Shown: positions 1 to 64,000 of the stretch, one piece after another | How the letters are laid out: each line of letters starts with the position of its first letter | How positions within the stretch are numbered: the stretch's first letter is position 1 | Assembly: GCA_031289315.1 (NCBI GenBank) | Contig: JAITPR010000054.1 | Span: forward strand, 1 to 64,000 | DNA from: Clostridiaceae bacterium | GTDB lineage: Bacteria; Bacillota; Clostridia; Christensenellales; CAG-917 | Length of the DNA stretch: 64,000 nt | Direction: 5' to 3' | Program-made: the position numbers and the translations under genes | Notes under the pieces: model-generated | The model's database searches: none | Told to the model about the DNA's origin: nothing | What the model saw: only the letters and a program-made list of their open reading frames with translations

Positions 1-142
1 ATGCACGCCGCCATCTTTTGGTTGCTTTGATTTAGTGTTTACCGTCTAGATAGGGCTACAAAATTATGCACGCCGCCATCTTTTGGTTGCTTTGATTTAG
101 TGTTTACCGTCTAGATAGGACTGCAAAATTATGCACGCCGCC
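1..142. repeat. 65-bp tandem repeat duplicating the 3' end of ruvX
   Basis: Two full units (1-65 and 66-130) and the first 12 bases of a third (131-142) are visible. The units differ at only a few positions. On the minus strand each unit holds the last codons of ruvX, its stop, and about 30 bases of downstream DNA, so the gene end has been copied beyond its own stop codon. The period is not a multiple of three. The array may continue past the left edge of the window. Confidence 0.9.
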
Positions 143-507
143 ACCTTGTCGATTACTTTTTTGCGTTTGTCGCGGCGCATGTCCGCTTCTATTAGCAAGC
201 GTTCCGCCTGAACCGTTGTAAGGCGCTCGTCCTTATATACCACAGGAAGTCCGGACGCAGCTTTTAGCAAATCGCCAAATTCGCGTGTGAGGCGTACTCT
301 TTCGCCGTCGGTGCCGTCCATGTTTACGGGCAGCCCCAAAACAAAGGTATCTGCTTCGTTCGCCCTTGCGTATTCGGTAAAGTAGGCTATATCCGCTTCC
401 TCTGACTTCCTCGTATATGTTTCGCGCGCATTGGCTATTATGCCCATTAAGTCGCTTACCGCTACGCCTATTCTGACGTTGCCTATGTCTAATCCTATTT
501 TACGCAA
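97..507 (-). CDS. ruvX: Putative pre-16S rRNA nuclease / Holliday junction resolvase-like RuvX (YqgF)
   Basis: A 136-residue protein of the usual RuvX/YqgF length. It has the RNase H-like opening GLDIGNVRIGVAVSD, the middle motif LGLPVNMDG, and the segment YKDERLTT followed by a C-terminal DKVAACIILQSYL helix; the acidic residues of these motifs are present. The family is tied to 16S rRNA 5'-end maturation and was once thought to be a Holliday junction resolvase. I place the start at a TTG at 507, because AAAGGAG lies 8 nt before it and the protein then begins directly at the conserved strand; the open frame further upstream runs through intergenic repeats. The last 14 or so codons are tandemly duplicated downstream. 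Confidence 0.9.
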   Translation of the reverse strand: MRKIGLDIGNVRIGVAVSDLMGIIANARETYTRKSEEADIAYFTEYARANEADTFVLGLPVNMDGTDGERVRLTREFGDLLKAASGLPVVYKDERLTTVQAERLLIEADMRRDKRKKVIDKVAACIILQSYLDGKH

Positions 508-583
508 GATTTTTTCTCCTTTTTTGGCTCCCATTGGGGGCAATTGTGTAATACGCACTCCTTGATTGAGGGATCGCTTTATG

Positions 584-735
584 CGGCTCGACCTCGCCTC
601 TCTGCGACCTACCGCGGTAGGTCGGGTAAATTGCATTCGCAATTTATCGGCTCGACCTCGCCTCTCTGCACTTATCTCCGCTAACCTCCGATAAGTGTGT
701 AAATTGCATTCGCAATTTATAGGCTCGGTTCGACT
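584..735. repeat. Modular repeat: constant block, variable palindrome, constant palindrome
   Basis: Units begin at 584 and 648 with the same 21-bp block (CGGCTCGACCTCGCCTCTCTG) cut short here as CGGCTCGACCTCGCC. Each is followed by a different palindrome (GACCTACCGCGGTAGGTC in the first, an ACTTATC...GATAAGT stem in the second), then by the same palindrome AAATTGCATTCGCAATTT. A third partial unit opens at 722 and merges into the next repeat family. Confidence 0.75.
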
Positions 736-770
736 TTGCGCGGCATGCCGCGCGCCGCTCAAGGTGACAG
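728..770 (+). repeat. Variable-hairpin repeat (TTCGAC ... CTCAAGGTGACA family)
   Basis: TTCGAC at the left and CTCAAGGTGACA at the right enclose the perfect palindrome GCGCGGCATGCCGCGC. The same flanks with other hairpins recur near 19.9, 35.6, 63.4 and 63.5-64 kb. Confidence 0.7.
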
Positions 771-807
771 TCGGGAGAACCCTCACCCATTGGGGAAAGA
801 TTCTAAA

Positions 808-849
808 TAACCCGCTCCCATTAAACTTTAACCCGCTCCCATTAAACTT
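808..849. repeat. Perfect 21-bp tandem repeat, two copies
   Basis: TAACCCGCTCCCATTAAACT plus one T is repeated without change at 808-828 and 829-849, in the gap upstream of ruvX and downstream of the ABC permease. Confidence 0.85.
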
Positions 850-909
850 TGTTTTTGGGGAATAAGTTACCCTAATAACCCGCAACTGTTTTATACGCTG
901 GAACAAAAG

Positions 910-2703
910 TTATCCTAGAAAACCGCCCTTGTTTTTACGTGCGAATTTTTTTAGCGGGATTACGGATACGGCGTTCTCTTCTATTTGGTCGAAGAGGCTT
1001 ATGGTTTTCGGCGCGCTCCGCAAGTCCAAAAATATGAATGCGACAACCGCCGCGGCAATCGTAAGCACCCAAAATATCGCGCCAGCTATAAGCCCGCCGT
1101 TTAGCCCCAAACCATCCAACGTCCCCGCGACGACAGCACACACTATCGCCGTAATAAGAACCGCCATACCGGCAAACATTGACAAATACATGGGCGCTAC
1201 TAGATACATATTACCCTTTAAAGCCTCGTTTACGTTATTCCACTCCAGTCGCGGACGCTTTATGTCGCGGCGTATCAATATGGAATTGAATGCCCGCGCA
1301 AAGAATACCAACGCAATTGCGACAAGCGGCGCGGTTACCGTTACAAGCCCGGCGATGAGTGCGGTTATGACGACCAACACTATCGACACGTACGAAACGA
1401 TGTCCGCAAAAAGGCGTTTGCTCTTTAAGATGTCCTTAGCCTCCAACGGCAGGTATCGGAGCATGTAAAAGGTTTTTCCTTCTCTTGTAAAGGCTATGCT
1501 TGCCGTGTAGTTCAGCGGAAAGCACATCAAAAAGCATACGAAGAACAGTATTCCCGTCCCGACAAGCTCGGTATTTACTATCACGCTAACGGTCGTACCG
1601 CCGCTCTCCGCGCTTGCGGAGGCAATGCCGTTGATTAAACTCATTTTGAAAAATAACAGCATGATAGCCGGCATGAACACGCACAAGAAGGAGTTGACGG
1701 CAAGCGCGGGACTGCGTAATATGTTCTTAAAGTCGCGTGAGATAAGCGCGGTTATCTGCGAACGCTTTTTGACGTCGCGCTCCGTAAGCACGCCGTATTT
1801 TTTTATCGAGGAACCGCTTTCTAAAGACGCCGCCATCCCTCTGCGGTACATCTTAGTCATGACGAGTACCGCCAAAACCGAAACCACCGCAATGAACGCC
1901 GTGAAGATACCCAATCCCCTCCCGACGTTTACGGCAAGCGCCGCCTCCGCCGCGGCACGCAAGGGATAAATTACGTACGACATTATTTTGAGGGTGTTTT
2001 GCGTACTGCCTGACATAAGTCCGTCGGTCTCTTGCGCGGCGATAAGTCCGCTGGCGTTGCTCAAAAACCAATAATAAGCGGCAAATACCGCCACTATGCC
2101 GACAATGGACGCAATCCCGGAAAGCGCCGCGCGCTTTTTGAAAAACGCCACACAGTACATGAGCGGCGCGGAAAATATGGATATTATAAGTAGCGGGAAC
2201 ATCGGCGCGGTAAGCACTATGAGCGGCATCATCAGATAATACGCCGCAAAGAAGGACGCGGGAGCGTCCGTACCGCCGTATGTCGCACCGAAAGTCGTCA
2301 TTATGGGAATCAGTATAAATGCCGAAAGAGCAAGCTCACTTAAGTATACTATAGTCAATTTGACCAGGTAGACGCTTCGTGGCGATACCGGAAGCGACAG
2401 CAAAAATTCGTTGTCGTCGGATAAAAACATCACGGAAAACACCGCCGCCGTGCCGTATAGAAAGGTTATGCCTTGTACCGCCGCAATCAACAACGCAAGG
2501 ATTTCCACGCCGGTACCGTTTATGAACGCCGCCTCGCCTAACCCCAAACCCATTAACAATAAGACGACTACACCGATGACAATGGACACCGATAAAAAAA
2601 ATATAAAACCTATTTTGGGCTTCCCGTCGGACTTGCGCCACTGCGTCTTCCCGTTGCGGCGGCTTTTTAGGAGTACGGAAAGCAACATTTTATATTCTTT
2701 CAT
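910..2703 (-). CDS. ABC-2 type exporter permease, large
   Basis: A 597-residue polytopic membrane protein with at least ten hydrophobic segments, including a pair near the N-terminus after a basic cytoplasmic start and a cluster at the C-terminus. It follows the ABC ATPase gene and overlaps its end by 14 nt, so the two are probably translationally coupled and form one transporter. I choose the ATG at 2703 (MKEYKMLL) because GGAGG sits 6 nt upstream; the earlier in-frame ATG lies inside that ribosome site. The substrate cannot be told from sequence. Proteins of this type in Firmicutes are annotated as putative ABC exporters, so an export role is an inference. Confidence 0.8.
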   Translation of the reverse strand: MKEYKMLLSVLLKSRRNGKTQWRKSDGKPKIGFIFFLSVSIVIGVVVLLLMGLGLGEAAFINGTGVEILALLIAAVQGITFLYGTAAVFSVMFLSDDNEFLLSLPVSPRSVYLVKLTIVYLSELALSAFILIPIMTTFGATYGGTDAPASFFAAYYLMMPLIVLTAPMFPLLIISIFSAPLMYCVAFFKKRAALSGIASIVGIVAVFAAYYWFLSNASGLIAAQETDGLMSGSTQNTLKIMSYVIYPLRAAAEAALAVNVGRGLGIFTAFIAVVSVLAVLVMTKMYRRGMAASLESGSSIKKYGVLTERDVKKRSQITALISRDFKNILRSPALAVNSFLCVFMPAIMLLFFKMSLINGIASASAESGGTTVSVIVNTELVGTGILFFVCFLMCFPLNYTASIAFTREGKTFYMLRYLPLEAKDILKSKRLFADIVSYVSIVLVVITALIAGLVTVTAPLVAIALVFFARAFNSILIRRDIKRPRLEWNNVNEALKGNMYLVAPMYLSMFAGMAVLITAIVCAVVAGTLDGLGLNGGLIAGAIFWVLTIAAAVVAFIFLDLRSAPKTISLFDQIEENAVSVIPLKKFARKNKGGFLG

Positions 2704-3484
2704 TTCCATCCTCCAAATTCGTATCCGTGTAATCATTTTCGGAGGCGGTGCTTGTGTGCACGCTGTCCTTTGAAGTGATTTTGAGGAACAGCTCCTCTAA
2801 TGAGGAATCCAATCCTCGCTCCCTAAGCTCCGTGAAGGTACAGGCGGCTATGAGGCTTCCTCCGTCGATTATGCCTATGCGGTCACAAACCTTTTCCACG
2901 ACGTCCAACACGTGCGAGCTGAAAAACACCGTGTTGCCGGCGCTTGCGTACGACCGCATGAATTCCTTTAACTGAAACGCCGACTGCGGGTCTAAGCCCG
3001 TGAGCGGTTCGTCTAAAATAAGTAGCTTCGGGTCGTGGATTATGGCGCCTATCACGCTTATTTTTTGTTTCATTCCGTGCGAATAGGTTCTGATTTGCGC
3101 CTTCGCGACGTCCTTCATGCCGAACATAGTAAGATATTCGTCAAGCTTTTTTACTCTGTCCGCCGTCGGCACGCCGTAGACGTCGCACATGAAGGTGACA
3201 AATTCTAAGCCGGTTAGCTTGTCGTAAATTATGTGGGAGTCCGACACGTAGCCGATACTTTTTTTAGCGGCGACGGAGTCTCTTTTGACGTCCTTGCCGC
3301 AAACGCTTATTTCGCCGCGCTCAAAGTTGAGTATGCCGGTAATACACTTTATCGTCGTGGATTTCCCCGCGCCGTTCGGTCCTATAAACCCGAAAATCTC
3401 CCCTGCGGCGACCTCTAAATTTAAGTCGTTCACCGCAATCTTGTTGCCGGGAAATATTTTTGTTAAATTCCTTATTGAAAGCAT
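2690..3484 (-). CDS. ABC transporter ATP-binding protein
   Basis: A 264-residue nucleotide-binding subunit. Walker A is GPNGAGKST near residue 35, the signature region reads YSHGMKQK instead of the textbook LSGGQ, Walker B is LLILDEP, the D-loop GLDP follows, and the switch histidine is in FFSSHVLD. This is the CcmA/DrrA-like layout of ATPases that pair with ABC-2 permeases. AAGGAG lies a few bases upstream of the ATG. Its end overlaps the permease start by 14 nt, which supports a shared operon. The C-terminal 25 residues after the ATPase domain are acidic and Ser/Thr-rich and match nothing I know. Confidence 0.92.
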   Translation of the reverse strand: MLSIRNLTKIFPGNKIAVNDLNLEVAAGEIFGFIGPNGAGKSTTIKCITGILNFERGEISVCGKDVKRDSVAAKKSIGYVSDSHIIYDKLTGLEFVTFMCDVYGVPTADRVKKLDEYLTMFGMKDVAKAQIRTYSHGMKQKISVIGAIIHDPKLLILDEPLTGLDPQSAFQLKEFMRSYASAGNTVFFSSHVLDVVEKVCDRIGIIDGGSLIAACTFTELRERGLDSSLEELFLKITSKDSVHTSTASENDYTDTNLEDGNERI

Positions 3485-3606
3485 GCTTACTCTCCTTACC
3501 CTTAGTGTTGTCCTTTAAATATGCGCCGACCGGACGACCCGCGCCCCTCCGACCTCAAAATATTACGCCGACTAGACGACCGTGAAGACCTCGGTTACTT
3601 CCGTAT

Positions 3607-4902
3607 TTATTTTTTCTTCCGTGCCGCGTGCCGTTTTCGTATTTCCGCCTCAAAGCCGTATTCGGAGGGCGTGTAGTAGACGTCGTTTTTTGCACCGTCC
3701 GGCAGATATTGCTGCTCCACCCAACCGCCGGGAAAATCGTGCGGATATTTGTATCCGGAAATTTTTTCTCCCTTGTAGTTTGGGTCTTGCAAGGCTTTGG
3801 GTACGTTTTCCCGCTTGACGCGCTGTACCGCCTGATTAGCCGCGTTAAGCGCAACGCATACCGAATTTGATTTGGGCGCCTCCGCGACATAAATTATCGC
3901 CTCCGTAAGCGGCAATCTGCCCTCCGGAAGCCCTATCCGCTCGAACGCCGTAACCGCGCTTGCCGCAACGACCAACGCGTTCGGGTCCGCCATGCCCACG
4001 TCCTCCGCGGCGTGTATCATCACTCGGCGGCAGATTAACAACGGGTCGCAACCGGCGGAAAGCAGCCTTTCCGACCAGTAAACCGCCGCGTTCGAATCGC
4101 TGCCGCGCATGCTCTTGATGAACGCGGAAATCATGTCGTAATACATGCTCTCGTCGACGGAAAGCGCCTTTCGCTGTATAGACTCACCGGCAATTTGTTC
4201 GGTTATCACTATGCGCCCGTCCGCTCCCGGTACCGTCGTCAAGGCGGCAAGCTCCAAGGCGTTGTATGCGGTGCGAAGGTCGCCGTCCGACGCCCACGCC
4301 AAAAGATTGAGCGCGGAGTCCTCCGCCGCTACGTCCATGTTCCCCAGCCCGTGCGTCTTGTCCGCTATCGCGCGCTTTAAGCCTATGCGGATGTCGTCCT
4401 CCGAAAGCCGCTTGAATTCGAATACGCGGCAACGGGAAATAATTGCCTTAGTCATGGAAACGTACGGGTTTTCCGTGGTGGAGCCGATGAACACGATTGT
4501 GCCCTGCTCTATCGCCGCAAGCACGGAATCGGACTGCGCCTTGCTCCAACGGTGGCACTCGTCCAAAAGCAAATAGGTGCGCTTGCCGTACATGCGTAAA
4601 CGTTCGCGCGCCTCATCAATAACGCGTTTTGCGTCCGCTACGCCCGATACGACGGCGTTCAATTTCTCAAAAGCCGCGTTCGTACTCTGCGCTATTATGT
4701 TGGCAAGCGTAGTCTTCCCCGTCCCTGGAGGACCGTAAAAAATGCAATTTCCAAGCTTGTCGGCGCCTATCGCGCGACGTAATAGGGAGCCCTGCCCGAC
4801 AATGTGAGATTGTCCGACAAATTCTTCCATAGTTTTTGCACGCATTCTTTCGGCTAAGGGCGCAAGCTTGTCGCTGAACCCCGCCGCATCAAATAAATCC
4901 AT
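3607..4902 (-). CDS. rarA: Replication-associated recombination AAA+ ATPase RarA (MgsA)
   Basis: A 431-residue AAA+ ATPase of normal RarA length. After the opening LAERMRAKTMEEFVGQSHIVG it has Walker A (GPPGTGKTT), Walker B as LLLDECH, sensor 1 in STTENPY and the sensor 2 arginine region SDGDLRTAYNALE. The C-terminal tetramerisation region ends with the usual PNYKGEKISGYKYPHDFPGGW and QQYLPDG blocks. RarA acts at stalled replication forks with SSB and clamp-loader-like chemistry. It stands alone on the minus strand; the next gene upstream belongs to a compositionally different island. The Shine-Dalgarno is modest (AAGGTG). Confidence 0.95.
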   Translation of the reverse strand: MDLFDAAGFSDKLAPLAERMRAKTMEEFVGQSHIVGQGSLLRRAIGADKLGNCIFYGPPGTGKTTLANIIAQSTNAAFEKLNAVVSGVADAKRVIDEARERLRMYGKRTYLLLDECHRWSKAQSDSVLAAIEQGTIVFIGSTTENPYVSMTKAIISRCRVFEFKRLSEDDIRIGLKRAIADKTHGLGNMDVAAEDSALNLLAWASDGDLRTAYNALELAALTTVPGADGRIVITEQIAGESIQRKALSVDESMYYDMISAFIKSMRGSDSNAAVYWSERLLSAGCDPLLICRRVMIHAAEDVGMADPNALVVAASAVTAFERIGLPEGRLPLTEAIIYVAEAPKSNSVCVALNAANQAVQRVKRENVPKALQDPNYKGEKISGYKYPHDFPGGWVEQQYLPDGAKNDVYYTPSEYGFEAEIRKRHAARKKK

Positions 4903-5046
4903 GAGTATATCATATCACCTTAGCGCCATTTTGACAATAGACTTAATATAAAATATAAGCTTAAATTTAATCGTTAATAATTTGCCGATTATTGGCTTAA
5001 ATAAATGCGATGGCTGCCCTACCATTAAAAAAGAAGCCAATATAAA

Positions 5047-7176
5047 CTAGTTTTTCTTAGATTTATTAGAATAGTATATTTTGCTTGTACGTTTTATTTC
5101 GTCATAACATATGTCCGCATGACTAACGAAAGAACCGTCACCGCTAGGTTTTTTCGGGTCTGAAGCTACCCATACTTCCATTTTATCGTTTATAAGTAAT
5201 CCTATGTCAGCCGGCAAAAACTTAGTTTCGCTATATGTCTTGTTAAAAATATCTGCAATCTCTATTCGGCAATTATTATTGAATTCTTCGCCAAATTCTG
5301 ATATAATGCAAATTTGTGGCTTCAATGTTTCAACAAGCTTCGCAACGCCCAATCTACCTAGATGATTTTTATAATAAATCTTTTCCATTGGATCATCCTT
5401 TTGGTCATTTCTTTGGTCATCCATAAAACTAGCATTATAGTTTATTTCCGATTCTTTAAACCCTCCTATATTTGCCACAAGTGCTATGGTTTTATCTTTA
5501 TAATGCTCTTCCAATAAGTTGGCATAGTATTTCTTCATTTCTTTGGAAAATCCTGTATCGCCCGTATATATAAGGACAGAACTGCCATATTCAAAGCAAA
5601 AACCTAAACAAGCTGCATCAGACATTAAATCGTTGTGTTTTGCCTTAATTAAGCGTACGTTCATATCATCTATTTTAAACTCTTTGTAAAACTCGTCATC
5701 TACACATACTATTTTATAGTTGCTAGCTTTGTTCAGATTAAAGAAACTTGAATACTTCTTAAATGTTCCGTATGATAAATAAAAAATAATTTCTTTTCTT
5801 CTGTTTTTAAAGCGATTGCCGACTTCTTCACGAACCTTAGAATCACCCTCCGGGTTGTCTTTTCTTGTTTTATTCAAGGTTTTTAAGACTTCATCTATAA
5901 TGCTTCCGTCTTTGTACTCATCGTAAGAGCCGAGCAATTCTTCATTATATACATGTAAAAGTGTTAATAAAGAGTCAAGGTCGGCAGTATGGTCATTGTG
6001 GGCATGCGTTATCATTATGTAATCAATATCTATAAAGTTAAACCCCGCCGCAATGAAATTCTCAATAAAATTAAAACCGGGGTCAATTACAATCCCCTTG
6101 TCTTTATATTTTATAAAGTAACCACCGCCCTTGCTTGCATAGTAACCGCTACCGACAATAGGCGTGAAAGAATTCCATCGGCGTAAAACCATAAATTCAA
6201 AATCGCTTTTATCACTTCTATCACTTTTATCTTTTTTATGACTATAAAAGTCCTTCATTTTTCTTTTATTTGCGACGATCTTACTTCCGCATATTTTTTC
6301 GGTTTCATCTATAATTGTTCGTAGCTTATCTGGATTTTCTATTGCCGCTTTTTGAGCGGCAATTTTTTCTTCGACTTGCTTGATAAGTTCGTCTATCCTA
6401 TCACCTTTATACTTTTCGCTTTTAGCATAATATTTCCGTGCTTTTTCATAATCGGCAAGTGCCTTAGGATATTTCTTTTGAGAGTAATAGACCATTCCGC
6501 GATAACGATATGCCTTGGCATAGGTGTAATCATTTTTAACCGCCGAAGTATAATCAGCTATCGCCTTTTTATAATCGTCTAAAATATAATGAACATAGCC
6601 GCGATTTGTGTATGCACGAAGACTAAGAAGTTCCGTATTGCTATTAATAATTGCTAGCCCATAGTTTTTAATTGCGTTGTCATATTCCTTTCTAAATTCT
6701 CCATAAAATTTATTTTTAGCAGAAGCTTGGTCAACAAAAATAAGTCCACGAAGATTATATGCACGTGCATATTTGGAATTATATTTAATTGCTTCATCGC
6801 ATTCTTTCATAGCTGTATCGTATTCTCTTTTATCATAATGGACAACAGCCTTGCCCAAATATGCTGCGGCGCAAAGTTCATGCGCTTCATCGATTTTGTC
6901 TGATTTTGATTTATCTAATTCGGCAATCTTTTCATCGCAAAGTTTATGAGCTTCATCAATTTTGTCTGATTCCGATTTACCTAATTCCGAAAGCGCGCAT
7001 ATTTTTATGTAAAAACATTCCGGGTGTTTTGGCTCCAATCTCAATCCGTTTTCACAATCTTCGAGTGCTTTGCCGTACTCGTTTTGAGTGTAGTATAGTT
7101 CGGCTCTTTGAGAATACAAATCGGCTGTTGCATCACTCTTAATTTTAGTTGTTAAGTCTTTGATAGTTTTACTCAT
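5047..7176 (-). CDS. TPR repeat - metallo-beta-lactamase fold fusion protein
   Basis: A 709-residue protein. Residues 1-280 are TPR helices (for example AYNLRGLIFVDQA and AYRYRGMVYYSQKKYPKALAD), with a short internal duplication around SDKIDEAH. After a charged linker, residues 335-640 form a metallo-beta-lactamase fold: the metal motif HAHNDH near 388-396, a downstream histidine in KAKHNDLMSD, the bridging aspartate in YTGDTG, and a late histidine in NHLGRLG. There is no signal peptide, so it should be cytoplasmic. The start ATG overlaps the stop of the preceding radical SAM gene (ATGA), which fixes it as the last gene of that operon. It may hydrolyse a peptide or ester bond, or bind metal, in the same pathway; this is inference. 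I do not recognise a named family with this architecture. Confidence 0.8.
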   Translation of the reverse strand: MSKTIKDLTTKIKSDATADLYSQRAELYYTQNEYGKALEDCENGLRLEPKHPECFYIKICALSELGKSESDKIDEAHKLCDEKIAELDKSKSDKIDEAHELCAAAYLGKAVVHYDKREYDTAMKECDEAIKYNSKYARAYNLRGLIFVDQASAKNKFYGEFRKEYDNAIKNYGLAIINSNTELLSLRAYTNRGYVHYILDDYKKAIADYTSAVKNDYTYAKAYRYRGMVYYSQKKYPKALADYEKARKYYAKSEKYKGDRIDELIKQVEEKIAAQKAAIENPDKLRTIIDETEKICGSKIVANKRKMKDFYSHKKDKSDRSDKSDFEFMVLRRWNSFTPIVGSGYYASKGGGYFIKYKDKGIVIDPGFNFIENFIAAGFNFIDIDYIMITHAHNDHTADLDSLLTLLHVYNEELLGSYDEYKDGSIIDEVLKTLNKTRKDNPEGDSKVREEVGNRFKNRRKEIIFYLSYGTFKKYSSFFNLNKASNYKIVCVDDEFYKEFKIDDMNVRLIKAKHNDLMSDAACLGFCFEYGSSVLIYTGDTGFSKEMKKYYANLLEEHYKDKTIALVANIGGFKESEINYNASFMDDQRNDQKDDPMEKIYYKNHLGRLGVAKLVETLKPQICIISEFGEEFNNNCRIEIADIFNKTYSETKFLPADIGLLINDKMEVWVASDPKKPSGDGSFVSHADICYDEIKRTSKIYYSNKSKKN

Positions 7177-8201
7177 ATGCTTTCTTTTTCACCCCAAAAT
7201 AAGCATCCCATCGATATGTCGGAAAAATTGTCGTTGAATATTCTACAACAAAACGGATCCGGCGATAAAAACTCACCATTAAATTTGTAAGCCCGCACTC
7301 GGCACCCGCGGTTGCAAACGATTTTTGAATGACAATTATTACACTCAAAAATATCATTTGACACATAATTCTGAAGAATTTTTGAGTTTTCACTGTTAAC
7401 ATAATCTTGTATCGTTTCATGTAATGAACGAGTTGTTATATTTCCCATACAAAATAGACTATGTTCTCGGGCATCACCGCAAGGATACACATTACCATCA
7501 TATTTTATTGCTAATGTATGTGGAAAAATACGGCAACGGTGGGTTTTATCTGCAAAGGTTGTTTGCTTCTTATAAAGAAGATTTATCGTTTTTTCGTAAT
7601 CTTTAACAACCGCTGAATTATATTCAGTTTGCCGCTTTGCCGCACTTGTTAAAGCCACGGGCAAAATACTGTAGCTAGTAAAGTACGGCATGTTAATAAC
7701 ATCAATAACATCAGTATAATTGTGCTCATCTAATGTCATTTTTGCCGTTATAGGAATGCCTAGTTTTGACAGTCCCTTTACATTGTGGATTGTAGCATCA
7801 AAAGAGCCCTCACCGCGTCGCAAATCATGATTGTATTTCATGCCGTCAATAGAAACTTGTATTGACAAAAGATTTATATCTTTGCGCTTTTCAAAAAATA
7901 ATAGGTTCAAATCCGTCGCATTTGTTAATACCCTAGTAGGAATTTTTTTAGCTAAGCAGTATTCTAATAATCCATATGCGAAAGGGTGCGTAAAAAATTC
8001 GCCACCACTAAATGAAAGCGCTTGCGTATAGTTTGCAATAGCAAAATCAACAATTTCAATTAGTTTTGATTCAGATAGAACATATTTGTTTTTATCGGCA
8101 CCACGAAAACAGTGCGTACAATTTGAGTTGCACGCACTTGTTACCAGTACTTTAATCTGGTCAAAATTAAAATGTTCCGGCATCAATGAAATTGCTGACA
8201 A
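7173..8201 (-). CDS. Radical SAM/SPASM protein A of the peptide locus
   Basis: A 342-residue radical SAM enzyme. The AdoMet [4Fe-4S] motif is CNSNCTHC (C24, C28, C31), the GGE motif is FSGGEFF, and the C-terminal SPASM region has further cysteines in YPCGDAREHSLFC, CNNCHSKIVCNRGC and DPFCC for auxiliary clusters. SPASM enzymes commonly modify ribosomal peptides, making thioether, C-C or other crosslinks. The start is a TTG at 8201 preceded by GGAAGG, and it lies inside the 3' end of the small cysteine-rich peptide gene (35-nt overlap). Its own stop overlaps the TPR-MBL start. That close linkage makes the 68-residue peptide the best substrate candidate, although this is inferred. Confidence 0.88.
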   Translation of the reverse strand: MSAISLMPEHFNFDQIKVLVTSACNSNCTHCFRGADKNKYVLSESKLIEIVDFAIANYTQALSFSGGEFFTHPFAYGLLEYCLAKKIPTRVLTNATDLNLLFFEKRKDINLLSIQVSIDGMKYNHDLRRGEGSFDATIHNVKGLSKLGIPITAKMTLDEHNYTDVIDVINMPYFTSYSILPVALTSAAKRQTEYNSAVVKDYEKTINLLYKKQTTFADKTHRCRIFPHTLAIKYDGNVYPCGDAREHSLFCMGNITTRSLHETIQDYVNSENSKILQNYVSNDIFECNNCHSKIVCNRGCRVRAYKFNGEFLSPDPFCCRIFNDNFSDISMGCLFWGEKESI

Positions 8202-8373
8202 CTATTGATCCTTCCTTTTTGCTACAGCATCCACCTATTGGACTTGGAGCAGAGCAACAGTAGTGTGCGTCGACCTTATCACCAACCTTGTCTAAGGCTG
8301 TTAAAAGTTTTTCCTCGAATAGTACATGCTGTTCTTCAGACCTTTTCAAGTCATTGTTTATCCTATTTTTCAT
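8167..8373 (-). CDS. Small cysteine-rich peptide, candidate RiPP precursor
   Basis: A 68-residue peptide. The N-terminal 35 residues are charged and helix-prone (MKNRINNDLKRSEEQ...), as in leader peptides. The C-terminal half carries YCCSAPSPIGGCCSKK, a CC-X8-CC arrangement, followed by a hydrophobic tail ending in DAGTF. The ATG has an ideal AGGAGG 7 nt upstream and its own perfect sigma-70 promoter, so it is very likely expressed, and more strongly than the flanking genes. It sits between three radical SAM/SPASM genes. I do not recognise the family: the spacing fits neither the six-cysteine SCIFF pattern nor a known sactipeptide I can name. No double-glycine protease site is obvious, although GG precedes the second CC. 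Confidence 0.72.
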   Translation of the reverse strand: MKNRINNDLKRSEEQHVLFEEKLLTALDKVGDKVDAHYCCSAPSPIGGCCSKKEGSIVVSNFIDAGTF

Positions 8374-8394
8374 TATAAAACCTCCTATGTATTT

Positions 8395-8423
8395 ATTATA
8401 GCGGATAATGTTGAATATGTCAA
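8395..8423 (-). promoter_or_regulatory. Consensus sigma-70/SigA promoter of the peptide gene
   Basis: Read on the minus strand: TTGACA (8418-8423), a 17-bp spacer, then TATAAT (8395-8400). Both boxes match the consensus at every position. The predicted transcript starts only a few bases before the AGGAGG of the peptide gene. Confidence 0.9.
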
Positions 8424-8432
8424 ACTCTTTGT

Positions 8433-8499
8433 GTGTGGAAAATTAGAGATGACAAAAGATTTTATTATATAGCAAGTCGTCACCCTAACTGCCCACACC
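8433..8499. repeat. MITE-like palindromic repeat, diverged copy
   Basis: Opens with GTGTGG, holds AGCAAGTCGTCACC, and closes with CCCACACC, giving inverted ends. It is the most diverged of the full-length copies. Its edge lies about 10 bp upstream of the -35 box of the peptide promoter. Confidence 0.7.
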
Positions 8500-8595
8500 A
8501 AACTCTTTAATGCCCTTGAAAATTGCAACTTATCTTGAAATTTCCACACCTCTGCATAACCGTCCACAGCTTGCGACTTGCAAAAAATTATTGCC

Positions 8596-9969
8596 TTACG
8601 TCGTAGTTTTTCCGCTTTTGTCATCTGCTTCTGCATAATGTTCCGTTAGAATTTTAGATATTGCGGCTATTTTAAATATAAATTTGTTACACGGTGAATT
8701 TGTCTCTGAAATGTTCTTTCGTTGTTCAAGGCATCCCCCTTGGCAAATAGGCAAAAATTTGCACGCAAAACACTCTTGCTGCAACTCAATGCTCATAAAG
8801 TCGTTATATACTTCATTTTTTACAACACCTTTTGAAACACTGCCTGTTGCATTTGCTCCGTTTAGTTGACTCAAATTGCACCTATATATCGCCCCGTCTG
8901 CCCCGATGACCAAGGCATCCTTTGATTTAGCTAAACAAAACTTAGTTAATAACTTAGGAACCAAACTATCGACCGGTGGCACAACGCCATTCTTTATCAA
9001 CAACGAGTTAGTAATATAAGTCATTTCGTTATATTCCAATGTCGGAAAATAATCATTGACGTTATCTTCACTTCGTAGAGGTGATACGAAAAAGAAAAAC
9101 AACTCGTTCTCCAAGAAATGCTTGATGTCATGAAGTATTATGCTAAGGTCATTAATATTGTTTTTGTCAACATTAAATCGACAATGAACATTAATGCCTT
9201 TCGCCAACAACTTTTCAATATGTTGAACAGTTCTTTTATAACCGTTAAAAGTTTTATCTAAATATTTTTTTCTACTATTATGCTCTTGTTCCGCGCCGTC
9301 AAATGTGATGTTAATCTTTCTAATATGCCAATTAGTAACGGCTGAATCTAAAATTTCATCGTTAAACAAAACTAAGTTAGTTGTGATAACCGAAGTGTAG
9401 TTAATTTCCGGAACCTTTAGCTTAAATTCTTTACACATCATTGTTATTAACTTGTGCTTTAAAAGAGGTTCTCCGCCGTACCAGTTAAAAGAAACATTCT
9501 TATAGCCATGTGAGGCTTTTGTGATAAATTCTATAGTTTTCTCTGCAGTTGCTAGAGTCATATCAATTCGCTGATTTTTCTGCGCTATACAATAACGACA
9601 TCTCGCATTACATTCGGTCGTCGGCAAAATCACAACTTTCATTGTTTCAGAAGCGGTATTTTGCATAGTCACTCTGTGTCTACTTAAAATTGCTGCCTCG
9701 TCAACGTCTTTTCCTACAAAAAAACCATTTTCTTTAAGCAGAGAATATATTTGACTATCCTCCGAAAACTTCTTATTAACAATTTTTTGGTATTCATTTT
9801 TGCTTAACATCACGATTGCATCTGAAATAAAATTATAAAAAATGACTTTATTCTCAGCAACTTCTTGACAATGTGTAAACCAAGAAAGCTTCGTTTCTTT
9901 TGGTTCAGTAGCGCCAAAATACTCCGGAAATTTTTCCGCTAAATGGCTGTGTTCGCGAATAATTTTCAT
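8596..9969 (-). CDS. Radical SAM/SPASM peptide maturase-like protein B
   Basis: A 457-residue enzyme with an N-terminal domain of about 110 residues before the radical SAM core, the size and place where peptide maturases often carry a peptide-binding domain. The cluster motif is CNARCRYC (C120, C124, C127), the GGE motif is WYGGEPL, and the SPASM region includes FCLAKSKDALVIGADGAIY, a cysteine in YRCNLSQ, and CFACKFLPICQGGC. I place the start at the ATG at 9969 (MKIIREHS), 9 nt after GAGG and 11 nt after the stop of the previous gene; the frame further upstream only overlaps that gene. It ends before the peptide promoter. It resembles SPASM maturases of RiPP clusters; the bond it makes is unknown. 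Confidence 0.85.
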   Translation of the reverse strand: MKIIREHSHLAEKFPEYFGATEPKETKLSWFTHCQEVAENKVIFYNFISDAIVMLSKNEYQKIVNKKFSEDSQIYSLLKENGFFVGKDVDEAAILSRHRVTMQNTASETMKVVILPTTECNARCRYCIAQKNQRIDMTLATAEKTIEFITKASHGYKNVSFNWYGGEPLLKHKLITMMCKEFKLKVPEINYTSVITTNLVLFNDEILDSAVTNWHIRKINITFDGAEQEHNSRKKYLDKTFNGYKRTVQHIEKLLAKGINVHCRFNVDKNNINDLSIILHDIKHFLENELFFFFVSPLRSEDNVNDYFPTLEYNEMTYITNSLLIKNGVVPPVDSLVPKLLTKFCLAKSKDALVIGADGAIYRCNLSQLNGANATGSVSKGVVKNEVYNDFMSIELQQECFACKFLPICQGGCLEQRKNISETNSPCNKFIFKIAAISKILTEHYAEADDKSGKTTT

Positions 9970-9980
9970 GTCTACAAACC

Positions 9981-11036
9981 TCAACCATTGCGACCTGATG
10001 AAATCGGGCATGTGCAATCCTCATGTATACACATTGGGTCATGTGAAAACAAATCTTTAGTTTGTGCCAACGAGGCTACCCTACATCCCAAACAAGACGC
10101 TTGATATTTACACTTTGACTCTTTCATCGTATGTACTTCTTGAAGTTGCCGTATTAGTGCGGAACCTTCAAGAATATTGGCTAAAGAGCGTTCAAACACA
10201 TTTCCAATAATAGTATCTTGATACAATAGCAACGGACAAGGACTTACATTGCCCGATGGGTCAATTCCAATCCATCTCGTGCCAGCCTTGCAAGCATAAC
10301 CATTTATCAATTTTTCTTCATTGCCTGTATTCGGCAGTTTTTGATAGTAATCAAAAACTATAGTGCCATAAAGCGGATCATGAACATTAATTTTTAAGTC
10401 CTTGTTTGCGAGTTGAATTGCGAATATTTTATTTAAGACCTTGAAATTTTCTTCCGGAGTAAGTCCCACATCATTTATGCCGCCGCGACCGATTTTCATC
10501 AATCGCTTAAATGAAAAAGATTTCACACCATACGAACTAGCAACATTGATGAGATTTTCTATTATCTGATAATTCTGCTTCAAAATTGTCATTTCAATGC
10601 CGAGTGAAAAATTGAATTTTTTTACTCTTGTGAGTAAATTCAAAATAATTTCATCAACTTTCGGGTGCCGATATATTTCTATTGATTTTTCGTTGGATAA
10701 CGACTGTAAGCTAATTACAATTCCATCAACGCCCGCCGTTGAGAGCCTTTCCAACATTTCATTGGATAAAAGCGTTCCGTTTGAGCAAAGAAATACTTCG
10801 TCACCTATTTTCTTTGCTATATCCAAATACTTGAAGAATTGTTTATCTAAAAGAGGTTCTCCTCCCGACAAAAATATGCGATTGAACCTAACGCTATTTA
10901 AGCTATTAAACAACGCTTCAAACTCATTGTCACTAAGCGGAACTTTAGATTCAATGCCTGAACTAGGATAACAATGGACGCAACTCAAATTGCATTCATT
11001 GTTTATTATCCACGATAATTTTTTTATAGGTTTCAT
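9981..11036 (-). CDS. Radical SAM/SPASM protein C of the peptide locus
   Basis: A 351-residue protein with CNLSCVHC (C15, C19, C22) almost at the N-terminus, FLSGGEPLLD, and a SPASM tail: CKAGTRWIGIDPSGNVSPC, then CKYQASCLGC and a last group CIHEDCTC. The layout is like PqqE/AlbA-type peptide-modifying enzymes and heme-related radical SAM proteins; the neighbours favour peptide modification. The Shine-Dalgarno (AAGGA) is rather far from the ATG, so expression may rely on coupling with the upstream gene that ends 26 nt before. It is the second gene of the operon. Confidence 0.85.
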   Translation of the reverse strand: MKPIKKLSWIINNECNLSCVHCYPSSGIESKVPLSDNEFEALFNSLNSVRFNRIFLSGGEPLLDKQFFKYLDIAKKIGDEVFLCSNGTLLSNEMLERLSTAGVDGIVISLQSLSNEKSIEIYRHPKVDEIILNLLTRVKKFNFSLGIEMTILKQNYQIIENLINVASSYGVKSFSFKRLMKIGRGGINDVGLTPEENFKVLNKIFAIQLANKDLKINVHDPLYGTIVFDYYQKLPNTGNEEKLINGYACKAGTRWIGIDPSGNVSPCPLLLYQDTIIGNVFERSLANILEGSALIRQLQEVHTMKESKCKYQASCLGCRVASLAQTKDLFSHDPMCIHEDCTCPISSGRNG

Positions 11037-11062
11037 TATTAATTGTTAGTTCCTTATTATAT

Positions 11063-11521
11063 TTATTTCCATTGCTCTATCAATTCACATTCGCGTTCAA
11101 TAGTTTCCCTATCCGCATCTGAAACATGAAAATAAGAATAACGATATGGCATCTTCTCTCCATTATATTCAATTAGAATATCTAATTTTTGAGGCCAACA
11201 GAATTTCCTAAAATCTCTTTTAATTTTGGTCAGTTTTTCGTAGGCTTCTATAAGAGAAATAGGCTCATTATAATCTAAATACCATATCTCAAAAGACTCC
11301 GCATTTTTACCGAAGATTTGGTTGAAAAATGCTCTATATAGTGCAGACACAGTCGTCGATGAGTTCTTGTAAATAGCCACAGAAATGTCTGAAAGACGTG
11401 TCTTTTCCCTTGTACAAACGACAGAAAAACCTCTCTCAGCCAAATAACTTTCCAATACATCACGACAAAATAGCAAAACCTCGGGTTTTACTAATATCCA
11501 ACAAGCATTTTTTGTGATCAT
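11063..11521 (-). CDS. Small NDP-kinase-like protein
   Basis: A 152-residue protein, first gene of the island operon, with a strong AAAGGAAGG before the ATG. I see a distant match to nucleoside diphosphate kinases: the opening CWILVKPEVL resembles the kinase strand with its conserved KP, and FHVSDADRETIEREC near the C-terminus resembles the active-site histidine segment (H-G-S-D-...-E-I). The length also fits an NDP kinase monomer. The middle is too diverged to be sure, and the usual RNxxHGSD asparagine is not seen. It could bind or phosphorylate a nucleotide, or be a fold relative with a new role such as peptide recognition. The match is by eye only. Confidence 0.5.
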   Translation of the reverse strand: MITKNACWILVKPEVLLFCRDVLESYLAERGFSVVCTREKTRLSDISVAIYKNSSTTVSALYRAFFNQIFGKNAESFEIWYLDYNEPISLIEAYEKLTKIKRDFRKFCWPQKLDILIEYNGEKMPYRYSYFHVSDADRETIERECELIEQWK

Positions 11522-11871
11522 TGCAACCTTCCTTTAAGAATGCGATAGTGAGCAGTAGTATCAAATATGGCGATTCGCAATTTTTATGCACAAAGATCAA
11601 TCCATTTAACGCTCAATTGTCTTGTTTATTACACGAGCAATTTCGACAAGAAAACTTAGCTATCATTACGACTCACCATATTACTTTATAATTGTAACAC
11701 ATCTATTGCAAAATTACAAGCAATCGCGAGCTTGAATTCATAACAAAATTACCACTTAAATTTACGGGATTTTAGTGTGTATCGGGAGCGCGCGTTTCGT
11801 ATTGAAAATCCTCTTTAAGTCCAATGCGACTAACCGCTTGCCCCATTCTCCGTTTTAGACTAGCAACGCCT
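11522..11871. other. AT-rich intergenic region with operon promoter
   Basis: About 350 bases between the glucan synthase end and the first gene of the radical SAM operon. It contains one good promoter (11691-11719) for the operon and a long leader of roughly 160 nt. No gene, tRNA or clear riboswitch was seen. Confidence 0.65.
11691..11719 (-). promoter_or_regulatory. Likely promoter of the radical SAM operon
   Basis: On the minus strand: TTGTAA (11714-11719), 17-bp spacer, TACAAT (11691-11696). The boxes are near consensus with ideal spacing. It would drive the NDP-kinase-like gene and the two radical SAM genes behind it. Confidence 0.6.
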
Positions 11872-14800
11872 CTAGCAATGCGCTTCCAGTCGGTACACGC
11901 CGTCGTCGCTTAGCTTGACCGAATCGACGCCTTCGATTTTAAGTCCGTCGAAAAAGAACGCCGGCGTCCCCGTGCGCTTAAGTTTTATAAAATAGACGGC
12001 GTTTTTGCGACGGTACTCAACCTCCGCTTCCGGCAATTCCGGCGGCAATTTTGGCGACAGTAACAGCCGATTTTCCTTTATAGATATGCCAAGCATTTTG
12101 AGTACGGTAGTATAATACCACGCTGCGCTGCCCGTGTACCAGTTCCAACCCATGCGCCCTAAAAACTTCGGATTTGCGTAGACGTCGGCGGCGATTACGT
12201 ACGGCTCTCCTTTGTACGCCGCCGCAAGTCTTTTGTCGCGGCATTTGTCGACGGGGTTTAAAATACGGAGAATTCCGTAGCCCTCAGACGTCTTACCCTC
12301 CTCAAAAAGCGCCGCGGCATACCACACAGCCGCGTGGGTATATTGACCGCCGTTTTCGCGAATACCCTCGTGATAGCGCGAAATATATCCGTAAAACCCG
12401 TTATTGAACGGTTTATCCGTTAGCTTGACAATCCCGTTTTCGCGGTCCACGAGTGAATCGGCGGTAGCAAGCGCGGCAGCGGTTTTATCCTTAGGGCAAG
12501 CCCCGGACAGCGACGCGAACGCTTGCGTGAGCAAATCCAACTCCACATCCGCGCCCTTTTCGCCCAACCATATCCCCTCCTTAGTCTTAAGCCGCTTATA
12601 ACGCCCGTCGGCAAAGGCGCGGTCTACCGCAGCCGCCAAAATCTCCGCGCGGTCGGTAAGCTCGGCAAGGTCGGCGCGGTCGGCATAGGGCAACAGCTTT
12701 TTAAGCGCCGCGATATAAAACATCGTAAGCCAAACACTTTCGCCGCGTTTTTCGTCGCCTACCGCGTCAAGCGCGTCGTTCCAGTCGCCGCCGCCTATGA
12801 GGAGCAAGCCGCTTTCCCCCGTCGCCGCCCTGTCCGCGGCGCGTATTATATGCTCGTACAGCGTACCCTCACCCGCGTATTCCGGCTCCTCGTAACGCGC
12901 ACTCTCTATGCGGTTCAACGGTTCGGATTTCAAATACGGAATTTTTTCCTTCAGTATGCCCCGGTCGCCGCTTGCAGAAATGTATTCCGCCGTCACGTAG
13001 GCTAAAAACAGTCTGTCGTCACTTATCCGCGTACGCACGCCCAGTTTTTCCGGATGCCACCAATGCATTACGTCGCCCTCCGCGTATTGATGACGGGCGC
13101 AATCCAAAATGTGAGCGCGTACGCGCGCGGTATCCTTATACAACAACGCAAGCATGTCCTGAAGCTGGTCGCGAAAGCCTATCGCACCGCCCGTTTGATA
13201 GTAGCCGGCACGCGCGTTTATGCGCGACGACACCGTTTGGCAGAGAAGCCAGCGGTTGAAAAGCGTATCCAAACACTTGTCCGCCGTCTTTATTTTAAAC
13301 GGGTTCAGCGACGTAAAATACGCCTCCGAACGCATTCCTTCGCGCTTTATTTCCTCCTCGTCCGCGCTTACCGCCGCAAGGTCGCCGCCCAAAAGGAAGT
13401 ACACAGCGTCCTTAGCGCCGCTTACGCAAGCCGCCGCCGACGGCATGTAAAAGGAGCCTCCGCATTTGGAAAGCCCGCCGCCCGCACGCGACATAAATTC
13501 GTTGCCGTTAAGAACGTATTCCGTCTTTGCCCCGCCTAGTGCGCGCAGGTACAGCCGCACTCCCGTGCGAAGGTTGGTAGCCGTCATTACGCCGTCGGAA
13601 ACCGCGTAAATTACGTAGTCGCCGCCGTCCGCCACGCCCAATTCCGTTTTAAGGTTCAACAAAATCACGCCGTCTGCAGGCGGCTTAGAAAACCGCAGTT
13701 CCATGACCTTTGCCGCGCCGTCGCGTATTATATACTCCGATAGCACACCCTTAACGCGGTCGAAATCAAAATAAAAATCCGTGCGCCCCGGTCTGTGTAC
13801 GGCGTTGCCGCCGTTGAGCCTCACATACTCCCCGCCGCCTATCCAAAAAAGCTCCTCGGACGGCTCGTCTAATACCGGGTCGAAGCCGTGCGCCGTAAGT
13901 CTGCCCGTCTGCGAATTGTTAAAATATGTGAAGCCGCCTCCGTTTGCGGTGATAACCGTGCCGCCTACCCTCCCCGCTATGACGTTGGAATACGGGAGTC
14001 TTGTGCGCGCGCCCTCCGGTACCGCCGCATACGCTCCGTCGCTTAGAAAACCGCCCTCTCCGCACGGCATGGCTAGGGACGGCTTATGCGGGACGGACTT
14101 GCCCTCCCTTAAGCGCCCGTCGCCGACGGCATATTCGGCTATAACCAATCCGTTTAACTCCTCGTCCGCTACGGCATAGGCGAAACGCTCTAGATTTTCC
14201 TCCGTAAGCCTTACGTGGTCGCCTATTATTCCGTATTTGAGCAATGCGCCGATTTCCGACTTTACCGGCTTAAAATAACCGTCTGAATCCTCGTATCCGA
14301 TAATCAGCGTAACCGGAATTTCTAAGTCATACAAGGTTTTCAGCATCACGGAAAGCTCGCTTACAAGCTTTGAACCGCGTGTATATTTGTGATATATAAT
14401 CTTTCTTTTGAAGCCGTCCGTAAGCTCCGCGAATAGCTTTTTATCGTCGTCACCCATCGCGGAAAGCTTGTCGGACGGATAAGGAATATACAGCAATTTA
14501 GGAAGCAAATTACAAAGATATTTCCGTACCGGCGCGGACAGCATGTCCTTCCCCTTTATCAAAAACGGTTTCTCGGTAAGGTAATCCTCCGCCCTTTGGT
14601 ACTTCAATCGCTTTAGATTACGCGCCAACTCGTCCGCGTCCGCGGCAAATATTATGCTTACGTCGAACGTGAGCGCGCCCTCCTTAGGCACCTCCGCGTC
14701 GGCGGCAAAGCCGGCTATAGGATAAAGACAATCGCCGTACACGCCCGCGGTTATCTCCCCGAACATCACCGCGGGACGCTTGCCGTCGCCGTCCCCGTAA

Positions 14801-17800
14801 AACATATCTCTGTCGGTAACCGGAGAAATTTCTTGTAAACCGTCAATCTTTACCGCCAGCAAAACCCTGTCCTCCGAATTTTGCATCCGCTTTTCGAATA
14901 CGATTAAGCCGCCGCCGTCATAGCGCGACGTGACGAACATATCGCCAAAGTTAGGGTGCGCTAAATCGCTGCCGCGGTCACTTAAGGAAATCGGCATTGC
15001 AAATGCTAGGCGCAGCTTTCGCGGAGTCGCGCCGTCGTTTTCTATCCTGAAACGACGTATCTCACCGCACATAAAATCCGGTGTGTAAACCTCCTCCGAA
15101 ACGCCGCGCGTCTTGTTTTCGTAGCGGCTTTTGTTTTGCGTGAAACTCACCGCAAATTCGTCGTCGTTGTAAAGCGGCGCAAAGGACGGCGAAAAAAGTT
15201 CTCCGTCAAAATCGCGCTTCCGCCCCTCCTTAAAGCGGCTTCCGTCGGTATCTCTCAAATACAAGAACGCGCCGTACGGCTTCAACATATCCCGACGGAA
15301 TCGGTTTATGTCGCGTCCGCCCGATACTGAAAAGCCCTGCCCGTAATCGTCCGTTATCGTTAGGTAGCGGTTGCCGGCAAGCAGGTTGAAACGCGGAAAA
15401 AGTAACCGTCCGGATATTTCCTCTGGAGCCGTTTCCGCGGGCGGCGGCAGGTACACAAACGGCGCTTTCGGCTTGCGCTCTCCCTTCGCCTCCGTCATTT
15501 TTTCGGCAAGCAATATTTCCGTACCGGCTATCGCCGCGTCCTTTAACATCAGCCTTCTTATAAGTCCGCCGTCGACATAGTTAGCCGCCGCGCACAAAAT
15601 CATTCCTTGGTGGTGCGCCATAAAGGAGGTTACCGTGCCTCCCCCCGCCGTATAGTCGACCGCCTCATAAAATCCGTATCTGCCGTATACGCCACGCGCC
15701 TTTAATTTTTTTAAGTTTCTCATGGCGGCGGAAGGGTTGTGCTCTAAGGAAATAAATGTGCTGTACGGCGAAATTACACACGAGTTTACGTCGGACTTCA
15801 AGGCAATTTCATTAAGTCCGAAGGCTTGATATTGAAACACCGTTTGCGCGTCGAATTCGTAACGCCCGCTCTCCGAAATGCCGTAAAGTCCCTTGCATTT
15901 GCGGCGTATCGCGTAGCGAGCGGCATGTCTTACGCTTGCGCCGATAAGCGACTTAGACGGCGCTGCAAGGAACAGCTCCGGCATAAAATATTCGAAAGCG
16001 GTACCGTTCCACGAGTAAAGCGTGTTGCCGTAAAGCGGCGTGTGTTCTCTGGACAGTCCGTTCCAGTGTTCCACCGGAATTCCGCGCGAAATACCCGTTA
16101 TGCTTAGCAACCGCGCCTCCCCCGCAAGTAGGTCGTAATGCCCTCCGTAGCCTTTGCCGGGCGTGTAGCCGATATAAAACAGACCGCGCTTGAAATCGTA
16201 AAGTGCTTTGAAATCAATTGCGGCAAGCATTTTTTCTATGCGGGCGGCAAGCTCCTTGTTGGTATCCTCCACGTAGCCCTTTGCTACAATAAGCGCGGCG
16301 GCGAAATTGCCGCTATCTACGCTTGACACAAAGTGCGGCGGAAGCTTTTCGCGCGTGTCCGTATCGTACCAATTGTACAGATGCCCGTTCCATTTCTCCA
16401 ACGTATCAACCGCGTCAAGTATTTTAACTATGCCGGACTCCGCACGCGCGGCATCTATAAGCCCCAGCCTTTCGGCGGAGATTTCCGCAAGCAGCGAATA
16501 GCCTATGTTGGTGGGAGAGGTGAGCGGACGCCGTCCCACGTCAAACGCCTCCTGAAAATTGTCGGCTATTATGCCGTTGTTTTGCTCGTTTTCGAAATAT
16601 TCGTAGGTGCGACGCGCGTATTCCTTAAGCTTACGCACGCGTTCCTCATGTGCCTTAACGCTAGCCCTGCCGCGCGGCTTGCGCATACCGTTCCCGGCGG
16701 CGTAAAGGATACACGCGGCGGTAAGCTCGGCAATAAGCGCGGCGGAAAAAATATAAACACTCAAGTACGGTACGCCCGCGTAAACGCCGTTCACTGCAAG
16801 CAGATAAGCGGCTACGGCAAGCGCGCTCAACAATACCGCGGAGGGCGCAAGCATTCTAACCGTCGCGCCGCCGCAATTTCTACTCATGTAAAACGTACGC
16901 CAGTTCAAAAGATTTTTGCCGCGCGCCATTTTCAAAAGCGTTCCGAAAAATAACGCCGCGCCGTTTACCGCCCTTAACGGCAATAAAGCCGTCTCCTCCG
17001 TCAAATTTAAAAGCTCGTGACAAACCTCCTTAAGCACATAAATTTTTCTTCGGGTTCCCCCGTTTAAAATCACCGCCGCGACACGTACGGCAAACGGATA
17101 TAACAACAGCGCGCCGCCGCTTACGGCAAGCGGAACGTCTGCAAAAACCGCCGCAAGCGTAAGCATTAAAAAGATTGCCAACGCTCTCAATGGTTTAAGC
17201 GCGTTATTTACTATGATAAAGGCGTAAATATGCGGAAGCTTTACGCGTGAAGCGCCGTCGGCACGGTTAAAAGACAGGAGCGGCAACAATTGTATATCCC
17301 CTCTTGTCCACCGCGCGCCGCGTTCCTCGTCGCAGGAAAAGCCGTCCGGCGCGGTTTCGTATACCGCAACTCCGGACGCGCCCGTATTTAAAAGCGCCCC
17401 CTCTATTATGTCGTGACTTAGGACGCAACCCTCCGGCAATACGCCGCCTAGCTTGCCGTAAAACGTGTCAAGCCTATATATGCCCTTGCCGGTAAATACG
17501 CCCCCGCCGGTTAGCGCAAAATAAAAATCCGTGTTTTCACGGTAAGCGTCGCGCCCGGCAAGCTTTAAAAATCTATATGAATACGCCGTCCTTATACTAC
17601 GTAGGTCCGTGAGATTTCTAAACGACATCAGGTCGAAGCCGTTGACCGGATGCGTCATTTCCGCAACCGCCGCGAGCACTCCGCCCGGTTCCAACACGCT
17701 GTCGTCGTCCAAAAGCACGACAAACTCCGGACGGTCGGGGATAACCGTGCAGTCGAAAGCGGAAAAATCTCCCGTCACCGCCGCCTTGTTTATATCCTCT

Positions 17801-19716
17801 ATCGCGCCGCGCTTTCTTTCGCGCGCGCTAAACTTTACCGATGTCGCGGATGTTTCCGCCAAGCGGCAGGCGTTTTCACGTCGTTTTTTTGCGCGGGATG
17901 AGGATTTTCGCCCGTAACCCGCCGCGTCGGAACAAACGCAAGGCTTTCGCAACAACCCTATTATCCGCTTATTTAAGGCTCCGTTTTTCGTCAAAAGTTC
18001 GCCTATCGCGGCGTAAATTTCCCTATAAAAGGCGCTTTGCTCCTCGTCCTGCGGTGGAATGTCAATGAGGAGCGCAAAGGTTACGTTGCCGTCGTCGTTG
18101 ACGGCTTGCATTATTTTGACACGGCGTACCGCATCCAGTAGCTGTTCCTTTGACGACACGTATTCCGAAACCAAAACCAATGTCCTTGCCTCATCGGGCA
18201 CGGATAAAAGGCTTTTGCAAAATACCGGACGCTTTTTTAAAAAGGCGCCCATGATTTTTATAACCGTCTCCAATGCGGCGGGAAACAGCGCTAGCACGGA
18301 CGCGACGGACGCACATCCAGCTATAATTCCGCGTGCAAGCGTAAACGCACCCGTTCCTTGAGAAAATAATCCGCCCGCCGCTCCTAACCGCCGCACATAG
18401 GGTGAAAGCACAGCCCCGGACGCCGCAAAAGCTTCTCCGGAAAAATACCATGCGCCGTACGCTAAGTAGGCAACCGCTCCCGCGCACACGGCGATAACTG
18501 CGGCGAACGCCCAAAAAAATACCGTTCTATACGCGCGCTCCCGCTTGCCCTCCTCCGACGGAATTACAACGCCACTTTGCGCGTAACGCTTTATGACGTC
18601 CGGGTACTTAAAAAGTATCACGCCCGGGTTCTTCTTTATCCTTTCGGCAAGCGCCAACAGCCTTTCCGCAAACGTCGTTTCCCGCAGGTTAATCTCGTCG
18701 GACAGCTTTGCAATTTGCTTTAAGTAAATATGACGGGTACGCAAATCCGACGTCGCGTAGGTGTCGTCGCCCAACATTATTTTATGCGGCTTGAAAAACC
18801 CGAATAGCCCGGCGGTGCATTCGTCAAGCGTATGCAGACTGCCGGCGGCGCGCGCGGCTAAGATGTTATTTTCGACAATTAGTGCGGAAAATGCATAATC
18901 TAACCCGTCGTAATCCTTTTCCTTGCGGAGGTATCGCGACAGCTTGAGCGACAGCTCCGGACGTTTTTTCAGTACGTAATAGACGTACACGTCGGAGGTC
19001 ATAAGCCGCTTTATTAAATTTTTACCGCGAAGCGCCGCAAAATGCATGCGGTTGTTGTGAATTACCCGCCTTGACACATAGGCGATTTTCTTTAAAAGCA
19101 CGTAGGAGAGAGCGTCGGCGAAATATGCCGTTTCGTTGTAATAAAGCGGCGCGGAGAGGTTCTGTGTTTTAACCGCCGTTTCCACGCGGTCGCGCAAAAG
19201 CTCACCGCCGGAATAATTTATCACTAGCTCCGCAAGCTTTACGATACGCGGAATGCCGTCCGTATGCGGAAGACCGGAAAAGCAATCATAAGACGTTTTA
19301 TTTAAATGTCGCAAAATTAAACGGTGATTTTCATAAAGCCATTTTTCGCAATCGAAAAGTAAGTCGCCTCTTTTTACCTTACGCGCAATCATGCGGTAGG
19401 CTTTTTTAATCACTCCTTTAAAGCTTATAGATACGCCGGCGCCGCTACGGTTGGGCAAAATATTACGGCTTACCGCCGCGTCCAGCTCCTTTAAAAACTC
19501 CTCATCAGAAACGCGACAAGTCAAGTCGCCGTATAAAACGCCGCGCTCGTTCTTAAAAATTATATAAAACAACGCCGCCGCGGCAATAAACAATATTATA
19601 TAAACCATAGTTACACTAACGCTTCCCCTTTTGATATGTACCGCCCCGCTTTGGAGCTTTCGCCGGTTATCTTGCCGCCGCCGATTAACGGTCTCCCTTT
19701 TGGCATGTACGCGCAA
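11872..19716 (-). CDS. Cyclic beta-glucan synthase (GT84-GH94, NdvB/ChvB-like)
   Basis: A 2614-residue multidomain membrane enzyme. The first membrane helix is at about 37-55, further helices lie at 400-490 and 860-1010, and the glycosyltransferase between them has FVVLLDDDSVLEPGG. A glycoamylase-like domain begins near TSPTNIGYSLLAEISAERLG, and the C-terminal half is a GH94 phosphorylase-like domain with DVMHWWHPE and the catalytic-region motif GGGDWNDALD. In NdvB-type enzymes the GT84 part makes a linear beta-1,2-glucan from UDP-glucose and the GH94 part trims its length. The frame opens with a TTG, but the ATG at 19608, just before the first helix, is an equal candidate; neither has an ideal ribosome site. 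It stands alone, flanked by repeat-rich gaps. Confidence 0.88.
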   Translation of the reverse strand: MRVHAKRETVNRRRQDNRRKLQSGAVHIKRGSVSVTMVYIILFIAAAALFYIIFKNERGVLYGDLTCRVSDEEFLKELDAAVSRNILPNRSGAGVSISFKGVIKKAYRMIARKVKRGDLLFDCEKWLYENHRLILRHLNKTSYDCFSGLPHTDGIPRIVKLAELVINYSGGELLRDRVETAVKTQNLSAPLYYNETAYFADALSYVLLKKIAYVSRRVIHNNRMHFAALRGKNLIKRLMTSDVYVYYVLKKRPELSLKLSRYLRKEKDYDGLDYAFSALIVENNILAARAAGSLHTLDECTAGLFGFFKPHKIMLGDDTYATSDLRTRHIYLKQIAKLSDEINLRETTFAERLLALAERIKKNPGVILFKYPDVIKRYAQSGVVIPSEEGKRERAYRTVFFWAFAAVIAVCAGAVAYLAYGAWYFSGEAFAASGAVLSPYVRRLGAAGGLFSQGTGAFTLARGIIAGCASVASVLALFPAALETVIKIMGAFLKKRPVFCKSLLSVPDEARTLVLVSEYVSSKEQLLDAVRRVKIMQAVNDDGNVTFALLIDIPPQDEEQSAFYREIYAAIGELLTKNGALNKRIIGLLRKPCVCSDAAGYGRKSSSRAKKRRENACRLAETSATSVKFSARERKRGAIEDINKAAVTGDFSAFDCTVIPDRPEFVVLLDDDSVLEPGGVLAAVAEMTHPVNGFDLMSFRNLTDLRSIRTAYSYRFLKLAGRDAYRENTDFYFALTGGGVFTGKGIYRLDTFYGKLGGVLPEGCVLSHDIIEGALLNTGASGVAVYETAPDGFSCDEERGARWTRGDIQLLPLLSFNRADGASRVKLPHIYAFIIVNNALKPLRALAIFLMLTLAAVFADVPLAVSGGALLLYPFAVRVAAVILNGGTRRKIYVLKEVCHELLNLTEETALLPLRAVNGAALFFGTLLKMARGKNLLNWRTFYMSRNCGGATVRMLAPSAVLLSALAVAAYLLAVNGVYAGVPYLSVYIFSAALIAELTAACILYAAGNGMRKPRGRASVKAHEERVRKLKEYARRTYEYFENEQNNGIIADNFQEAFDVGRRPLTSPTNIGYSLLAEISAERLGLIDAARAESGIVKILDAVDTLEKWNGHLYNWYDTDTREKLPPHFVSSVDSGNFAAALIVAKGYVEDTNKELAARIEKMLAAIDFKALYDFKRGLFYIGYTPGKGYGGHYDLLAGEARLLSITGISRGIPVEHWNGLSREHTPLYGNTLYSWNGTAFEYFMPELFLAAPSKSLIGASVRHAARYAIRRKCKGLYGISESGRYEFDAQTVFQYQAFGLNEIALKSDVNSCVISPYSTFISLEHNPSAAMRNLKKLKARGVYGRYGFYEAVDYTAGGGTVTSFMAHHQGMILCAAANYVDGGLIRRLMLKDAAIAGTEILLAEKMTEAKGERKPKAPFVYLPPPAETAPEEISGRLLFPRFNLLAGNRYLTITDDYGQGFSVSGGRDINRFRRDMLKPYGAFLYLRDTDGSRFKEGRKRDFDGELFSPSFAPLYNDDEFAVSFTQNKSRYENKTRGVSEEVYTPDFMCGEIRRFRIENDGATPRKLRLAFAMPISLSDRGSDLAHPNFGDMFVTSRYDGGGLIVFEKRMQNSEDRVLLAVKIDGLQEISPVTDRDMFYGDGDGKRPAVMFGEITAGVYGDCLYPIAGFAADAEVPKEGALTFDVSIIFAADADELARNLKRLKYQRAEDYLTEKPFLIKGKDMLSAPVRKYLCNLLPKLLYIPYPSDKLSAMGDDDKKLFAELTDGFKRKIIYHKYTRGSKLVSELSVMLKTLYDLEIPVTLIIGYEDSDGYFKPVKSEIGALLKYGIIGDHVRLTEENLERFAYAVADEELNGLVIAEYAVGDGRLREGKSVPHKPSLAMPCGEGGFLSDGAYAAVPEGARTRLPYSNVIAGRVGGTVITANGGGFTYFNNSQTGRLTAHGFDPVLDEPSEELFWIGGGEYVRLNGGNAVHRPGRTDFYFDFDRVKGVLSEYIIRDGAAKVMELRFSKPPADGVILLNLKTELGVADGGDYVIYAVSDGVMTATNLRTGVRLYLRALGGAKTEYVLNGNEFMSRAGGGLSKCGGSFYMPSAAACVSGAKDAVYFLLGGDLAAVSADEEEIKREGMRSEAYFTSLNPFKIKTADKCLDTLFNRWLLCQTVSSRINARAGYYQTGGAIGFRDQLQDMLALLYKDTARVRAHILDCARHQYAEGDVMHWWHPEKLGVRTRISDDRLFLAYVTAEYISASGDRGILKEKIPYLKSEPLNRIESARYEEPEYAGEGTLYEHIIRAADRAATGESGLLLIGGGDWNDALDAVGDEKRGESVWLTMFYIAALKKLLPYADRADLAELTDRAEILAAAVDRAFADGRYKRLKTKEGIWLGEKGADVELDLLTQAFASLSGACPKDKTAAALATADSLVDRENGIVKLTDKPFNNGFYGYISRYHEGIRENGGQYTHAAVWYAAALFEEGKTSEGYGILRILNPVDKCRDKRLAAAYKGEPYVIAADVYANPKFLGRMGWNWYTGSAAWYYTTVLKMLGISIKENRLLLSPKLPPELPEAEVEYRRKNAVYFIKLKRTGTPAFFFDGLKIEGVDSVKLSDDGVYRLEAHC

Positions 19717-20123
19717 CAGACGACTGTTTGCCGTATAATCCGCTCAAAGATTATTGCCTAAAATCTGCCAGGTTAAACGGGGGTGAACAGCAAAAAGAAC
19801 GCTTATTGCAGTAGTCGTAATTATGCTGATTGGCGACAATATTGCCTTACAATCCCCGTTGAGGCGGTGTAAGTTCCGCGCAGACTGTCACCTTGAACGG
19901 AGCGCGGAGCGCGAAGTCGAATAGGTCCCATCGTTCGGAGCCGCAAACCTTTACGTCTACGGAGAAGCCACCTATTTTTCCCAAATTTTATTTGTTTTGG
20001 TAAATAGCTTTACTTTTCAGTTAATAAATATTAAAATATATGAAACCTATCGTTGCGTGCTTAAAAAAATGCGCAGGCTTCTTTTTCGGGCAACCGTACG
20101 CAAACAGTTAGGAAAGGCGTATT
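19717..20123. other. Intergenic region with variable-hairpin repeat
   Basis: About 400 bases between the divergent glucan synthase and nrdR genes. It holds a minus-oriented repeat unit (19880-19975) with the variable hairpin at 19886-19921 and an AT-rich stretch before nrdR. I found no gene. Confidence 0.65.
19880..19975 (-). repeat. Variable-hairpin repeat with right-hand extension
   Basis: Minus strand reads TTCGAC, a GC-rich stem (GCGCTCCGCGC), then TTCAAGGTGACA. The extension (GGAGCCGCAAACC..., CTACGGAGAAGCC) recurs in shortened form near 35.70-35.74 kb and 63.15 kb, so the family is longer than its hairpin core. Confidence 0.65.
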
Positions 20124-20633
20124 ATGAAATGTATTTATTGCGGGTCATTTGACAGCAAGGTCGTGGATTCAAGGTTGAGTGAGGATGGCTCCTCTATCCG
20201 CCGCAGACGCGAATGTACGGGGTGCGGCAAGCGCTTCACCACTTACGAAACGGTCGAATACACTCCCGTAATGGTGATTAAGAAAAACGGCGTCAGACAA
20301 CCGTTTGACGTTAAAAAAATTAAGTCGGGTCTTATCAAAGCTTGTGAAAAGCGTCCCGTTTCGATGTACGAAATCGAAAAGTTCGCGGACGACATCCAAA
20401 AACGCGTCATGAATTCGCTCGAACAAGAGATTTCCAGTAAGGAAATCGGAGAGATGATTATGGACGGATTGAAAAAAATCGACGAGGTGGCATATGTGCG
20501 CTTCGCGTCGGTTTACAGACAATTCAAGGACGTCAATACGTTCATCACCGAAATTGAACAGTTGATGACAAAGGATACGAAAAAAGCCGATAAAAGGGAT
20601 TTAAAAACAAATACGCCGGACGACGACGATTAA
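20124..20633 (+). CDS. nrdR: Transcriptional repressor NrdR
   Basis: A 169-residue NrdR. The N-terminal zinc ribbon has CIYCGS and CTGCGKRF, with the usual DSRxxEDGxxIRRRRxC between the cysteine pairs. An ATP-cone follows ([20 protein letters not shown] ... [13 protein letters not shown]). NrdR senses ATP/dATP and represses ribonucleotide reductase genes. The C-terminal 20 residues are a charged tail ending in DDDD, longer than the family core of about 150. AGGAAAGG precedes the ATG. No reductase gene lies in the window, so its targets are elsewhere. Confidence 0.97.
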
Positions 20634-20744
20634 TCGACGCCGATACCGTCCGGATATAAGGCTTACGCGAGTTTTAAAAACCCTCCCCGTAAGCCGTACG
20701 GGTAATCATTTAATAAAAATTGACTACCCGCGCCCCGAACGATA

Positions 20745-21581
20745 ATGAGAATTTTAAACTATCGAGGAACCCCAATAAAACTGTCGAAGCTTCTTCAAAA
20801 CAGCTTCCCCGATTTATCGTACAACAAAATTCAGCGATTGTTCCGCGAACGCGAAATAAAGCTTGACGGAGTACGGATACGCGAGGACGTCACGGTTTTT
20901 GATTGCTCCGTGGAAATTTTTCTGCCCGAATTTGAACTTAAAACAATATTCGAAGACGAAAATATACTCGTAATTTTCAAGCCTAAGGGAATAAAAAGCC
21001 AAGGCGTAGACTCAGTGGAAACCCATTTTAAGGACAAAAACTACGCCATATGCCACCGCTTAGACACCAATACCGACGGGCTTCTGGTGATTGCCAAAAA
21101 TCAAACGGCGCAAGCGGAAATTTTAACGGCGTTTAAAACGCACTCCGTAAAGAAATTTTACCGCGCTCTGGTAAACGGAAACATGACCGGCACCGGTGAG
21201 CTTATCGGGTACTTGAAAAAGGACGCAGAAACGGGCTTTGCGCAAATTTTCAGCCTGAAAGCGCCCGGAAGCGTTCAAGTCATAACGGAGTACCGCGCGC
21301 TGATGAGCGACGGTTCAAGGACGCTGTTGGAGCTGTCGCCCGTCACCGGAAAAACGCACCAAATACGCGCGCAGCTTGCCGCCGCTGGGCATTTCATTTT
21401 GGGAGATATGAAATATGGCAACGCGGAAACCAACAAGCTTTACGGCGCGCGCAAGCAAATGCTGTCCGCGTATAAAATCGAATTTAATTTTAAAGAGGGT
21501 ACCGCGCTCTCTTATCTAAACGGGAAAATTATAGAAGCCGAACCGTCCGATTACTCCGGCGGCTTTAAGGGCTGGATTTAA
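20745..21581 (+). CDS. RluA-family RNA pseudouridine synthase
   Basis: A 278-residue RluA-type synthase. An N-terminal S4-like RNA-binding segment (LSKLLQNSFPDLSYNKIQRL) precedes the catalytic domain, where HRLDTNTDGLLVIAK holds the nucleophilic aspartate. The closing motif GKTHQIRAQLAAAGH is intact. It converts specific uridines in rRNA to pseudouridine; the exact site cannot be assigned. It follows nrdR by about 110 nt on the same strand. No Shine-Dalgarno is evident before the ATG, so the start may be weakly translated or coupled; the protein begins at the right place for the family. Confidence 0.9.
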   Translation: MRILNYRGTPIKLSKLLQNSFPDLSYNKIQRLFREREIKLDGVRIREDVTVFDCSVEIFLPEFELKTIFEDENILVIFKPKGIKSQGVDSVETHFKDKNYAICHRLDTNTDGLLVIAKNQTAQAEILTAFKTHSVKKFYRALVNGNMTGTGELIGYLKKDAETGFAQIFSLKAPGSVQVITEYRALMSDGSRTLLELSPVTGKTHQIRAQLAAAGHFILGDMKYGNAETNKLYGARKQMLSAYKIEFNFKEGTALSYLNGKIIEAEPSDYSGGFKGWI

Positions 21582-21607
21582 GGGCTTGCGCTTAAAAAGC
21601 CGCTCCC

Positions 21608-22312
21608 CTAGTCAAATTTTAAGTCGTCCTTTTCTATTTCTGCACGGATTTTTTCTAAAGCGCGCTTTTCTATGCGCGATATGTAGCTTCGCGATATGCC
21701 GTATTTTTCCGCAACCTCACGCTGTGTGAGCGCCGCCGTTTCACCTAAACCGTACCGCCCCGCGATTATATCGTACTCCCTCTCTTCAAGCACGCGCTTC
21801 ATCAAAAGCGTAAGCCGCTCCATTATAAGCTTGCTTTCCACGCCTTCAAAAACGCTGTCCTCCGAATAGGTCAGTATATCGTTGAAGCTTATCTCGTTGC
21901 CTTCCTTGTCCACGCCCACCGGCTCGTACAGGGACAAATTGTTACGATGCTTCTTATTTATCCTAAGCGTCATCAGAATTTCGTTGTCGATACACCGCGC
22001 GGCGTAGGTCGCAAGCTGTGTCCCCTTGCCCGGCTCAAAGGAATTTATTGCCTTAATCAAGCCTATAGAGCCTATGGATATAAGCTCGTCGGAGTCCGGG
22101 TAATTGCCGTACTTTTTGGCTATATGCGCGACAAGTCTAAGGTTGTGCCTAATCAGCAGTTCCTTAGCCTCCGGGTCGCCCTCCTTGACCTTTTTAATGT
22201 ATTCGGCTTCCTTTTCCTTTGAAAGCGGTTTCGGAAACGAACTTTTATTATCCACATAGGCGGAGTAGATAATAAGATTTTTGAGAAGTGAAAAAATACC
22301 TTCAAGCACCAT
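21608..22312 (-). CDS. sigK: RNA polymerase sporulation sigma factor SigK, uninterrupted
   Basis: A 234-residue sigma factor very close in layout to Bacillus SigK. After a hydrophobic pro-region (MVLEGIFSLLKNLIIYSAYV) comes PLSKEKEAEYI, then LLIRHNLRLVAHIAKKY (region 2), the core-binding GKGTQLATYAARCIDNEILM and the region 4 end GISRSYISRIEKRALEKI. SigK is the late mother-cell factor, activated by removal of its pro-sequence. I start at the ATG at 22312, because a longer frame upstream has no homology and the chosen start gives the pro-sequence. The gene is contiguous: no skin element splits it. The spoIVB gene, whose product signals pro-SigK processing, lies nearby. Confidence 0.95.
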   Translation of the reverse strand: MVLEGIFSLLKNLIIYSAYVDNKSSFPKPLSKEKEAEYIKKVKEGDPEAKELLIRHNLRLVAHIAKKYGNYPDSDELISIGSIGLIKAINSFEPGKGTQLATYAARCIDNEILMTLRINKKHRNNLSLYEPVGVDKEGNEISFNDILTYSEDSVFEGVESKLIMERLTLLMKRVLEEREYDIIAGRYGLGETAALTQREVAEKYGISRSYISRIEKRALEKIRAEIEKDDLKFD

Positions 22313-22589
22313 AAAAAATACCGATTCCCCGCCGCAAAAGCGGCAATTATCTATTGCGGAAAAGAAAATTTTTTCTCCCCCGCCGCTAACCGTCCGAAGA
22401 CATGGACTATCTAAAAAGCGCGTAACGACTGCGGGCAAGCCCTTGAAACGCCTTATATAATATGCCGCACGGTGTCGAAAAGTGCCGCAAAAGCAGCTTT
22501 TTAAACGAATTTTAGTAGGTTTTTTTATTGCATTTTCATGAATTTTTTTGTGTAAAACGGAATATCCGAATAAAACACACGCTAATAAA
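22313..22589. other. Intergenic region upstream of sigK
   Basis: About 280 bases between the sigK start and the rnpB terminator. A long minus frame crosses it but encodes no recognisable protein. A late sporulation promoter is expected here, but I could not pick boxes with confidence. Confidence 0.5.
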
Positions 22590-22622
22590 AATAACACCCT
22601 CTTGTAAAAAGAGAGTGTTATT
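22590..22622 (-). terminator. Intrinsic terminator of rnpB
   Basis: AATAACACTCTC pairs with GAGGGTGTTATT on the minus strand and is followed by a run of Ts. It lies a few bases after the 3' end of the RNase P RNA. Confidence 0.85.
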
Positions 22623-22626
22623 TTTT

Positions 22627-22953
22627 GAGTCGGTCTGTAAGCCGAGTTCTGTCGTGGACGACCATCTATCTAGACCTATAGTCGCCTATAGGTTCAAGCG
22701 ATTTATAGGAACCGACGGGCCGCCGATTGTCCCTATTCTCTTGCGTCGAGTGGGGTTTACAGGGCAATTCCGTCGCCGGATTGCCGGTGAGCTCTTACCT
22801 CGCCTTTCCACCCTTACGCCGCGCTTTCGCGCAGACGCGGTTTATTTCTGTTGCACTTTCCTTAAAGTCGCCTCCACATGCAGTTAACATGCACCCTTGC
22901 CCTATGACGCTCGGACTTTCCTCATCGTAAGATGCGGTCGCCCAACCGACTCA
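22627..22953 (-). ncRNA. rnpB: RNase P RNA (class A type)
   Basis: On the minus strand the RNA opens with GAGTCGGTTGGGCGACCGC and has the conserved GAGGAAAGTCCGAGC. It continues through GGCAAGGGTGC, GGAAAGTGCAACAGAAA and GGTAAGAGCTCACCGG, and closes with AGAACTCGGCTTACAGACC. The outer ends GAGTCGGT and ACCGACTC pair as helix P1. The length of about 327 nt fits. RNase P RNA matures the 5' ends of tRNAs with the RnpA protein. Confidence 0.96.
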
Positions 22954-22960
22954 TGTGATA

Positions 22961-22989
22961 AATATAACATCTTTTTCAAAAGCCCGCAA
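22961..22989 (-). promoter_or_regulatory. rnpB promoter
   Basis: On the minus strand: TTGCGG (22984-22989), 17-bp spacer, TATATT (22961-22966). It lies 8 bases before the RNA 5' end, as expected for a transcript that starts there. Confidence 0.75.
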
Positions 22990-22998
22990 GCGTTTTTT

Positions 22999-23033
22999 AT
23001 AGGACCGGTGCATACGTGTATGCGCCGTCCTAT
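22999..23033. terminator. Strong hairpin between rnpB and spoIVB
   Basis: ATAGGAC with an inner GGTGCATAC stem pairs across to GTATGCGCC and GTCCTAT. The plus side ends in TTTT and the left flank has six Ts before it. It probably ends spoIVB transcription (minus strand), though the minus strand lacks a clean T run. Confidence 0.5.
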
Positions 23034-23180
23034 TTTGGAGACAAACTATGTCGATACGGGATTCCCTATGCTACTACGTTATTTCTCGCAACAGATGACG
23101 ACAATACAAACAATGACGGCAGATAAATAGCATCTACGCTCCTATATTATTTCTTGACTGTCCCATTTACTATCGCATTC

Positions 23181-24377
23181 CTACGCCGCAACGGGAAGAT
23201 TAGCGGCAAGGAAATAATTGCTTTTGACGGAGGCGTTTATGTCGGAGGTGGCAAGCATCCACTCCGCATAAATTCCGAAGCCCTTAAGCGGGTCGTTGGT
23301 GAACACGTGAGTAACGGCGCCCACAAGCCTGTCGTTTTGTACTATCGGACTTCCGCTCATGCCTTGCACTATGCCGCCGCTTATATTCTTAAGCCTTTCG
23401 TCCGTAACCGACAGCACTAAACCCTTTTCCGCTGGAGTGTTCTGTTGAGAGGCTTTCACTATTTGGATTTCATAAAATTTCGGCGTGTCGCCCGATATTG
23501 TCGTGTAGATATACGCCTTTCCCGCCGTTACAGAGCCGCGCCCCGCCACCTTTACGGACGGAAGTCCGACGGTATTTGCCCCGTCATCCGCGCTTTTTAG
23601 CGCCGTATAGTTGCCGTAAAGCCCAAAGCCGCTGTTTGTGTCCACGCTTCCCAAAGCCTTACTTTTTGAGAACGTACCCATTAACGCTCCCGTAGCGCCT
23701 TTCTCACCCTTTTTGACGCCGTTTATCACCGCCGGGTATATTACTCCCGCCGACAGGTCGCCGCCGTCGCTTGATATCATGTGTCCCAATGCGCCGTATC
23801 TGCCGTTTTTCCTTATAAAAGTTAGGGTTCCAATGCCGTTTATGTCACTCTGCACCTGAATGCCTAGCATCATTTTACCGGTAAGCGCATCCTTTGCCGG
23901 CACCGCGTTGCACTCGAATTTGGTGTCGCCTCTGGATATTTTCAGCGTTACCGCCGTACCCGGATTGCCGTCCAACGCTTTTCTGATGTCGCTTACGGAC
24001 ATTATTTTAACGCCGTTTACACTAAGTAATACGTCGCCCGGTAACACTCCGCAATTCCTTAACGGCAGTTCCGCACCCTTGTCAGTAATCACTTCCGTGA
24101 CGGATGTTATTTCCAATCCCTCTCGGTTCATCTCTATTCCTAACGGCGTGCCGCCTAAATAGACTTCCTCTCCCTCGTAATTTATTTTGTTGTACGAACC
24201 GCCGAAAAGGCTTTTTAGTTTTTCCAAAATGCCCGTTGCATCCGCGTCCTCCGACATTTCGTACGCCCCTCCGGAAAATCCTACGCTCCCCTCCGTCGCA
24301 CTCCCAGTGGCACCTCCGGCAAGTAAAGAACAACACAGCGCCGCGGCAAATACCGCAAATAATAATTTTTTAGACAT
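23181..24377 (-). CDS. spoIVB: SpoIVB-like peptidase S55, sporulation signalling protease
   Basis: A 398-residue secreted serine protease. It starts with a signal-anchor helix (MSKKLLFAVFAAALCC). A PDZ domain follows around residues 105-180 (GVLPGDVLLSVNGVKI). The S55 protease domain has the histidine region ALGHMISSDGG and the nucleophile region GMSGSPIVQNDRLVGAVTHVF. The family's role is to be secreted from the forespore and trigger cleavage of SpoIVFA, which lets pro-SigK be processed. I start at the ATG at 24377, right after GAGGAAGGG. In many spore formers spoIVB sits beside spo0A; here it is near sigK and no spo0A is seen. Confidence 0.93.
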   Translation of the reverse strand: MSKKLLFAVFAAALCCSLLAGGATGSATEGSVGFSGGAYEMSEDADATGILEKLKSLFGGSYNKINYEGEEVYLGGTPLGIEMNREGLEITSVTEVITDKGAELPLRNCGVLPGDVLLSVNGVKIMSVSDIRKALDGNPGTAVTLKISRGDTKFECNAVPAKDALTGKMMLGIQVQSDINGIGTLTFIRKNGRYGALGHMISSDGGDLSAGVIYPAVINGVKKGEKGATGALMGTFSKSKALGSVDTNSGFGLYGNYTALKSADDGANTVGLPSVKVAGRGSVTAGKAYIYTTISGDTPKFYEIQIVKASQQNTPAEKGLVLSVTDERLKNISGGIVQGMSGSPIVQNDRLVGAVTHVFTNDPLKGFGIYAEWMLATSDINASVKSNYFLAANLPVAA

Positions 24378-24505
24378 AAAAACCCTTCCTCTCAATTCGC
24401 CGAATTCTCCTAACAGAACGCCCGACCAACCGAAAATACCCTTTTAGTTTTATGCCGGACGCCGTTATTATGTGAGTATATAATTGGAAGTTGAATTAAA
24501 ATAAA

Positions 24506-24630
24506 GTTCTTTCTTGCGCGTGCAAGAAAGAACCCCAAAAACACGCAAGCTTGAAGCTTGACACTAATCATTTGAAAAACGCGGTTGACGCAAGAATTAA
24601 AATTTTTACACTCAACCGCGTTTTTAAATT
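24506..24630 (+). repeat. Composite hairpin repeat, copy 1
   Basis: A perfect palindrome, GTTCTTTCTTGC-GCGT-GCAAGAAAGAAC (24506-24533), is followed by CAAGCTTGAAGCTTGACACT, then by a hairpin with AACGCGGTTGA and TCAACCGCGTT arms and a T run. The same three-part order recurs at 60575-60690. The last hairpin can act as a terminator. Confidence 0.8.
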
Positions 24631-24837
24631 TATTATTGTTAACTTTTATCCTGCGTCCTTTGTTACTTTGAGCAGTGAACCGCTCCGCACAGTTAAATAT
24701 AGTTGTATTTTGCCCTTGAGCGTCCTACGCTCAAGATGACAATATAAAGAACCCGCACCCATAAGGGTATCAATGAATACGGAACACATATAAGCAAATA
24801 AAGAACGGTAAGACTGATGATTAATACTATTAAAGTT

Positions 24838-24884
24838 AAAAGCGCGGAATACGACAAGGGTTACCTTGCGTATTCCGCGCTTTT
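24838..24884. terminator. Bidirectional terminator hairpin
   Basis: AAAAGCGCGGAATACG pairs perfectly with CGTATTCCGCGCTTTT around an inner CAAGG/CCTTG stem. A and T runs at both ends suit termination in both directions. It would end the DUF4349 transcript before spoIVB. Confidence 0.8.
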
Positions 24885-24961
24885 ATGGTTATAAGTGTCA
24901 AGCTTCAAGCTTGCGGTTTTTGTGTTACTTTTGGACACCCAAAAGTAACAAAGCTTTACTC

Positions 24962-25957
24962 CTAAATAGTTTCAGGGGGAGTATCGATTGTAGGTTGCGG
25001 TTGTACGGGGGCGTAATATACCGGTTGCGCGGGAGCCTCCGCCGTTTGAGGACGGGCGCTTCTGCCGTTTTTACGGGTGCGGCGCAGAGTGAAGGGTATA
25101 CCGGCTTTTTTGGCTTTAAGATACTTAATGAGTATGATTATACCGATGACGATAGCGGCGACTAGCGCGAACGGGAAGACGGCAATCAGCGCGTACAGAA
25201 GCCATTCGAACACCTTTCCCAGTGCTTTCCACGCGCCGCCGAATATACTGGCTATTTTTTCGCCTGTTGTCGGTTCAGGTTCGGGTTCGTATGTCGCAAC
25301 ATATCTTATAGTGATGTATACCTCGCTGTAATCTACAAGGCTGTCATATTTTTTCTGTGAAGTGTTAATGCGCGCCAGTTCACCTTCAATTTGAGAAATA
25401 CGCGTATTTATAGAGATAATCGCTTGTATATCGTCGGTTTTCTCCAAAATCCGTATAAGCGAAGCCATTTCCGTTTCCAAAATTTCTATTTTAGACTCGT
25501 TGAAATAGTATTCGATAGAAATATCGCGCGCGGTCTTGTTGTAGGAAGAAATTTTTCCTCCCTCCGCCATAGCGGCTATGAACTCGTCTAAACGGTCGCT
25601 CTTTATGCGCAGAGTAAACGACGCATACCCACTACCGCTTAAAAGGTATTCTTTATCAGTGCGTTCGTCGGACTTCATTGCACCGCGTATGACGGCTATT
25701 GTTTTATCTAAGTCCACCGTATCAATATCCATATGCACGGTATAAATTATTTTGGTTTCCTCTGTCGCCTCCGGTTGTCCGTTGCTTGAGCCGTTTCCCT
25801 CAAGCGCGTTATCGTTTTGCGAATCCGGCGGCACAATCGAACCGTTCTCCTGCTTTGAATCGCCTCCCGTCGCAGATGAGCAAGCCGCAAAAATTAATAT
25901 TGCGGCAAGCAACACGGCAAAAACAGCAATTATTTTGGTAAGCTTTTTATTTTTCAT
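24962..25957 (-). CDS. DUF4349 lipoprotein
   Basis: A 331-residue envelope protein. The signal peptide ends in a lipobox (LIFAACSS), followed by a low-complexity linker. The DUF4349 core runs from IIYTVHMDIDTVDLDKTIAVI through a coiled-coil stretch (residues about 155-205) to YITIRYV, then a C-terminal membrane helix around 255-280 (FPFALVAAIVIGIIILI) and a basic, proline-rich tail. DUF4349 proteins are widespread in Firmicutes and of unknown function; the lipid anchor plus membrane helix would tether both ends in the same membrane. It is monocistronic here, with a terminator behind it. Confidence 0.85.
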   Translation of the reverse strand: MKNKKLTKIIAVFAVLLAAILIFAACSSATGGDSKQENGSIVPPDSQNDNALEGNGSSNGQPEATEETKIIYTVHMDIDTVDLDKTIAVIRGAMKSDERTDKEYLLSGSGYASFTLRIKSDRLDEFIAAMAEGGKISSYNKTARDISIEYYFNESKIEILETEMASLIRILEKTDDIQAIISINTRISQIEGELARINTSQKKYDSLVDYSEVYITIRYVATYEPEPEPTTGEKIASIFGGAWKALGKVFEWLLYALIAVFPFALVAAIVIGIIILIKYLKAKKAGIPFTLRRTRKNGRSARPQTAEAPAQPVYYAPVQPQPTIDTPPETI

Positions 25958-26112
25958 AATCGTAAAACTCCTTTTATTTTTTTGCGGATTTACCCGCTTT
26001 TATTTGCGCACGGAGTGTCCCCCCACGTCGTTTTAGGTTTTGGTTTACGCCTGCGGCGAAACGGTATTCCGAGAGGAAGGGCTTCCTACCCTACCGGCAA
26101 CACAATGCCTTT

Positions 26113-29100
26113 TTACCCTTCCATGTGTTTTAGAAGCTCTTGTTCGTGTTCAGCTTTCTTTTTGAGGGCGCGTTTTTTCCTGCCGTGTGCAATCAGGATA
26201 CCCAAAATTATCAGTGCGGCAAGCCCGCCGCCGCCGGCACCGCCTATTATGCCCCACATAGAGTTATTGCTTTTCGCGGGAGCTATTATAACATAGGTAC
26301 CGCCGGCGCGGGTAACAAATTCGAAGCTTCCGTTTTTCGAAACGGCGTTTACGCGCGTAAGCTTGCCGTCCTCATCCACCGACATCAAAAGACAGTCCTT
26401 GTTACCCTTGTAGTCGTCGGGGATTTTTATGCGCACGCCTACCGGAGAGTTACCGTTTCCGCCGATTGAGATTTCCGCGACGAACACCGCCTCGTACGAC
26501 GCCGCATAACCTGACGCCGCCGAATTATAGCCCTTAGCCTCTCCGCTGTCCGCGCCGTATACGCTCACGGAAAGCGCTAGGTTGTCGGGCGCGCCGACAA
26601 ACTGCACTTCGGTTACACCGTCCGCCGTACGCGCTTCCGCGCTGTCGCCGCCGAACAAATCGGTTACCGTGAGCGTCCCCGTAACTATGTTAACGGTGTA
26701 GTTGGTGACGGTTAAGAAAGTTAAGGTTATGGGATAACTGCCGGCGGGCGAATCGGAGGACGCACCGCAGGTGATTTCATAAGCGCCCAAATCGGCAACC
26801 GTGTCGTCGCCGACAAACGCCGAACCCTCCGCAAGCGTAAATCCGAAGACGGGATTTCCCTCCGACTTATCGCGCGATAGATCCGTGACCTTGACCGTAA
26901 CCGTCGCTTGTGTGATTATAAATTTGACCGTGGGTAGGGACACCGTCTTAGCGCCGTTGTCAAACGTATAGTTGGAGGAGGCGGTAACGGTTACGGATAC
27001 GTCGTAGGTACCGTAATCGGAAATGCGCGGCGCGGAGGCGCTCTTTACTCCGTTGACGGAAAATTCCGACGAATATGCGCCGGCGTATGCCGCAAGCGCA
27101 CCCGGAATAAATTCAATCGTGAACGGCTGCCCGTCATAGCGTTTGGTTCCGCCCGGCGTGAACGACATCCCGGTAGAAGGAATTTGTGCCGCAAGCACGT
27201 TTAAGCGCCCCTCCGTCACGGAAAGCCTGTAGTTAGGCGCGACGGCACCCTGCAATTCGGCGGTGTTGACGCAATAAATAGAGTAGAACCCCACCGCCAA
27301 ATTCGTCGTTGCGGAAACGGCAAGCGATACGGTTACGCCGTCCGGAAGCGCGTCCCCGTTTAGAAAGCCGGTGATGGTGTAATCAAGCGCCGGAACCGGC
27401 TCTAGATACCTGTTTGTCTTTGAGTTTATCGTCAGAATTAACTCCGCCGGTGTGATGTCCGCATAGCCCTCATGCACGCTTAGCGCGCTCATAAAGTAGT
27501 TTCCCGCCTTAGCGCCCGCAAGCTCGTTGTCATAGGAAACGGTATACCGTACGCCATTTCCTGCGGACGGGCTTTCGAACTGCGCCCTCACGTTTGCAAA
27601 ATAAATATCCGTCTGTAAATCACCGGAGTAGCGTCCGGTTACGGTTTGCGACGCTATCACGGCATTGACGCCGCCGTCATAGGTTTTTGCGCTTAGCGTT
27701 ACGGAGGTAAGGCGCAACTCGCGCGGCTTGATCTCCACTAGCCCGCCCTCCGTGGAAATTTCATAGTTGGCGGAGGCAAGCGTTCCCTTGCTGAGCGTCA
27801 CCCTATAATAATTATCTCCGTTCACCGGGTCGTACACCTTTACGGGTTGCACGGAGGTTAAACCGCTCCAACCGACCTCCGCCGTACCTCTCACATTGTT
27901 TGCCGGATTGTCGCGACTCTGCCCCGCTACAAAGCCGGTATACTCTAAATAGCTCTCCACATATGAGGACAACAACGCATCGCCGTACGTAAGCGCGGTT
28001 GCGGCTATTCTGTTTTTAAATTTTACCGCTAAACTTATTTTGCGTATCAAACCAAAATACTCTCCGTCGGCGAGGTTTTGTAAAACGTAGCTTGCCGCTT
28101 GGTCGCCCGTAAGCTTTGTGGACGCGCCTATCATGGGAATTGCGGTGCCGGCATTGCCGCCGTTTTGATATTTTAGCGTAACCTCCGCCGTAATAGTTCC
28201 GTCGCCGGCAATCACGCCGTTCGCCGTGCCGATAATTATCCCACCCGCGGTGTAAACATCCGAAGCGTCATAATCCTTATCTGCTATTACAAGGGTACCT
28301 GAGCCAAGTGTTAATTGACGTCGTTTAACGGTTAAAACTCCGTTTGTGACATTTGCCGCCGTAAGCGAATAATTAGCGGGATTCGGCAAGCTGTCAAAGG
28401 TTATCGAATATGTCCCGGCGGCGACGCGTATTCCTCCGGCGTCAAGCCCGGCGGACGTCAAAACGTATCCGTTCAGAACCTCACTGCCGTCACCGTATTT
28501 TAAACCGGTAATAGATTTCACCGCGAATGAAGGAACAATTCCATCGCCGTATATCCTTTCGGCGTTTTCCACGGTTATCGCAAGCGGAGCCTTTGTAACC
28601 TCCAAATCGCCGGTAAGGCTGCTTGCGTCAAATGTATAATTGCCCGCCTTAGTCCCTAGCGAATACGCGTCGGGCGCCACTGCCGCGGTGTAGACGCCGA
28701 CGTTTATTTTTCCACCGCCTAAGTCCACACCCGCGCCGATTATTTTAAGCGACTGCACGCGTAAGACGTCGCCGGCAATGTCATTAGGCGCAATATTCGA
28801 CACGTTCAACGTGAATGCGGCGGAGGAAAGCGCTTCGCCGTAAACAATTTTCGCCTTAGTCAAGGAAAACGTTACGGGACGCGGCGTTATCGTAAACTTG
28901 CGTCCCTCATCGTTCAAAATAACCGAAAGAATATAGTTTGTAGGCAGTCCGGTAACCGCTCCCAATTTACGCGCAAGCTTCAATGAATGCGTGGCATACG
29001 AATATGTGCCGGCATTCTCCCCCGCGACGCGCTGAAACGCTCCGGTTATTTCCAAAACATCGACATCGTTTCCCTTAAAACCGTTTACCGCGTCGATTTC

Positions 29101-31410
29101 CAACCGGGTCGCGTCCAAAGCGGGATTGGCGTCGCCGTAGATCTTGCAAATACCGACTGCGGGCAGAACCTTAAGCGTCGCCGGAGTTATTGTGAATTCC
29201 TTTTCCGAATATCCGTAGTAAACACCGTCGTCGATGTACAGTATTATTTTATAATTACCGCTGTCCGCCGGCGCGCCGGTAAGCTTTTCCCATGCGGTGC
29301 CGTTTTTCTTGTAAAAACGGTGATTTACCGCGACGTAACCGGCACTCAACGGAACGCCCGTTTCCGGAACAAACACCGCCGTGAAATCCGTAGCCAAAGC
29401 ATATGGCGACGCATTATACGCGCGTCCCTCACCTGAAGCTAAGCTTATCACCGCTTGCACGTTTTCTCTTGCCAATGCGGGATATCCGCCGGAAATCACC
29501 TTCCACGTATAATAAGGATTGGTTTCACTTTTGACGGGAGCAAGCGCCGCATTCACGTTGAAATCCCACGCGGTATAACCCGATTGAAGCGTTTCGGTTG
29601 CGTAAGTTGCGCGGCTTTTAAGGTTGGCGTCGTTCTTTAATTCCACTACGGAAGCACGTGTCTGAATCGGCACTATCGTCACTCCGGGAGCGTACGAGCA
29701 TCCTACCGCGCCTATTCCGTTTGCGGCGGAGGTATCCAAATAATAGTTATTCTTCACATAAGACGGCAACGTTTGGTCATTTTGGGCGGTAGTTCCGCCT
29801 ATAATTCCTCCGGAAGCAAAGGTGAATGTCCCTGAACCGCTCTTTTTTGAAACGGTACCCACCGAATAACAAGAGAAAATTTGCGTCAAATTCCAACCGA
29901 CGTAGCCTATTATACCGCCGCCGAAATGCGGTTCCGCCACCGCTTGAGATATTGCCTTTCCGTCTATTTTCAAATCCGCGTCGTTCTCGTCCGTAACCGA
30001 CACCGCGCCTACGTTGAGGCAGTCGCGCAGATTTACCGCGTTGGTGTACGTACGTCCGGCAACGCCGCCCGCCGCGGCTATTCCGGTAATCGCGCCGTAA
30101 TTCCCATTGCGTTCTACGGTAACAGGAGCGTTGGCGCCCCCTTGTGCGCCGCCGACTATGCCGCCCGCGACAACGGCTTGAACACTTCCGTAGTTCTCAC
30201 AAAGCTTGATAAACGCGGTAGTTGAGGACGCAACATAGCCGACTATACCGCCGGCATACGCCGCTCCTTTTATCGCCGCGCGGTTTTCGGAAAGGGTGAC
30301 GGTGCCCCTGAACAGCCTTCCGACTAAGCCGCCGACATACGGCGGTGACGTAACGCTGCCCACCGAAGTAAGCCTTACTGCGGATGTCGCGTCCGTCGAC
30401 GTATTCGATATAGTGCCGAACAAGGTTCCGGCAACCACGGCAAGCGCGAAGTCGCTGGTAATGCCGCTTGCCTCCGCCGTAGCCGTCTCAAATTCGGCGT
30501 TTTTAATCACGCCGTCTTCCGCCAAAAAGCCTAAGAAACCGCCCGCCAAATTAATTCCGTTGCCGTAAACCGAGCTTGACGGAAGCTTTGCGCCGGAATA
30601 ATATAAATTGTTTATATTGCGCCGTCCGGCAAGTATACCGGAATACGGATTAGACGCCGCCCCGGTGGTCGTCATGTAAATGCCGAAATCCAAGGTGCCG
30701 GAGAACGGTCTGCGCACGGAACTGTCACCGGAATATAGCCCTATAGGCGTCCAGTAAAGCCGGGATTTTACCCCGCTTTCGTCAATGACCTTGCCGTATA
30801 AGTCTATATCCGCAGTCACCCAAATGTATTTGCCTAAAAAAGTTAGAGGTCCCTCATATCCGCCGGAACCGCTATGTAAGCTCTGATTCCACTGTCCTAC
30901 GTCGGTAAGCTGCGCCAACCCTGCAAGCTGTTCAGCGGTGTTGATTTCATACGGATTAGAGATAGTACCCGTACCGGTTGCCGCGTCCGTATACCACGTC
31001 ACGTCCGCATATGTAACCCACATTTCGTTTGCCGCGGCGGGGTCGGCATCGGAGCCGTCGCCCTCGGACGTAAGCAACGCTAATGCGCTTCCGCCTCCTC
31101 TTACCGAAGCGGAGAAAAGCATAAGCGCCGCTATAATCGCCACAAAGCAGGCAAGCAACGTAAACGCTCTTATGCGTGCCGCCGCAGACAGACGGAAGCC
31201 CGGAGTAGCCGCGCCAACACTTAACCGCTGTACCGACTTTATGCGTTCCGTTGCCGCCGGACGGAATATGCCCGGAGGAGCAGTATCAACACTTAGCCCC
31301 AATGCCGCTGCCGCCTTTACGCGTGCCGTTGCCGGACGGAACAAGCCGCAAACGACTCCGTGTAAACGCCCGTAACGACACGTGTCGGTAAAAATTATGT
31401 TTTTACTCAT
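26113..31410 (-). CDS. Large MBG/GLUG-repeat surface protein
   Basis: A 1765-residue predicted surface protein. After a membrane helix near residues 80-100 come GLUG-type repeats (GGLVGRLF, AGGIVGY, AGGIVGG, residues about 340-560). A tandem array of MBG-type domains, marked by recurring YGD/YGE strands and TITP/EITP ends, fills residues 690-1600. A C-terminal helix (WGIIGGAGGGGLAALIILGILIA) and a basic tail anchor it; there is no LPXTG. MBG domains are found in secreted adhesin-like proteins, so a binding role outside the cell is likely. The N-terminus before the first helix is odd: two and a half copies of a repeat of about 25 residues beginning FRPA(A)T. This puts 80 residues ahead of the export helix. 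The start has a distant GGAG. Confidence 0.8.
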   Translation of the reverse strand: MSKNIIFTDTCRYGRLHGVVCGLFRPATARVKAAAALGLSVDTAPPGIFRPAATERIKSVQRLSVGAATPGFRLSAAARIRAFTLLACFVAIIAALMLFSASVRGGGSALALLTSEGDGSDADPAAANEMWVTYADVTWYTDAATGTGTISNPYEINTAEQLAGLAQLTDVGQWNQSLHSGSGGYEGPLTFLGKYIWVTADIDLYGKVIDESGVKSRLYWTPIGLYSGDSSVRRPFSGTLDFGIYMTTTGAASNPYSGILAGRRNINNLYYSGAKLPSSSVYGNGINLAGGFLGFLAEDGVIKNAEFETATAEASGITSDFALAVVAGTLFGTISNTSTDATSAVRLTSVGSVTSPPYVGGLVGRLFRGTVTLSENRAAIKGAAYAGGIVGYVASSTTAFIKLCENYGSVQAVVAGGIVGGAQGGANAPVTVERNGNYGAITGIAAAGGVAGRTYTNAVNLRDCLNVGAVSVTDENDADLKIDGKAISQAVAEPHFGGGIIGYVGWNLTQIFSCYSVGTVSKKSGSGTFTFASGGIIGGTTAQNDQTLPSYVKNNYYLDTSAANGIGAVGCSYAPGVTIVPIQTRASVVELKNDANLKSRATYATETLQSGYTAWDFNVNAALAPVKSETNPYYTWKVISGGYPALARENVQAVISLASGEGRAYNASPYALATDFTAVFVPETGVPLSAGYVAVNHRFYKKNGTAWEKLTGAPADSGNYKIILYIDDGVYYGYSEKEFTITPATLKVLPAVGICKIYGDANPALDATRLEIDAVNGFKGNDVDVLEITGAFQRVAGENAGTYSYATHSLKLARKLGAVTGLPTNYILSVILNDEGRKFTITPRPVTFSLTKAKIVYGEALSSAAFTLNVSNIAPNDIAGDVLRVQSLKIIGAGVDLGGGKINVGVYTAAVAPDAYSLGTKAGNYTFDASSLTGDLEVTKAPLAITVENAERIYGDGIVPSFAVKSITGLKYGDGSEVLNGYVLTSAGLDAGGIRVAAGTYSITFDSLPNPANYSLTAANVTNGVLTVKRRQLTLGSGTLVIADKDYDASDVYTAGGIIIGTANGVIAGDGTITAEVTLKYQNGGNAGTAIPMIGASTKLTGDQAASYVLQNLADGEYFGLIRKISLAVKFKNRIAATALTYGDALLSSYVESYLEYTGFVAGQSRDNPANNVRGTAEVGWSGLTSVQPVKVYDPVNGDNYYRVTLSKGTLASANYEISTEGGLVEIKPRELRLTSVTLSAKTYDGGVNAVIASQTVTGRYSGDLQTDIYFANVRAQFESPSAGNGVRYTVSYDNELAGAKAGNYFMSALSVHEGYADITPAELILTINSKTNRYLEPVPALDYTITGFLNGDALPDGVTVSLAVSATTNLAVGFYSIYCVNTAELQGAVAPNYRLSVTEGRLNVLAAQIPSTGMSFTPGGTKRYDGQPFTIEFIPGALAAYAGAYSSEFSVNGVKSASAPRISDYGTYDVSVTVTASSNYTFDNGAKTVSLPTVKFIITQATVTVKVTDLSRDKSEGNPVFGFTLAEGSAFVGDDTVADLGAYEITCGASSDSPAGSYPITLTFLTVTNYTVNIVTGTLTVTDLFGGDSAEARTADGVTEVQFVGAPDNLALSVSVYGADSGEAKGYNSAASGYAASYEAVFVAEISIGGNGNSPVGVRIKIPDDYKGNKDCLLMSVDEDGKLTRVNAVSKNGSFEFVTRAGGTYVIIAPAKSNNSMWGIIGGAGGGGLAALIILGILIAHGRKKRALKKKAEHEQELLKHMEG

Positions 31411-31855
31411 ATATCGCGCAATGCTCCTTTCCGCCGCTTATCGACGGATTTTTATTGCGGTATACGCTTTTAAAAGCGTATACTTTCCCCAGTATCTTAA
31501 ATTATATAATATATAACAAATAATTACAAGCATAATAAAAAGTTTTCGATAAATAAACTATTACAGTCAAATGTAAAGTAAATTCCATAGTGGCAGCCGG
31601 TTTGGCAAGCTTTAAAACAATGTTGTTTCTACGACGGCTTAATGCAAAAACATTTGTGTTTCCACGTTTTGAATTCGGTATTTCCGCAAATAAAAAGCCG
31701 CACAACCCTAAAAAATACTAGGCGCGCGGCATTGAAAAATAGCTTTATTTAGTTAGGACAATCCACTGTGACGACTTGCTAAGCAAGAAAATATTTTGTC
31801 ACCGCGAATTGTCCACACCCTTTATTTTTAGCGTAAACGGCGTAGGATTATTTAC
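31411..31855. other. Intergenic region with MITE-like copy
   Basis: About 445 bases between the MBG protein and a hicB remnant. A MITE-like copy lies at 31756-31819. The rest is AT-rich and contains only short, unconvincing frames. Confidence 0.6.
31756..31819 (-). repeat. MITE-like palindromic repeat, inverted copy
   Basis: On the minus strand: GGTGTGGACAATTCGCGGTG, then AAAATATTTTCTTGCTTAGC and AAGTCGTCAC, ending in GGATTGTCC. It lies in the opposite orientation to the copies at 45.3 and 51.8 kb. Confidence 0.85.
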
Positions 31856-31978
31856 TTATCGCACGATGTTCAAGTGTTCTTTCAGAGCATCTTGCAGAAC
31901 CTTTGAAAAATTCACCTTACTTGCGCTTGCGGCGTCATCCAACCATTTGGGAATTGTCAGTGTTTTAGAACGCGATTC
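31856..31978 (-). pseudogene. Remnant of a hicB-like antitoxin gene, C-terminal part only
   Basis: About 39 codons read SKTLTIPKWLDDAASASK and VNFSKVLQDALKEHLNI, which match the ribbon-helix-helix C-terminus of HicB antitoxins. The N-terminal HicB domain and any hicA are missing. Upstream, the frame runs into the tRNA-Trp terminator, so no start belongs to it. An inverted GCGATTC/GAGTCGC pair marks the break point near 31970-32010. It is most likely a dead toxin-antitoxin fragment. Confidence 0.6.
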
Positions 31979-32022
31979 GTAAGGAGCGAAGCGACGAATA
32001 GTGAGTCGCGTCTTCCTGTCAT

Positions 32023-32056
32023 GCAAAAAAGACACCTTGTAAGGTGTCTTTTTTGC
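32023..32056. terminator. Terminator after tRNA-Trp
   Basis: AAAAAAGACACCTT and AAGGTGTCTTTTTT form a near-perfect hairpin directly after the tRNA CCA end. It has A and T runs on both sides and can work in both directions. Confidence 0.9.
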
Positions 32057-32057
32057 A

Positions 32058-32132
32058 TGGCAGGGGAGACGCGATTCGAACACGCAACCAGCGGTTTTGG
32101 AGACCGCTGCTCTACCGTTGAGCCACTCCCCT
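32058..32132 (-). tRNA. tRNA-Trp (CCA anticodon)
   Basis: On the minus strand the acceptor stem AGGGGAG pairs with CTCCCCT. The anticodon stem GCGGT/ACCGC holds the loop CTCCAAA with anticodon CCA, and the T arm has GTTCGAATC. The 3' CCA is encoded. A terminator follows at once. Confidence 0.95.
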
Positions 32133-32302
32133 ATGATACTTTGGGCAACCGCCGCTCATAAAAGCCGAAGGTCGCCCAAAGAATATCGTTTTAATTAAAT
32201 TTTCGGCTTTGCCTCAAAATTTTGGGTACCGTTAATTTTCGGTTTTGCCGTCAAATTTTGAGTTTTATCGCTAAAATTAGGTTTACCGGGAGGTTCAAGG
32301 AA

Positions 32303-34798
32303 TTAGTCCTTATCGCCCTTGTCGCCTGCGTCGTCCTCGACTTTAAGCTCCAAACCCTTTAAGATGTCGGCTATGGTCGCGCTTCCGCTACCCGTCGTCC
32401 AGTTAGTAGGCTCATTGCTCTTATCGTCTCTTCTAGGGGCGCGTCTTTCGCCGGAGGCGGGCGCACCGCCGCCGCTGCTCGGGCGACGTTCCTTACGTTC
32501 GTCGTTGTTAGAGGCGGAACCGGGTTCGCGTTTAGCAAAGCGGGAAAGATTACGTTTAGGAGCGGGCTTTCCGGAGTCGTCTTGCGATTCCTCCGACACG
32601 GGGGCATTTTCGGGTTCGGGCAACAACGCCTTTATGGAAAGGGTAATTCTGCTGTCCTCAAAGCCTATGACCTTAGCTTCGACTTCTTGACCGGGTTTCA
32701 GGAGGTCGTTGGCGTCCTTAACCCACTCGTAGGAAATCTGAGAAACGTGTACAAGCCCGTCGACGCCTTCCTCATTTTCAATCGACACAAACGCGCCGAA
32801 CGGAAAAACGCGTTCGACCTTGCCTTTGATGACGGTATCCACGGGATACTTTTCGGCGGCAAGCTCATAGGGCTTCTTTTGGAGTTGCTTATAACCTAAA
32901 GAAATTTTATCTTGGATTTCTTTGCCCTTTTCGGGGCCTCTGCCAGCCTGCGCGCCGGGAACCTTGACGGCTCTTTCCATTTTGAGAACGACAAAGTCAT
33001 AGCTGTTGCCGATTTTCAAAACCTTTGCGGGGTCGCTGATTTTATTCCATGCAAGCTCGGATATGTGAGCAAGGCAATCAAAACCTTTCACGCTTACGAA
33101 CGCGCCGAAGGGAGTAAATCTCTTAACCTTACCCACGACAATGTCGTTAACCTGAATGGAATTCCAAAATTCGTCTTCCTTGGAAACCTTTTCTTCCTCA
33201 AGAATTATGCGTTGAGAGGCAACGATGCTTCTTCCGCTACGCTTCTTCGGGGCGTCCGCACTTTCCTCGCCTTCGGCGGGACCTTTCGCCGCCTTGGGGG
33301 GCAACGCGCGAAGTCTTAATTCCTTACCGACGTACTCTTCAAGGTTCTTGACGAAGCCGATTTTGATTTGAGAAGCCGGAATAAAGACCGTATACTTGCC
33401 TAACTTACCGGAAAGACCACCTTTTTCCACTCTCGTGGCGATGAGCTTAAACTCACCTGCCGCAAGTGCTTTTTCGGCTTCCGCGTCTTCCTTAAGCCTG
33501 ACGTCGATATTCTTTTTGGAAAGCTTAATCGGCGTTGCCTTAAGGTCGGTCAATTCCGCGTCAAAGGTATCGCCTATCTTAAAATCGGACGAATTGTAGG
33601 TGCCGTCCACGGAGATTTCAGATTTATCTACTAAACCCTCTTTCTTGCCGCCGAGACTGACATATACGCCGTTTTCGTTTACAAGAACGACCGTACACTT
33701 ATATCTACGCCCTTCCTTGTACTCCGTGTACTGCATGGACTTATCGGACGCAATAATATCGTCCATAGTCAAAGCCTTTTCATTGCCGGCGACTGCTTTT
33801 TCGTCTGCGGCAACCGCAATATCTTCGACCGCGTCCGCTTTCACGACCGCTACGGCTTTTTCTTCGACTGCCGCTTCTTTGTTGTCCGCGACAATATTAG
33901 TCTCTTCGACTTGCTCCGGCGTTTGCTCGGTTACGTCGGTCGCGTTGTTCTGGGTGTTGTCTTCTGCCATAAATCTGACTACCTCCTCAACCAACCGCGG
34001 CGGAGTTGATGCACCCGCCGTGATTAAGATTGATTTAAATTTCTTTTTTTCGTCACGCGGCGATAATTCGTCGGCGTTACTTATACGGAATGTGTTCGCA
34101 CATACGCTTTTTGCAAGCTCGTACAACCTGCGTGTATTGGAACTGGACGCACTCCCGATGACGTAAACCGCATCGACCGAAGCCGCCCCGATAAGAGTTT
34201 CCTCTTGTCTTTCACGAGTAGTATAACAAATAGTGTCAAAAACTTCAAGCGAATTATTGCCCTCTGTTAAGTAATTTTGGGTTTTTTTTACGATTTCCTT
34301 AAATTTTTCTCCGGAAAAGGTAGTTTGAGCCACTATCACTGCGTCCGACGACGGCTTGAAGGCGTTTTCCGGACGGGACACCGGCACGGCGTTACCACCG
34401 GCATACGACAATATGCCTATCGTTTCGGGATGCTCTAAGTCCCCCGCAACGATAATTTGCTTGCCGCGTGCCGCCGCGTCCCTTACTATTTTGTGTATTT
34501 TTTTTACGAACGGACAAGTTGCGTCCAACACCTTTGCGCCGCGCGCCTTAACCGCCTCTATCACGCTTTCCGGCAACCCGTGAGCGCGGATAACAACGGT
34601 ATCGCCCGGTTGGATTTCGGACGGGTCTTCTGTTACGGTTATTCCGCGCTCTCTAAGCTCCTCCACAACATACTCGTTGTGGATTATTTCGCCAAAAGTA
34701 AAAACCCGCCCTCCGTCTGCGGTGGCGGCAAGCGCGGTATCGACCGCGTTCTGTACACCGAAACAAAATCCGGCGGATTTACATACGGTTATTTTCAA
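32303..34798 (-). CDS. ispH: IspH (LytB)-ribosomal protein S1 fusion
   Basis: An 831-residue bifunctional protein. Residues 1-280 are 4-hydroxy-3-methylbut-2-enyl diphosphate reductase, with the cluster cysteines in GFCFGV, DATCPFV and TICYTTRERQ. IspH makes IPP and DMAPP in the last step of the MEP isoprenoid pathway. After an acidic Ala/Glu/Val linker (280-340) come four S1 RNA-binding domains, for example YKCTVVLVNENGVYVSLGG and GKVKRFTPFGAFVSVKGFD, and a basic, disordered tail rich in Arg, Pro and Ser. The fusion is known from Clostridia. The start is a TTG that overlaps the plsC stop (TTGA), so plsC and this gene are coupled. Confidence 0.95.
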   Translation of the reverse strand: MKITVCKSAGFCFGVQNAVDTALAATADGGRVFTFGEIIHNEYVVEELRERGITVTEDPSEIQPGDTVVIRAHGLPESVIEAVKARGAKVLDATCPFVKKIHKIVRDAAARGKQIIVAGDLEHPETIGILSYAGGNAVPVSRPENAFKPSSDAVIVAQTTFSGEKFKEIVKKTQNYLTEGNNSLEVFDTICYTTRERQEETLIGAASVDAVYVIGSASSSNTRRLYELAKSVCANTFRISNADELSPRDEKKKFKSILITAGASTPPRLVEEVVRFMAEDNTQNNATDVTEQTPEQVEETNIVADNKEAAVEEKAVAVVKADAVEDIAVAADEKAVAGNEKALTMDDIIASDKSMQYTEYKEGRRYKCTVVLVNENGVYVSLGGKKEGLVDKSEISVDGTYNSSDFKIGDTFDAELTDLKATPIKLSKKNIDVRLKEDAEAEKALAAGEFKLIATRVEKGGLSGKLGKYTVFIPASQIKIGFVKNLEEYVGKELRLRALPPKAAKGPAEGEESADAPKKRSGRSIVASQRIILEEEKVSKEDEFWNSIQVNDIVVGKVKRFTPFGAFVSVKGFDCLAHISELAWNKISDPAKVLKIGNSYDFVVLKMERAVKVPGAQAGRGPEKGKEIQDKISLGYKQLQKKPYELAAEKYPVDTVIKGKVERVFPFGAFVSIENEEGVDGLVHVSQISYEWVKDANDLLKPGQEVEAKVIGFEDSRITLSIKALLPEPENAPVSEESQDDSGKPAPKRNLSRFAKREPGSASNNDERKERRPSSGGGAPASGERRAPRRDDKSNEPTNWTTGSGSATIADILKGLELKVEDDAGDKGDKD

Positions 34799-35448
34799 GA
34801 ATCGGCTTCGGCTTTCGGCAAGGCTTTCCCTTTCTTCGCTTCGACAATGGCGTCGACTTCCGTCCTTATCTCGTTCATATGCCCGAAGACCTCGGCGGTA
34901 GCCTCCTCGATAATATCGGCGTGCTTTCTGCCGGCGTACTTGTCAAGCATGAACGGCTCCCCTATCAAAAGATAGTTGCGGTGGAATACCCTATGCTTTT
35001 CGTAGTACACCATGGGAAGAATCGGCTTGCCGGAGCGTATAGCAAACAGCGCCGCGCCCTGCTTAAACTCCTGAAGCTCGTGTGTACCCGCCTTATTCCT
35101 CGTACCCTCTGGGTACATAACCACCTTTTTATCGGCGGTAAGACGGCGCATAATCTCTTTATAAGCGTTTATATCGGGTTCTCCGCGACGCACCGGTATG
35201 GCACCGATTTTAGTCAAGAACCACTTACCGATTTTCTTCTTGAACGCCTCGTGCTTTGCCAACACGTTTAGCTCCTTCTTATAAAGCCTCACGGCGGTTA
35301 TGAGCGTGTCCGCAATGGAATAGTGGTTGCAAATGATAAGCGCGCCGCCCTCCAAAGACGTGAAATTCTCCACGCCGAGTATCTTAACCGGCCACAAAAG
35401 CCGGACGAACGGCGAGAACACCGCACGGAAAAATCTGTAAAGACTCAT
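34795..35448 (-). CDS. plsC: 1-acyl-sn-glycerol-3-phosphate acyltransferase
   Basis: A 217-residue PlsC-type acyltransferase that makes phosphatidic acid at the inner membrane face. The catalytic HX4D is NHYSIAD, the glycerol-phosphate binding motif is YPEGTRNKAG, and the later proline-rich block is KPILPMVYY. AAGGA precedes the ATG. It lies between cmk and ispH-S1 on the same strand, a common clostridial order, and overlaps ispH by 4 nt. Confidence 0.93.
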   Translation of the reverse strand: MSLYRFFRAVFSPFVRLLWPVKILGVENFTSLEGGALIICNHYSIADTLITAVRLYKKELNVLAKHEAFKKKIGKWFLTKIGAIPVRRGEPDINAYKEIMRRLTADKKVVMYPEGTRNKAGTHELQEFKQGAALFAIRSGKPILPMVYYEKHRVFHRNYLLIGEPFMLDKYAGRKHADIIEEATAEVFGHMNEIRTEVDAIVEAKKGKALPKAEADS

Positions 35449-35766
35449 ATTTTATATCCTTTTTTATATCCTTATAATGTTGACTGTCGGAAATAACTTC
35501 CGCGCAGACCGTCATGTTGCGTCCGAAACGCATGGTTTTTTATTTACGCACCTGATGGGCGTCAGTGTGTGTACAATCCGCGCTTCGCTTAAGCGGTCGG
35601 ATGAATTCCGTGTAGACCGTCACCTTGAGCGCAACCGCACTTCCGCGCAGACTGTCATATTGAGCCGACACGCAGTGTCGTGTCGAAATATCCCCTATAT
35701 CGGAGCCGCGCACTTTTCTGTCCACGGCGAAGCCCCCGCAATCCGAGGACAGCAATCCGCATTCGC
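35449..35766. repeat. Cluster of variable-hairpin repeats
   Basis: The whole cmk-plsC gap is repeat debris: partial minus-oriented units near 35495-35540 and 35605-35640, and a fuller one at 35645-35745. The last has TGTCATATTGAG, a GACACG/CGTGTC stem and GTCGAAATA, then the extension GGAGCCGCGCAC and CACGGCGAAGCC. No gene is seen. Confidence 0.65.
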
Positions 35767-36426
35767 TCACGCCTTTATATGTGACAAGACGGCTTCAACG
35801 ACCTCTTCCGGAGTTAGGGCGGACGTATCTATATACACGGCGTCGTCGGCGCATTTAAGCGGAGCCAACGCCCGGTGAGAGTCGTTATAGTCCCTCTTTT
35901 TTATGTCCTCTAACAGCTCCCCGTATACTATATCCGTACCTTTACTTTTAAGTTCGTCAAAACGGCGACGCGCACGCTCCTCCGGCGATGCGGATAAAAA
36001 GAACTTATACCTTGCCTCGGGAAGCACAAATGTGCCTATATCGCGCCCGTCCAAAACCAAATCGGACGCCGCGGCAATCCGCCTTTGCAAATCCACCATT
36101 TTAAGGCGCACCGAAGGCAACGCCGACACGTCTGATGATGCCTTTGAAATGCGGTGTTCGCGTATGAACGGGGTCACGTCCTCACCGTTCACGACAATCC
36201 TCTGCCCGTCGCCGCCGCCGTACAAGACCTCCAACCGAAGCCCGTCCAAAAGCGGCTTTACGGCGCTCTCGTCGCAAACGTCCGCGCCGCGGTTTATGCA
36301 GTATACCGCCACGCCTCTGTACATTGCGCCGGTATCCAAATACAATATCTTGAGCCTTTTTGCAACCGCTTTGGCAACGGTGGTTTTTCCCGCCCCCGCA
36401 GGTCCGTCTATGGCTATATTAAGCAT
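35767..36426 (-). CDS. cmk: Cytidylate kinase
   Basis: A 219-residue CMP/dCMP kinase of normal length. It has the P-loop IDGPAGAGKTTVAKA, the CMP-binding LDTGAMYRGVA, the LVLDGRDIGTFVLPEA segment and the lid arginines in ASPEERARRRF. It phosphorylates CMP and dCMP with ATP. I start at the ATG at 36426 directly before the P-loop strand, with GGCGGAG upstream; the longer open frame adds 30 residues without homology. It heads the cmk-plsC-ispH-S1 group. Confidence 0.95.
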   Translation of the reverse strand: MLNIAIDGPAGAGKTTVAKAVAKRLKILYLDTGAMYRGVAVYCINRGADVCDESAVKPLLDGLRLEVLYGGGDGQRIVVNGEDVTPFIREHRISKASSDVSALPSVRLKMVDLQRRIAAASDLVLDGRDIGTFVLPEARYKFFLSASPEERARRRFDELKSKGTDIVYGELLEDIKKRDYNDSHRALAPLKCADDAVYIDTSALTPEEVVEAVLSHIKA

Positions 36427-36817
36427 CTTACTCCGCCTTACTGTTGTGTATCGCCCCCGATGGTTTTCAAGGAAATCCCCAAACCTGCCGTGAGCAACCG
36501 ACACGCCTTGATACAATGTTGATATTATATCTTATCCAACCGCCCAATGTCAATACTCAATGCCAAAATTATATGTATTATATATGTTTTATTTTTTGAA
36601 GTCCGATAAAATACGGTGGCTTCGCCGTAAAAACGCGGTTGACTAAACCATCAACCGCGTTCCTAAAGCGTACCATGCTAAGGTACTCGTCTTCTTGTCC
36701 CACTACCACAGCTTCGGCGTAACGCCCTCCGTATCACAAACCGACAACCGTATATAATACGTTCGTCTGCGGATAACCTGTAGTCAACATGCCCGCCGTT
36801 TCCGGATCGTTCTCATT
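36427..36817. other. Intergenic region upstream of cmk
   Basis: About 390 bases. The only clear element is the terminator hairpin at 36632-36661. No gene is seen. Confidence 0.6.
36632..36661 (-). terminator. Intrinsic terminator of the InlB-repeat lipoprotein gene
   Basis: AACGCGGTTGA pairs with TCAACCGCGTT, and the minus strand continues into TTTTT. The same arms appear in the composite repeat at 24.6 kb. Confidence 0.8.
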
Positions 36818-37522
36818 TCAATTTTCACCCGGATGATTTGGGTCGGTATTTCCTTCGTTGATTATGCGAGCCATATAATAGAAAACATTTTCCGCTGTTC
36901 CGGCATTTATAACATTAGTACCTACTTCCATGTATTCTTTCTCCCTATCCCAATACGCGGTGGCGGCTTTCTCACTTTCAAAATACATGAGCATTATTCC
37001 AACTTCGTCCTGATTAAGAGCTTCTATAAACGCTATCGCTCCTAATTTAATATAATCCTCAAAAAACATACCTAAATCATCAACCGTTAAGCATTCAACC
37101 TCATACCCCATTTTTTCCAGTCTTCCCATTGCTTCCTCCGGCGTTGCCGCTTCCAAGACGTAGGCAAGGTCGGATTCCAACCGAGGTTTTTCCGATACAA
37201 CTTCCCACTTGGCATACAGCGTAACGTTTGAGATAACCGTATCCACTGCAAAATTCCAAGTATTAACCAAACCCTCTTCCTTATACCAACCCTCAAAGGA
37301 ATAACCGCCCTTTGTCGGCGCAGGATTAGGAGCGATAATTTTTTCACCCTTTTTAATCGTTACCGATTGCACGGAGCTACCGCCGTTACTGTTAAAGATT
37401 ACCGTATAATCTTCTAGTTCGGTCGCGGCGGGTACGCCATCCTCCTCTTCGCAAGCGGTTAAGCCTACCGCGGCAAGTGCGACAAGCAAAATTACCATTA
37501 AAAGTCTTGAGCATTTTTTCAT
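36818..37522 (-). CDS. Lipoprotein with InlB B-repeat domain
   Basis: A 234-residue lipoprotein. The signal peptide ends in the lipobox VGLTAC. One InlB B-repeat (Listeria-Bacteroides repeat) spans residues about 37-105, with the typical NSNGGSSVQS, GYSFEGWYKE and VTLYAKWE. The C-terminal 120 residues (TPEEAMGRLEKMGYEV ... AATAYWDREKEYM) form a small domain I do not recognise. It is likely exposed on the outer face of the cell membrane. The ATG at 37522 is chosen because AAGGAG lies 9 nt before it and the signal peptide then begins correctly. Confidence 0.85.
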   Translation of the reverse strand: MKKCSRLLMVILLVALAAVGLTACEEEDGVPAATELEDYTVIFNSNGGSSVQSVTIKKGEKIIAPNPAPTKGGYSFEGWYKEEGLVNTWNFAVDTVISNVTLYAKWEVVSEKPRLESDLAYVLEAATPEEAMGRLEKMGYEVECLTVDDLGMFFEDYIKLGAIAFIEALNQDEVGIMLMYFESEKAATAYWDREKEYMEVGTNVINAGTAENVFYYMARIINEGNTDPNHPGEN

Positions 37523-37579
37523 TATTTTTTTCTCCTTCACCGAAGTGATTTTATGGTTTTTTTCTGTTTTTTGGAACGC

Positions 37580-37605
37580 AAAAAAGCGGCTTGCGAAAAG
37601 CCGTT
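37580..37605 (-). terminator. Intrinsic terminator of the DUF6273 gene
   Basis: On the minus strand CGGCTT and AAGCCG form a short stem followed by TTTTTT. Confidence 0.65.
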
Positions 37606-37774
37606 AAATACGTGTTGGAGTTATTTGTTTGAATGCCGAAAAATGAAAATGCGCGCAAAATCCAATCTGCAAACGCGGATTTTAAGAAAGCTACATACCT
37701 ATAATGTGCAGCCCCCCTCCCCGATAGGCATTACGTGTCTTGGGTCGTGTGTATGCGGCATTTTTTCCCTCGAT

Positions 37775-37848
37775 TTTGACTACTTGTTACGCGTTGCGCA
37801 ATTGCCGTGGTATTTGACTGCTTGTTACGCGCTGTGCAATTGCCAAAG
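37775..37848. repeat. 38-bp direct repeat, two copies
   Basis: TTTGACTACTTGTTACGCG and TTTGACTGCTTGTTACGCG, each followed by a GCAATTGCC ending, stand side by side. Confidence 0.7.
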
Positions 37849-37991
37849 CAACTGTTTTACGCATAATTTGACAATTTATTTACAATTGAAATTATACGTT
37901 ATGCAAATAGCATTGTCAAGACATAATCGGGATTTTTTTCGCTTAATACAAAAAATATCAACATGGAGGGAAAATAAAAGGGTTTGCGGGC

Positions 37992-38900
37992 TTAAAACCG
38001 CACACGAATACACGGACGTACGCCGTTAAGGTCGACATTCACGTCTAGGCAGGAGACAATGACACCTCCGACTTCGCCGCTACCGCAAACGTAAGCCGCA
38101 GAGCGACCGCCGCCGCCATCACGGTTTCTTAACCACCAAAATGACTTGCCCTTAAATTCGGCGTATATCTTTCCGACCCATTCGCCGTCATCTTGCCACA
38201 ATCCGCGCGTGGCGGCATATTTGGTTCCTTCGGCTTGCCTTAAAGGGTTCCAATCGTATTCGTTAAATTTTCCGTCTTCTTCAAAATAAAGCCCTGCCTC
38301 CGCTGTGTTCAGTAAAAACACATAATCCGTTGTCGCCGGACATTTGTCGTTGCCGGTATCACTTGTATTATCGTCAGCCGCCGCGCTTGCCAATCCGTTG
38401 CCGCCGCTAGAATACGGCAGAATATATTTGCCTTTCTCGTCCTCAGTTAACTCCGAAAATGCCGCTTCATAAAATGATTTGTTAGAATCGGAATTAATAT
38501 ATGGTTCCACCTCTTTCCAATTTGTATCCCCGTCTACAATCTTATCCCCGTTTAACCACCCACGGATATTACTGTTCTTCCAGTTAATTTTCGCGCACTC
38601 CTTATGATACGGCACGCGATCCAGTGTGAGTTCGCTCATCAGCAAAGCGGTTTTCTGATTTTCTTCGTTGACGGCTATGTCAAGCACACGCCAAATTATA
38701 GGTTCTATCTCACCGTTTGCCCCTTGCGGATACTTCCCGAACCGCACATACTCTATGCCTGCCGTGTCATATCCTAAATTTTTCGGTTTCTCGTGTCCTT
38801 GAAGCAGATAAGGCTTAATTTTCTCCTCATGCTCCACCGAACACCTGCCATCGGAAACATTGCTATCTGTTGCACTGCGCTTCTTTCCGCTACTATCCAT
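37992..38900 (-). CDS. DUF6273-type protein
   Basis: A 302-residue protein. It has the features of DUF6273 proteins: YVRFGKYPQGANGEIEPIIW near residue 50, TALLMSELTLDRVPY, NSNIRGWLN, the late FWWLRNRDGGGGRSAAYV and the closing GVRPCIRVRF. These resemble the C-terminal parts of formylglycine-enzyme/lectin-like folds, but I cannot prove that. No signal peptide or membrane segment is present, although such domains are often found on extracellular proteins. AAAGGAG lies 11 nt upstream of the ATG. Function unknown. Confidence 0.75.
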   Translation of the reverse strand: MDSSGKKRSATDSNVSDGRCSVEHEEKIKPYLLQGHEKPKNLGYDTAGIEYVRFGKYPQGANGEIEPIIWRVLDIAVNEENQKTALLMSELTLDRVPYHKECAKINWKNSNIRGWLNGDKIVDGDTNWKEVEPYINSDSNKSFYEAAFSELTEDEKGKYILPYSSGGNGLASAAADDNTSDTGNDKCPATTDYVFLLNTAEAGLYFEEDGKFNEYDWNPLRQAEGTKYAATRGLWQDDGEWVGKIYAEFKGKSFWWLRNRDGGGGRSAAYVCGSGEVGGVIVSCLDVNVDLNGVRPCIRVRF

Positions 38901-38977
38901 ATAGCGGTTATCTCCTTTGTTTTTTAGAAATTATGTTTCGCGTATTTATACTGCAGAAAACCGCTTTTTCAAAAGCT

Positions 38978-40234
38978 TTATGCACCTACAGCGCTACCGG
39001 CGGCGAACGCCGTGGACCACGCTATTTGGAGGTTGAAGCCGCCCGTTTCGGCGGCGGCGTCTATAATCTCACCGCAGAAATAAAGACCGGGAACAAGCTT
39101 ACTTTCCATGGTTTTCGGATTTATCTCCGAAAGCTCCGCGCCGCCTACGGTTATAACCGCCTCCGCGAAGCCTCCCGTGCCGGATATTTGAAACGTCAAG
39201 CCCTTGAGTAAATTTAAAAGGCGTTGCCGTTCCTCGCGCGTAACCTTGTTTAAAGGGATTTCCGGGTTTATGCCGGATCTGATTATGACATGGGGAATTA
39301 AGCTTTTAGGCAACAGTTCCGCCAAGGAATTTTTATATTGCTTGTTTATATTTTCCGAAAAATCGCGCAACAGCCTCTTGTCAAGTTGCTCAAAATCCAA
39401 TGCGGGCTTTAAGTCCACGGACAAAATTTTATCCTTTAAATCGCGCGCAATGCGACCGGACAGGCTTAAAATCACCGGTCCGGAAACGCCCTTATCCGTG
39501 AACAGCATTTCCCCGAATTCGGAAAAAAGAACCTTGCCGGAGCCGGCGGAGATTATGTCCGCGCGGATATTTTTAAGCGAAAGCCCTTGTAGCAACGGGT
39601 CGGGCTTGCTAAGCAAAATCGGCACCAACGCGGGAACGGGGGGTACAATTTTATGCCCCAGCGTTTCCGCGAAGACGTAGCCGTCGCCGGTGGAACCAGT
39701 CGCGGGATAGCTCTTGCCGCCGGTAGCCAAAATAACGCGGTCAAAGCTGTAAACGCCCCTCTCCGTGGTAACCTTAAAACCGTTTGCGCCGTGTTCCCCT
39801 TCCGGAGAAACCGCGCCTAAAGCACGTTTAATCGATAAAACACGCTCGTTAAATACCATTCTTACACCGTTTGCCGCCGCTGAAACTTGCAACGCCCTTA
39901 TGATGTCGCTTGCCTTATCGGACACGGGAAAAACGCGGTCGCCACGCTCCGTTTTCAGAGGAACGCCTAAGCCCTCAAAAAAAGCCACTGTGTCGGCGGG
40001 TGTAAATGAGTTGATTGCGGAAAGTAAAAATTTAGAATTGCCGTATACTGAACGCAAAAATTCCGGCACGCCGCATAGATTGGTTACGTTGCAGCGCCCC
40101 TTACCGGTTATGTAAAGCTTCTTGCCGGCTTTCTCGTTTCTCTCAAACACGGTAACCGCCGCGCCTAAGCCAGCAGCACGGCAAGCCGCAAACAAACCCG
40201 CGGCACCGCCGCCCACTACGCATATGTTATACAA
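38978..40234 (-). CDS. HI0933/BaiN-like NAD(P)/FAD-dependent oxidoreductase
   Basis: A 418-residue flavoprotein. The FAD Rossmann motif VVGGGAAGLFAAC is at the N-terminus, followed by ITGKGRCNVTN, the mid-motif VILATGGKSYPATGSTGDGY and the C-terminal GLYFCGEIIDAAAETGGFNLQ with its terminal AWSTG-like segment (AWSTAFAAG). Family members are annotated as aminoacetone oxidase or BaiN-like; the real substrate is usually unknown. I start at a TTG at 40234, seven bases after AGAGG and just before the first strand. It is next to surE and rluB on the same strand but separated by a repeat-rich gap. Confidence 0.9.
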   Translation of the reverse strand: MYNICVVGGGAAGLFAACRAAGLGAAVTVFERNEKAGKKLYITGKGRCNVTNLCGVPEFLRSVYGNSKFLLSAINSFTPADTVAFFEGLGVPLKTERGDRVFPVSDKASDIIRALQVSAAANGVRMVFNERVLSIKRALGAVSPEGEHGANGFKVTTERGVYSFDRVILATGGKSYPATGSTGDGYVFAETLGHKIVPPVPALVPILLSKPDPLLQGLSLKNIRADIISAGSGKVLFSEFGEMLFTDKGVSGPVILSLSGRIARDLKDKILSVDLKPALDFEQLDKRLLRDFSENINKQYKNSLAELLPKSLIPHVIIRSGINPEIPLNKVTREERQRLLNLLKGLTFQISGTGGFAEAVITVGGAELSEINPKTMESKLVPGLYFCGEIIDAAAETGGFNLQIAWSTAFAAGSAVGA

Positions 40235-40311
40235 AATCAGTCCTCTTTCAGTTTTTATATTTTGCGGCTCCGTCGCCCTAAACACACTGAACTCCGCACA
40301 AACGGGTAACC

Positions 40312-40402
40312 CTCATACACGCGTTCACGGTGTCGCTGGCAAACGGCACTCTCATACACGCGATTCACGGTGTCGCTAGCAAACGGCACCCGCATACACG
40401 CA
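40312..40402. repeat. 39-40 bp tandem repeat
   Basis: Two full copies and part of a third, starting at 40312, 40351 and 40391, share CTCATACACGCG, TTCACGGTGTCGCT and GCAAACGGCA. They lie between surE and the flavoprotein gene. Confidence 0.8.
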
Positions 40403-40464
40403 CCCCTTACGGCTGTCATCCCGGATACACAAATATCGCCAAGCATTAACCCTCATCACACGGT

Positions 40465-41229
40465 TTACGGGCGTATGTCCTTAGCGGAAAGCTGTCGCAT
40501 AGCTTTTTTGTCCGCCGCATGTATCAGTATCGGCGTAATCGTTATGTAGCCCTCTTTGGTCTTGATAAAATCACAACTATCCTCGTTTGGGTGTTCCCAA
40601 ACGGGATTGCCGTAAAGCAGGTATTCTTTACCGCCATCCGCGTCCTCACCTACTACGCGGTAGGCGTCGGAATAGCGCACCTCCCCTAAGGTGGTTATAC
40701 ATACGCCCTTGTTTTTATCCGCCTTGTTATACGGAATGTTTATGTTAAGTGTGCTGTCCTTTAAGGACGGCACAATAAAATGCTCAAGATTTTTAACGAT
40801 GAATTCCGCCGGATATAAAAAGTCGTCGTCCTTGCTGCGCGTGGAAACGGCAATAGACGGTATTCCGCAAATGGTACCCTCCATGGCGGCGTTAAACGTC
40901 CCGGAATACACTATGTCCGTGCCTATGTTGAGTACGTTGTTAATGCCGCTTATCACCAAATCGAATCGCTCGCCGTTGAAAAGCTCCATCACTCCGAACT
41001 TGACACAATCCGCCGGAGTGCCGTTCAAGGCGTACGCCGTCACGCCGTGCGGAAATTCTACCGCGCGGTAACGCAAGGTTTTGTGAAGAGAAAGGCTGTG
41101 TCCCGCGCCGGAGTGCTCCTCAAGCGGAGCAACCGCGCGTACCTCGTGTCCCGCCGTAGCTAGAAGGTCGGCAAGCGTTTGAATCCCCGAAGAATAATAT
41201 CCGTCGTCGTTTGTGAGAAAAATTTTCAT
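40465..41229 (-). CDS. surE: 5'/3'-nucleotidase SurE
   Basis: A 254-residue SurE. The metal-binding start is KIFLTNDDGYYSSGI, the second block is SGINNVLNIGTDIVYSGTFNAA, and the third is GTPADCVKFGV. SurE dephosphorylates nucleoside monophosphates and some other phosphates using a divalent metal. The ATG at 41229 follows AGGA and gives the canonical N-terminus. It precedes the HI0933-like gene and follows rluB, all minus strand. Confidence 0.95.
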   Translation of the reverse strand: MKIFLTNDDGYYSSGIQTLADLLATAGHEVRAVAPLEEHSGAGHSLSLHKTLRYRAVEFPHGVTAYALNGTPADCVKFGVMELFNGERFDLVISGINNVLNIGTDIVYSGTFNAAMEGTICGIPSIAVSTRSKDDDFLYPAEFIVKNLEHFIVPSLKDSTLNINIPYNKADKNKGVCITTLGEVRYSDAYRVVGEDADGGKEYLLYGNPVWEHPNEDSCDFIKTKEGYITITPILIHAADKKAMRQLSAKDIRP

Positions 41230-41260
41230 ATTCAAATCCTATTTACAATTGAGCGTGCGC

Positions 41261-41360
41261 CCGGGATTGTCCACACCCGCATTCTATACGGTTTTAGACC
41301 AAAAAGAGCTGGGAGGATTTTTTGAGCAGGCAAGTCGGCACCGCGAATTATCCGCACTCC
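41261..41360 (+). repeat. MITE-like repeat, variant or composite copy
   Basis: GATTGTCCACACCC at 41265, then CATTCTATACGGTTTTAGACC, ends with GGCAAGTCGGCACCGCG and ATTATCCGCACTCC. The right half matches the standard family; the middle matches the copy at 61.9 kb, so a second subtype exists. Confidence 0.65.
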
Positions 41361-41367
41361 GTCTAGT

Positions 41368-42075
41368 TTATAGGCTCAAGAGATATTCTATCTCCGCCGG
41401 GTTTAGGTCGCGGTGTTTTCCGCGCGACAGCCCGCCTAAGCGCAAATCCCCTACCGCCACGCGCTTTAAAAACGTTACGTTTTTGTTTACCGCCTCGAAC
41501 ATGCGGCGTATCTCTCGGTTTTTACCCTCAAAAATTATGACCTCTAAACGGGAAATATTTTCTTTAAATGCGGTAAGCTTTACCTTTGAATGCGACAACT
41601 TTGTGCCGTCTTCCAGCTTAACGCCCTTTCTAAGCACGGCAAGCTCACTTTCCTTAATCTCACCTTCGACCTTGACAATGTAGGTTTTGGGAATTTCGTT
41701 TGATGGGTGCGTGAGCTTCTGGGCAAGCTGTCCGTCGTTGGTAAAAATCAGCAACCCTTCGCTGTCGTAGTCTAGCCGCCCCACGGTGAACAATCGTTTA
41801 TCAATGTCGATATAGTCGAAAACGGTGGTTCTGCCCTTTTCGTCGGAAGCGGTTGTGACGCACCCTTTGGGCTTATTAAACATTATGTAGGTATACGAGG
41901 ACGGCAAGGATATTTTCCGTCCGTCCACCGTAACCGTATCGTTATCGGGATTTATTTCGGTGGCAAGCTCCGTCACCGTAACTCTGTTGACCTTTACTCT
42001 GCCGTCGGAGATTATTTGCTCCGCTCCGCGCCGTGACGCGACGCCGCATTCGGCAAGAAATTTGTTAATTCTCAT
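41368..42075 (-). CDS. rluB: RluB-type 23S rRNA/16S-like pseudouridine synthase
   Basis: A 235-residue synthase of the RsuA/RluB family. An S4 domain (MRINKFLAECGVASRRGAEQII) is followed by YIMFNKPKGCVTTASDEKGR, the catalytic VGRLDYDSEGLLIFTNDG, the KTYIVKVEG strand and GKNREIRRMFEA. It makes a pseudouridine in large-subunit rRNA by analogy with RluB; the site is inferred. The ATG at 42075 is the one that begins the S4 domain; the frame upstream is not homologous. The ribosome site is weak (GGA). Confidence 0.9.
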   Translation of the reverse strand: MRINKFLAECGVASRRGAEQIISDGRVKVNRVTVTELATEINPDNDTVTVDGRKISLPSSYTYIMFNKPKGCVTTASDEKGRTTVFDYIDIDKRLFTVGRLDYDSEGLLIFTNDGQLAQKLTHPSNEIPKTYIVKVEGEIKESELAVLRKGVKLEDGTKLSHSKVKLTAFKENISRLEVIIFEGKNREIRRMFEAVNKNVTFLKRVAVGDLRLGGLSRGKHRDLNPAEIEYLLSL

Positions 42076-42158
42076 GATATTTTCCGTCCGTGTTTTGCTA
42101 AAGCGCGGAGATTTTTTGTGCCGACGAACCGCCGGAATCCGCACTGTGTACGCTTTAC

Positions 42159-42229
42159 GGTGCGTTGACACCGGCGACCTTAGTGGAAATTTTAAATTCA
42201 CTAGCCCTGCCTTGAGCAGTCAACGCACC
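42159..42229. repeat. Nested inverted repeat upstream of rluB
   Basis: GGTGCGTTGAC (42159-42169) and GTCAACGCACC (42219-42229) are perfect inverted copies. Between them TAGTGGAAATTTTAAATTCACTA forms a second, near-palindrome (42181-42202); only its arms TAGTG and CACTA are exact. Confidence 0.65.
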
Positions 42230-42318
42230 CTATTTGAGATTAAAACTTGTTCGGCGGTGTGCCGCTTTACGCCTTAACCCGTATACCTAAATAGACGCGG
42301 AAAATCGAAGACTTATTC

Positions 42319-43554
42319 TCAATCCTTGTCTACGTCGTTTATTATATATAATTTTTCGGAATAAAGCAAGAAGTTGCCTATAAAGACTTTAATTTCTCCT
42401 GCTTCGGTTCCGGTGACGACTGGCGCGGATAAAATGCGTGTTTCTATTACCACTCTCAGGTTATCCTTTTCTTCGTCGGTAAGGAGGTATACCGGCGCTT
42501 CTGGGACGGAAAGAAAGCATCGGGGAAATTCCGCGTTTTCAATTTCCGCCGTCAAGGGTTCCGTCAAATCGAACAGCTTGTGCGGAGAATATTTTTTGAA
42601 AGCCGTTTCCATCATAGACTTACACGCGTCCCACATGTCCGGACGGTTGAGTACCACCGCCACAAGTGTCACTCCCTTTCTCTCCGCGGAAGACACCAAA
42701 CAGCGCCCGGCGGCGTGAGTATATCCGGTTTTAACGCCGTTCGCGCCCTCGAATTGCCACAACATTTTGTTTTTATTTTGCAAATATCTCATGCCGTCCG
42801 TTCCCGGTATGCGTACGGACTTAGTACCGCTTATTTCACGGAAAGCCGTGTTCTTCAACGCATGCGACGTTATTAAAGCCAAATCACGTGCAGTGGTGTA
42901 ATGATTGTCCGCGTGCAGTCCGTGCGGATTTACAAAGCTTGAGCTAGTTGCCCCGTATTCACGCGCCTTAGCGTTCATGAGCGCGGAAAAGCCTTCGACG
43001 GAACCGGAAACGGAAATAGCCAACGCAACCGCGCAATCGTTGCCGGAGCGCAACATCAGCCCGTAAAGCAAGTCCTTATAGGACAGCTCTTCGCCCTCCT
43101 TCAAGTAAATAGACGAGCCTTCAATGCCGACCGCCGCCTTGGGAATTGCTATTTTCTGCGACAAATCCGGGACGCTTTCTATTACGGCTATCGCCGTGAG
43201 AATTTTCGTGGTGCTTGCCATGGGAAGCTGCACGTCCTCATTTACGCCGTACAGTAATCGTCCGGTTGCGACATCCATAAGCGCGGCAGAGCTTTTGCCG
43301 GACGCAAACGCCGTGCTGTCTTCGTCCCCGTATTCGTCATAAAATTCGGCTTCGCCGTTATCTTCCTTTCCGTCCGCGCGTAATCCCGCACGTACTCCCG
43401 CATACGCAATAGCGCACCAAATACTAAAAAACGCCGCGCACACCGTAAGTGTAACGACAAATACCCCCGCCACGCGTATCGCCGTTGCACCGAAACCGCC
43501 GCGTGCCGATTTTTCTCCGCCGTTTTTGCAGACTTCCTTTTCATTTCTAAACAT
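42319..43554 (-). CDS. D-alanyl-D-alanine carboxypeptidase (PBP5/DacF family)
   Basis: A 411-residue low-molecular-weight penicillin-binding protein. A membrane helix near residue 20-45 exports it. The SXXK motif is ASTTK, SXN is SGNDCAVAL, and KTG is VKTGYTHAAG; a C-terminal PBP5-like beta domain follows. It removes the terminal D-alanine from peptidoglycan stem peptides outside the cell. GGAGGGAG lies just before the ATG at 43554. It sits next to gerW and a DUF2953 gene, a set often grouped in spore formers, so a DacF-like role in the spore cortex is possible. The exact paralog cannot be told. Confidence 0.9.
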   Translation of the reverse strand: MFRNEKEVCKNGGEKSARGGFGATAIRVAGVFVVTLTVCAAFFSIWCAIAYAGVRAGLRADGKEDNGEAEFYDEYGDEDSTAFASGKSSAALMDVATGRLLYGVNEDVQLPMASTTKILTAIAVIESVPDLSQKIAIPKAAVGIEGSSIYLKEGEELSYKDLLYGLMLRSGNDCAVALAISVSGSVEGFSALMNAKAREYGATSSSFVNPHGLHADNHYTTARDLALITSHALKNTAFREISGTKSVRIPGTDGMRYLQNKNKMLWQFEGANGVKTGYTHAAGRCLVSSAERKGVTLVAVVLNRPDMWDACKSMMETAFKKYSPHKLFDLTEPLTAEIENAEFPRCFLSVPEAPVYLLTDEEKDNLRVVIETRILSAPVVTGTEAGEIKVFIGNFLLYSEKLYIINDVDKD

Positions 43555-43739
43555 TATTACTCCCTCCGTTTTTTTCCGTAGCACCTTCCATTATTACGTC
43601 AGCTTTTTTCATAGCGCTTGCCGATATATCCGTGCCTATTTTTTTGTAGCGCTTCCGGCATATTGCATTTAAATCTTTCAAAATGCTTTTCGGCAATTGC
43701 GCTTGTTTTTTTAAATCCGCTTAATCGTAACACCTAGCG

Positions 43740-44201
43740 TCAGCTTTTTTTTACGGCTTTTATGACCTTTTTCGCCAAGTCGAACCACTTGTCGCCGCCC
43801 TCCGCGTGTTCCACGGCGTCCGTCAAAATCTCCGCGCTTACCTTTTCAAGCTCGCCGCTCTTGCCGTCCGCTCTCACAAATCCGGAACCGTCCGCCGAAC
43901 GCACGAGAAACCCTATCGGCGTTATCGTTACGCCTCCCCCGCCACCGCCGGCACACGGATAATCCGACGAACCGCGCGCACGCGTCCCCGATACGCCGTA
44001 CTCTCCCTTACCCGTCACAAAGCCGAAGCTTATTTTTGAAACGGGCAACACTACGGAGCCGTCGCCCAATGTTACCGGCGAACCGACCACATTATTCACG
44101 TCAATTAAACGCGTAAACCCTGTCATTGTAGAATTAAGTATGCTTTCTATCGACTCCGAACAGCTTGCGCTTTCCTTTCCGTTTCTCAAATCGGTACCCA
44201 T
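43740..44201 (-). CDS. gerW: Spore protein GerW (YtfJ)
   Basis: A 153-residue YtfJ/GerW family protein. It has the usual order: SIESILNSTMTGFTRLIDVN, VVGSPVTLGDGSVVLPVSKI, SFGFVTGKGEYG, the glycine-rich linker and VTITPIGFLV. In Bacillus subtilis GerW is needed for L-alanine germination. GGGAGGGG precedes the ATG. Its neighbour upstream is the DUF2953 gene, matching the ytfI-ytfJ order. Confidence 0.93.
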   Translation of the reverse strand: MGTDLRNGKESASCSESIESILNSTMTGFTRLIDVNNVVGSPVTLGDGSVVLPVSKISFGFVTGKGEYGVSGTRARGSSDYPCAGGGGGGVTITPIGFLVRSADGSGFVRADGKSGELEKVSAEILTDAVEHAEGGDKWFDLAKKVIKAVKKS

Positions 44202-44428
44202 AAATATGCCCCTCCCTAAAATTTTCGATGCCCGCTTAAGTCGCCCTTACCGAAAATTCTTATGTATCCGCACCGCCGGCACCCTTGCCTAAAAAAATTT
44301 TTATTCATATCGCACCCGCCCTTAACAAAATTTTTTTTATCAGCGTCGCGCGGAGAAATAATAAATTTCACATATTATGTGCCGTCAATCCGTGCGGTTG
44401 CCGCCTCCTCCGTTCGCCACTTAATTAC

Positions 44429-45100
44429 CTAACCCTTACGCGCGGTAAGTAAAAGCAGTCTGCCTATCCAACCCGCAAGCGTGTATTTCAAGGACAACAA
44501 AAGCACCGCGGTAAAGCGTTGAGCGTTCCACTCCTCAAAAACCTCTGCGGTGCCGTCCTCCACAAACGGCGAACGGTACAGTGCATCCACCGCGTTCCTG
44601 ATTAGCGCGGCGTTTAAGGCGGTGCGCACAGGAGTTTTTCCGCCCTCCGCAATAAGTATGTCCGCGTTTTTCAGTTTCAAGCTTTTTAAAAACGGTATCG
44701 GATTTATTTTTTTCTTAGCGTTTTTTTTATCCTCTCCGCCGTCGGCACCGATGTATTTTTGGTACGTCAAGCCGTTGCCCCATTTAAGTCTTGCCCGCGC
44801 GCCCTTGCGCCTTGTGGCAAACCGCGCACCTCTCCAAAGCATCAGCATTTCACCGTTCCTCCTTTTATCTCCGCGACGTTTCGCAGAGCGGTATTTAAAT
44901 TTTCGGCTGTTCACGTCAAGAATAAGCCCGTCCTCCGCGACCGACGCGCGCGCCCTTACGACATTCACACCGAAAAGACTGGCGACACCTAAAATCCGCG
45001 CCGTATCCAAATCAAAATACAGTTTAATTCCCACAGGCACCGGTATCAATAGCACCGAAGCGCTCAATACCGCCGCAACAATTCCCCAAACCGCCGTCAC
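44429..45100 (-). CDS. DUF2953 membrane protein (YtfI-like)
   Basis: A 223-residue protein with one N-terminal helix (VWGIVAAVLSASVLLIPV) and a C-terminal hydrophobic stretch (LLLSLKYTLAGWIGRLLLL). Position and layout match DUF2953 proteins, which lie before gerW/ytfJ in spore formers. The start is a GTG after GGAGGCGG. Function unknown. The middle is basic and poorly conserved, so the family call rests mainly on context and the ends. Confidence 0.65.
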   Translation of the reverse strand: MTAVWGIVAAVLSASVLLIPVPVGIKLYFDLDTARILGVASLFGVNVVRARASVAEDGLILDVNSRKFKYRSAKRRGDKRRNGEMLMLWRGARFATRRKGARARLKWGNGLTYQKYIGADGGEDKKNAKKKINPIPFLKSLKLKNADILIAEGGKTPVRTALNAALIRNAVDALYRSPFVEDGTAEVFEEWNAQRFTAVLLLSLKYTLAGWIGRLLLLTARKG

Positions 45101-45343
45101 TTCCGCCTCCGCCGCAAACGCTACCGCCCACCGCCGTATTTTTGTCTTGCATACGCCGTGCCGCCGCGCGTCTGTCGCAAGTGCTTTTTATCCGCATCCG
45201 CCGTACACTGTTAACCGCTCACGACAAACGGCATAGCCCTCCGCCGCAAAAATTTTGACGCTGCATGTCGTCTTTTTACATGTTTATTCTGCTGTCAGAA
45301 GGTAAAAATATGTACAAGTTAAACTAAAACAATGTTTTAAAGT

Positions 45344-45412
45344 GTGTGGATGATTTGCGGTGATAAAATATTTTATTGCGTAGCAAGTCGTCATCACGGA
45401 TTGTCCACACCC
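45344..45412 (+). repeat. MITE-like palindromic repeat, left flank of radical SAM operon
   Basis: GTGTGGATGATTTGCGGTGA, AAAATATTTTATTGCGTAGC, AAGTCGTCATCACGG and ATTGTCCACACC follow one another. It has the same orientation as the copy at 51818-51887 on the other side of the operon. Confidence 0.85.
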
Positions 45413-45523
45413 TAGAATAAAGACTCATCAGTATAACCTTTTAGAAATACCGTGCATTAGAATGAGGTTTTAAGCAGACAAAAAAGCAACCGCTCTCTTA
45501 TTATCCTTAAGTTTTGGTTAAAT

Positions 45524-45558
45524 AAAAACGCGGTCGAATCCAAATTATCAACCGCTTT
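45524..45558 (-). terminator. Probable terminator of the NADAR/radical SAM operon
   Basis: GCGGTTGA and TCGACCGC-like arms (one mismatch) form a short stem on the minus strand, followed by GTTTTTATTT. Confidence 0.55.
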
Positions 45559-45679
45559 ATATGCGTATTTGATTGTAAAACTTTTATTTTTATCGTTTTC
45601 CGTTCCGCTAAATCTAGTCGTAAGCAACAATGTGGCGCAAACGGAGAAAATAAATGAAAAGATTTTGAAAGCGGCAATA

Positions 45680-46122
45680 TTATTTACCGTCCCTCAAATC
45701 TGTCAATAACCGGATAAGCTCTCCTTCCGTCAGCACGGTTTCCCGCATATTCCGTTTACCTACTGAGTGGCTCAACGGCTCGTCGCCGCTATCCTTTAAC
45801 GCCTTTGCAAAAACCTCATTTTTAGCAAGCTCACCGTATGCCCTCTTTAGCAACTCCTGATATTCGGCGCTCTCCCGGCGATACCGCTTGCCGCGCCACC
45901 GTAAAATTTGCTTTTTTGCCACTTCTTAGCTTGCGCGTTGCGTTTGGCCAGCTTTCCCGGCAATGCGCACACCTCAATCTGCCGGCGAAGGCTGCTATAT
46001 TTCAAGCTTTGGAGAAACCCCTCCATACTGCGGCACCTTATGCCGTCAATTTCAAACCCGTTCGGATAAAAATTAGACAGCACATTCGCCGGATATTCGC
46101 CTTTACTGTAAATGTCTATCAT
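45680..46122 (-). pseudogene. NADAR-family gene with a frameshift
   Basis: Two frames together give one NADAR protein of about 147 residues. The first (46122 down to about 45910) has the typical opening YSKGEYPANVLSNFYPNGF and SMEGFLQSLKY. The second (from about 45922) has QILRWRGKRYRRESAEYQ and the closing LSHSVGKRNMRETVLT. They join across a run of six As near 45910-45916 and need a -1 shift. NADAR proteins remove ADP-ribose-type modifications or act on N-glycosidic bonds. The gene starts 4 nt after the short PHP gene. The shift could be a sequencing error, a recent mutation or programmed slippage. Confidence 0.75.
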
Positions 46123-46126
46123 AGGC

Positions 46127-46606
46127 TCACCCGCACGTTGACCACGAATCGTAATCTATTTTCATATCGTTTTCAGTCATGAAATACTTTACCTCAATCG
46201 GTCTTTCGAATCGCGCCATGAATGCGGCTTTTATTTTATCCGCATCGTCGGTAGGCTTGCAAGATATCTCCGCATAAAATTTAGAAACGTCGTCCGCTTT
46301 TTTAACCGTATAGTTGCTTTCAAGCTCAAAGTCGTCCTCATCTCCGGCGCTAAATGAATGTATAAAAGACTCGTCAAGCCCGATTTCGCCGTCGGCAAAG
46401 CAACACGACAGTTCTATGCCGTTGATATGCTCTAACTCGGCTTCTTTGGCAAGCGTAGCGGCTTCGATATTACCCGCCACCTTGTCGTGGTCGGTGATTG
46501 CAAAATACCTTACACCAGCGGCTTTAAGCAACGCTACAACCTCGGCAGGTGTTTTTCCCCCGTCACTGTGCGTAGTATGTATATGAAAATTGACCTTTGA
46601 TTTCAT
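46127..46606 (-). CDS. Short PHP-domain protein with an unrecognised C-terminus
   Basis: A 159-residue protein. The N-terminal half is the start of a PHP phosphoesterase: HIHTTHSDGGKTPAEVV, FAITDHDKVAG and INGIELSCCF carry the first metal ligands. The usual later PHP motifs are missing; instead a charged segment of 85 residues ends in KIDYDSWSTCG. So either it is a truncated phosphoesterase or a small protein with a new second domain. AAAGGAGG precedes the ATG. It lies 33 nt after the radical SAM gene and 4 nt before the NADAR gene, so it is in the same operon. Confidence 0.65.
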   Translation of the reverse strand: MKSKVNFHIHTTHSDGGKTPAEVVALLKAAGVRYFAITDHDKVAGNIEAATLAKEAELEHINGIELSCCFADGEIGLDESFIHSFSAGDEDDFELESNYTVKKADDVSKFYAEISCKPTDDADKIKAAFMARFERPIEVKYFMTENDMKIDYDSWSTCG

Positions 46607-46639
46607 TTTAAGCCTCCTTTTTAATGGTTGAATTCTTGC

Positions 46640-47983
46640 TCATACGAACGGTTTGTAGGACAAAGACAGTCCCTCTTTCATAATGAACATTGGATAATGG
46701 ATTTTATCTTTCGGAGGCATCAATTGAACAAAACCCTCGTTCACTCCGGACTCTTTCATGAATTTGGACACGGCATTAATCGTTTCTTCCATCCAACGGG
46801 CAAGGATGCCTTTAAAATATTGACAGCGCAAATCGTCCCACTCAAAAAGTGAATCATTGGTAATAAACAGATAACGCTGCACACTACCGCGGCATACTGT
46901 TTTAGCGAAGCAATCCTGACATTGTTCTTTGTAATTATCAAGGTAGCGTTTTGAAAGCAAATCATTTCTTTCCTTATCAAAAACGATATGACCGTCTACA
47001 AGATTTCCAATATGTAATTCCGGAAAATCCTGATGTGAAGAGTGAATAACGGCGTTAGATACTGTAACTTTTCCGTCGGTAAGAATATTAAAAAAATTCA
47101 TTTTATCATTTGGTCCGCCAGCGCGAAGGTGATCCAACGGCAACGCCTTTACATGCACACCTTGTTTCTCCGCGGAAGGAATAATGTCGAAGATTAGGTT
47201 GACAAAATCGTCGACAGCCGGTGCCTCATGCCTTAAAGCGATTGCACGTCCGTTAAATGTGTGCAAATGCTCAATTAAAACCCTATTGGTAAACTTCTTT
47301 GCCGTTTGTATTAAACAATCCTTCAACTCCTCAACATTGCGTCGTGTAACCGTAGCGCGAAGAGATACTCTTTTTGAAATTTGCGATATAGTATCCATGG
47401 AACTAAGCATACCGGCAAGCGAATCGTCCTTTGAAACTAGCGGCTTTTGATGATTTTCATTATTCAGACCGTCGAAGGAAATTTGAAATACCAGATTTTT
47501 GAAGGAGAGCAACTCTTGTAAAAGGCTGTTATTCATAACACCGTTTGAAATCAGCAATATTTTTACATGAGGGAACTTCTGTGCTTCGCGTAGCATTGCA
47601 AGCAGAGCGTTGGGATTTTGCGTGGGTTCTCCGCCCCAAGCATATATGACAAGTTCATTATCGGTTTGTTCGGCAAGCGCGCGCACTGCCGCTTGCGTAC
47701 GCTCGACAGTCATCACTCCAACGCCCTTGATGGGTTTCACATAGCAATATGGGCATTCCATATTACATTTAGTAGTAAGCGTAATCGCGGAAAATGAAGG
47801 GCTAAAAGTGAAATCCGGCTCCGGCTTAACATCAATCTTTTTCAATCTTTCGGTTGCCGTAGCCTCAAAACCGGCTTGAGATGAAAAAACGGCAACCTCT
47901 TTTTGGGTCACATTGTAAAGATAAATAGTACCGTTCATTTCCATACCTAGCCATCCGTTGTATACAAAAAAATTATCTTTCAT
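46640..47983 (-). CDS. Radical SAM/SPASM protein
   Basis: A 447-residue enzyme with an N-terminal domain of 65 residues before the core. The cluster motif is CNMECPYC (C73, C77, C80), the GGE-like motif is WGGEPTQN, and SPASM cysteines are in CQDCFAKTVC with a later DLRCQYF. Its N-terminal YLYNVTQKEVAVF region looks like those of peptide-modifying SPASM enzymes. A GGAGG lies 9 nt before the ATG, and only 21 nt separate it from the stop of the giant fusion gene, so both are cotranscribed. No precursor-like peptide was found nearby, so the substrate is open. Confidence 0.85.
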   Translation of the reverse strand: MKDNFFVYNGWLGMEMNGTIYLYNVTQKEVAVFSSQAGFEATATERLKKIDVKPEPDFTFSPSFSAITLTTKCNMECPYCYVKPIKGVGVMTVERTQAAVRALAEQTDNELVIYAWGGEPTQNPNALLAMLREAQKFPHVKILLISNGVMNNSLLQELLSFKNLVFQISFDGLNNENHQKPLVSKDDSLAGMLSSMDTISQISKRVSLRATVTRRNVEELKDCLIQTAKKFTNRVLIEHLHTFNGRAIALRHEAPAVDDFVNLIFDIIPSAEKQGVHVKALPLDHLRAGGPNDKMNFFNILTDGKVTVSNAVIHSSHQDFPELHIGNLVDGHIVFDKERNDLLSKRYLDNYKEQCQDCFAKTVCRGSVQRYLFITNDSLFEWDDLRCQYFKGILARWMEETINAVSKFMKESGVNEGFVQLMPPKDKIHYPMFIMKEGLSLSYKPFV

Positions 47984-48004
47984 TTTACTTGCCCTCCATT
48001 CCTG

Positions 48005-51000
48005 TTAGCTTTGCAGATACAATTGCTCAAACCGTTCCGCAATCGCGTCCCACTTATAATAATTGGCTCTTTCACGGGCGTTTTCACCCATTATTTTTAC
48101 ATCGTAAGGATGCTCCAACATCCACTGCAACGCATCGGCTATTGATTTAACATTTGGTTCTACAATAAATCCGTAATCATTCCTACCAATTTGATTTGTT
48201 TGCAACACATCGCGGGCTCCCGGAGTTAATGTTGTGATTACGGCTTTTCCCCGCGCCATGAGTTCGGGAATGACCATTCCAAAAGGCTCATAAAGAGAAA
48301 GTACAACGCCAAACCCGGCTTTATCAATTAATCGCAATTTTTCAAGTCCGATATATCCGGTTGACGAAATCATTACTTTTATATTTGAATATTCATCCGC
48401 GCTTTTAGCTAAATCTTCGGCATATTTCCGCCTTGCTTCAATGGTGTTATCGGTATTTCCAAAGATAATAAGTCTAAATGAAGAACATACCTCTTTACTC
48501 ATTTTTGCTGAAAGAAACTTGGTCGCTTCAATTAGTAGGTCAAATCCTTTTTCGGGTGAAATTCGACCGTAAGAAACAATGGTTTTCTGCTCTGAAAAGC
48601 TAGTCTGTGGTAGCGGCGTGAAATGCTCGTCCCCTATTCCGTTTGGAACGCATGTTAGCATACCGGCATAATCCGGATATACTTCCATTAAGTCCTCTAT
48701 CATCCCGTTTGACGGAACGGTTATCACTGAATTGGATTTGATAGCTAACCGTTCTAATTCGCGAAGCTTCTTAACCATAACGGTGTCGTTTATCAGTTTT
48801 TTATTTCTGCTTGAAAGAAGCATGTGGAATGTAGAGATAACCCTGTATTTCTTTTTTTTCAGTTCGGCGGCACGCTTCGGTGTTTCGATAAACCCGTGCA
48901 AGTGTACAACACAATCTTCGGGGTCAAAATGCTGAAGAATTTTTTCGACAAAGGCATCGCCGAACATCGTTCTGAATTTATGAACGTTCAAATCGTCGGC
49001 AAAGAGCGTACTAATATATTCCTCCGTGAATTTGATTTTGACAACTCTAAGCATGCCGTTTTCATAAAGATACTCACCCGGCTTTTCATCTTTGACGCAA
49101 GGCGAAATCCAGTAAACAATATTTCCGCGTTTTATTTGCGCTTTGCAAAGATTGTAAACCGCCCAACCTTGTCCGCCAAGTAGATGCGCGGGGTCATGAT
49201 AGGAAACATGGATTATTTTGAACTTTACCGTTTCGGTTTTATGAATTGTCGGAAGTTCGAGTGCAATTTGTGCATAATAATACTCTTTTGATTTCAAACC
49301 GTAAAACACGGATGCAGGACGGCAGCCATTGCGACATTGCAACGGCGGGTTGACAAAAAGACTTCTTCGCGCAGAGATTAAATCGTCAAACGGCGAATCA
49401 ACGTCACCTACATATGTAGTCTTAAATGTTGAACACATGGCAAAGCAAGGATAAATTTTTCTGTCTGCGCCGATAAGGGAATAGTGTGCGACCGTCCAGC
49501 ATTTCTCGGCAGGCGACACTTTTAAAGTTGCATTAATACTGTCAATAACATTGGTGTTATTCTGCAAAAACCGAAATAAATCGGGTTTTGATTTTTCATA
49601 TTTCCGCAATCTTTTTTTCAAGAGTTCAAGTGTTGTGTTACTCAATGCAGAAATCGCATACGGCGTATTTTGTTGGTTATCATCCGCCAAAGGAAATAGC
49701 ATAAATGTACAGCTTTTGCCATCAATGCCGCATGCTGAAACTGCGTTCCGTATTTGATAGAGTTTTTCAGCCGAATCAATACCGGTTAGAATATTATGCT
49801 CATCGAAAACTTGTGTCACTCGGATAAGTGATACTGGACTTGTGCTAAGATACGTACAAATGTTTTCCCAAACGGTATCAAACAACTCCTGCCCCTTATA
49901 TTTTTTGTAATTCTCCTTGTTGCCTTCATCAAGCGATATGCTTACTTCATCAATTTCAGAAAGCCATTCGCCGTCCGGTATATATGTGCCGTTGGTAATC
50001 AAACGAAGTCTAACACCGGGCAGTTTTTTTCTAAGAAAGAGCACGACATCGTTAAAATCATTCTCCCCATCGTGATAAAGAGTAGGTTCGCCTCCTCCGG
50101 CTATTAATATTTCCATGGGTGACAATTCAACAACCCGTTTCAAGTCGGAGAAAAATAAAAAATGTTCTTTGTTTTTAGTTTTATAAGTACACCATGAACA
50201 ATTCAAGTTGCAGTTATTTGTAAGATGCAGTTCAAGCAATGTAAGCCGTTCAGGTTTAAATAATCCGGATTTCAAAATCTGTTCGCAAGCGCTTTTGGCA
50301 ATAGCTACACAATCATCGGGATAAAGAGTATGGCAATGAAAATATTTTATCACACGGTCAAAATAATTGCGATAAAACGATTGTATATCCGCAAATATTC
50401 CTACCTTGAAAAGTTCAAAGAAACTCCTATGAATTGCCAGTCTAATAAAAGCCGGATTATTAACACAGTATTGCAATGTGTCATCGAGGCATTTCACAAT
50501 TTGGTCCGTTAACCATATGTTTTTCTCCTCTTCCGCCCTTTGAACGCTTTCATCCGGAGTTTCAAAGGAAGAGAACGCCAACATAACCTCTAATTCATCT
50601 ATCATGGTATGGGGGTGTGTTTTCCGCCTGTCGATTATTTTCCCTTTGAGTTTTTGTCTTATAATTGTCGGTATATCGCTTCGTAGGGCGATTGTTCTCC
50701 ATAAAGAGAGATTATCCGAATCGACAATCACGGATAATTCGCCAATATCGGTTGTGACTCTGGCAAAAATACCTTGATTTTGAGGGTAATCTTTAATGAG
50801 CCGTGCGTGAATTTTTCGACACAAACGTTGTATATTCTTTGAGTGTAGGTCGTATTGTGAAGCGATTTTTTCTTTTGTCATTTGCAAACTTTCAGTGATT
50901 TTGATAAGGTTCTTACCAAAAAAGATATTGCTACCCATAAGACAGAGTTCTTTTACCGTCAAAAAAAAGTCAAGCGCGGCATTCAATTCTTTTATATCGT

Positions 51001-51670
51001 CATCTGATAAAATGCCTTTCTCAACCAAAATATTAATATCGGTATCCGCTAAAAATCTGTTTCCGGCGTATAGCGCCGCAATCATAAAAATAAATTGTAT
51101 CCATCGTATACCGCCCGTAAAATATTTTATGTCGCCGCGACTAATTTCTAACGGTAGTTCGTTTGTCGGATGATATTTTTTCAATAGCCGTGAAAAGAAC
51201 GATGACGCCATAAATTCAAGATGTAAGTCATTGCCGGCAAGATTAGAAACCATTACATCTCTACTCGTCAAGGACAACACATCGGGTGCATTTAATACGG
51301 TATTTTTAAACAGTCTTTTGTTACCGCCTATAAATCTAACACTGAGCAAATCCATGGGATTTACTTTGACGCGCTCCCACGCCTTAAATGCAACAATCCA
51401 AGGTTTTCCGGAGAATTCAATAAACAACTCTCTCTGAAGAGGTATCAGATCATCTTTTGTAAGGCTACCGTCATGTATCAATGTAAAATCAGTGTCCGAG
51501 TTCCCCGACAAGAAGCGTCCCCCACAACTCCCATATGTTAGTATTGCAACACGATCGCTTAAGCCTGTTTTATTAAGAATGTTTTCCGTGCGTACAACAA
51601 GTGAGTAAAAATTGTGTTCGGCTATTTTTCTTCCCATCTTTGCTTGTATAAGCTCATAAGGCGTTTGCAA
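48005..51670 (-). CDS. Nucleotidyltransferase - radical SAM - GT4 glycosyltransferase fusion
   Basis: A 1221-residue cytoplasmic protein with three parts. Residues about 40-470: a nucleotidyltransferase-like domain with YGSCGGRFLSGNSDTDFTLI (GS and D-x-D at about 47-62), followed by a helical region like DUF294/GlnD-type enzymes. Residues about 480-770: a radical SAM domain with CNLNCSWC (C487, C491, C494), IAGGGEPTLYHDG and a SPASM-like tail (CWTVAHYSLIGADRKIYPC, CRNGC). Residues about 815-1221: a GT4 transferase with GGQGWAVYNLCKA, SYGRISPEKGFDLLIEA and EPFGMVIPELMARGKAVI. I start at TTG 51670, eight bases after GGAGG; an ATG at 51733 is upstream without a ribosome site. I know no family with this order. 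It may act on a carrier that is nucleotidylated, radically modified and glycosylated; this is inference. Confidence 0.82.
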   Translation of the reverse strand: MQTPYELIQAKMGRKIAEHNFYSLVVRTENILNKTGLSDRVAILTYGSCGGRFLSGNSDTDFTLIHDGSLTKDDLIPLQRELFIEFSGKPWIVAFKAWERVKVNPMDLLSVRFIGGNKRLFKNTVLNAPDVLSLTSRDVMVSNLAGNDLHLEFMASSFFSRLLKKYHPTNELPLEISRGDIKYFTGGIRWIQFIFMIAALYAGNRFLADTDINILVEKGILSDDDIKELNAALDFFLTVKELCLMGSNIFFGKNLIKITESLQMTKEKIASQYDLHSKNIQRLCRKIHARLIKDYPQNQGIFARVTTDIGELSVIVDSDNLSLWRTIALRSDIPTIIRQKLKGKIIDRRKTHPHTMIDELEVMLAFSSFETPDESVQRAEEEKNIWLTDQIVKCLDDTLQYCVNNPAFIRLAIHRSFFELFKVGIFADIQSFYRNYFDRVIKYFHCHTLYPDDCVAIAKSACEQILKSGLFKPERLTLLELHLTNNCNLNCSWCTYKTKNKEHFLFFSDLKRVVELSPMEILIAGGGEPTLYHDGENDFNDVVLFLRKKLPGVRLRLITNGTYIPDGEWLSEIDEVSISLDEGNKENYKKYKGQELFDTVWENICTYLSTSPVSLIRVTQVFDEHNILTGIDSAEKLYQIRNAVSACGIDGKSCTFMLFPLADDNQQNTPYAISALSNTTLELLKKRLRKYEKSKPDLFRFLQNNTNVIDSINATLKVSPAEKCWTVAHYSLIGADRKIYPCFAMCSTFKTTYVGDVDSPFDDLISARRSLFVNPPLQCRNGCRPASVFYGLKSKEYYYAQIALELPTIHKTETVKFKIIHVSYHDPAHLLGGQGWAVYNLCKAQIKRGNIVYWISPCVKDEKPGEYLYENGMLRVVKIKFTEEYISTLFADDLNVHKFRTMFGDAFVEKILQHFDPEDCVVHLHGFIETPKRAAELKKKKYRVISTFHMLLSSRNKKLINDTVMVKKLRELERLAIKSNSVITVPSNGMIEDLMEVYPDYAGMLTCVPNGIGDEHFTPLPQTSFSEQKTIVSYGRISPEKGFDLLIEATKFLSAKMSKEVCSSFRLIIFGNTDNTIEARRKYAEDLAKSADEYSNIKVMISSTGYIGLEKLRLIDKAGFGVVLSLYEPFGMVIPELMARGKAVITTLTPGARDVLQTNQIGRNDYGFIVEPNVKSIADALQWMLEHPYDVKIMGENARERANYYKWDAIAERFEQLYLQS

Positions 51671-51776
51671 CTCTTTACCCTCCCGAAGATTATTTTGACT
51701 TTGACATCCTATCGTCTTTCCTTGACAGAACATCGCGAGCTACGGCTCAAACACCTTCCGATCGAGTGTTTGAAAT

Positions 51777-51800
51777 CTATAGATTCATTTTAGACTTCAT
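51777..51800 (-). pseudogene. Broken copy of the PHP gene start
   Basis: GGAGGCTCAAA, then an ATG and the codons MKSKMNL before a stop. The intact short PHP gene at 46606 has GGAGGCTTAAA and MKSKVNF. Over 23 bases there are only three differences, so this looks like the leftover 5' end of the same or a sister gene. Confidence 0.45.
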
Positions 51801-51817
51801 TTTGAGCCTCCGTTTTA

Positions 51818-51887
51818 GGGTGTGGACAATTGCGGTGATAAAATATTTTCTTGCCTAGCAAGTCGTCACCGCGGATTGCCCATACCC
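51818..51887 (+). repeat. MITE-like palindromic repeat, right flank of radical SAM operon
   Basis: GGGTGTGGACAATTGCGGTG, AAAATATTTTCTTGCCTAGC, AAGTCGTCACCGCGG and ATTGCCCATACCC. Close to the consensus and in the same orientation as the copy at 45.3 kb. Confidence 0.85.
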
Positions 51888-51903
51888 GTATTGATTACGG
51901 TTT

Positions 51904-52812
51904 TCAATCGCGCAGTGCCTTGAAATAGTCCTTGTTTTGTGTCAAATCGCCTTTCAGAATTTCCTTAAAGCGTTTAAGCCGCACGGTATCGCCGTACTTA
52001 TTATATAGGTTTTCTATAACAACTATAAGACCCGTATAGTCAATCGTTCCCGAAGCCTTACGTTCCAAATAAAGCGCGTTATCTAGACACCTTGTGAAGT
52101 AGTCGTTTGCCTGCTTAAAATTGCCCATTTCGTCATAGATAAAGCCTAGGTTATTTTGTATATTCACAATCTGATATTTGTAAGCGGGGTCGACTCCGGC
52201 AAGATAGTGATGCAACTCTATGGCTTTTTCATAATAGTCAATCGCTTTGCCGTATTCCTTCAGTTTACGGTAAACCACGGCAAGATTAGATTTAATTTTT
52301 GCGTTCAGTATGGATTCCTCATAGGCAATCCGCCCCTTTGTAGCTTCGTCTATTAACTCGTCGGCGGCTTCGTACTCACGGCGCGCCAAAGCATCGTCAA
52401 ATTTAGCTTCAAGCACCTTAGTCGCAAAATCGAAGTGCTTTTCCGCAAGTATTAAGGCATATTTTTTGTCCATTTTATATAATGTTTTATATTGTGTAAC
52501 GGCGTTTGAGTCCATTCTCAACGCCTCCTCCGTATTTTCCCACACAATCCGTAGCATCGCCGCCAGTGTTTCGTAAATTGTCGCAACGCGCCGTATGACA
52601 GCCTCATTCGGAATGATGTAGGCTTCTATCAATTCAATCTCACGCTGAAAAAGCTCAACGGCAAAATCATATTCCTTCTTCCCCATAAAATGTCTTGAAA
52701 GGTCTTCATACCCTTGCCTAAGCGTGATAACATTTTCTGCGGTGGCTTTTGCCTTTAATCTCTCCTCATATTTCGATAAATCTTTAATTAAAGCTTTGTC
52801 CTGTGCATCCAT
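51904..52812 (-). CDS. TPR-repeat protein
   Basis: A 302-residue soluble helical protein of tetratricopeptide type; clear repeats are YGKAIDYYEKAIELHHYLAG and NLGFIYDEMGNFKQANDYF. No catalytic domain, signal peptide or membrane segment. It probably acts as a scaffold. It lies 40 nt after the PHP gene on the same strand and upstream of the radical SAM operon, from which a MITE-like copy separates it. A link to that operon is possible but unproven; note that the other radical SAM locus also has a TPR protein. Confidence 0.8.
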   Translation of the reverse strand: MDAQDKALIKDLSKYEERLKAKATAENVITLRQGYEDLSRHFMGKKEYDFAVELFQREIELIEAYIIPNEAVIRRVATIYETLAAMLRIVWENTEEALRMDSNAVTQYKTLYKMDKKYALILAEKHFDFATKVLEAKFDDALARREYEAADELIDEATKGRIAYEESILNAKIKSNLAVVYRKLKEYGKAIDYYEKAIELHHYLAGVDPAYKYQIVNIQNNLGFIYDEMGNFKQANDYFTRCLDNALYLERKASGTIDYTGLIVVIENLYNKYGDTVRLKRFKEILKGDLTQNKDYFKALRD

Positions 52813-52851
52813 ACCGTCCTCCTACAACATAGTTATAATGATTATGTTGTC

Positions 52852-53700
52852 TTACTTAACAAGCCTTGTGATTATGGTTAGTTCGCCATCCTTAGGCAGA
52901 TAACCGTGCGCCGACAGTTGTCCAAGCTTCACGGTTTTTAAGGCGCCGTGATAGTCGCTCCCGCCGGACACGAGCAAGTTAAGCTTTTTGGCAATTGCTC
53001 CGTACGCGGCTATCTCGCGTTCACCGTGCGACGAATGAAAAACCTCTATCGCGCCAAGCCCCGCCTCCTTCAATTTTTCTAGGAGAGCTTCAATTTCCGC
53101 AAAGCTCAAGCCATATTCCTTCATAACCTCTATCGGATGCGCCAGCGACACAACGCCGCCCGCCCTGTTTATCGTTTCGATAACGTACCGCGCGTCCGAT
53201 TTAAACGATTCTGTATCCAAATCCTCTAAGTACCGCGCTATCAGTTCGCCTACCGTTCCTTGCACGCCGTTCCTTTGCATTGCTCTGACGACGTTCGGTT
53301 TGCCGACCACAACGCGGCTTTTCAGTTCGTCCTTATCGACCTGCGGCAAAAATATCCCGTGCTTGCTCTCCAAATGGTCAAATATTGCAAGCAACTTTTT
53401 CTTCCGCAAGCGGCTGCCGTTTGCAATAAGTATTTTGACGTTTTCTTCGCTTAGGTCAAAGCCGTAACAAAGTAGGTGCATTTCCGTGCCGTCAAATATG
53501 GAGGACACCTCTAATCCGGTGATAAAATTTAGCTTTGTATCGGCGCCTTTAAATTCCTCAAGCATGACAAAATTGCCACCCGTATAGTCGTGGTCGGTTA
53601 TTGAGAACGTCGTTATTCCGCTTGCAATCAGCTTGCCGAGCAATTCCGCGCAGGTATCCGTTCCGTCGCTATGGTTTGTGTGAATATGTAAATCCGTCAT
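52852..53700 (-). CDS. PHP-domain phosphoesterase (TrpH/YciV-like)
   Basis: A 282-residue PHP protein with the full metal set: LHIHTNHSDGTDT, FSITDHDYTGGN, ITGLEVSSIF, the late GGVVSLAHPIEVM and GSDYHG. This is the layout of the TrpH/YciV (RNase AM or nucleotide phosphatase) group. It likely hydrolyses a nucleotide or RNA 5'-phosphate bond using two or three metals. GGAGG lies 7 nt upstream of the ATG. It precedes the TPR gene by 40 nt, and its N-terminus is a relative of the short PHP protein at 46.1-46.6 kb. Confidence 0.88.
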   Translation of the reverse strand: MTDLHIHTNHSDGTDTCAELLGKLIASGITTFSITDHDYTGGNFVMLEEFKGADTKLNFITGLEVSSIFDGTEMHLLCYGFDLSEENVKILIANGSRLRKKKLLAIFDHLESKHGIFLPQVDKDELKSRVVVGKPNVVRAMQRNGVQGTVGELIARYLEDLDTESFKSDARYVIETINRAGGVVSLAHPIEVMKEYGLSFAEIEALLEKLKEAGLGAIEVFHSSHGEREIAAYGAIAKKLNLLVSGGSDYHGALKTVKLGQLSAHGYLPKDGELTIITRLVK

Positions 53701-53787
53701 GACTTTTCCTCCGTTATAATCCTTGCCCGATACTTAAAACGCCCCTCTCTGTTATCGGGACGCTTGTCGGATTAATAAATTTTCCTA

Positions 53788-54246
53788 TCATTCGGAAATT
53801 ATCTCGTAGACAATTTCGGGATTGGCGACGGAAAGCTTCTTCCATACCGCGTCGTACTCGTTCGGGTTGAGCATAAAAAGCAAGGCTTCCTCACGGACGA
53901 TTTCCTTTTTCGCGCGGTTATAAACCAAATACAACTCGTTGGTTTTCTCGTCAAGTCTTAGCGCCGTCATATCGCGGTAATTTATTTTGTCGCCGAGTAG
54001 CGCAAACCGCGCAATAAGGCACTCCCCTTTAAACGAATAAAAACTGCAAGTGAACGCTAGCACGCCGAAAGCCGTCAAAGCCGCCGACAGAACGGTGACC
54101 GGAATTGCCACTTCGTTTCCGTAATTGACAAAACCGCCCGCATCCGCCAGCACCAGCGCATTGATGACGACGGACACTATACCTACCGCCGTTATCGCCG
54201 AAAACATTATTAAAAAGTGTTTTTTAAATTTTACTCTTAACCGCAT
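53788..54246 (-). CDS. Small two-helix membrane protein with PH-like domain
   Basis: A 152-residue protein: a basic start, two membrane helices (about 12-35 and 45-68), then a soluble beta-rich domain (CLIARFALLGDKINYRDMTAL ... EIVREEALLFML) cut here in parts. The layout resembles bacterial PH-domain membrane proteins of unknown role. It ends the run of three membrane-protein genes, 23 nt after the previous one. Confidence 0.6.
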   Translation of the reverse strand: MRLRVKFKKHFLIMFSAITAVGIVSVVINALVLADAGGFVNYGNEVAIPVTVLSAALTAFGVLAFTCSFYSFKGECLIARFALLGDKINYRDMTALRLDEKTNELYLVYNRAKKEIVREEALLFMLNPNEYDAVWKKLSVANPEIVYEIISE

Positions 54247-54269
54247 AAAATTTCACATTCCCGTGCGCG

Positions 54270-55472
54270 TCAAGCTTTTTTTTCGACGGCATTAACGACG
54301 GTGTTTATATCCGCTTCCGGTCTATCGCTAGCGGCGTCTTCGGCATTAACGACAATATTTGCCTCTACTTCAAGGCTATCGCTAACGGCGGCGTTTGCTG
54401 AAGAAATCTCCTCTTCGCCCGTCGTTGCCCCTCTAACATCCGTATTTATAACGTCCGCGTCTTTAACCTCCACTCCGGAAACAACCGCGTTGCCGGTTTC
54501 CGTGCCGCTGCCGCCCACTACAACCTCCTGCAACTCCGTACGTTCGGCAAACGAGCGTGTGTCAATCACCGTTTTGGTGTCGACATAGAATCTCTGTCCG
54601 TGAGTGCTGTAATAAAACGTAAGCTCCGCTCCCTTTTGGAACATGAGCAACAACGCAAAGCTTATGACTATCATTATACCGAAGGTCACAAGCCCAAACG
54701 CCGCAATAAGCATATACACCGCGAATATCGCAATATTGAATGCGCCATATATATCATGGAAGCGTTTTTTATTGTCTTTGAAGCCATTTTTGAGCGCGCA
54801 CCAAACCTTTTTATCCTCCGAAAAAATCAGCGCCGGAACCCAACCCGCAAATATCGCGGATTTTAGCGACAGCAAAACTACCGCGACAAGCAACGCCAAC
54901 GTCAGTGAAAACACCTGTATGACGGGAAAAAGCAACGCTACTATAAAATACACAACCAACATTATGACTATATGCATCGGAGCGCCGATGACGGTATCCG
55001 CAAACGCGTACTTGACGGAAACCTTAAAATCCTTTATCGAATAATTCAAAAGCGACGCCGAAACAGCGGAAGACATGAACGTATTCAATACGCCCGCAAG
55101 CGGAATCTTTATAAGGCTTATTAAAAAATACCCTAGAAAATAAAGACATATTATAAGAATAATTGCCGCCGCCACAAAGCCGGAGTCGTCCTTAATCACA
55201 TCTATGATGCCGGAAACATGCTTAATGGTGGAAGACAAATAACCGCCTACACTCAAATCTCCTTCGCCGGATATAAACCCGTCAAACTCGGCTTTCATTG
55301 AGTCAAGCTCTACCGCAACATTTTCCTGTGCAAGCACGTGTCGCTGTGCGGGGAAAAACAAGCTAAGCGAAACCGCACCGACAACCAAAAAAATAATAAA
55401 AAGGTATGCAATTATTCTGTACACCAGCTTGAAGTTGGTAAATAGTAACGTAGTGGTATTTTTAAGCTCCAT
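54270..55472 (-). CDS. Polytopic membrane protein, unknown
   Basis: A 400-residue protein with about six membrane helices (for example near 18-45, 95-120, 165-205 and 245-285). The last 90 residues are an acidic, low-complexity Ala/Val/Glu/Ser cytoplasmic tail with repeated NTVVNA/NIVVNA-like patches. I do not recognise the family. It lies between two other membrane-protein genes on the same strand and shares a similar overall helix layout with the 287-residue protein upstream, so the two may be distant paralogs or form a complex. Confidence 0.6.
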   Translation of the reverse strand: MELKNTTTLLFTNFKLVYRIIAYLFIIFLVVGAVSLSLFFPAQRHVLAQENVAVELDSMKAEFDGFISGEGDLSVGGYLSSTIKHVSGIIDVIKDDSGFVAAAIILIICLYFLGYFLISLIKIPLAGVLNTFMSSAVSASLLNYSIKDFKVSVKYAFADTVIGAPMHIVIMLVVYFIVALLFPVIQVFSLTLALLVAVVLLSLKSAIFAGWVPALIFSEDKKVWCALKNGFKDNKKRFHDIYGAFNIAIFAVYMLIAAFGLVTFGIMIVISFALLLMFQKGAELTFYYSTHGQRFYVDTKTVIDTRSFAERTELQEVVVGGSGTETGNAVVSGVEVKDADVINTDVRGATTGEEEISSANAAVSDSLEVEANIVVNAEDAASDRPEADINTVVNAVEKKA

Positions 55473-55561
55473 CTGTCTTTCTCCCGCGGCGCTTACCGCG
55501 TTTTTATTTTGCGCTTATAAATTCGCGCTTTTCCGGATAATTTTATACGGCATCGCAATTA

Positions 55562-56425
55562 TCAACGCTTTTTACCGCGCTTTTTGTCCCACGCAAAACC
55601 GCGCTTTTCCTCTTTCTTTGCCTTGAGGTCCGCGCGTTCCGTACCCGTCAAATCGAAGAACAGCCCGTACATAAGCGCTATATAATAAATAAAGACTGCA
55701 AGGTACGTCAAGCTGTCCACTACCCTCAAAAGCCCGCCTAGACGCATTTCCGCAGCCGTGCCGATAATCATAAGCACGAGGAACGGCAAAAGCGGAATTA
55801 CCAAAGCAAAAACCGTTTTAAACACATTGCCGTTTATCTGCCTTATCCCGTAGGTTAAGGCTTCCGCGCTTTTGAAGCCGGAGTGAAGCATATTCGGCGT
55901 CCACAGAATGATTACGGAAAAAACAAGAAGCTGCAAAAATATCATTACCGCCCACGTAATAACCGAAAGCACCAGCCCCACGGTCTTATTGGGAACAAGC
56001 GTCCACATGTAGAAAAACGCCGCTTCTAAAAAAGAAAATACTTCAAAGACTACGACCGCCGAAAGACAAACCTTCAGCGCCGTGGCAAAATTGTAATTAA
56101 GGCGGTTTTTTATGAGCGCCGGGCTGACGTCAAAATTTCCGGTCAACATGTGGCGGCTGATTGCCCCGAACGTGATACTCAAAACAAAAGATAAAACCAA
56201 AATCCCCGCTATACCTAGAATTAAAAGGCGCAGGTCTATTCCTAAAACGGCAGCGTAAATTTCGGCAAATCCGTTGTAGTCGGTTTTAAGATAATTGTAT
56301 AAGAACTTTGCCACCGCTGACGGCGACAACAAAAAAGTCATGAGTACGGACGGAACAATAAAAAGCAGGAACAAAATAAAAAATTTCTTGTTCGTGTAAT
56401 TCATTGTAAGCTTTAGATACTTCAC
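55562..56425 (-). CDS. Polytopic membrane protein, unknown
   Basis: A 287-residue protein with about six membrane helices and a very basic C-terminus (KAKKEEKRGFAWDKKRGKKR). I start at a GTG at 56425, which has GGAGG nine or ten bases before it; the longer frame runs into the ribosome site. It opens the group of three membrane-protein genes and is divergent from the PflX-like gene. Family unknown. Confidence 0.6.
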   Translation of the reverse strand: MKYLKLTMNYTNKKFFILFLLFIVPSVLMTFLLSPSAVAKFLYNYLKTDYNGFAEIYAAVLGIDLRLLILGIAGILVLSFVLSITFGAISRHMLTGNFDVSPALIKNRLNYNFATALKVCLSAVVVFEVFSFLEAAFFYMWTLVPNKTVGLVLSVITWAVMIFLQLLVFSVIILWTPNMLHSGFKSAEALTYGIRQINGNVFKTVFALVIPLLPFLVLMIIGTAAEMRLGGLLRVVDSLTYLAVFIYYIALMYGLFFDLTGTERADLKAKKEEKRGFAWDKKRGKKR

Positions 56426-56532
56426 TTTTTTTTTCCTCCCGGCAAAATGCAATGTGTATTGCGGTTTTCAAAGCCCCCGACAACAACTGAAAAAAAAATT
56501 GTTTCAATTTTGACTTCCCTTTTCCACAAGGC

Positions 56533-56561
56533 TTGCTTTTAAGCATTTACCATTATATAAT
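56533..56561 (+). promoter_or_regulatory. Promoter with very short leader before the PflX-like gene
   Basis: TTGCTT (56533-56538), 17-bp spacer, TATAAT (56556-56561). The ATG is at 56576, so the predicted leader is only about 7 nt, and no Shine-Dalgarno is seen. Confidence 0.65.
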
Positions 56562-56575
56562 AATACCAGTAAATT

Positions 56576-57895
56576 ATGGATAAATCAACGCTTTTTTTAT
56601 ACTCTTTCAAAAGCGGCTTAAAAAACTGCCGCCTTTGCCCTAACGAGTGCGGCGCGGACAGAACCGTTTGCGCGGGAGCTTGCCGCGTACGGCTTCCGCA
56701 TATCGCAAAATATATGCTGCATTTCGGCGAAGAACCCGTAATAAGCGGTACGCGCGGAAGCGGAACGGTATTTTTTTCCGGCTGTACCATGGACTGCGTG
56801 TTCTGCCAAAACCACTTAATTTCAAGGTCGTCTTTAGGAGATGACGCGCGCGGCTCCGAAAATTCCGCGAACAATCTGCTAGCGGACGGTAAACAATACG
56901 CTACCTCCGCCACCTCCGTTCCCGAAAAAATACAAATCAATTTTGAGGAAGTCCCCTCCGTAGAAAAAAATATCTCAACCAAAGGGGAAGTCCCCTCCAC
57001 CGAAAAAAATATATCAACCGGCGGGAAAGCCCCTCTAGCAGAAGAAAAAACCTCACGCGGCACGGAATCCGGTTTCCAAAATTGCACTAAGATTGCCGGA
57101 GAGCTTACGCCGGAAGCGCTTGCCGCCGTGTTTTTCGAGCTTAAAAACGCCGGCGCGCACAACATAAATTTGGTGTCCGCCACGCCGGCAATACCGTTAA
57201 TCGCTGAAGCCTTGATAAAATACCCACCCGGAATTCCCGTGATATGGAATTCAAGCGGCTACGAAAAAGTCGAAGCCTTGCGCATGCTTGAGGGACTGGT
57301 ACAGGTTTATCTCCCTGATTTAAAATATGTTTCTCAAGCGGCTTCTATAGCTTTATCTAAGCATAATGACTACTTTAAACATGCGTTTGCGGCAATTTCG
57401 GAAATGCTGCGACAACAGCCGGAAACGGTGATAGAAGACGGTACCGTACGGCGCGGCGTAATTGTGCGGCACCTTATCGTCCCCGGTTTTTTAAAGGAAA
57501 GCGCGGAGGTCGTAAAAATATTTGCGGAAAATTTTAAGGACAGCGCATGGTTCTCTTTAATGGCGCAGTACACGCCCCCCGCCGAATTGGGCTTGCCGCC
57601 GGCAGTGGGCGCGCACGCCTCGGATATAAACCGACGCTTGAAGCCCATCGAATATCACTATGCCCTAAGACTGCTTGAACGCAACGGCATTGAAAACGGC
57701 TTCGTTCAGGAGCTCTCCGCCTCCGGCACGGAGCTTATTCCCGATTTTGAAACTCCATCCGCACTCGCTCCGAATGCGAAACTTATTGCGGATTTTAATG
57801 CACCCGCTCCGAATAATAAGCTGATCCCCGATTTTGAAACTTCCTCCGCACTCGCTACCGGTACGGAAAAATCTCATAAAAAACCGCGAAAATGA
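56576..57895 (+). CDS. PflX-like radical SAM protein with repetitive insert
   Basis: A 439-residue protein. The N-terminal cysteines (CRLCPNECGADR, CAGACRV) and the radical SAM motif CTMDCVFC match the PflX/COG1313 group, which resembles pyruvate formate-lyase activases; members are usually about 300 residues. Here, after QNHLIS, about 85 residues are inserted, including a tandem repeat of 16 residues (EVPSVEKNIST, EVPSTEKNIST), before the core resumes at LTPEALAAVFFELKNAGAHN. The C-terminus also has an extra repeated tail (KLIPDFET, KLIADFNA). Both additions look disordered. The substrate is unknown. It has its own promoter, divergent from the membrane-protein genes. Confidence 0.8.
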   Translation: MDKSTLFLYSFKSGLKNCRLCPNECGADRTVCAGACRVRLPHIAKYMLHFGEEPVISGTRGSGTVFFSGCTMDCVFCQNHLISRSSLGDDARGSENSANNLLADGKQYATSATSVPEKIQINFEEVPSVEKNISTKGEVPSTEKNISTGGKAPLAEEKTSRGTESGFQNCTKIAGELTPEALAAVFFELKNAGAHNINLVSATPAIPLIAEALIKYPPGIPVIWNSSGYEKVEALRMLEGLVQVYLPDLKYVSQAASIALSKHNDYFKHAFAAISEMLRQQPETVIEDGTVRRGVIVRHLIVPGFLKESAEVVKIFAENFKDSAWFSLMAQYTPPAELGLPPAVGAHASDINRRLKPIEYHYALRLLERNGIENGFVQELSASGTELIPDFETPSALAPNAKLIADFNAPAPNNKLIPDFETSSALATGTEKSHKKPRK

Positions 57896-57987
57896 CCATA
57901 TTTACCGAAAAAAACACGGAGGGGGAATAATTATATTTGCCGGAAAAAATCATGGGAAAACCACACAAAAATCACGAAAAAAACGTC

Positions 57988-58016
57988 TTGCAAGCGACGG
58001 ATAAGTATGTTATACT
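57988..58016 (+). promoter_or_regulatory. Promoter of the aldehyde:ferredoxin oxidoreductase gene
   Basis: TTGCAA (57988-57993), 17-bp spacer, TATACT (58011-58016). The gene starts at 58074 after GGAGGG. Confidence 0.75.
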
Positions 58017-58073
58017 TTATACGATAAGGAAAAAAAGCGGGCTTAGAGTCCGTTTTTTATCGGAGGGAATTTT

Positions 58074-59993
58074 ATGGCGACCGCTTTCGGCTCATACACG
58101 GGCAAAATTTTAAAGATTAATCTTGCGGAAAAAACTTGTGAGGAGTATCCTTTTTCCGATAAGGAACGGGAAATGTTCTTAGGCGGTAAAATTCTCGCCG
58201 CGAAAATCATATACGACAACATAAAACACAAAATCGATGCCTACGACGACGAAAACATCATTGTCGTATCCACCGGTCCCTTGAACGGAACGGCGGCCCC
58301 CTCGTCGTCACGTTTTAACATATCGGCAATTTCTCCCTTGACGGGCTTGCTGTCCTCCTCCAACTGCGGCGGCAATTTCGGTATGAGCCTTAAGCGCGCC
58401 GGCTATGACGCGTTGGTAATTACCGGCAAGGCGGCGGAAAAAACCCTCCTTAAAATTACCGAAGACAAGGTGGATTTTCTTTCTGCGGACGGGTTGTGGG
58501 GGCTTAAAACCGGCGAAACACAGGAAAAAATCGGCGGCAAATGCGGCAAAATTGTTATCGGTCCGGCAGGTGAAAACCTCGTGCGCTACGCCTGCATAGT
58601 CAGCGAAGAACGCGCGGCGGGACGCGGCGGCTTAGGGGCGGTAATGGGTAGCAAAAACCTTAAAGCCGTTACCGCGGAAGGGGCGCTGCTCCCGAAGGTG
58701 AAAAACCGGGAACGCCTTAAAACGCTCAACTATAAGTGGGCTAAGCTTCTTCAAAATCACCCGCTCACGGGTGCACAGCTTCCTAAGCTAGGGACCGCGG
58801 GGCTTCTCACGACCATGCAAATGAAGCATATTTTAGCCACAAAGAACTTTTCCGCCGGACAGTACGACGAATTCGACAAGATTTCCGGCGAACACATGAG
58901 TGAAAAATTCCTCATTAAAAACAAGGGCTGCCTTACCTGCCCCATCAAATGCGCCCGCGTCGTCAACATACACGGCAAAAACGTCAAGGGTCCCGAAGTG
59001 GAAATAATGGGGCTTATGGGCGCCAATATCTTAAACAACGACCTTGAAAAAATTATGCTCTGGAACTACGAAATGGACGAATACGGAATGGACACCATTT
59101 CTACGTCGGGCTGTTTTGCTTTCGCAATGGAACTGAACGAGAAAGGGCTTTGGGACAACGGGCTGGAGTTCGGCAAAATCGACAGAGTGTCGGAAGTCAT
59201 CAAGGAAATTGCTTTCCGCTCATCCGAGGTAGGCGACGTAATGGCGGAGGGTACCAAACGCATGAGTGAACGCTTCGGCGGTAAGGACTTCTGCATAAGC
59301 TCCAAAGGTATGGAGCTTTCCGCTTACGAGCCGCGCGCCGCCGTCGGACAGGGCTTAGGGTACGCCGTTTCCAACCGCGGCGGTTGCCACCTTAACGCCG
59401 GGTACCTCGTCGTTTTAGAGGGCTTAGGACTGTCCATAAATCCATATACGCACAGCGGCAAAGCGACGCTTTCCATGACCTTTCAGGACTTAATGGAGGC
59501 GGTTTCCGCCGGCGGAAGCTGTCTTTTCACCACGTACGCGTTTTTCCCGTCATTTTTGCTAACGAAGCCGAATTCGCTGATGACGCGTATCGTCAATAAA
59601 ATTTTGCCTTATTTGGGCGGGGCGCTCTACCTTGCCGGTAAGTTGCCGTGGATATTGCCGGTTAATCTGCCGCCGATATTCCCCCACCCCGTAGTCATAA
59701 ACGCCGCTACCGGCATGAAACTCAACTTCGGAAAAATGCTACGAGTCGGTGAACGCGGCTACAATTTGGAACGCCTCGTCAATCAGCGCATGGGCGTAAA
59801 AGCAAGCGACGACGCCCTCCCGAAGCGCCTCACGGACACCCTGCAAGACCCGAAAAATCCCAAATCAAGGGTCCCTTTGGAAACGATGAAAAAACGCTAC
59901 TACGCTTCGCGTAGTTGGGACAAAGAAGGACATCCTACAAAACGTTTGATTAAGCGTTTGGGTATAGTGTACGACATGGAAGGCACGGAATAA
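58074..59993 (+). CDS. Tungsten-type aldehyde:ferredoxin oxidoreductase
   Basis: A 639-residue AOR-family enzyme. The N-terminal domain has YTGKILKINL and FLGGKILAAK, with GPLNGTAAPSSSRFN and the pterin-contact block SEERAAGRGGLGAVMGSKNLK. The [4Fe-4S] cysteines are in GCLTCPIKC (about 286, 289, 293), with a distal cysteine near 482. AOR enzymes oxidise aldehydes to acids with a tungsten bis-pterin cofactor and ferredoxin. GGAGGG precedes the ATG, and a MoaD-like gene follows, which fits pterin-cofactor supply. The last codons of the gene are duplicated in tandem downstream. Confidence 0.93.
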   Translation: MATAFGSYTGKILKINLAEKTCEEYPFSDKEREMFLGGKILAAKIIYDNIKHKIDAYDDENIIVVSTGPLNGTAAPSSSRFNISAISPLTGLLSSSNCGGNFGMSLKRAGYDALVITGKAAEKTLLKITEDKVDFLSADGLWGLKTGETQEKIGGKCGKIVIGPAGENLVRYACIVSEERAAGRGGLGAVMGSKNLKAVTAEGALLPKVKNRERLKTLNYKWAKLLQNHPLTGAQLPKLGTAGLLTTMQMKHILATKNFSAGQYDEFDKISGEHMSEKFLIKNKGCLTCPIKCARVVNIHGKNVKGPEVEIMGLMGANILNNDLEKIMLWNYEMDEYGMDTISTSGCFAFAMELNEKGLWDNGLEFGKIDRVSEVIKEIAFRSSEVGDVMAEGTKRMSERFGGKDFCISSKGMELSAYEPRAAVGQGLGYAVSNRGGCHLNAGYLVVLEGLGLSINPYTHSGKATLSMTFQDLMEAVSAGGSCLFTTYAFFPSFLLTKPNSLMTRIVNKILPYLGGALYLAGKLPWILPVNLPPIFPHPVVINAATGMKLNFGKMLRVGERGYNLERLVNQRMGVKASDDALPKRLTDTLQDPKNPKSRVPLETMKKRYYASRSWDKEGHPTKRLIKRLGIVYDMEGTE

Positions 59994-60161
59994 AAACACT
60001 GCTACACGCCGCGCAACCAAAAAAAATGACGTCCTACAAGATGTTTGATTAAGCGTTTAGGTATAGTGTACGACATGGAAGGCATGGAATAAAAACACTG
60101 CTACACGCCGCGCAACCCCAAAAAATTGGCGTCCTACAAGATGTTTGATTAAGCGTTTGGG
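59932..60161 (+). repeat. 99-100 bp tandem repeat duplicating the AOR gene end
   Basis: Units open with TCCTACAA at 59933, 60032 and 60132. The first lies in the gene's last 20 codons and its stop; the second is a full copy with a few changes; the third breaks off after GCGTTTGGG at 60161. The stretch 59994-60304 holds nothing else but an AT-rich leader before the MoaD gene. Confidence 0.9.
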
Positions 60162-60304
60162 CGGGTAAAATGCTATAAATGCATTTAAAAATGCGGTAAA
60201 TAAAATAGCAAAAAACGCGGTAAAAACGCAATAAAATGCGATAAAATAAGGCGCGGCAAAAAAGCGCTTTGTATGCGGTAAGCAGAAATAAAGGGGGTAT
60301 AAAT

Positions 60305-60553
60305 ATGGTTAAAGTTAACTTTTTTGGTGTGTTACGGTTAGATTTGGGTATGTCCGAGGTCACCGGCGAGGGTAAAAACGTTGCGGAGCTTTTAGATAAT
60401 CTGAAGCGGACAATTGAGCCTTTAAAAGAATTAAACTTAAAAAATTATGTTATTTTTGTCAACGGCAAAAACATATCCGACTTGAAACTTTTCCGCACTA
60501 AGCTTTCAGACGGCGACGAAGTCACAATGCTCTCCCCCGTCTCCGGCGGCTAA
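60305..60553 (+). CDS. MoaD/ThiS-like sulfur carrier protein
   Basis: An 82-residue ubiquitin-like protein: VKVNFFGVLRLDLG, then a beta-grasp core and the C-terminal SPVSGG, whose last glycine would be adenylated and thiolated. MoaD proteins give the sulfurs of molybdopterin; AOR genes are often followed by such a small subunit, so it should serve tungstopterin synthesis for the upstream enzyme. GGGGG lies before the ATG at 60305; an earlier in-frame ATG at 60269 lacks a ribosome site. Confidence 0.88.
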   Translation: MVKVNFFGVLRLDLGMSEVTGEGKNVAELLDNLKRTIEPLKELNLKNYVIFVNGKNISDLKLFRTKLSDGDEVTMLSPVSGG

Positions 60554-60574
60554 TTCGATTCCATTTTTAATATA

Positions 60575-60690
60575 GTTCTTTCTTGCACACGTAAGAAAGA
60601 AACAAAGAAGCGCGCAAGCTTGAAGCTTGACACTGTTAACTTGAAAACGCAGTTGACGTTAACGTCAACTGCGTTTTTCAAGTTATTAGT
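60575..60690 (+). repeat. Composite hairpin repeat, copy 2, with terminator
   Basis: GTTCTTTCTTGC-ACAC-GTAAGAAAGAA hairpin, then CAAGCTTGAAGCTTGACACT, then a near-perfect palindrome (60639-60684) with arms ACTTGAAAACGCAGTTGACG and its complement. Same order as at 24.5 kb. The last hairpin should terminate the AOR-MoaD transcript. Confidence 0.8.
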
Positions 60691-60802
60691 GTTAATTCCC
60701 GCACTGTCGTATTTTTATTTTCTTTCCGTCCTCTTACCAAAGCCATGTTTTTAAAAAAAGAATTTTTTTTCGCATGGCTTTCTGTTGTCAAAGACAAACA
60801 AA

Positions 60803-61702
60803 TTAACGTCCAATTATTAGATTGGCTTTTCTTGCCTCATATTCCGCATTGTTAATAACACCGATTGCACGGAGCGTGGCAAGGCGTTCAAGCTCTTGCA
60901 CTAGGCTTTGCTCTGCGAATGCCCGGCTTTGGGGCGAGTAACCGGGGTTGTAACCACCGTATTGCGCGGCGTTGTATTGACCGTTAGGCGCGGCGTTATA
61001 TTGATTAGCGTTGTATTGCGCGGCGTTATTCGGAGCAACACCGTAAGGCGCGGCACCGTACGGAATACCGTCGTATGGGGTACCTCTGTATTGATTGACA
61101 GTAGCACCGCATTGCGCACCGCCGTAGGGTGCAACATTATAACCACCACCGTACGGAGCGGCGTTATACCCTCCAATATACGGGGCAACACCGTAAGGAT
61201 TGGCACCGTATAGTTCTGGCAACTCCTCGCTCTTAATTTTAGAAACGGCGACAAATTTAAGGATTGCCGGCAAAATCAAAAATATTGCGGACATCACAAT
61301 AAAGGGACTTACCTCTATAATTACTGCGGCAGAGGTTTTTACTACAACTATCAGAAGCAATATCCCGGTAAAGACTTGTAAAACACCTGCGAATGTAAGA
61401 CCGCCGGTTCTTAACTTGGCTTCGGCGGCTTGCAATCTTGAAATATGGAAGGTCTTATTTGAAAAAACAAAGCTGACTATCATTATCGCGGAAAAGACCG
61501 TCACGACTACAGCGCACAATATGATAATAAATACCAACATGCCGTTATTGGTATCGCCGTTGGCATTGCTCCTAGAGAGCGTAGCAATACTGCCGATTAG
61601 TCCTACTCCAAAAATGGCGACAATCGGTACGCACAGAATGCCCAAAATTATATCGATAACGCCGGAAGCCTTTAGCAATACTTTTCCGTTGTTTGTGTGC
61701 AT
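60803..61702 (-). CDS. Membrane protein with Tyr/Gly/Pro-rich linker and SHOCT-like tail
   Basis: A 299-residue protein. Four membrane helices (about 12-38, 55-80, 105-130 and 135-160) are followed by an N/Y/G/A/P-rich repeat region (YGAAPYGVA, NAAPYGGGYN, QYNAAQYGG) and a C-terminal SHOCT-type helix pair (LVQELERLATLRAIGVINNA, then EYEARKANLI). It is a paralog of the gene at 62.2-62.9 kb, with the same promoter and leader. SHOCT motifs are short oligomerisation or interaction segments. Function unknown. AAAGGAGG precedes the ATG. Confidence 0.8.
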   Translation of the reverse strand: MHTNNGKVLLKASGVIDIILGILCVPIVAIFGVGLIGSIATLSRSNANGDTNNGMLVFIIILCAVVVTVFSAIMIVSFVFSNKTFHISRLQAAEAKLRTGGLTFAGVLQVFTGILLLIVVVKTSAAVIIEVSPFIVMSAIFLILPAILKFVAVSKIKSEELPELYGANPYGVAPYIGGYNAAPYGGGYNVAPYGGAQCGATVNQYRGTPYDGIPYGAAPYGVAPNNAAQYNANQYNAAPNGQYNAAQYGGYNPGYSPQSRAFAEQSLVQELERLATLRAIGVINNAEYEARKANLIIGR

Positions 61703-61832
61703 CTTAATTCCCTCCTTTATCCGGTTTCTGCAACCGTTTACTTCGATTGATTAACCGGTCCTATTATTTATTATAGCACTATAATTCCGCGCCGAAAGCT
61801 ATTTTCAGTTGAACATAGTTTCTTACATATTT

Positions 61833-61861
61833 ATTATAGCATTCTTAATACTCATATGCAA
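61833..61861 (-). promoter_or_regulatory. Promoter of the first SHOCT gene
   Basis: On the minus strand: TTGCAT (61856-61861), 17-bp spacer, TATAAT (61833-61838). The paralog at 62.9 kb has the same boxes and spacing and a similar leader with GGTTGC and ACCGGATAAAGGAGG. Confidence 0.8.
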
Positions 61862-61878
61862 GAGAAAAATAAAAATGA

Positions 61879-61968
61879 GTGTAACCATCCACATTCTAGA
61901 CGGTTTTACACCCAAAAGCCGATAGGATTTTCTTGTTCAGCAAGTCGTAACCGCGGATTGTCCACAAC
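61879..61968 (+). repeat. MITE-like repeat, variant subtype
   Basis: CCACATTCTAGACGGTTTTAC is shortened here to CCACATTCTAGACGG; GGATTTTCTTG, CAGCAAGTCG and CCGCGGATTGTCCACA follow. The left part matches the copy at 41.3 kb, the right part the main family. Confidence 0.65.
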
Positions 61969-61975
61969 AATAAAA

Positions 61976-62043
61976 AAACACGGAAGCACACAAAACCTCT
62001 GTCAAATTTTCATGACATGCTTTGTGTGACTTCCGCGTTTTTA
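61976..62043 (-). terminator. Intrinsic terminator of the second SHOCT gene
   Basis: CGCGGAAGTCACACAAAG pairs with TTTTGTGTGCTTCCGTG (one bulge), followed by TTTTTTT on the minus strand. An inner TGTCA/TGACA stem adds to it. Confidence 0.75.
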
Positions 62044-62104
62044 TATTTAGCATTAAGCGCTGCCGATTTCAGTTTACTGCGTCACCTTTAGGATACCCAA
62101 AAAT

Positions 62105-62199
62105 GACTCGTAAAAGCTTTAACGTCTGCCGTAACCTTTTTTTCCTCGTATTCCGTGTTACTGATAACGCCGGTTGCGCAGAAAGTATGGCTGTGACCC
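62105..62199 (-). pseudogene. Degenerate duplicate of the SHOCT gene 3' end
   Basis: The last 30 codons of the next gene are repeated 91 bp downstream: ATGVISNTEYEEKK here against ATGVISNAEYEERK in the intact gene. The copy has lost its frame near the end and has no start of its own. Confidence 0.8.
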
Positions 62200-62205
62200 G
62201 TTGAT

Positions 62206-62940
62206 TTAGCGTCTGCTGATATTGGCTTTTCTTTCCTCGTATTCGGCGTTACTGATAACGCCGGTTGCGCGGAGCGTGGCAAGGCGTTCAAGCTCTTGCA
62301 TTAAGCTTTGATCTGCAAGTGTTTGGTCTTGCGGCACATAACCTTGTTGCGGATAGCCGGGGGCATACCCACCGCCGTAGGGAGCGCCGTAACCGTAAGG
62401 ATTGGCACCGTAGGGAGCGGGTTCAAGTTCGGGCAACTCTTCTTTTTTGATTTTAGAGACGGCGACAAACTTAAAGACTGCCGGCAAAATCAAAAATACC
62501 GCGGGCGCAATAAGTGCGCTAACCACACCGGCAACTTCTTCGGCGCCGTCTATCGAGCTACCGCTGATTGAAACTATTATAAGGAACAGTCCGGCAATTA
62601 CTTGCAGGACGCCCGCGACGATAAGACCGCCGGTTCTTAGTTTAGCTTCGGCGACTTGCAATCTTGAAATCTTAAATGCCTTGCTTGCAAAAACAAAATT
62701 GACGATCATTATCACTAAAAAAATCGCCGCAATGACAAAAAATATCGCGCCGAGAACTGCGGCTATAGAAGCTGGAATACCTGCAAACGGGCTATCCGCT
62801 TCTACAATGGTGTTGGCTACTGCCATAATCATGACTCCGCCTATGCCCGTCAATATAACCGCAGGGATACAAAGAATACCCATAATTAAGTCGGTAACGC
62901 CGGAAGCCTTTAAGAATCCTTTTCCGTTGTTTGTATGCAT
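62206..62940 (-). CDS. Membrane protein with Gly/Tyr/Pro linker and SHOCT-like tail, paralog
   Basis: A 244-residue paralog of the gene at 60.8-61.7 kb. The opening MHTNNGKGFLKASGV, four membrane helices and VAVSKIKKEELPELEPAPYG are shared; the linker (PYGYGAPYGGGYAPGYPQ) is shorter, and the SHOCT tail LMQELERLATLRATGVISNA is near-identical. The two genes arose by tandem duplication. AAAGGAGG precedes the ATG. Function unknown. Confidence 0.82.
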   Translation of the reverse strand: MHTNNGKGFLKASGVTDLIMGILCIPAVILTGIGGVMIMAVANTIVEADSPFAGIPASIAAVLGAIFFVIAAIFLVIMIVNFVFASKAFKISRLQVAEAKLRTGGLIVAGVLQVIAGLFLIIVSISGSSIDGAEEVAGVVSALIAPAVFLILPAVFKFVAVSKIKKEELPELEPAPYGANPYGYGAPYGGGYAPGYPQQGYVPQDQTLADQSLMQELERLATLRATGVISNAEYEERKANISRR

Positions 62941-63009
62941 TTTATTTCCTCCTTTATCCGGTTTTACGCAACCGTTCCTTGAACGATTAAACCGAACCTT
63001 ACAATATTT

Positions 63010-63038
63010 ATTATAGCATTATTAATACCCACATGCAA
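63010..63038 (-). promoter_or_regulatory. Promoter of the second SHOCT gene
   Basis: On the minus strand: TTGCAT (63033-63038), 17-bp spacer, TATAAT (63010-63015), the same as in its paralog. Confidence 0.8.
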
Positions 63039-63189
63039 GAATAATAATAAGAATAATTGCGCGTAATACAAAAAATTATTTCAAATTGAAACCTTTGCGG
63101 AAATAAATTCCGCTAACTTGCGCAACCATCGGGGCGAAGTGCCCTTTTGTCCGAAGCCACACACTCTTCCGTCTACGGCAAAGCCCTCG

Positions 63190-63383
63190 CTTTATGCGCA
63201 TTTGCGATACATACACCACTTTATGCGCGTTGCACGGGGGTGTTACGGGACAATACATTGAGGAATTTAAGGCATTTCACCCGCTTTATGCGCGTTGCAT
63301 GTAGGCGTAACGTGGCGATTACGGCGGTAATTCAAAGCTCGTCAGCCCCGCTTTATGCGCGTTGCATGTAGGCGTAACGTAAT
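63190..63383 (+). repeat. Irregular repeat with CTTTATGCGCGTTGCATG core
   Basis: Cores start at 63190, 63219, 63284 and 63351. The last two share a 33-bp block (ending in GTAGGCGTAACGT); the first two are degenerate. Spacings are 29, 65 and 67 bp. Confidence 0.65.
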
Positions 63384-63409
63384 AGGATAGGCACCTATTC
63401 CGGGGACCT

Positions 63410-64000
63410 TTCGACTACGACCGCTTTGCGGTCTGCTCAAGGTGACAATAGGGAAATCCCTTCTCCTATTCGTGTGACGGTATATATAAATCCCCTCCTA
63501 GTTAGTGGATCCATTCGACTACGTGCTTACGCACTCCAATCAAGGTGACAATAGGGAAATCCCTTCTCCTATTCGTGTGACGGTATATATAAATCCCCTC
63601 TCCTATTAGTGGATCCATTCGACTACGTGCTTACGCACTCCACTCAAGGTGACAATAGGGAAATCCCCTCTCCTATTCGTGTGACGGTATATATAAATCC
63701 CCTCTCCTATTAGTGGATCCATTCGACTACGTGCTTACGCACTCCACTCAAGGTGACAATAGGGAAATCCCTTCTCCTATTCGTGTGACGGTATATATAA
63801 ATCCCCTCTCCTGTTAGTGGATCCATTCGACTACGTGCTTACGCACTCCACTCAAGGTGACAATAGGGAAATCCCCTCTCCTATTCGTGTGACGGTATAT
63901 ATAAATCCCCTCCTATCAGTGGATCCATTCGACTACGTGCTTACGCACTCCACTCAAGGTGACAATAGGGAAATCCCCTCTCCTATTCGTGTGACGGTAT
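63410..64000 (+). repeat. 104-bp tandem array of variable-hairpin repeats
   Basis: The first element (63410-63447) has TTCGAC, a GACCGC-TTT-GCGGTC hairpin and CTCAAGGTGACA. Then units starting with GTGACGG at 63474, 63577, 63681, 63785, 63889 and 63991 follow, with periods of 103, 104, 104, 104 and 102 bp. Each holds TTCGACTACGTGC-TTAC-GCAC and CAAGGTGACA. The array runs off the right edge. Confidence 0.9.

What the first reader, a model, noticed from the sequence alone, without database searches (positions are those of the whole stretch)
5047..11521. AT-rich island with three radical SAM/SPASM enzymes around a cysteine-rich peptide
Six genes in one direction: NDP-kinase-like, radical SAM C, radical SAM B, peptide, radical SAM A, TPR-MBL, with overlaps or short gaps except for a second promoter before the peptide. 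SPASM enzymes are known to modify ribosomal peptides. Three in one cluster around one CC-X8-CC peptide, with an MBL and an NDP-kinase-like partner, does not match any RiPP class I can name. The island is visibly more AT-rich than rarA and the glucan synthase beside it, which suggests transfer.
Basis: partly seen in the sequence, partly recalled or inferred. Interest (0 to 1): 0.86.

Follow-up and report, generated by a model that had tools for sequence, protein, structure and literature searches.

The report
Orphan three-radical-SAM peptide-modification gene cluster
A gut-type bacterium carries a foreign-looking block of genes that probably makes a small four-cysteine peptide and cross-links it with up to three radical enzymes; the parts are of known kinds, but this combination had no relative in any database searched.

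Summary
Six same-direction genes (5047-11521, minus strand) form one AT-rich block: coding GC 0.34-0.39, GC3 0.29-0.36, against flanking genes of 0.49-0.56 and 0.61-0.66. All three radical SAM proteins keep CX3CX2C and SPASM-type cysteines. The 68-aa CC-X8-CC peptide has the region's only perfect 12/12 sigma-70-type promoter and an AGGAGG ribosome site, and overlaps radical SAM A. Best reading: a laterally acquired RiPP cluster. Radical SAM B carries an N-terminal leader-binding-like domain and is matched best by the thioether maturase CteB; distant relatives of B sit next to cysteine-rich small ORFs more often than control genes (27% against 6%). NDP-kinase identity is not supported by any profile. 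The TPR-MBL gene has a relative (43% over the MBL domain) that stands alone in its own AT-rich patch without radical SAM neighbours, so it may be a passenger. No orthologous cluster was found, so conservation of the peptide frame could not be tested, and what each enzyme does to the peptide is inferred. Several radical SAM enzymes on one precursor is unusual but not without precedent. New variant of a known kind.

The parts
11063..11521 (-).
   Evidence: ORF; no Pfam or NCBIfam family at a meaningful E-value; PF00334 does not match the genome; profile of genuine NDKs gives -0.9 bits, below 152 of 500 shuffles. Only the short colinear motifs 'LVKP' and 'FHVSDADRETIEREC' resemble NDK.
9981..11036 (-). 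radical SAM C, 351 aa, rSAM + SPASM, no leader-binding domain
   Evidence: Pfam Radical_SAM 2.5e-22, SPASM 1.1e-9; best NCBIfam TIGR04055 NirJ2 at 154 bits, cut-off 500
8596..9969 (-). radical SAM B, 457 aa: N-terminal RRE-like domain (about residues 25-90), rSAM domain, SPASM-type C-terminus
   Evidence: Pfam; best NCBIfam TIGR04334 Clo7bot maturase 134 bits, cut-off 600; model pLDDT 87; CteB best by Foldseek and VIA-align, Z 24-25
8395..8423 (-). perfect sigma-70-type promoter TTGACA-N17-TATAAT upstream of the peptide
   Evidence: 12/12, the only such site in 4850-12000
8167..8373 (-). 68-aa candidate RiPP precursor with CC-X8-CC
   Evidence: AGGAGG 7 nt upstream of ATG; codon log-odds 0.155 per codon in frame, -0.02 and -0.13 in the other two sense frames; no homolog found
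8111..8138 (-). 11-bp hairpin with a short T-rich tail just after the peptide stop, inside radical SAM A; possible partial terminator or coincidence
   Evidence: z = -3.1 for 8095-8175
7173..8201 (-). radical SAM A, 342 aa, rSAM + SPASM; TTG start overlaps the peptide gene by 35 nt
   Evidence: Pfam Radical_SAM 1.9e-17, SPASM 1.3e-6; best PDB relative by sequence SkfB 1.7e-14
5047..7176 (-). 709-aa TPR repeats + metallo-beta-lactamase-fold domain (HxHxDH and the later H, D and H all present)
   Evidence: Pfam; homologs in G753 and G613 as orphan genes

Best explanation
The island is a laterally acquired biosynthetic cluster for a ribosomally made, post-translationally modified peptide (RiPP). 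The 68-residue precursor is transcribed strongly from its own promoter. Its charged N-terminal half acts as leader and is bound by the RRE-like domain of radical SAM B. The CC-SAPSPIGG-CC region is the core, in which cysteine sulfurs are joined to backbone or side-chain carbons (thioether links of sactipeptide or ranthipeptide type). Radical SAM A, whose start overlaps the precursor gene, and radical SAM C add further links or another radical modification, alone or in complex with B. Shown: gene content, composition break, promoter sequence, domain architecture, CteB-like model of B. Inferred: that the peptide is the substrate, the type of link, the division of labour, and lateral origin. Unassigned: the 152-aa protein and the TPR-MBL. 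No exporter or leader protease lies in the island, so export, if any, uses genes elsewhere or the product acts inside the cell.
For: B's closest profiles are Cys-peptide maturases (Clo7bot, TIGR04463, geopeptide, PapB, CefB). B's model (pLDDT 87, pTM 0.88) is best matched by CteB, the SCIFF thioether maturase, with the alignment starting at model residue 17-29, so that CteB's N-terminal peptide-binding domain is included. Distant B relatives, mostly in gut and rumen genomes, have a ribosome-site-led Cys-rich small ORF within 700 bp in 13 of 49 cases against 9 of 159 control genes (Fisher p = 1.6e-4). The peptide has the only perfect promoter in 7 kb plus AGGAGG, and overlaps A. GC and GC3 are uniform across the island genes and differ from both flanks. 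Thuricin CD and ruminococcin C show two rSAM enzymes serving one Cys-peptide cluster (PMC12093266, PMC8188230).
Against: No ortholog of the peptide, A, C or the 152-aa protein was found next to a B relative, so the peptide frame has no comparative support, and an ORF of that length is only moderately unlikely by chance. C scores best against heme-pathway NirJ2/AhbD profiles, though far below their cut-offs. TPR-MBL relatives occur without rSAM genes. No transporter, peptidase or immunity gene lies in the island.
Confidence: 0.72

Rival explanations
1. Two adjacent units that travel together: an rSAM RiPP core (peptide with A and/or B) plus unrelated AT-rich passengers, the TPR-MBL and perhaps the 152-aa protein and C. 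Only one or two of the rSAM enzymes act on the peptide. This is a narrower form of the best explanation and overlaps with it.
For: TPR-MBL homologs in G753 (43% over the MBL domain, GC 0.34 in a roughly 0.5 GC neighbourhood) and G613 stand alone. The peptide promoter splits the block into 152-aa/C/B and peptide/A/MBL. Only B has an RRE-like domain.
Against: Junctions are tight or overlapping (A/MBL overlap by 4 nt, peptide/A by 35 nt, B follows C by 11 nt) and composition is uniform, which suggests co-transcription and shared history.
Confidence: 0.35
2. A peptide-derived cofactor or redox-carrier pathway, working like PQQ or mycofactocin: the peptide is only a scaffold, rSAM enzymes cross-link or decarboxylate it, and the MBL-fold protein (as PqqB in PQQ synthesis) processes it further.
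For: Combination of SPASM rSAM enzymes, a small peptide and an MBL-fold protein; no transporter in the island; C matches the mycofactocin maturase profile at 105 bits, cut-off 265.
Against: No PqqE or mycofactocin profile above cut-off; four cysteines point to thioether chemistry; MBL homologs are orphans; no enzyme using such a cofactor lies in the island.
Confidence: 0.1
3. The rSAM enzymes act on a non-peptide substrate (for example a tetrapyrrole or a nucleotide) and the peptide is a chance ORF or a small regulator.
For: C is nearest to NirJ2/AhbD profiles and all three show weak viperin-profile matches over the rSAM core; no comparative support for the peptide.
Against: Curated cut-offs are missed by a wide margin (154 of 500 bits). 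B's RRE-like domain and CteB-like fold and the perfect promoter placed exactly at the peptide argue for a peptide substrate.
Confidence: 0.12

Closest known systems
SCIFF/ranthipeptide systems (CteB, PapB)
   Same: RRE + rSAM + SPASM maturase next to a Cys-rich peptide; CteB is the best structural match to B
   Different: Those systems have one maturase (own knowledge); here there are three rSAM genes, and the peptide has paired Cys (CC-X8-CC) with no detected relation to any known peptide family
Clo7bot / CefB / TIGR04463 / geopeptide maturase families
   Same: Best sequence profiles for B (107-134 bits); relatives of B in gut and rumen genomes often sit next to Cys-rich ORFs
   Different: B is far below all curated cut-offs (400-600 bits) and only 21-27% identical to the 49 homologs aligned here
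Sactipeptides with two rSAM enzymes (thuricin CD, ruminococcin C)
   Same: More than one rSAM enzyme serves a small Cys peptide in one cluster (PMC12093266, PMC8188230)
   Different: Two, not three, rSAM genes; those clusters lack the 152-aa protein and the TPR-MBL (own knowledge)
PQQ and mycofactocin pathways
   Same: Peptide + SPASM rSAM, and in PQQ an MBL-fold protein (own knowledge)
   Different: No family profile above cut-off; the MBL here is fused to TPRs and nearest to RNase Z-type profiles

Membership tests
RiPP biosynthetic cluster with rSAM-SPASM maturase | rSAM CX3CX2C motif and auxiliary-cluster cysteines intact | tested here: met
   B cysteines 120, 124, 127 and 345, 364, 400, 403, 409, 413, 427 invariant in 50 sequences; motifs also present in A and C by inspection
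RiPP biosynthetic cluster with rSAM-SPASM maturase | leader-binding (RRE) domain in a maturase or as a separate protein | tested here: met
   B residues about 25-90 form beta strands followed by two helices; alignment to CteB begins at model residue 17-29 and chain residue 1. The domain was not folded and searched alone.
RiPP biosynthetic cluster with rSAM-SPASM maturase | precursor peptide gene conserved next to the maturase in related clusters | tested here: inconclusive
   No related cluster found; only the general property that B relatives neighbour Cys-rich ORFs
RiPP biosynthetic cluster with rSAM-SPASM maturase | modified peptide product | not testable with these tools
   needs mass spectrometry
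Ranthipeptide or sactipeptide (thioether type) | sulfur-to-carbon thioether links | not testable with these tools
   inferred from Cys content and CteB-like fold only
Clo7bot / CefB / TIGR04463 / PapB maturases (radical SAM B) | score above the curated NCBIfam cut-off | tested here: not met
   134 of 600, 107 of 600, 129 of 525, 109 of 340 bits
NirJ2 / AhbD heme enzymes (radical SAM C) | score above the curated NCBIfam cut-off | tested here: not met
   154 of 500 and 131 of 500 bits
Nucleoside diphosphate kinase (152-aa protein) | NDK profile PF00334 | tested here: not met
Nucleoside diphosphate kinase (152-aa protein) | NDK fold | tested here: inconclusive
   predicted structure too poor to judge (pLDDT 45)
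Prokaryotic viperin (pVip), for radical SAM C | score above the curated NCBIfam viperin cut-off | tested here: not met
   70 of 180 bits; PADLOC match covers only the rSAM core
PQQ / mycofactocin pathway | PqqE or MftC profile above cut-off | tested here: not met
   C scores 81 of 381 (PqqE) and 105 of 265 (mycofactocin maturase) bits

The most novel reading that the evidence does not exclude
All six genes form one pathway: three SPASM-type radical SAM enzymes act in sequence or as a complex on one CC-X8-CC precursor, with a new 152-aa partner and a TPR-scaffolded MBL hydrolase finishing or releasing the product, giving a RiPP class or peptide-derived cofactor with chemistry not yet described.
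Probability: 0.2. Interest if true: 0.75.

Novelty: new variant of a known kind. Interest (0 to 1): 0.5.

Why it matters
If the cluster makes one product, it would be a rare case of three auxiliary-cluster radical SAM enzymes converging on a single small precursor. That makes division of labour and enzyme complexes in radical peptide chemistry directly testable, and the peptide is short enough to synthesise. It also shows that the gut and rumen radical SAM peptide repertoire holds lineages below every curated family cut-off. If the MBL is only a passenger, the TPR-MBL family itself, found as an orphan gene (AT-rich in one case) in other Firmicutes-type genomes, is an uncharacterised and possibly mobile family.

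Tried and rejected
NDP kinase: rejected as a family assignment; two short colinear motifs remain as a weak hint. Structure of the 152-aa protein: model too poor to use. Close relatives: the peptide in 200 related genomes gave only chance-level hits; A and the 152-aa protein in 398 phylum genomes each, B in 391 class genomes, C in 115 related genomes, MBL in 388 phylum genomes; single-protein scans of viral and genome collections; plasmid and phage searches. The hit for the 152-aa protein in G795 lies in a stretch of housekeeping genes without rSAM neighbours and is taken as chance. Anti-phage defence: only generic viperin-core matches. Insertion signature: no useful direct or inverted repeat at the edges, only one shared 10-mer. 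Double-glycine leader: 'GG' precedes the second CC, and the genome has one C39-peptidase ABC exporter on another contig, but that gene has its own small ORF nearby, so a link is not claimed.
Full report
WHAT IS THERE. The block lies between rarA (3607-4902) and a very large glucan-synthase-type gene (11872-19716), all on the minus strand. In transcription order it encodes a 152-aa protein, radical SAM C, radical SAM B, a 68-aa peptide, radical SAM A and a 709-aa TPR-MBL protein. Inside, coding GC is 0.34-0.39 and GC3 0.29-0.36, including the peptide; the adjacent genes have GC 0.49-0.56 and GC3 0.61-0.66. In 200-bp windows GC drops to about 0.3 at 4.9 kb and rises back at 11.8 kb, so the composition step coincides with the gene block.

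TRANSFER. The own genome has 2.18 Mb in 63 contigs and no other member of its genus appeared among the relatives searched. In 115 related genomes radical SAM C has no match better than 29% identity, and the peptide has only chance-level matches in 200. In two genomes of the same family (G007, G027) rarA (about 70% identical) is directly preceded by a gene that matches the N-terminal part of the window's glucan-synthase-type protein (22-26% identity), without any island between them. That is an approximate empty site; orthology of that neighbour is not proven, and other family members have different genes upstream of rarA. No repeat marks the edges. Lateral gain is therefore likely but inferred.

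THE PEPTIDE. An ATG ORF this long arises by chance in about 4% of shuffles of the 430-nt stretch, so length alone proves nothing. The support is local. A perfect TTGACA-N17-TATAAT, the only 12-of-12 site found in 7 kb, ends 21 nt before the ATG, with AGGAGG between. The in-frame codon score is above the other two sense frames and within the range of the island genes (0.155 per codon; island genes 0.14-0.32), but one frame of the intergenic stretch scores similarly (0.174), so this test is weak. The end of the gene overlaps the start of radical SAM A, whose TTG is preceded by GGAAGGA. An 11-bp hairpin follows just after the stop, inside A (z = -3.1 for the stretch); it could reduce read-through into A, but it also encodes part of A's cluster-motif region, so its role is open.

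Its best profiles are peptide maturases (Clo7bot 134 bits, TIGR04463 129, geopeptide 117, PapB 109, CefB 107), all far below cut-off. A model built on 50 aligned sequences has pLDDT 87 and pTM 0.88. Foldseek and VIA-align both rank CteB first; in VIA-align anSME is tied with it (Z 24-25), followed by ChlB, TigE and SuiB. For CteB 378-396 residues align and the range starts at model residue 17-29, so B's N-terminal strand-and-helix unit overlays CteB's peptide-recognition domain, which anSME lacks; the N-terminal domain was not searched alone. Around 49 of B's relatives a Cys-rich small ORF with a ribosome site occurs in 13; around 159 control genes in the same loci it occurs in 9 (Fisher p = 1.6e-4). 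B thus belongs to a peptide-maturase lineage.

RADICAL SAM A AND C. Both have rSAM and SPASM domains and no room for an N-terminal leader-binding domain. A's nearest solved relative by sequence is SkfB (E 1.7e-14). C is nearest to NirJ2 and AhbD profiles but at 154 and 131 of 500 bits. Neither can be assigned a reaction. Thuricin CD shows that two such enzymes can work as one complex in which only one strictly needs its own radical activity (PMC12093266), and ruminococcin C also requires two (PMC8188230). Three rSAM enzymes on one precursor is known for polytheonamide-type clusters (own knowledge: PoyB, PoyC and PoyD, of other rSAM subtypes), so the count alone is not unheard of; three SPASM-type enzymes is what stands out. 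A full-text search for this combination of parts found no paper, within an open-licence library only.

THE TWO ACCESSORY GENES. The 152-aa protein was called NDP-kinase-like. Pfam and NCBIfam do not find this, PF00334 does not match the genome, and a profile of genuine NDKs scores it at -0.9 bits, below 152 of 500 shuffles. The start 'WILVKPEVL' and the end 'FHVSDADRETIEREC' do resemble NDK motifs in the right order, so a very divergent member is not excluded. The TPR-MBL keeps the metal-ligand motifs expected of an MBL hydrolase (by inspection). Its best relative, in G753, is 37% identical overall (43% over the MBL domain), and a second is in G613 (23%). Both are single genes among unrelated neighbours, and the G753 gene is itself AT-rich (0.34) in a roughly 0.5 GC region.

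MECHANISM. Shown: gene content, composition break, promoter sequence, intact catalytic motifs, CteB-like architecture of B. Inferred from family knowledge: leader binding by B, hydrogen abstraction by the 5'-deoxyadenosyl radical, thioether formation from the four cysteines, with A and C making further links. Unknown: order of action, maturation and export, biological role. The island has no transporter, protease or immunity gene, so the product may act inside the cell or as a signal; for the widespread SCIFF peptides a review argues against an antimicrobial role (PMC8326336).

VERDICT. A real, coherent and probably foreign radical SAM peptide cluster with no detected ortholog: a new variant of a known kind. 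The strongest claim not excluded, a single six-gene pathway with new chemistry, I put at 0.2.

Noticed in passing
window 46127-53700, minus strand: A second radical SAM neighbourhood in the same window: rSAM protein 46640-47983 (best core match PapB, 78 bits), a 1242-aa fusion with GlnD-UR-like, rSAM and GT4 glycosyltransferase parts (48005-51733), a TPR protein, and PHP-like proteins on both sides; GC about 0.39-0.45.
   Followed up: partly
L201:8777-11119 (G753) and L202:8923-11346 (G613): TPR-MBL proteins as orphan genes in other genomes of the phylum; the G753 copy is AT-rich and next to a GNAT gene. An uncharacterised, possibly mobile family.
   Followed up: partly
L199 (G000 contig 8, 5.8 kb): C39-peptidase ABC exporter (95-2530) with accessory genes and an ORF with a double-glycine-like stretch 'YVEGGGTLKL' (5379-5801, minus): a likely separate bacteriocin-type export operon in the same genome.
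   Followed up: no
window 8111-8138, minus strand: Strong hairpin that also encodes part of radical SAM A's CX3CX2C motif region.
   Followed up: partly
L081:11250-11477: 75-aa peptide with a repeated C-S-C-D-x-Q unit beside the best B relative in a rumen Bacteroidia genome.
   Followed up: no
L086:3135-3251 and L087:11343-11456: Similar short peptides ending 'ACEPH.MCPKCL' directly after B relatives in two different rumen Firmicutes: a likely conserved precursor family.
   Followed up: no

Follow-up and report, generated by a model that had tools for sequence, protein, structure and literature searches.

The gene at 48005..51670 (reverse strand) of the window, by which we mean the whole stretch of 64,000 nucleotides that was analysed, joins three enzyme domains, a nucleotidyltransferase (NTase), a radical SAM domain and a GT4 glycosyltransferase, in a single uninterrupted frame, as the initial annotation had proposed. 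This is borne out by Pfam matches, all above the gathering score and in the order GlnD_UR_UTase, Radical_SAM, Glyco_transf_4, Glycos_transf_1, and by a frame (48005-51733, reverse strand) that is stop-free inside over its 1242 codons from the first ATG. The reading that we tentatively prefer, while holding it short of probable, is that the fusion is one multifunctional tailoring enzyme which would work with a partner radical SAM protein on one acceptor. The parts are of known kinds and their combination appears to be new, with a rare family elsewhere being possible. We found no described protein in which a single chain combines nucleotidyl transfer with radical SAM chemistry and glycosyl transfer, and the unit of two genes is of a size that permits direct expression and testing.

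Frame, start and layout

The most credible start of the fusion is the TTG at 51670, which is preceded by GGGAGGGTAAAGAG and has a Shine-Dalgarno sequence, GGGAGG, 8 nt ahead of it. It gives a protein of 1221 aa (1242 aa from the ATG at 51733) and is the end of the gene that had originally been given. The only other Shine-Dalgarno-like starts in the frame are two at codons 1176-1177, near the C-terminus. Counted from the TTG, the motifs lie where they had been placed, the GS beginning at residue 47 and CNLNCSWC at 487; all other residue numbers here count from the ATG at 51733. Signature motifs are kept in all the domains, the third carboxylate of the NTase being represented by candidates only, and the catalytic activity of all three enzyme classes is predicted from these motifs. 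AlphaFold, run without homologs, returned a pLDDT of 36 for the N-terminus and 34 for the radical SAM part, both too low to be of use.

The N-terminal nucleotidyltransferase part

The NTase motif GSCGGRFLSGNSDTD (51488..51532, reverse strand; residues 68-82) has the form GS-x9-SDTD, and the catalytic GS...SDxD of the GlnD/GlnE type is present; GS-x9-[ST]DxD arises in 0.14% of shuffles of the fusion protein. GlnE, TUTase and Polbeta models match weakly at this place (E 0.004 for GlnE, 0.027 for TUTase), and no Pfam model matches the NTase core above its cut-off. Candidates for the third carboxylate lie near residue 125 (NPMDLLSVR), there being no homologs to align. A GlnD_UR_UTase-like helical segment (50951..51133, reverse strand; residues 201-261) stands where GlnD has its own. 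It matches PF08335 above the gathering score (22.9 bits in the whole protein and 26.2 bits in the isolated N-terminus, with a cut-off of 21), the match spanning only profile positions 27-82 of 141. The region that follows, of about 230 residues (262-490; 50264..50950, reverse strand), has no database match and is probably helical, helices being seen in a low-confidence model only.

The likeness to GlnD (PII uridylyltransferase) and GlnE (glutamine synthetase adenylyltransferase) consists of the NTase motif followed by the UR_UTase helical segment, and the N-terminal part of the fusion is about as long as one GlnE half. In contrast to these enzymes, the fusion has no matched ACT or HD domain and no second NTase half, and its NTase is joined to radical SAM and GT4 domains; the similarity is weak, the GlnD/GlnE equivalog cut-offs not being reached (13-15 bits versus 487-519). 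PF08335 was found in one of 391 genomes of the class, which is the present one, and control matches were obtained in Escherichia coli, Caulobacter and Corynebacterium. This restriction to a single genome argues that the NTase of the fusion is not the GlnD or GlnE of the host.

The radical SAM core and cysteine tail

The radical SAM core (49859..50224, reverse strand; residues 504-625) matches PF04055 at 3.9e-14, with 53.6 bits against a Pfam cut-off of 29.5. CNLNCSWC is encoded at 50189-50212 (reverse strand), and both CxxxCxxC and GGGEPT align to solved radical SAM enzymes; shuffles of the fusion protein contain CxxxCxxC in 0.7% of cases and GGEPT in 0%. Behind the core lies a cysteine-rich, SPASM/twitch-like tail (49322..49501, reverse strand) with C745, C763, C767, C800 and C804, a probable auxiliary cluster site. 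The earlier description of this tail as SPASM-like stands as regards the five cysteines, but the fusion has no match to the Pfam SPASM domain (PF13186) and models of the twitch/SPASM type match the tail weakly, at best with 44.7 of 380 bits. Radical SAM/SPASM and twitch enzymes of NCBIfam (TIGR04317, HxsC, MoaA, NF033640) share with it CxxxCxxC, the GGEP motif and a cysteine-rich C-terminal tail, whereas all scores of the fusion fall far below the family cut-offs and its domain is placed mid-chain.

The GT4 glycosyltransferase part

The C-terminal part of the fusion consists of an acceptor-side half (48635..49177, reverse strand; residues 853-1033; PF13439, 4.6e-11) and a donor-side half (48068..48598, reverse strand; residues 1046-1222; PF00534, 1.2e-22). 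The claim of a GT4 domain with an E-x7-E motif is confirmed, in that both GT-B halves exceed their Pfam cut-offs and an alignment to Pyrococcus abyssi GlgA (3fro) agrees, with E-x7-E and the lysine of PEKG in register. The motif, EPFGMVIPE, is encoded at 48263-48289 (reverse strand), and EPFG-x4-E occurs in 0.08% of shuffles of the protein. Two Rossmann halves, E-x7-E and a donor-site lysine are common to the fusion and to GT4 enzymes such as P. abyssi GlgA, GlgA_Coryne and HpsP; the fusion differs from them in being about 25% identical to its GT4 relatives, with no family assignment, and in carrying the GT4 as one part of a longer chain. The glyco_rSAM_CFB model TIGR04157 describes a GT4-type family, linked to radical SAM genes by the name of the model. 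The fusion is a non-member (50.6 of 400 bits), and the glycosyltransferases of that family are, to judge from this name, presumably separate proteins rather than parts of one chain.

The partner gene and its surroundings

The neighbouring radical SAM gene noted at the outset is present 21 nt downstream of the fusion stop on the same strand (46640..47983, reverse strand; 447 aa), with its own Shine-Dalgarno sequence, behind GGAGGGCAAGTAAAATG. Its nearest relatives are PapB/SPASM peptide maturases (7.9e-22 for the PapB type) and phrog_1802 (4e-28), and its scores stay far below the NCBIfam cut-offs of the known RiPP maturase families (best 77.9 of 340 bits). In its tail it retains a CxxC-x5-C...C pattern that resembles a set of ligands for one auxiliary cluster. 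Plasmid matches to this gene in Legionella, Salmonella, Methylocystis and Edwardsiella were set aside as ordinary radical SAM loci.

Upstream of the fusion, on the same strand, lies a gene for a TPR protein (51904..52812, reverse strand; 302 aa), the association of which with the fusion is uncertain; apart from one generic TPR match, it was not found in 39 relatives. Relatives of a PHP gene, also upstream, occur in 34 of 39 related genomes, the best matches being about 26-35% identical. A mini-frame, MKSKMNL, at 51800 was considered as a relic of a PHP gene start and rejected as not significant (13 of 300 shuffles were as good). Downstream, the product of 46127..46606 (reverse strand; 159 aa) has a PHP-domain N-terminus and an 84-residue foreign tail ending in WSTCG, and is possibly that of a broken gene. 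It is followed by a frameshift-split Phage_30_3 (PF08010) gene at 45680-46122 (reverse strand), the halves of which match the model in register from different frames. Because these adjacent genes look broken, the segment around the fusion may be decaying. Further downstream is the gene order surE-rluB-dacA-ytfJ, common to relatives; with this order kept and the genes of the segment foreign-looking, the segment looks like an acquired accessory stretch beside a conserved operon. No precursor peptide was recognised adjoining the fusion, nor any small Cys- or repeat-rich peptide gene next door, and among the genes near the locus we recognised none for the synthesis or export of a small molecule.

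A 71-nt imperfect palindrome, GGGTGTGGACAATCC...GAATTGTCCACACCC, occurs at 51818-51887 and 45334-45412 (both reverse strand) and at 31756-31821 (forward strand), the two direct copies bracketing the fusion segment. The genome contains at least 40 scored copies (200-250 candidates at a first look), and 59 relatives contain none; Rfam gave no match. In the flanks of 30 copies there are shared direct repeats of up to 8-9 nt, with a mean of 6.1 compared with 3.8 in shuffled flanks, 0 of 1000 being as high. On these grounds the element is a lineage-specific MITE.

One gene or a chimera

Assembly chimerism had been named as a way in which the fusion might prove illusory, and composition speaks against it: GC3 of the four fusion segments is 0.376, 0.366, 0.365 and 0.405. 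Since GC3 is nearly even across the joints and no Shine-Dalgarno-like start is found at the inner domain boundaries, chimeric assembly is unlikely. Most of the flanking host genes have GC3 of 0.52-0.63, the exceptions being the TPR gene (0.46), the PHP fragment (0.49) and an island at 5-11 kb. This contrast with the 0.37-0.41 found throughout the fusion suggests that it is one gene with one origin, probably foreign. The fusion unit sits in a low-GC segment, the genes of which have no counterpart in related genomes, and the locus was probably acquired horizontally.

Relatives and earlier descriptions

Genomes were searched with the whole protein (200 relatives), with its N-terminal part (398 of the phylum and 396 of the order) and with an NTase plus radical SAM query (391 of the class); the draws overlap and comprise about 1,200 genomes of the same phylum altogether. 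Phage (50,697) and plasmid (72,556) records were searched by tblastn, IMG/VR with three kinds of pattern and GTDB r220 with two pattern scans. Pattern scans of either database depend on short peptides being matched exactly, and most relatives that have diverged would escape them. Neither a full-length nor an NTase-domain homolog was found in any of these, matches to the fusion being limited to generic radical SAM or GT4 similarity. GTDB genomes and IMG/VR, scanned with peptides of the one sequence, gave no relatives, a degenerate NTase DNA motif had 0 matches in each of the two, and a motif-weighted alignment pattern, the rows of which were artificially varied only to guide the choice of pattern, found nothing in IMG/VR.

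Several candidates were rejected. Weak N-terminal matches in the same order were judged to be chance, one in the NTase region belonging to a sugar isomerase/endonuclease-like protein; five long-frame glycosyltransferase matches in relatives are enzymes of the ordinary kind, in part fused to other domains; and a gut-phage match reads as bacterial sequence. The expectation that homologs would keep all three domains therefore failed at the sensitivity reached, and the fusion is so far a singleton. As there is no homolog, selection maintaining the domain order is unsupported. The assertion that no family with this order had been described agrees with full-text literature searches, which yielded no description of an NTase-radical SAM-GT4 order.

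Possible functions

GlnD/GlnE NTases transfer a nucleoside monophosphate to a hydroxyl group, which in most cases belongs to a protein; peptides or cofactors are often the substrates of radical SAM enzymes that have an extra cluster; and GT4 enzymes transfer a sugar from a nucleotide-sugar with retention. By analogy with these families, the NTase of the fusion would take the nucleoside monophosphate of an NTP and attach it to a hydroxyl, the radical SAM domain would cleave SAM on a [4Fe-4S] cluster to give a 5'-deoxyadenosyl radical that would modify an unactivated C-H position, and the GT4 domain would act as a retaining transferase that draws its sugar from a nucleotide-sugar. A further radical step would come from the second radical SAM gene, and all steps would take place on one putative acceptor, either a peptide or protein or a small molecule. 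The covalent joining of the domains suggests that these steps are consecutive or coupled. Fusions of such a kind usually mark consecutive steps of a pathway, and on this ground the gene points to a new glycosylated, radical-modified product in anaerobic bacteria. We count in favour of the multifunctional tailoring enzyme that unfused radical SAM and sugar-transferase genes are neighbours in one human-gut phage and in the Campylobacter phages CP220 and F379; against it, the fusion has no homolog, its neighbourhood shows no recognised precursor peptide and several broken-looking genes, and the sequence supports the NTase fold weakly and offers only candidates for the third acidic residue. The fuller proposal, in which one substrate is nucleotidylated, radically modified and glycosylated by a trifunctional enzyme that has a radical SAM partner of its own and makes a new class of product, we consider doubtful.

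Alternatively, one domain, most likely the divergent NTase, might be non-catalytic and serve in binding or regulation, leaving the radical SAM and GT4 pair as the working enzyme. This is a serious if rather unlikely rival, to which the weak model matches (GlnE E 0.004, TUTase 0.027), the third carboxylate, for which there are candidates only, and the unmatched stretch of about 230 residues after the UR segment all lend weight; it has to contend with the retention of both GS and SDTD, a motif seen in 0.14% of shuffles, and with a UR segment that exceeds the Pfam cut-off and is placed as in GlnD. It has also been considered that a ribosomal peptide is what the fusion and its partner modify and glycosylate, either one from another locus or the 159-aa product of 46127-46606. 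This reading partly coincides with the tailoring enzyme proposed above and adds a name for the acceptor. The partner's best matches, PapB-type peptide maturases (7.9e-22) and phrog_1802 (4e-28), point this way, as does a second cluster in the window, in which three radical SAM genes accompany a likely precursor. However, no NCBIfam score comes near its family cut-off (77.9 of 340 bits), a small gene for a Cys- or repeat-rich peptide is missing next door, and we know of no GlnD-type NTase among RiPP tailoring enzymes. We regard a peptide acceptor of this kind as unlikely.

We think it very improbable that the three domains make a modified base or nucleotide, or add a sugar to one, in nucleic-acid modification or phage conflict. 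The context of the fusion is foreign-looking, Campylobacter phages pair radical SAM genes with sugar transferases, and in a gut phage a glycosyltransferase-like gene directly precedes a radical SAM gene with 25% identity to that of the fusion over 158 residues; but any two radical SAM proteins would show about as much identity, PADLOC gives generic viperin matches only, and no defence gene cluster is nearby. Just as improbable is an artefact, be it a chimeric assembly or a non-functional accidental fusion. The draft state of the genome (63 contigs), the lack of a homolog and the decayed neighbours would accord with one, but for 3.7 kb the frame runs without a stop, its composition and codon-position bias stay uniform, and its domains are full-length with intact motifs.

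Other loci in phages and in the window

In Campylobacter phage CP220 (positions 1254-9837 of record L112) five genes are annotated as radical SAM, and the same run holds an amidinotransferase and two nucleotide-diphospho-sugar transferase genes. CP220 and F379 resemble the fusion in having radical SAM genes beside nucleotide-diphospho-sugar transferases and differ from it in that the phage genes are separate, have another GT fold and include no annotated NTase. The glycosyltransferase-like gene of the human-gut phage and the radical SAM gene directly behind it (5005-6885 of record L115) resemble phage DNA-hypermodification pairs.

A second low-GC island of the window (5047-11521, reverse strand; GC 0.35) holds three radical SAM genes at 7173-8201, 8596-10017 and 9981-11036 (all reverse strand), and also codes for a 152-aa protein without known identity and a TPR-metallo-beta-lactamase protein. 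A likely RiPP precursor of 68 aa, ..HYCCSAPSPIGGCCSKKEG.., with a clear ribosome site, is encoded there at 8167-8373 (reverse strand). Elsewhere, the radical SAM gene at 56576-57895 (forward strand) contains an in-frame 39-nt repeat pair at 56947-57024, after CxxxCxxC, and another repeat pair near its end, at 57732-57856.
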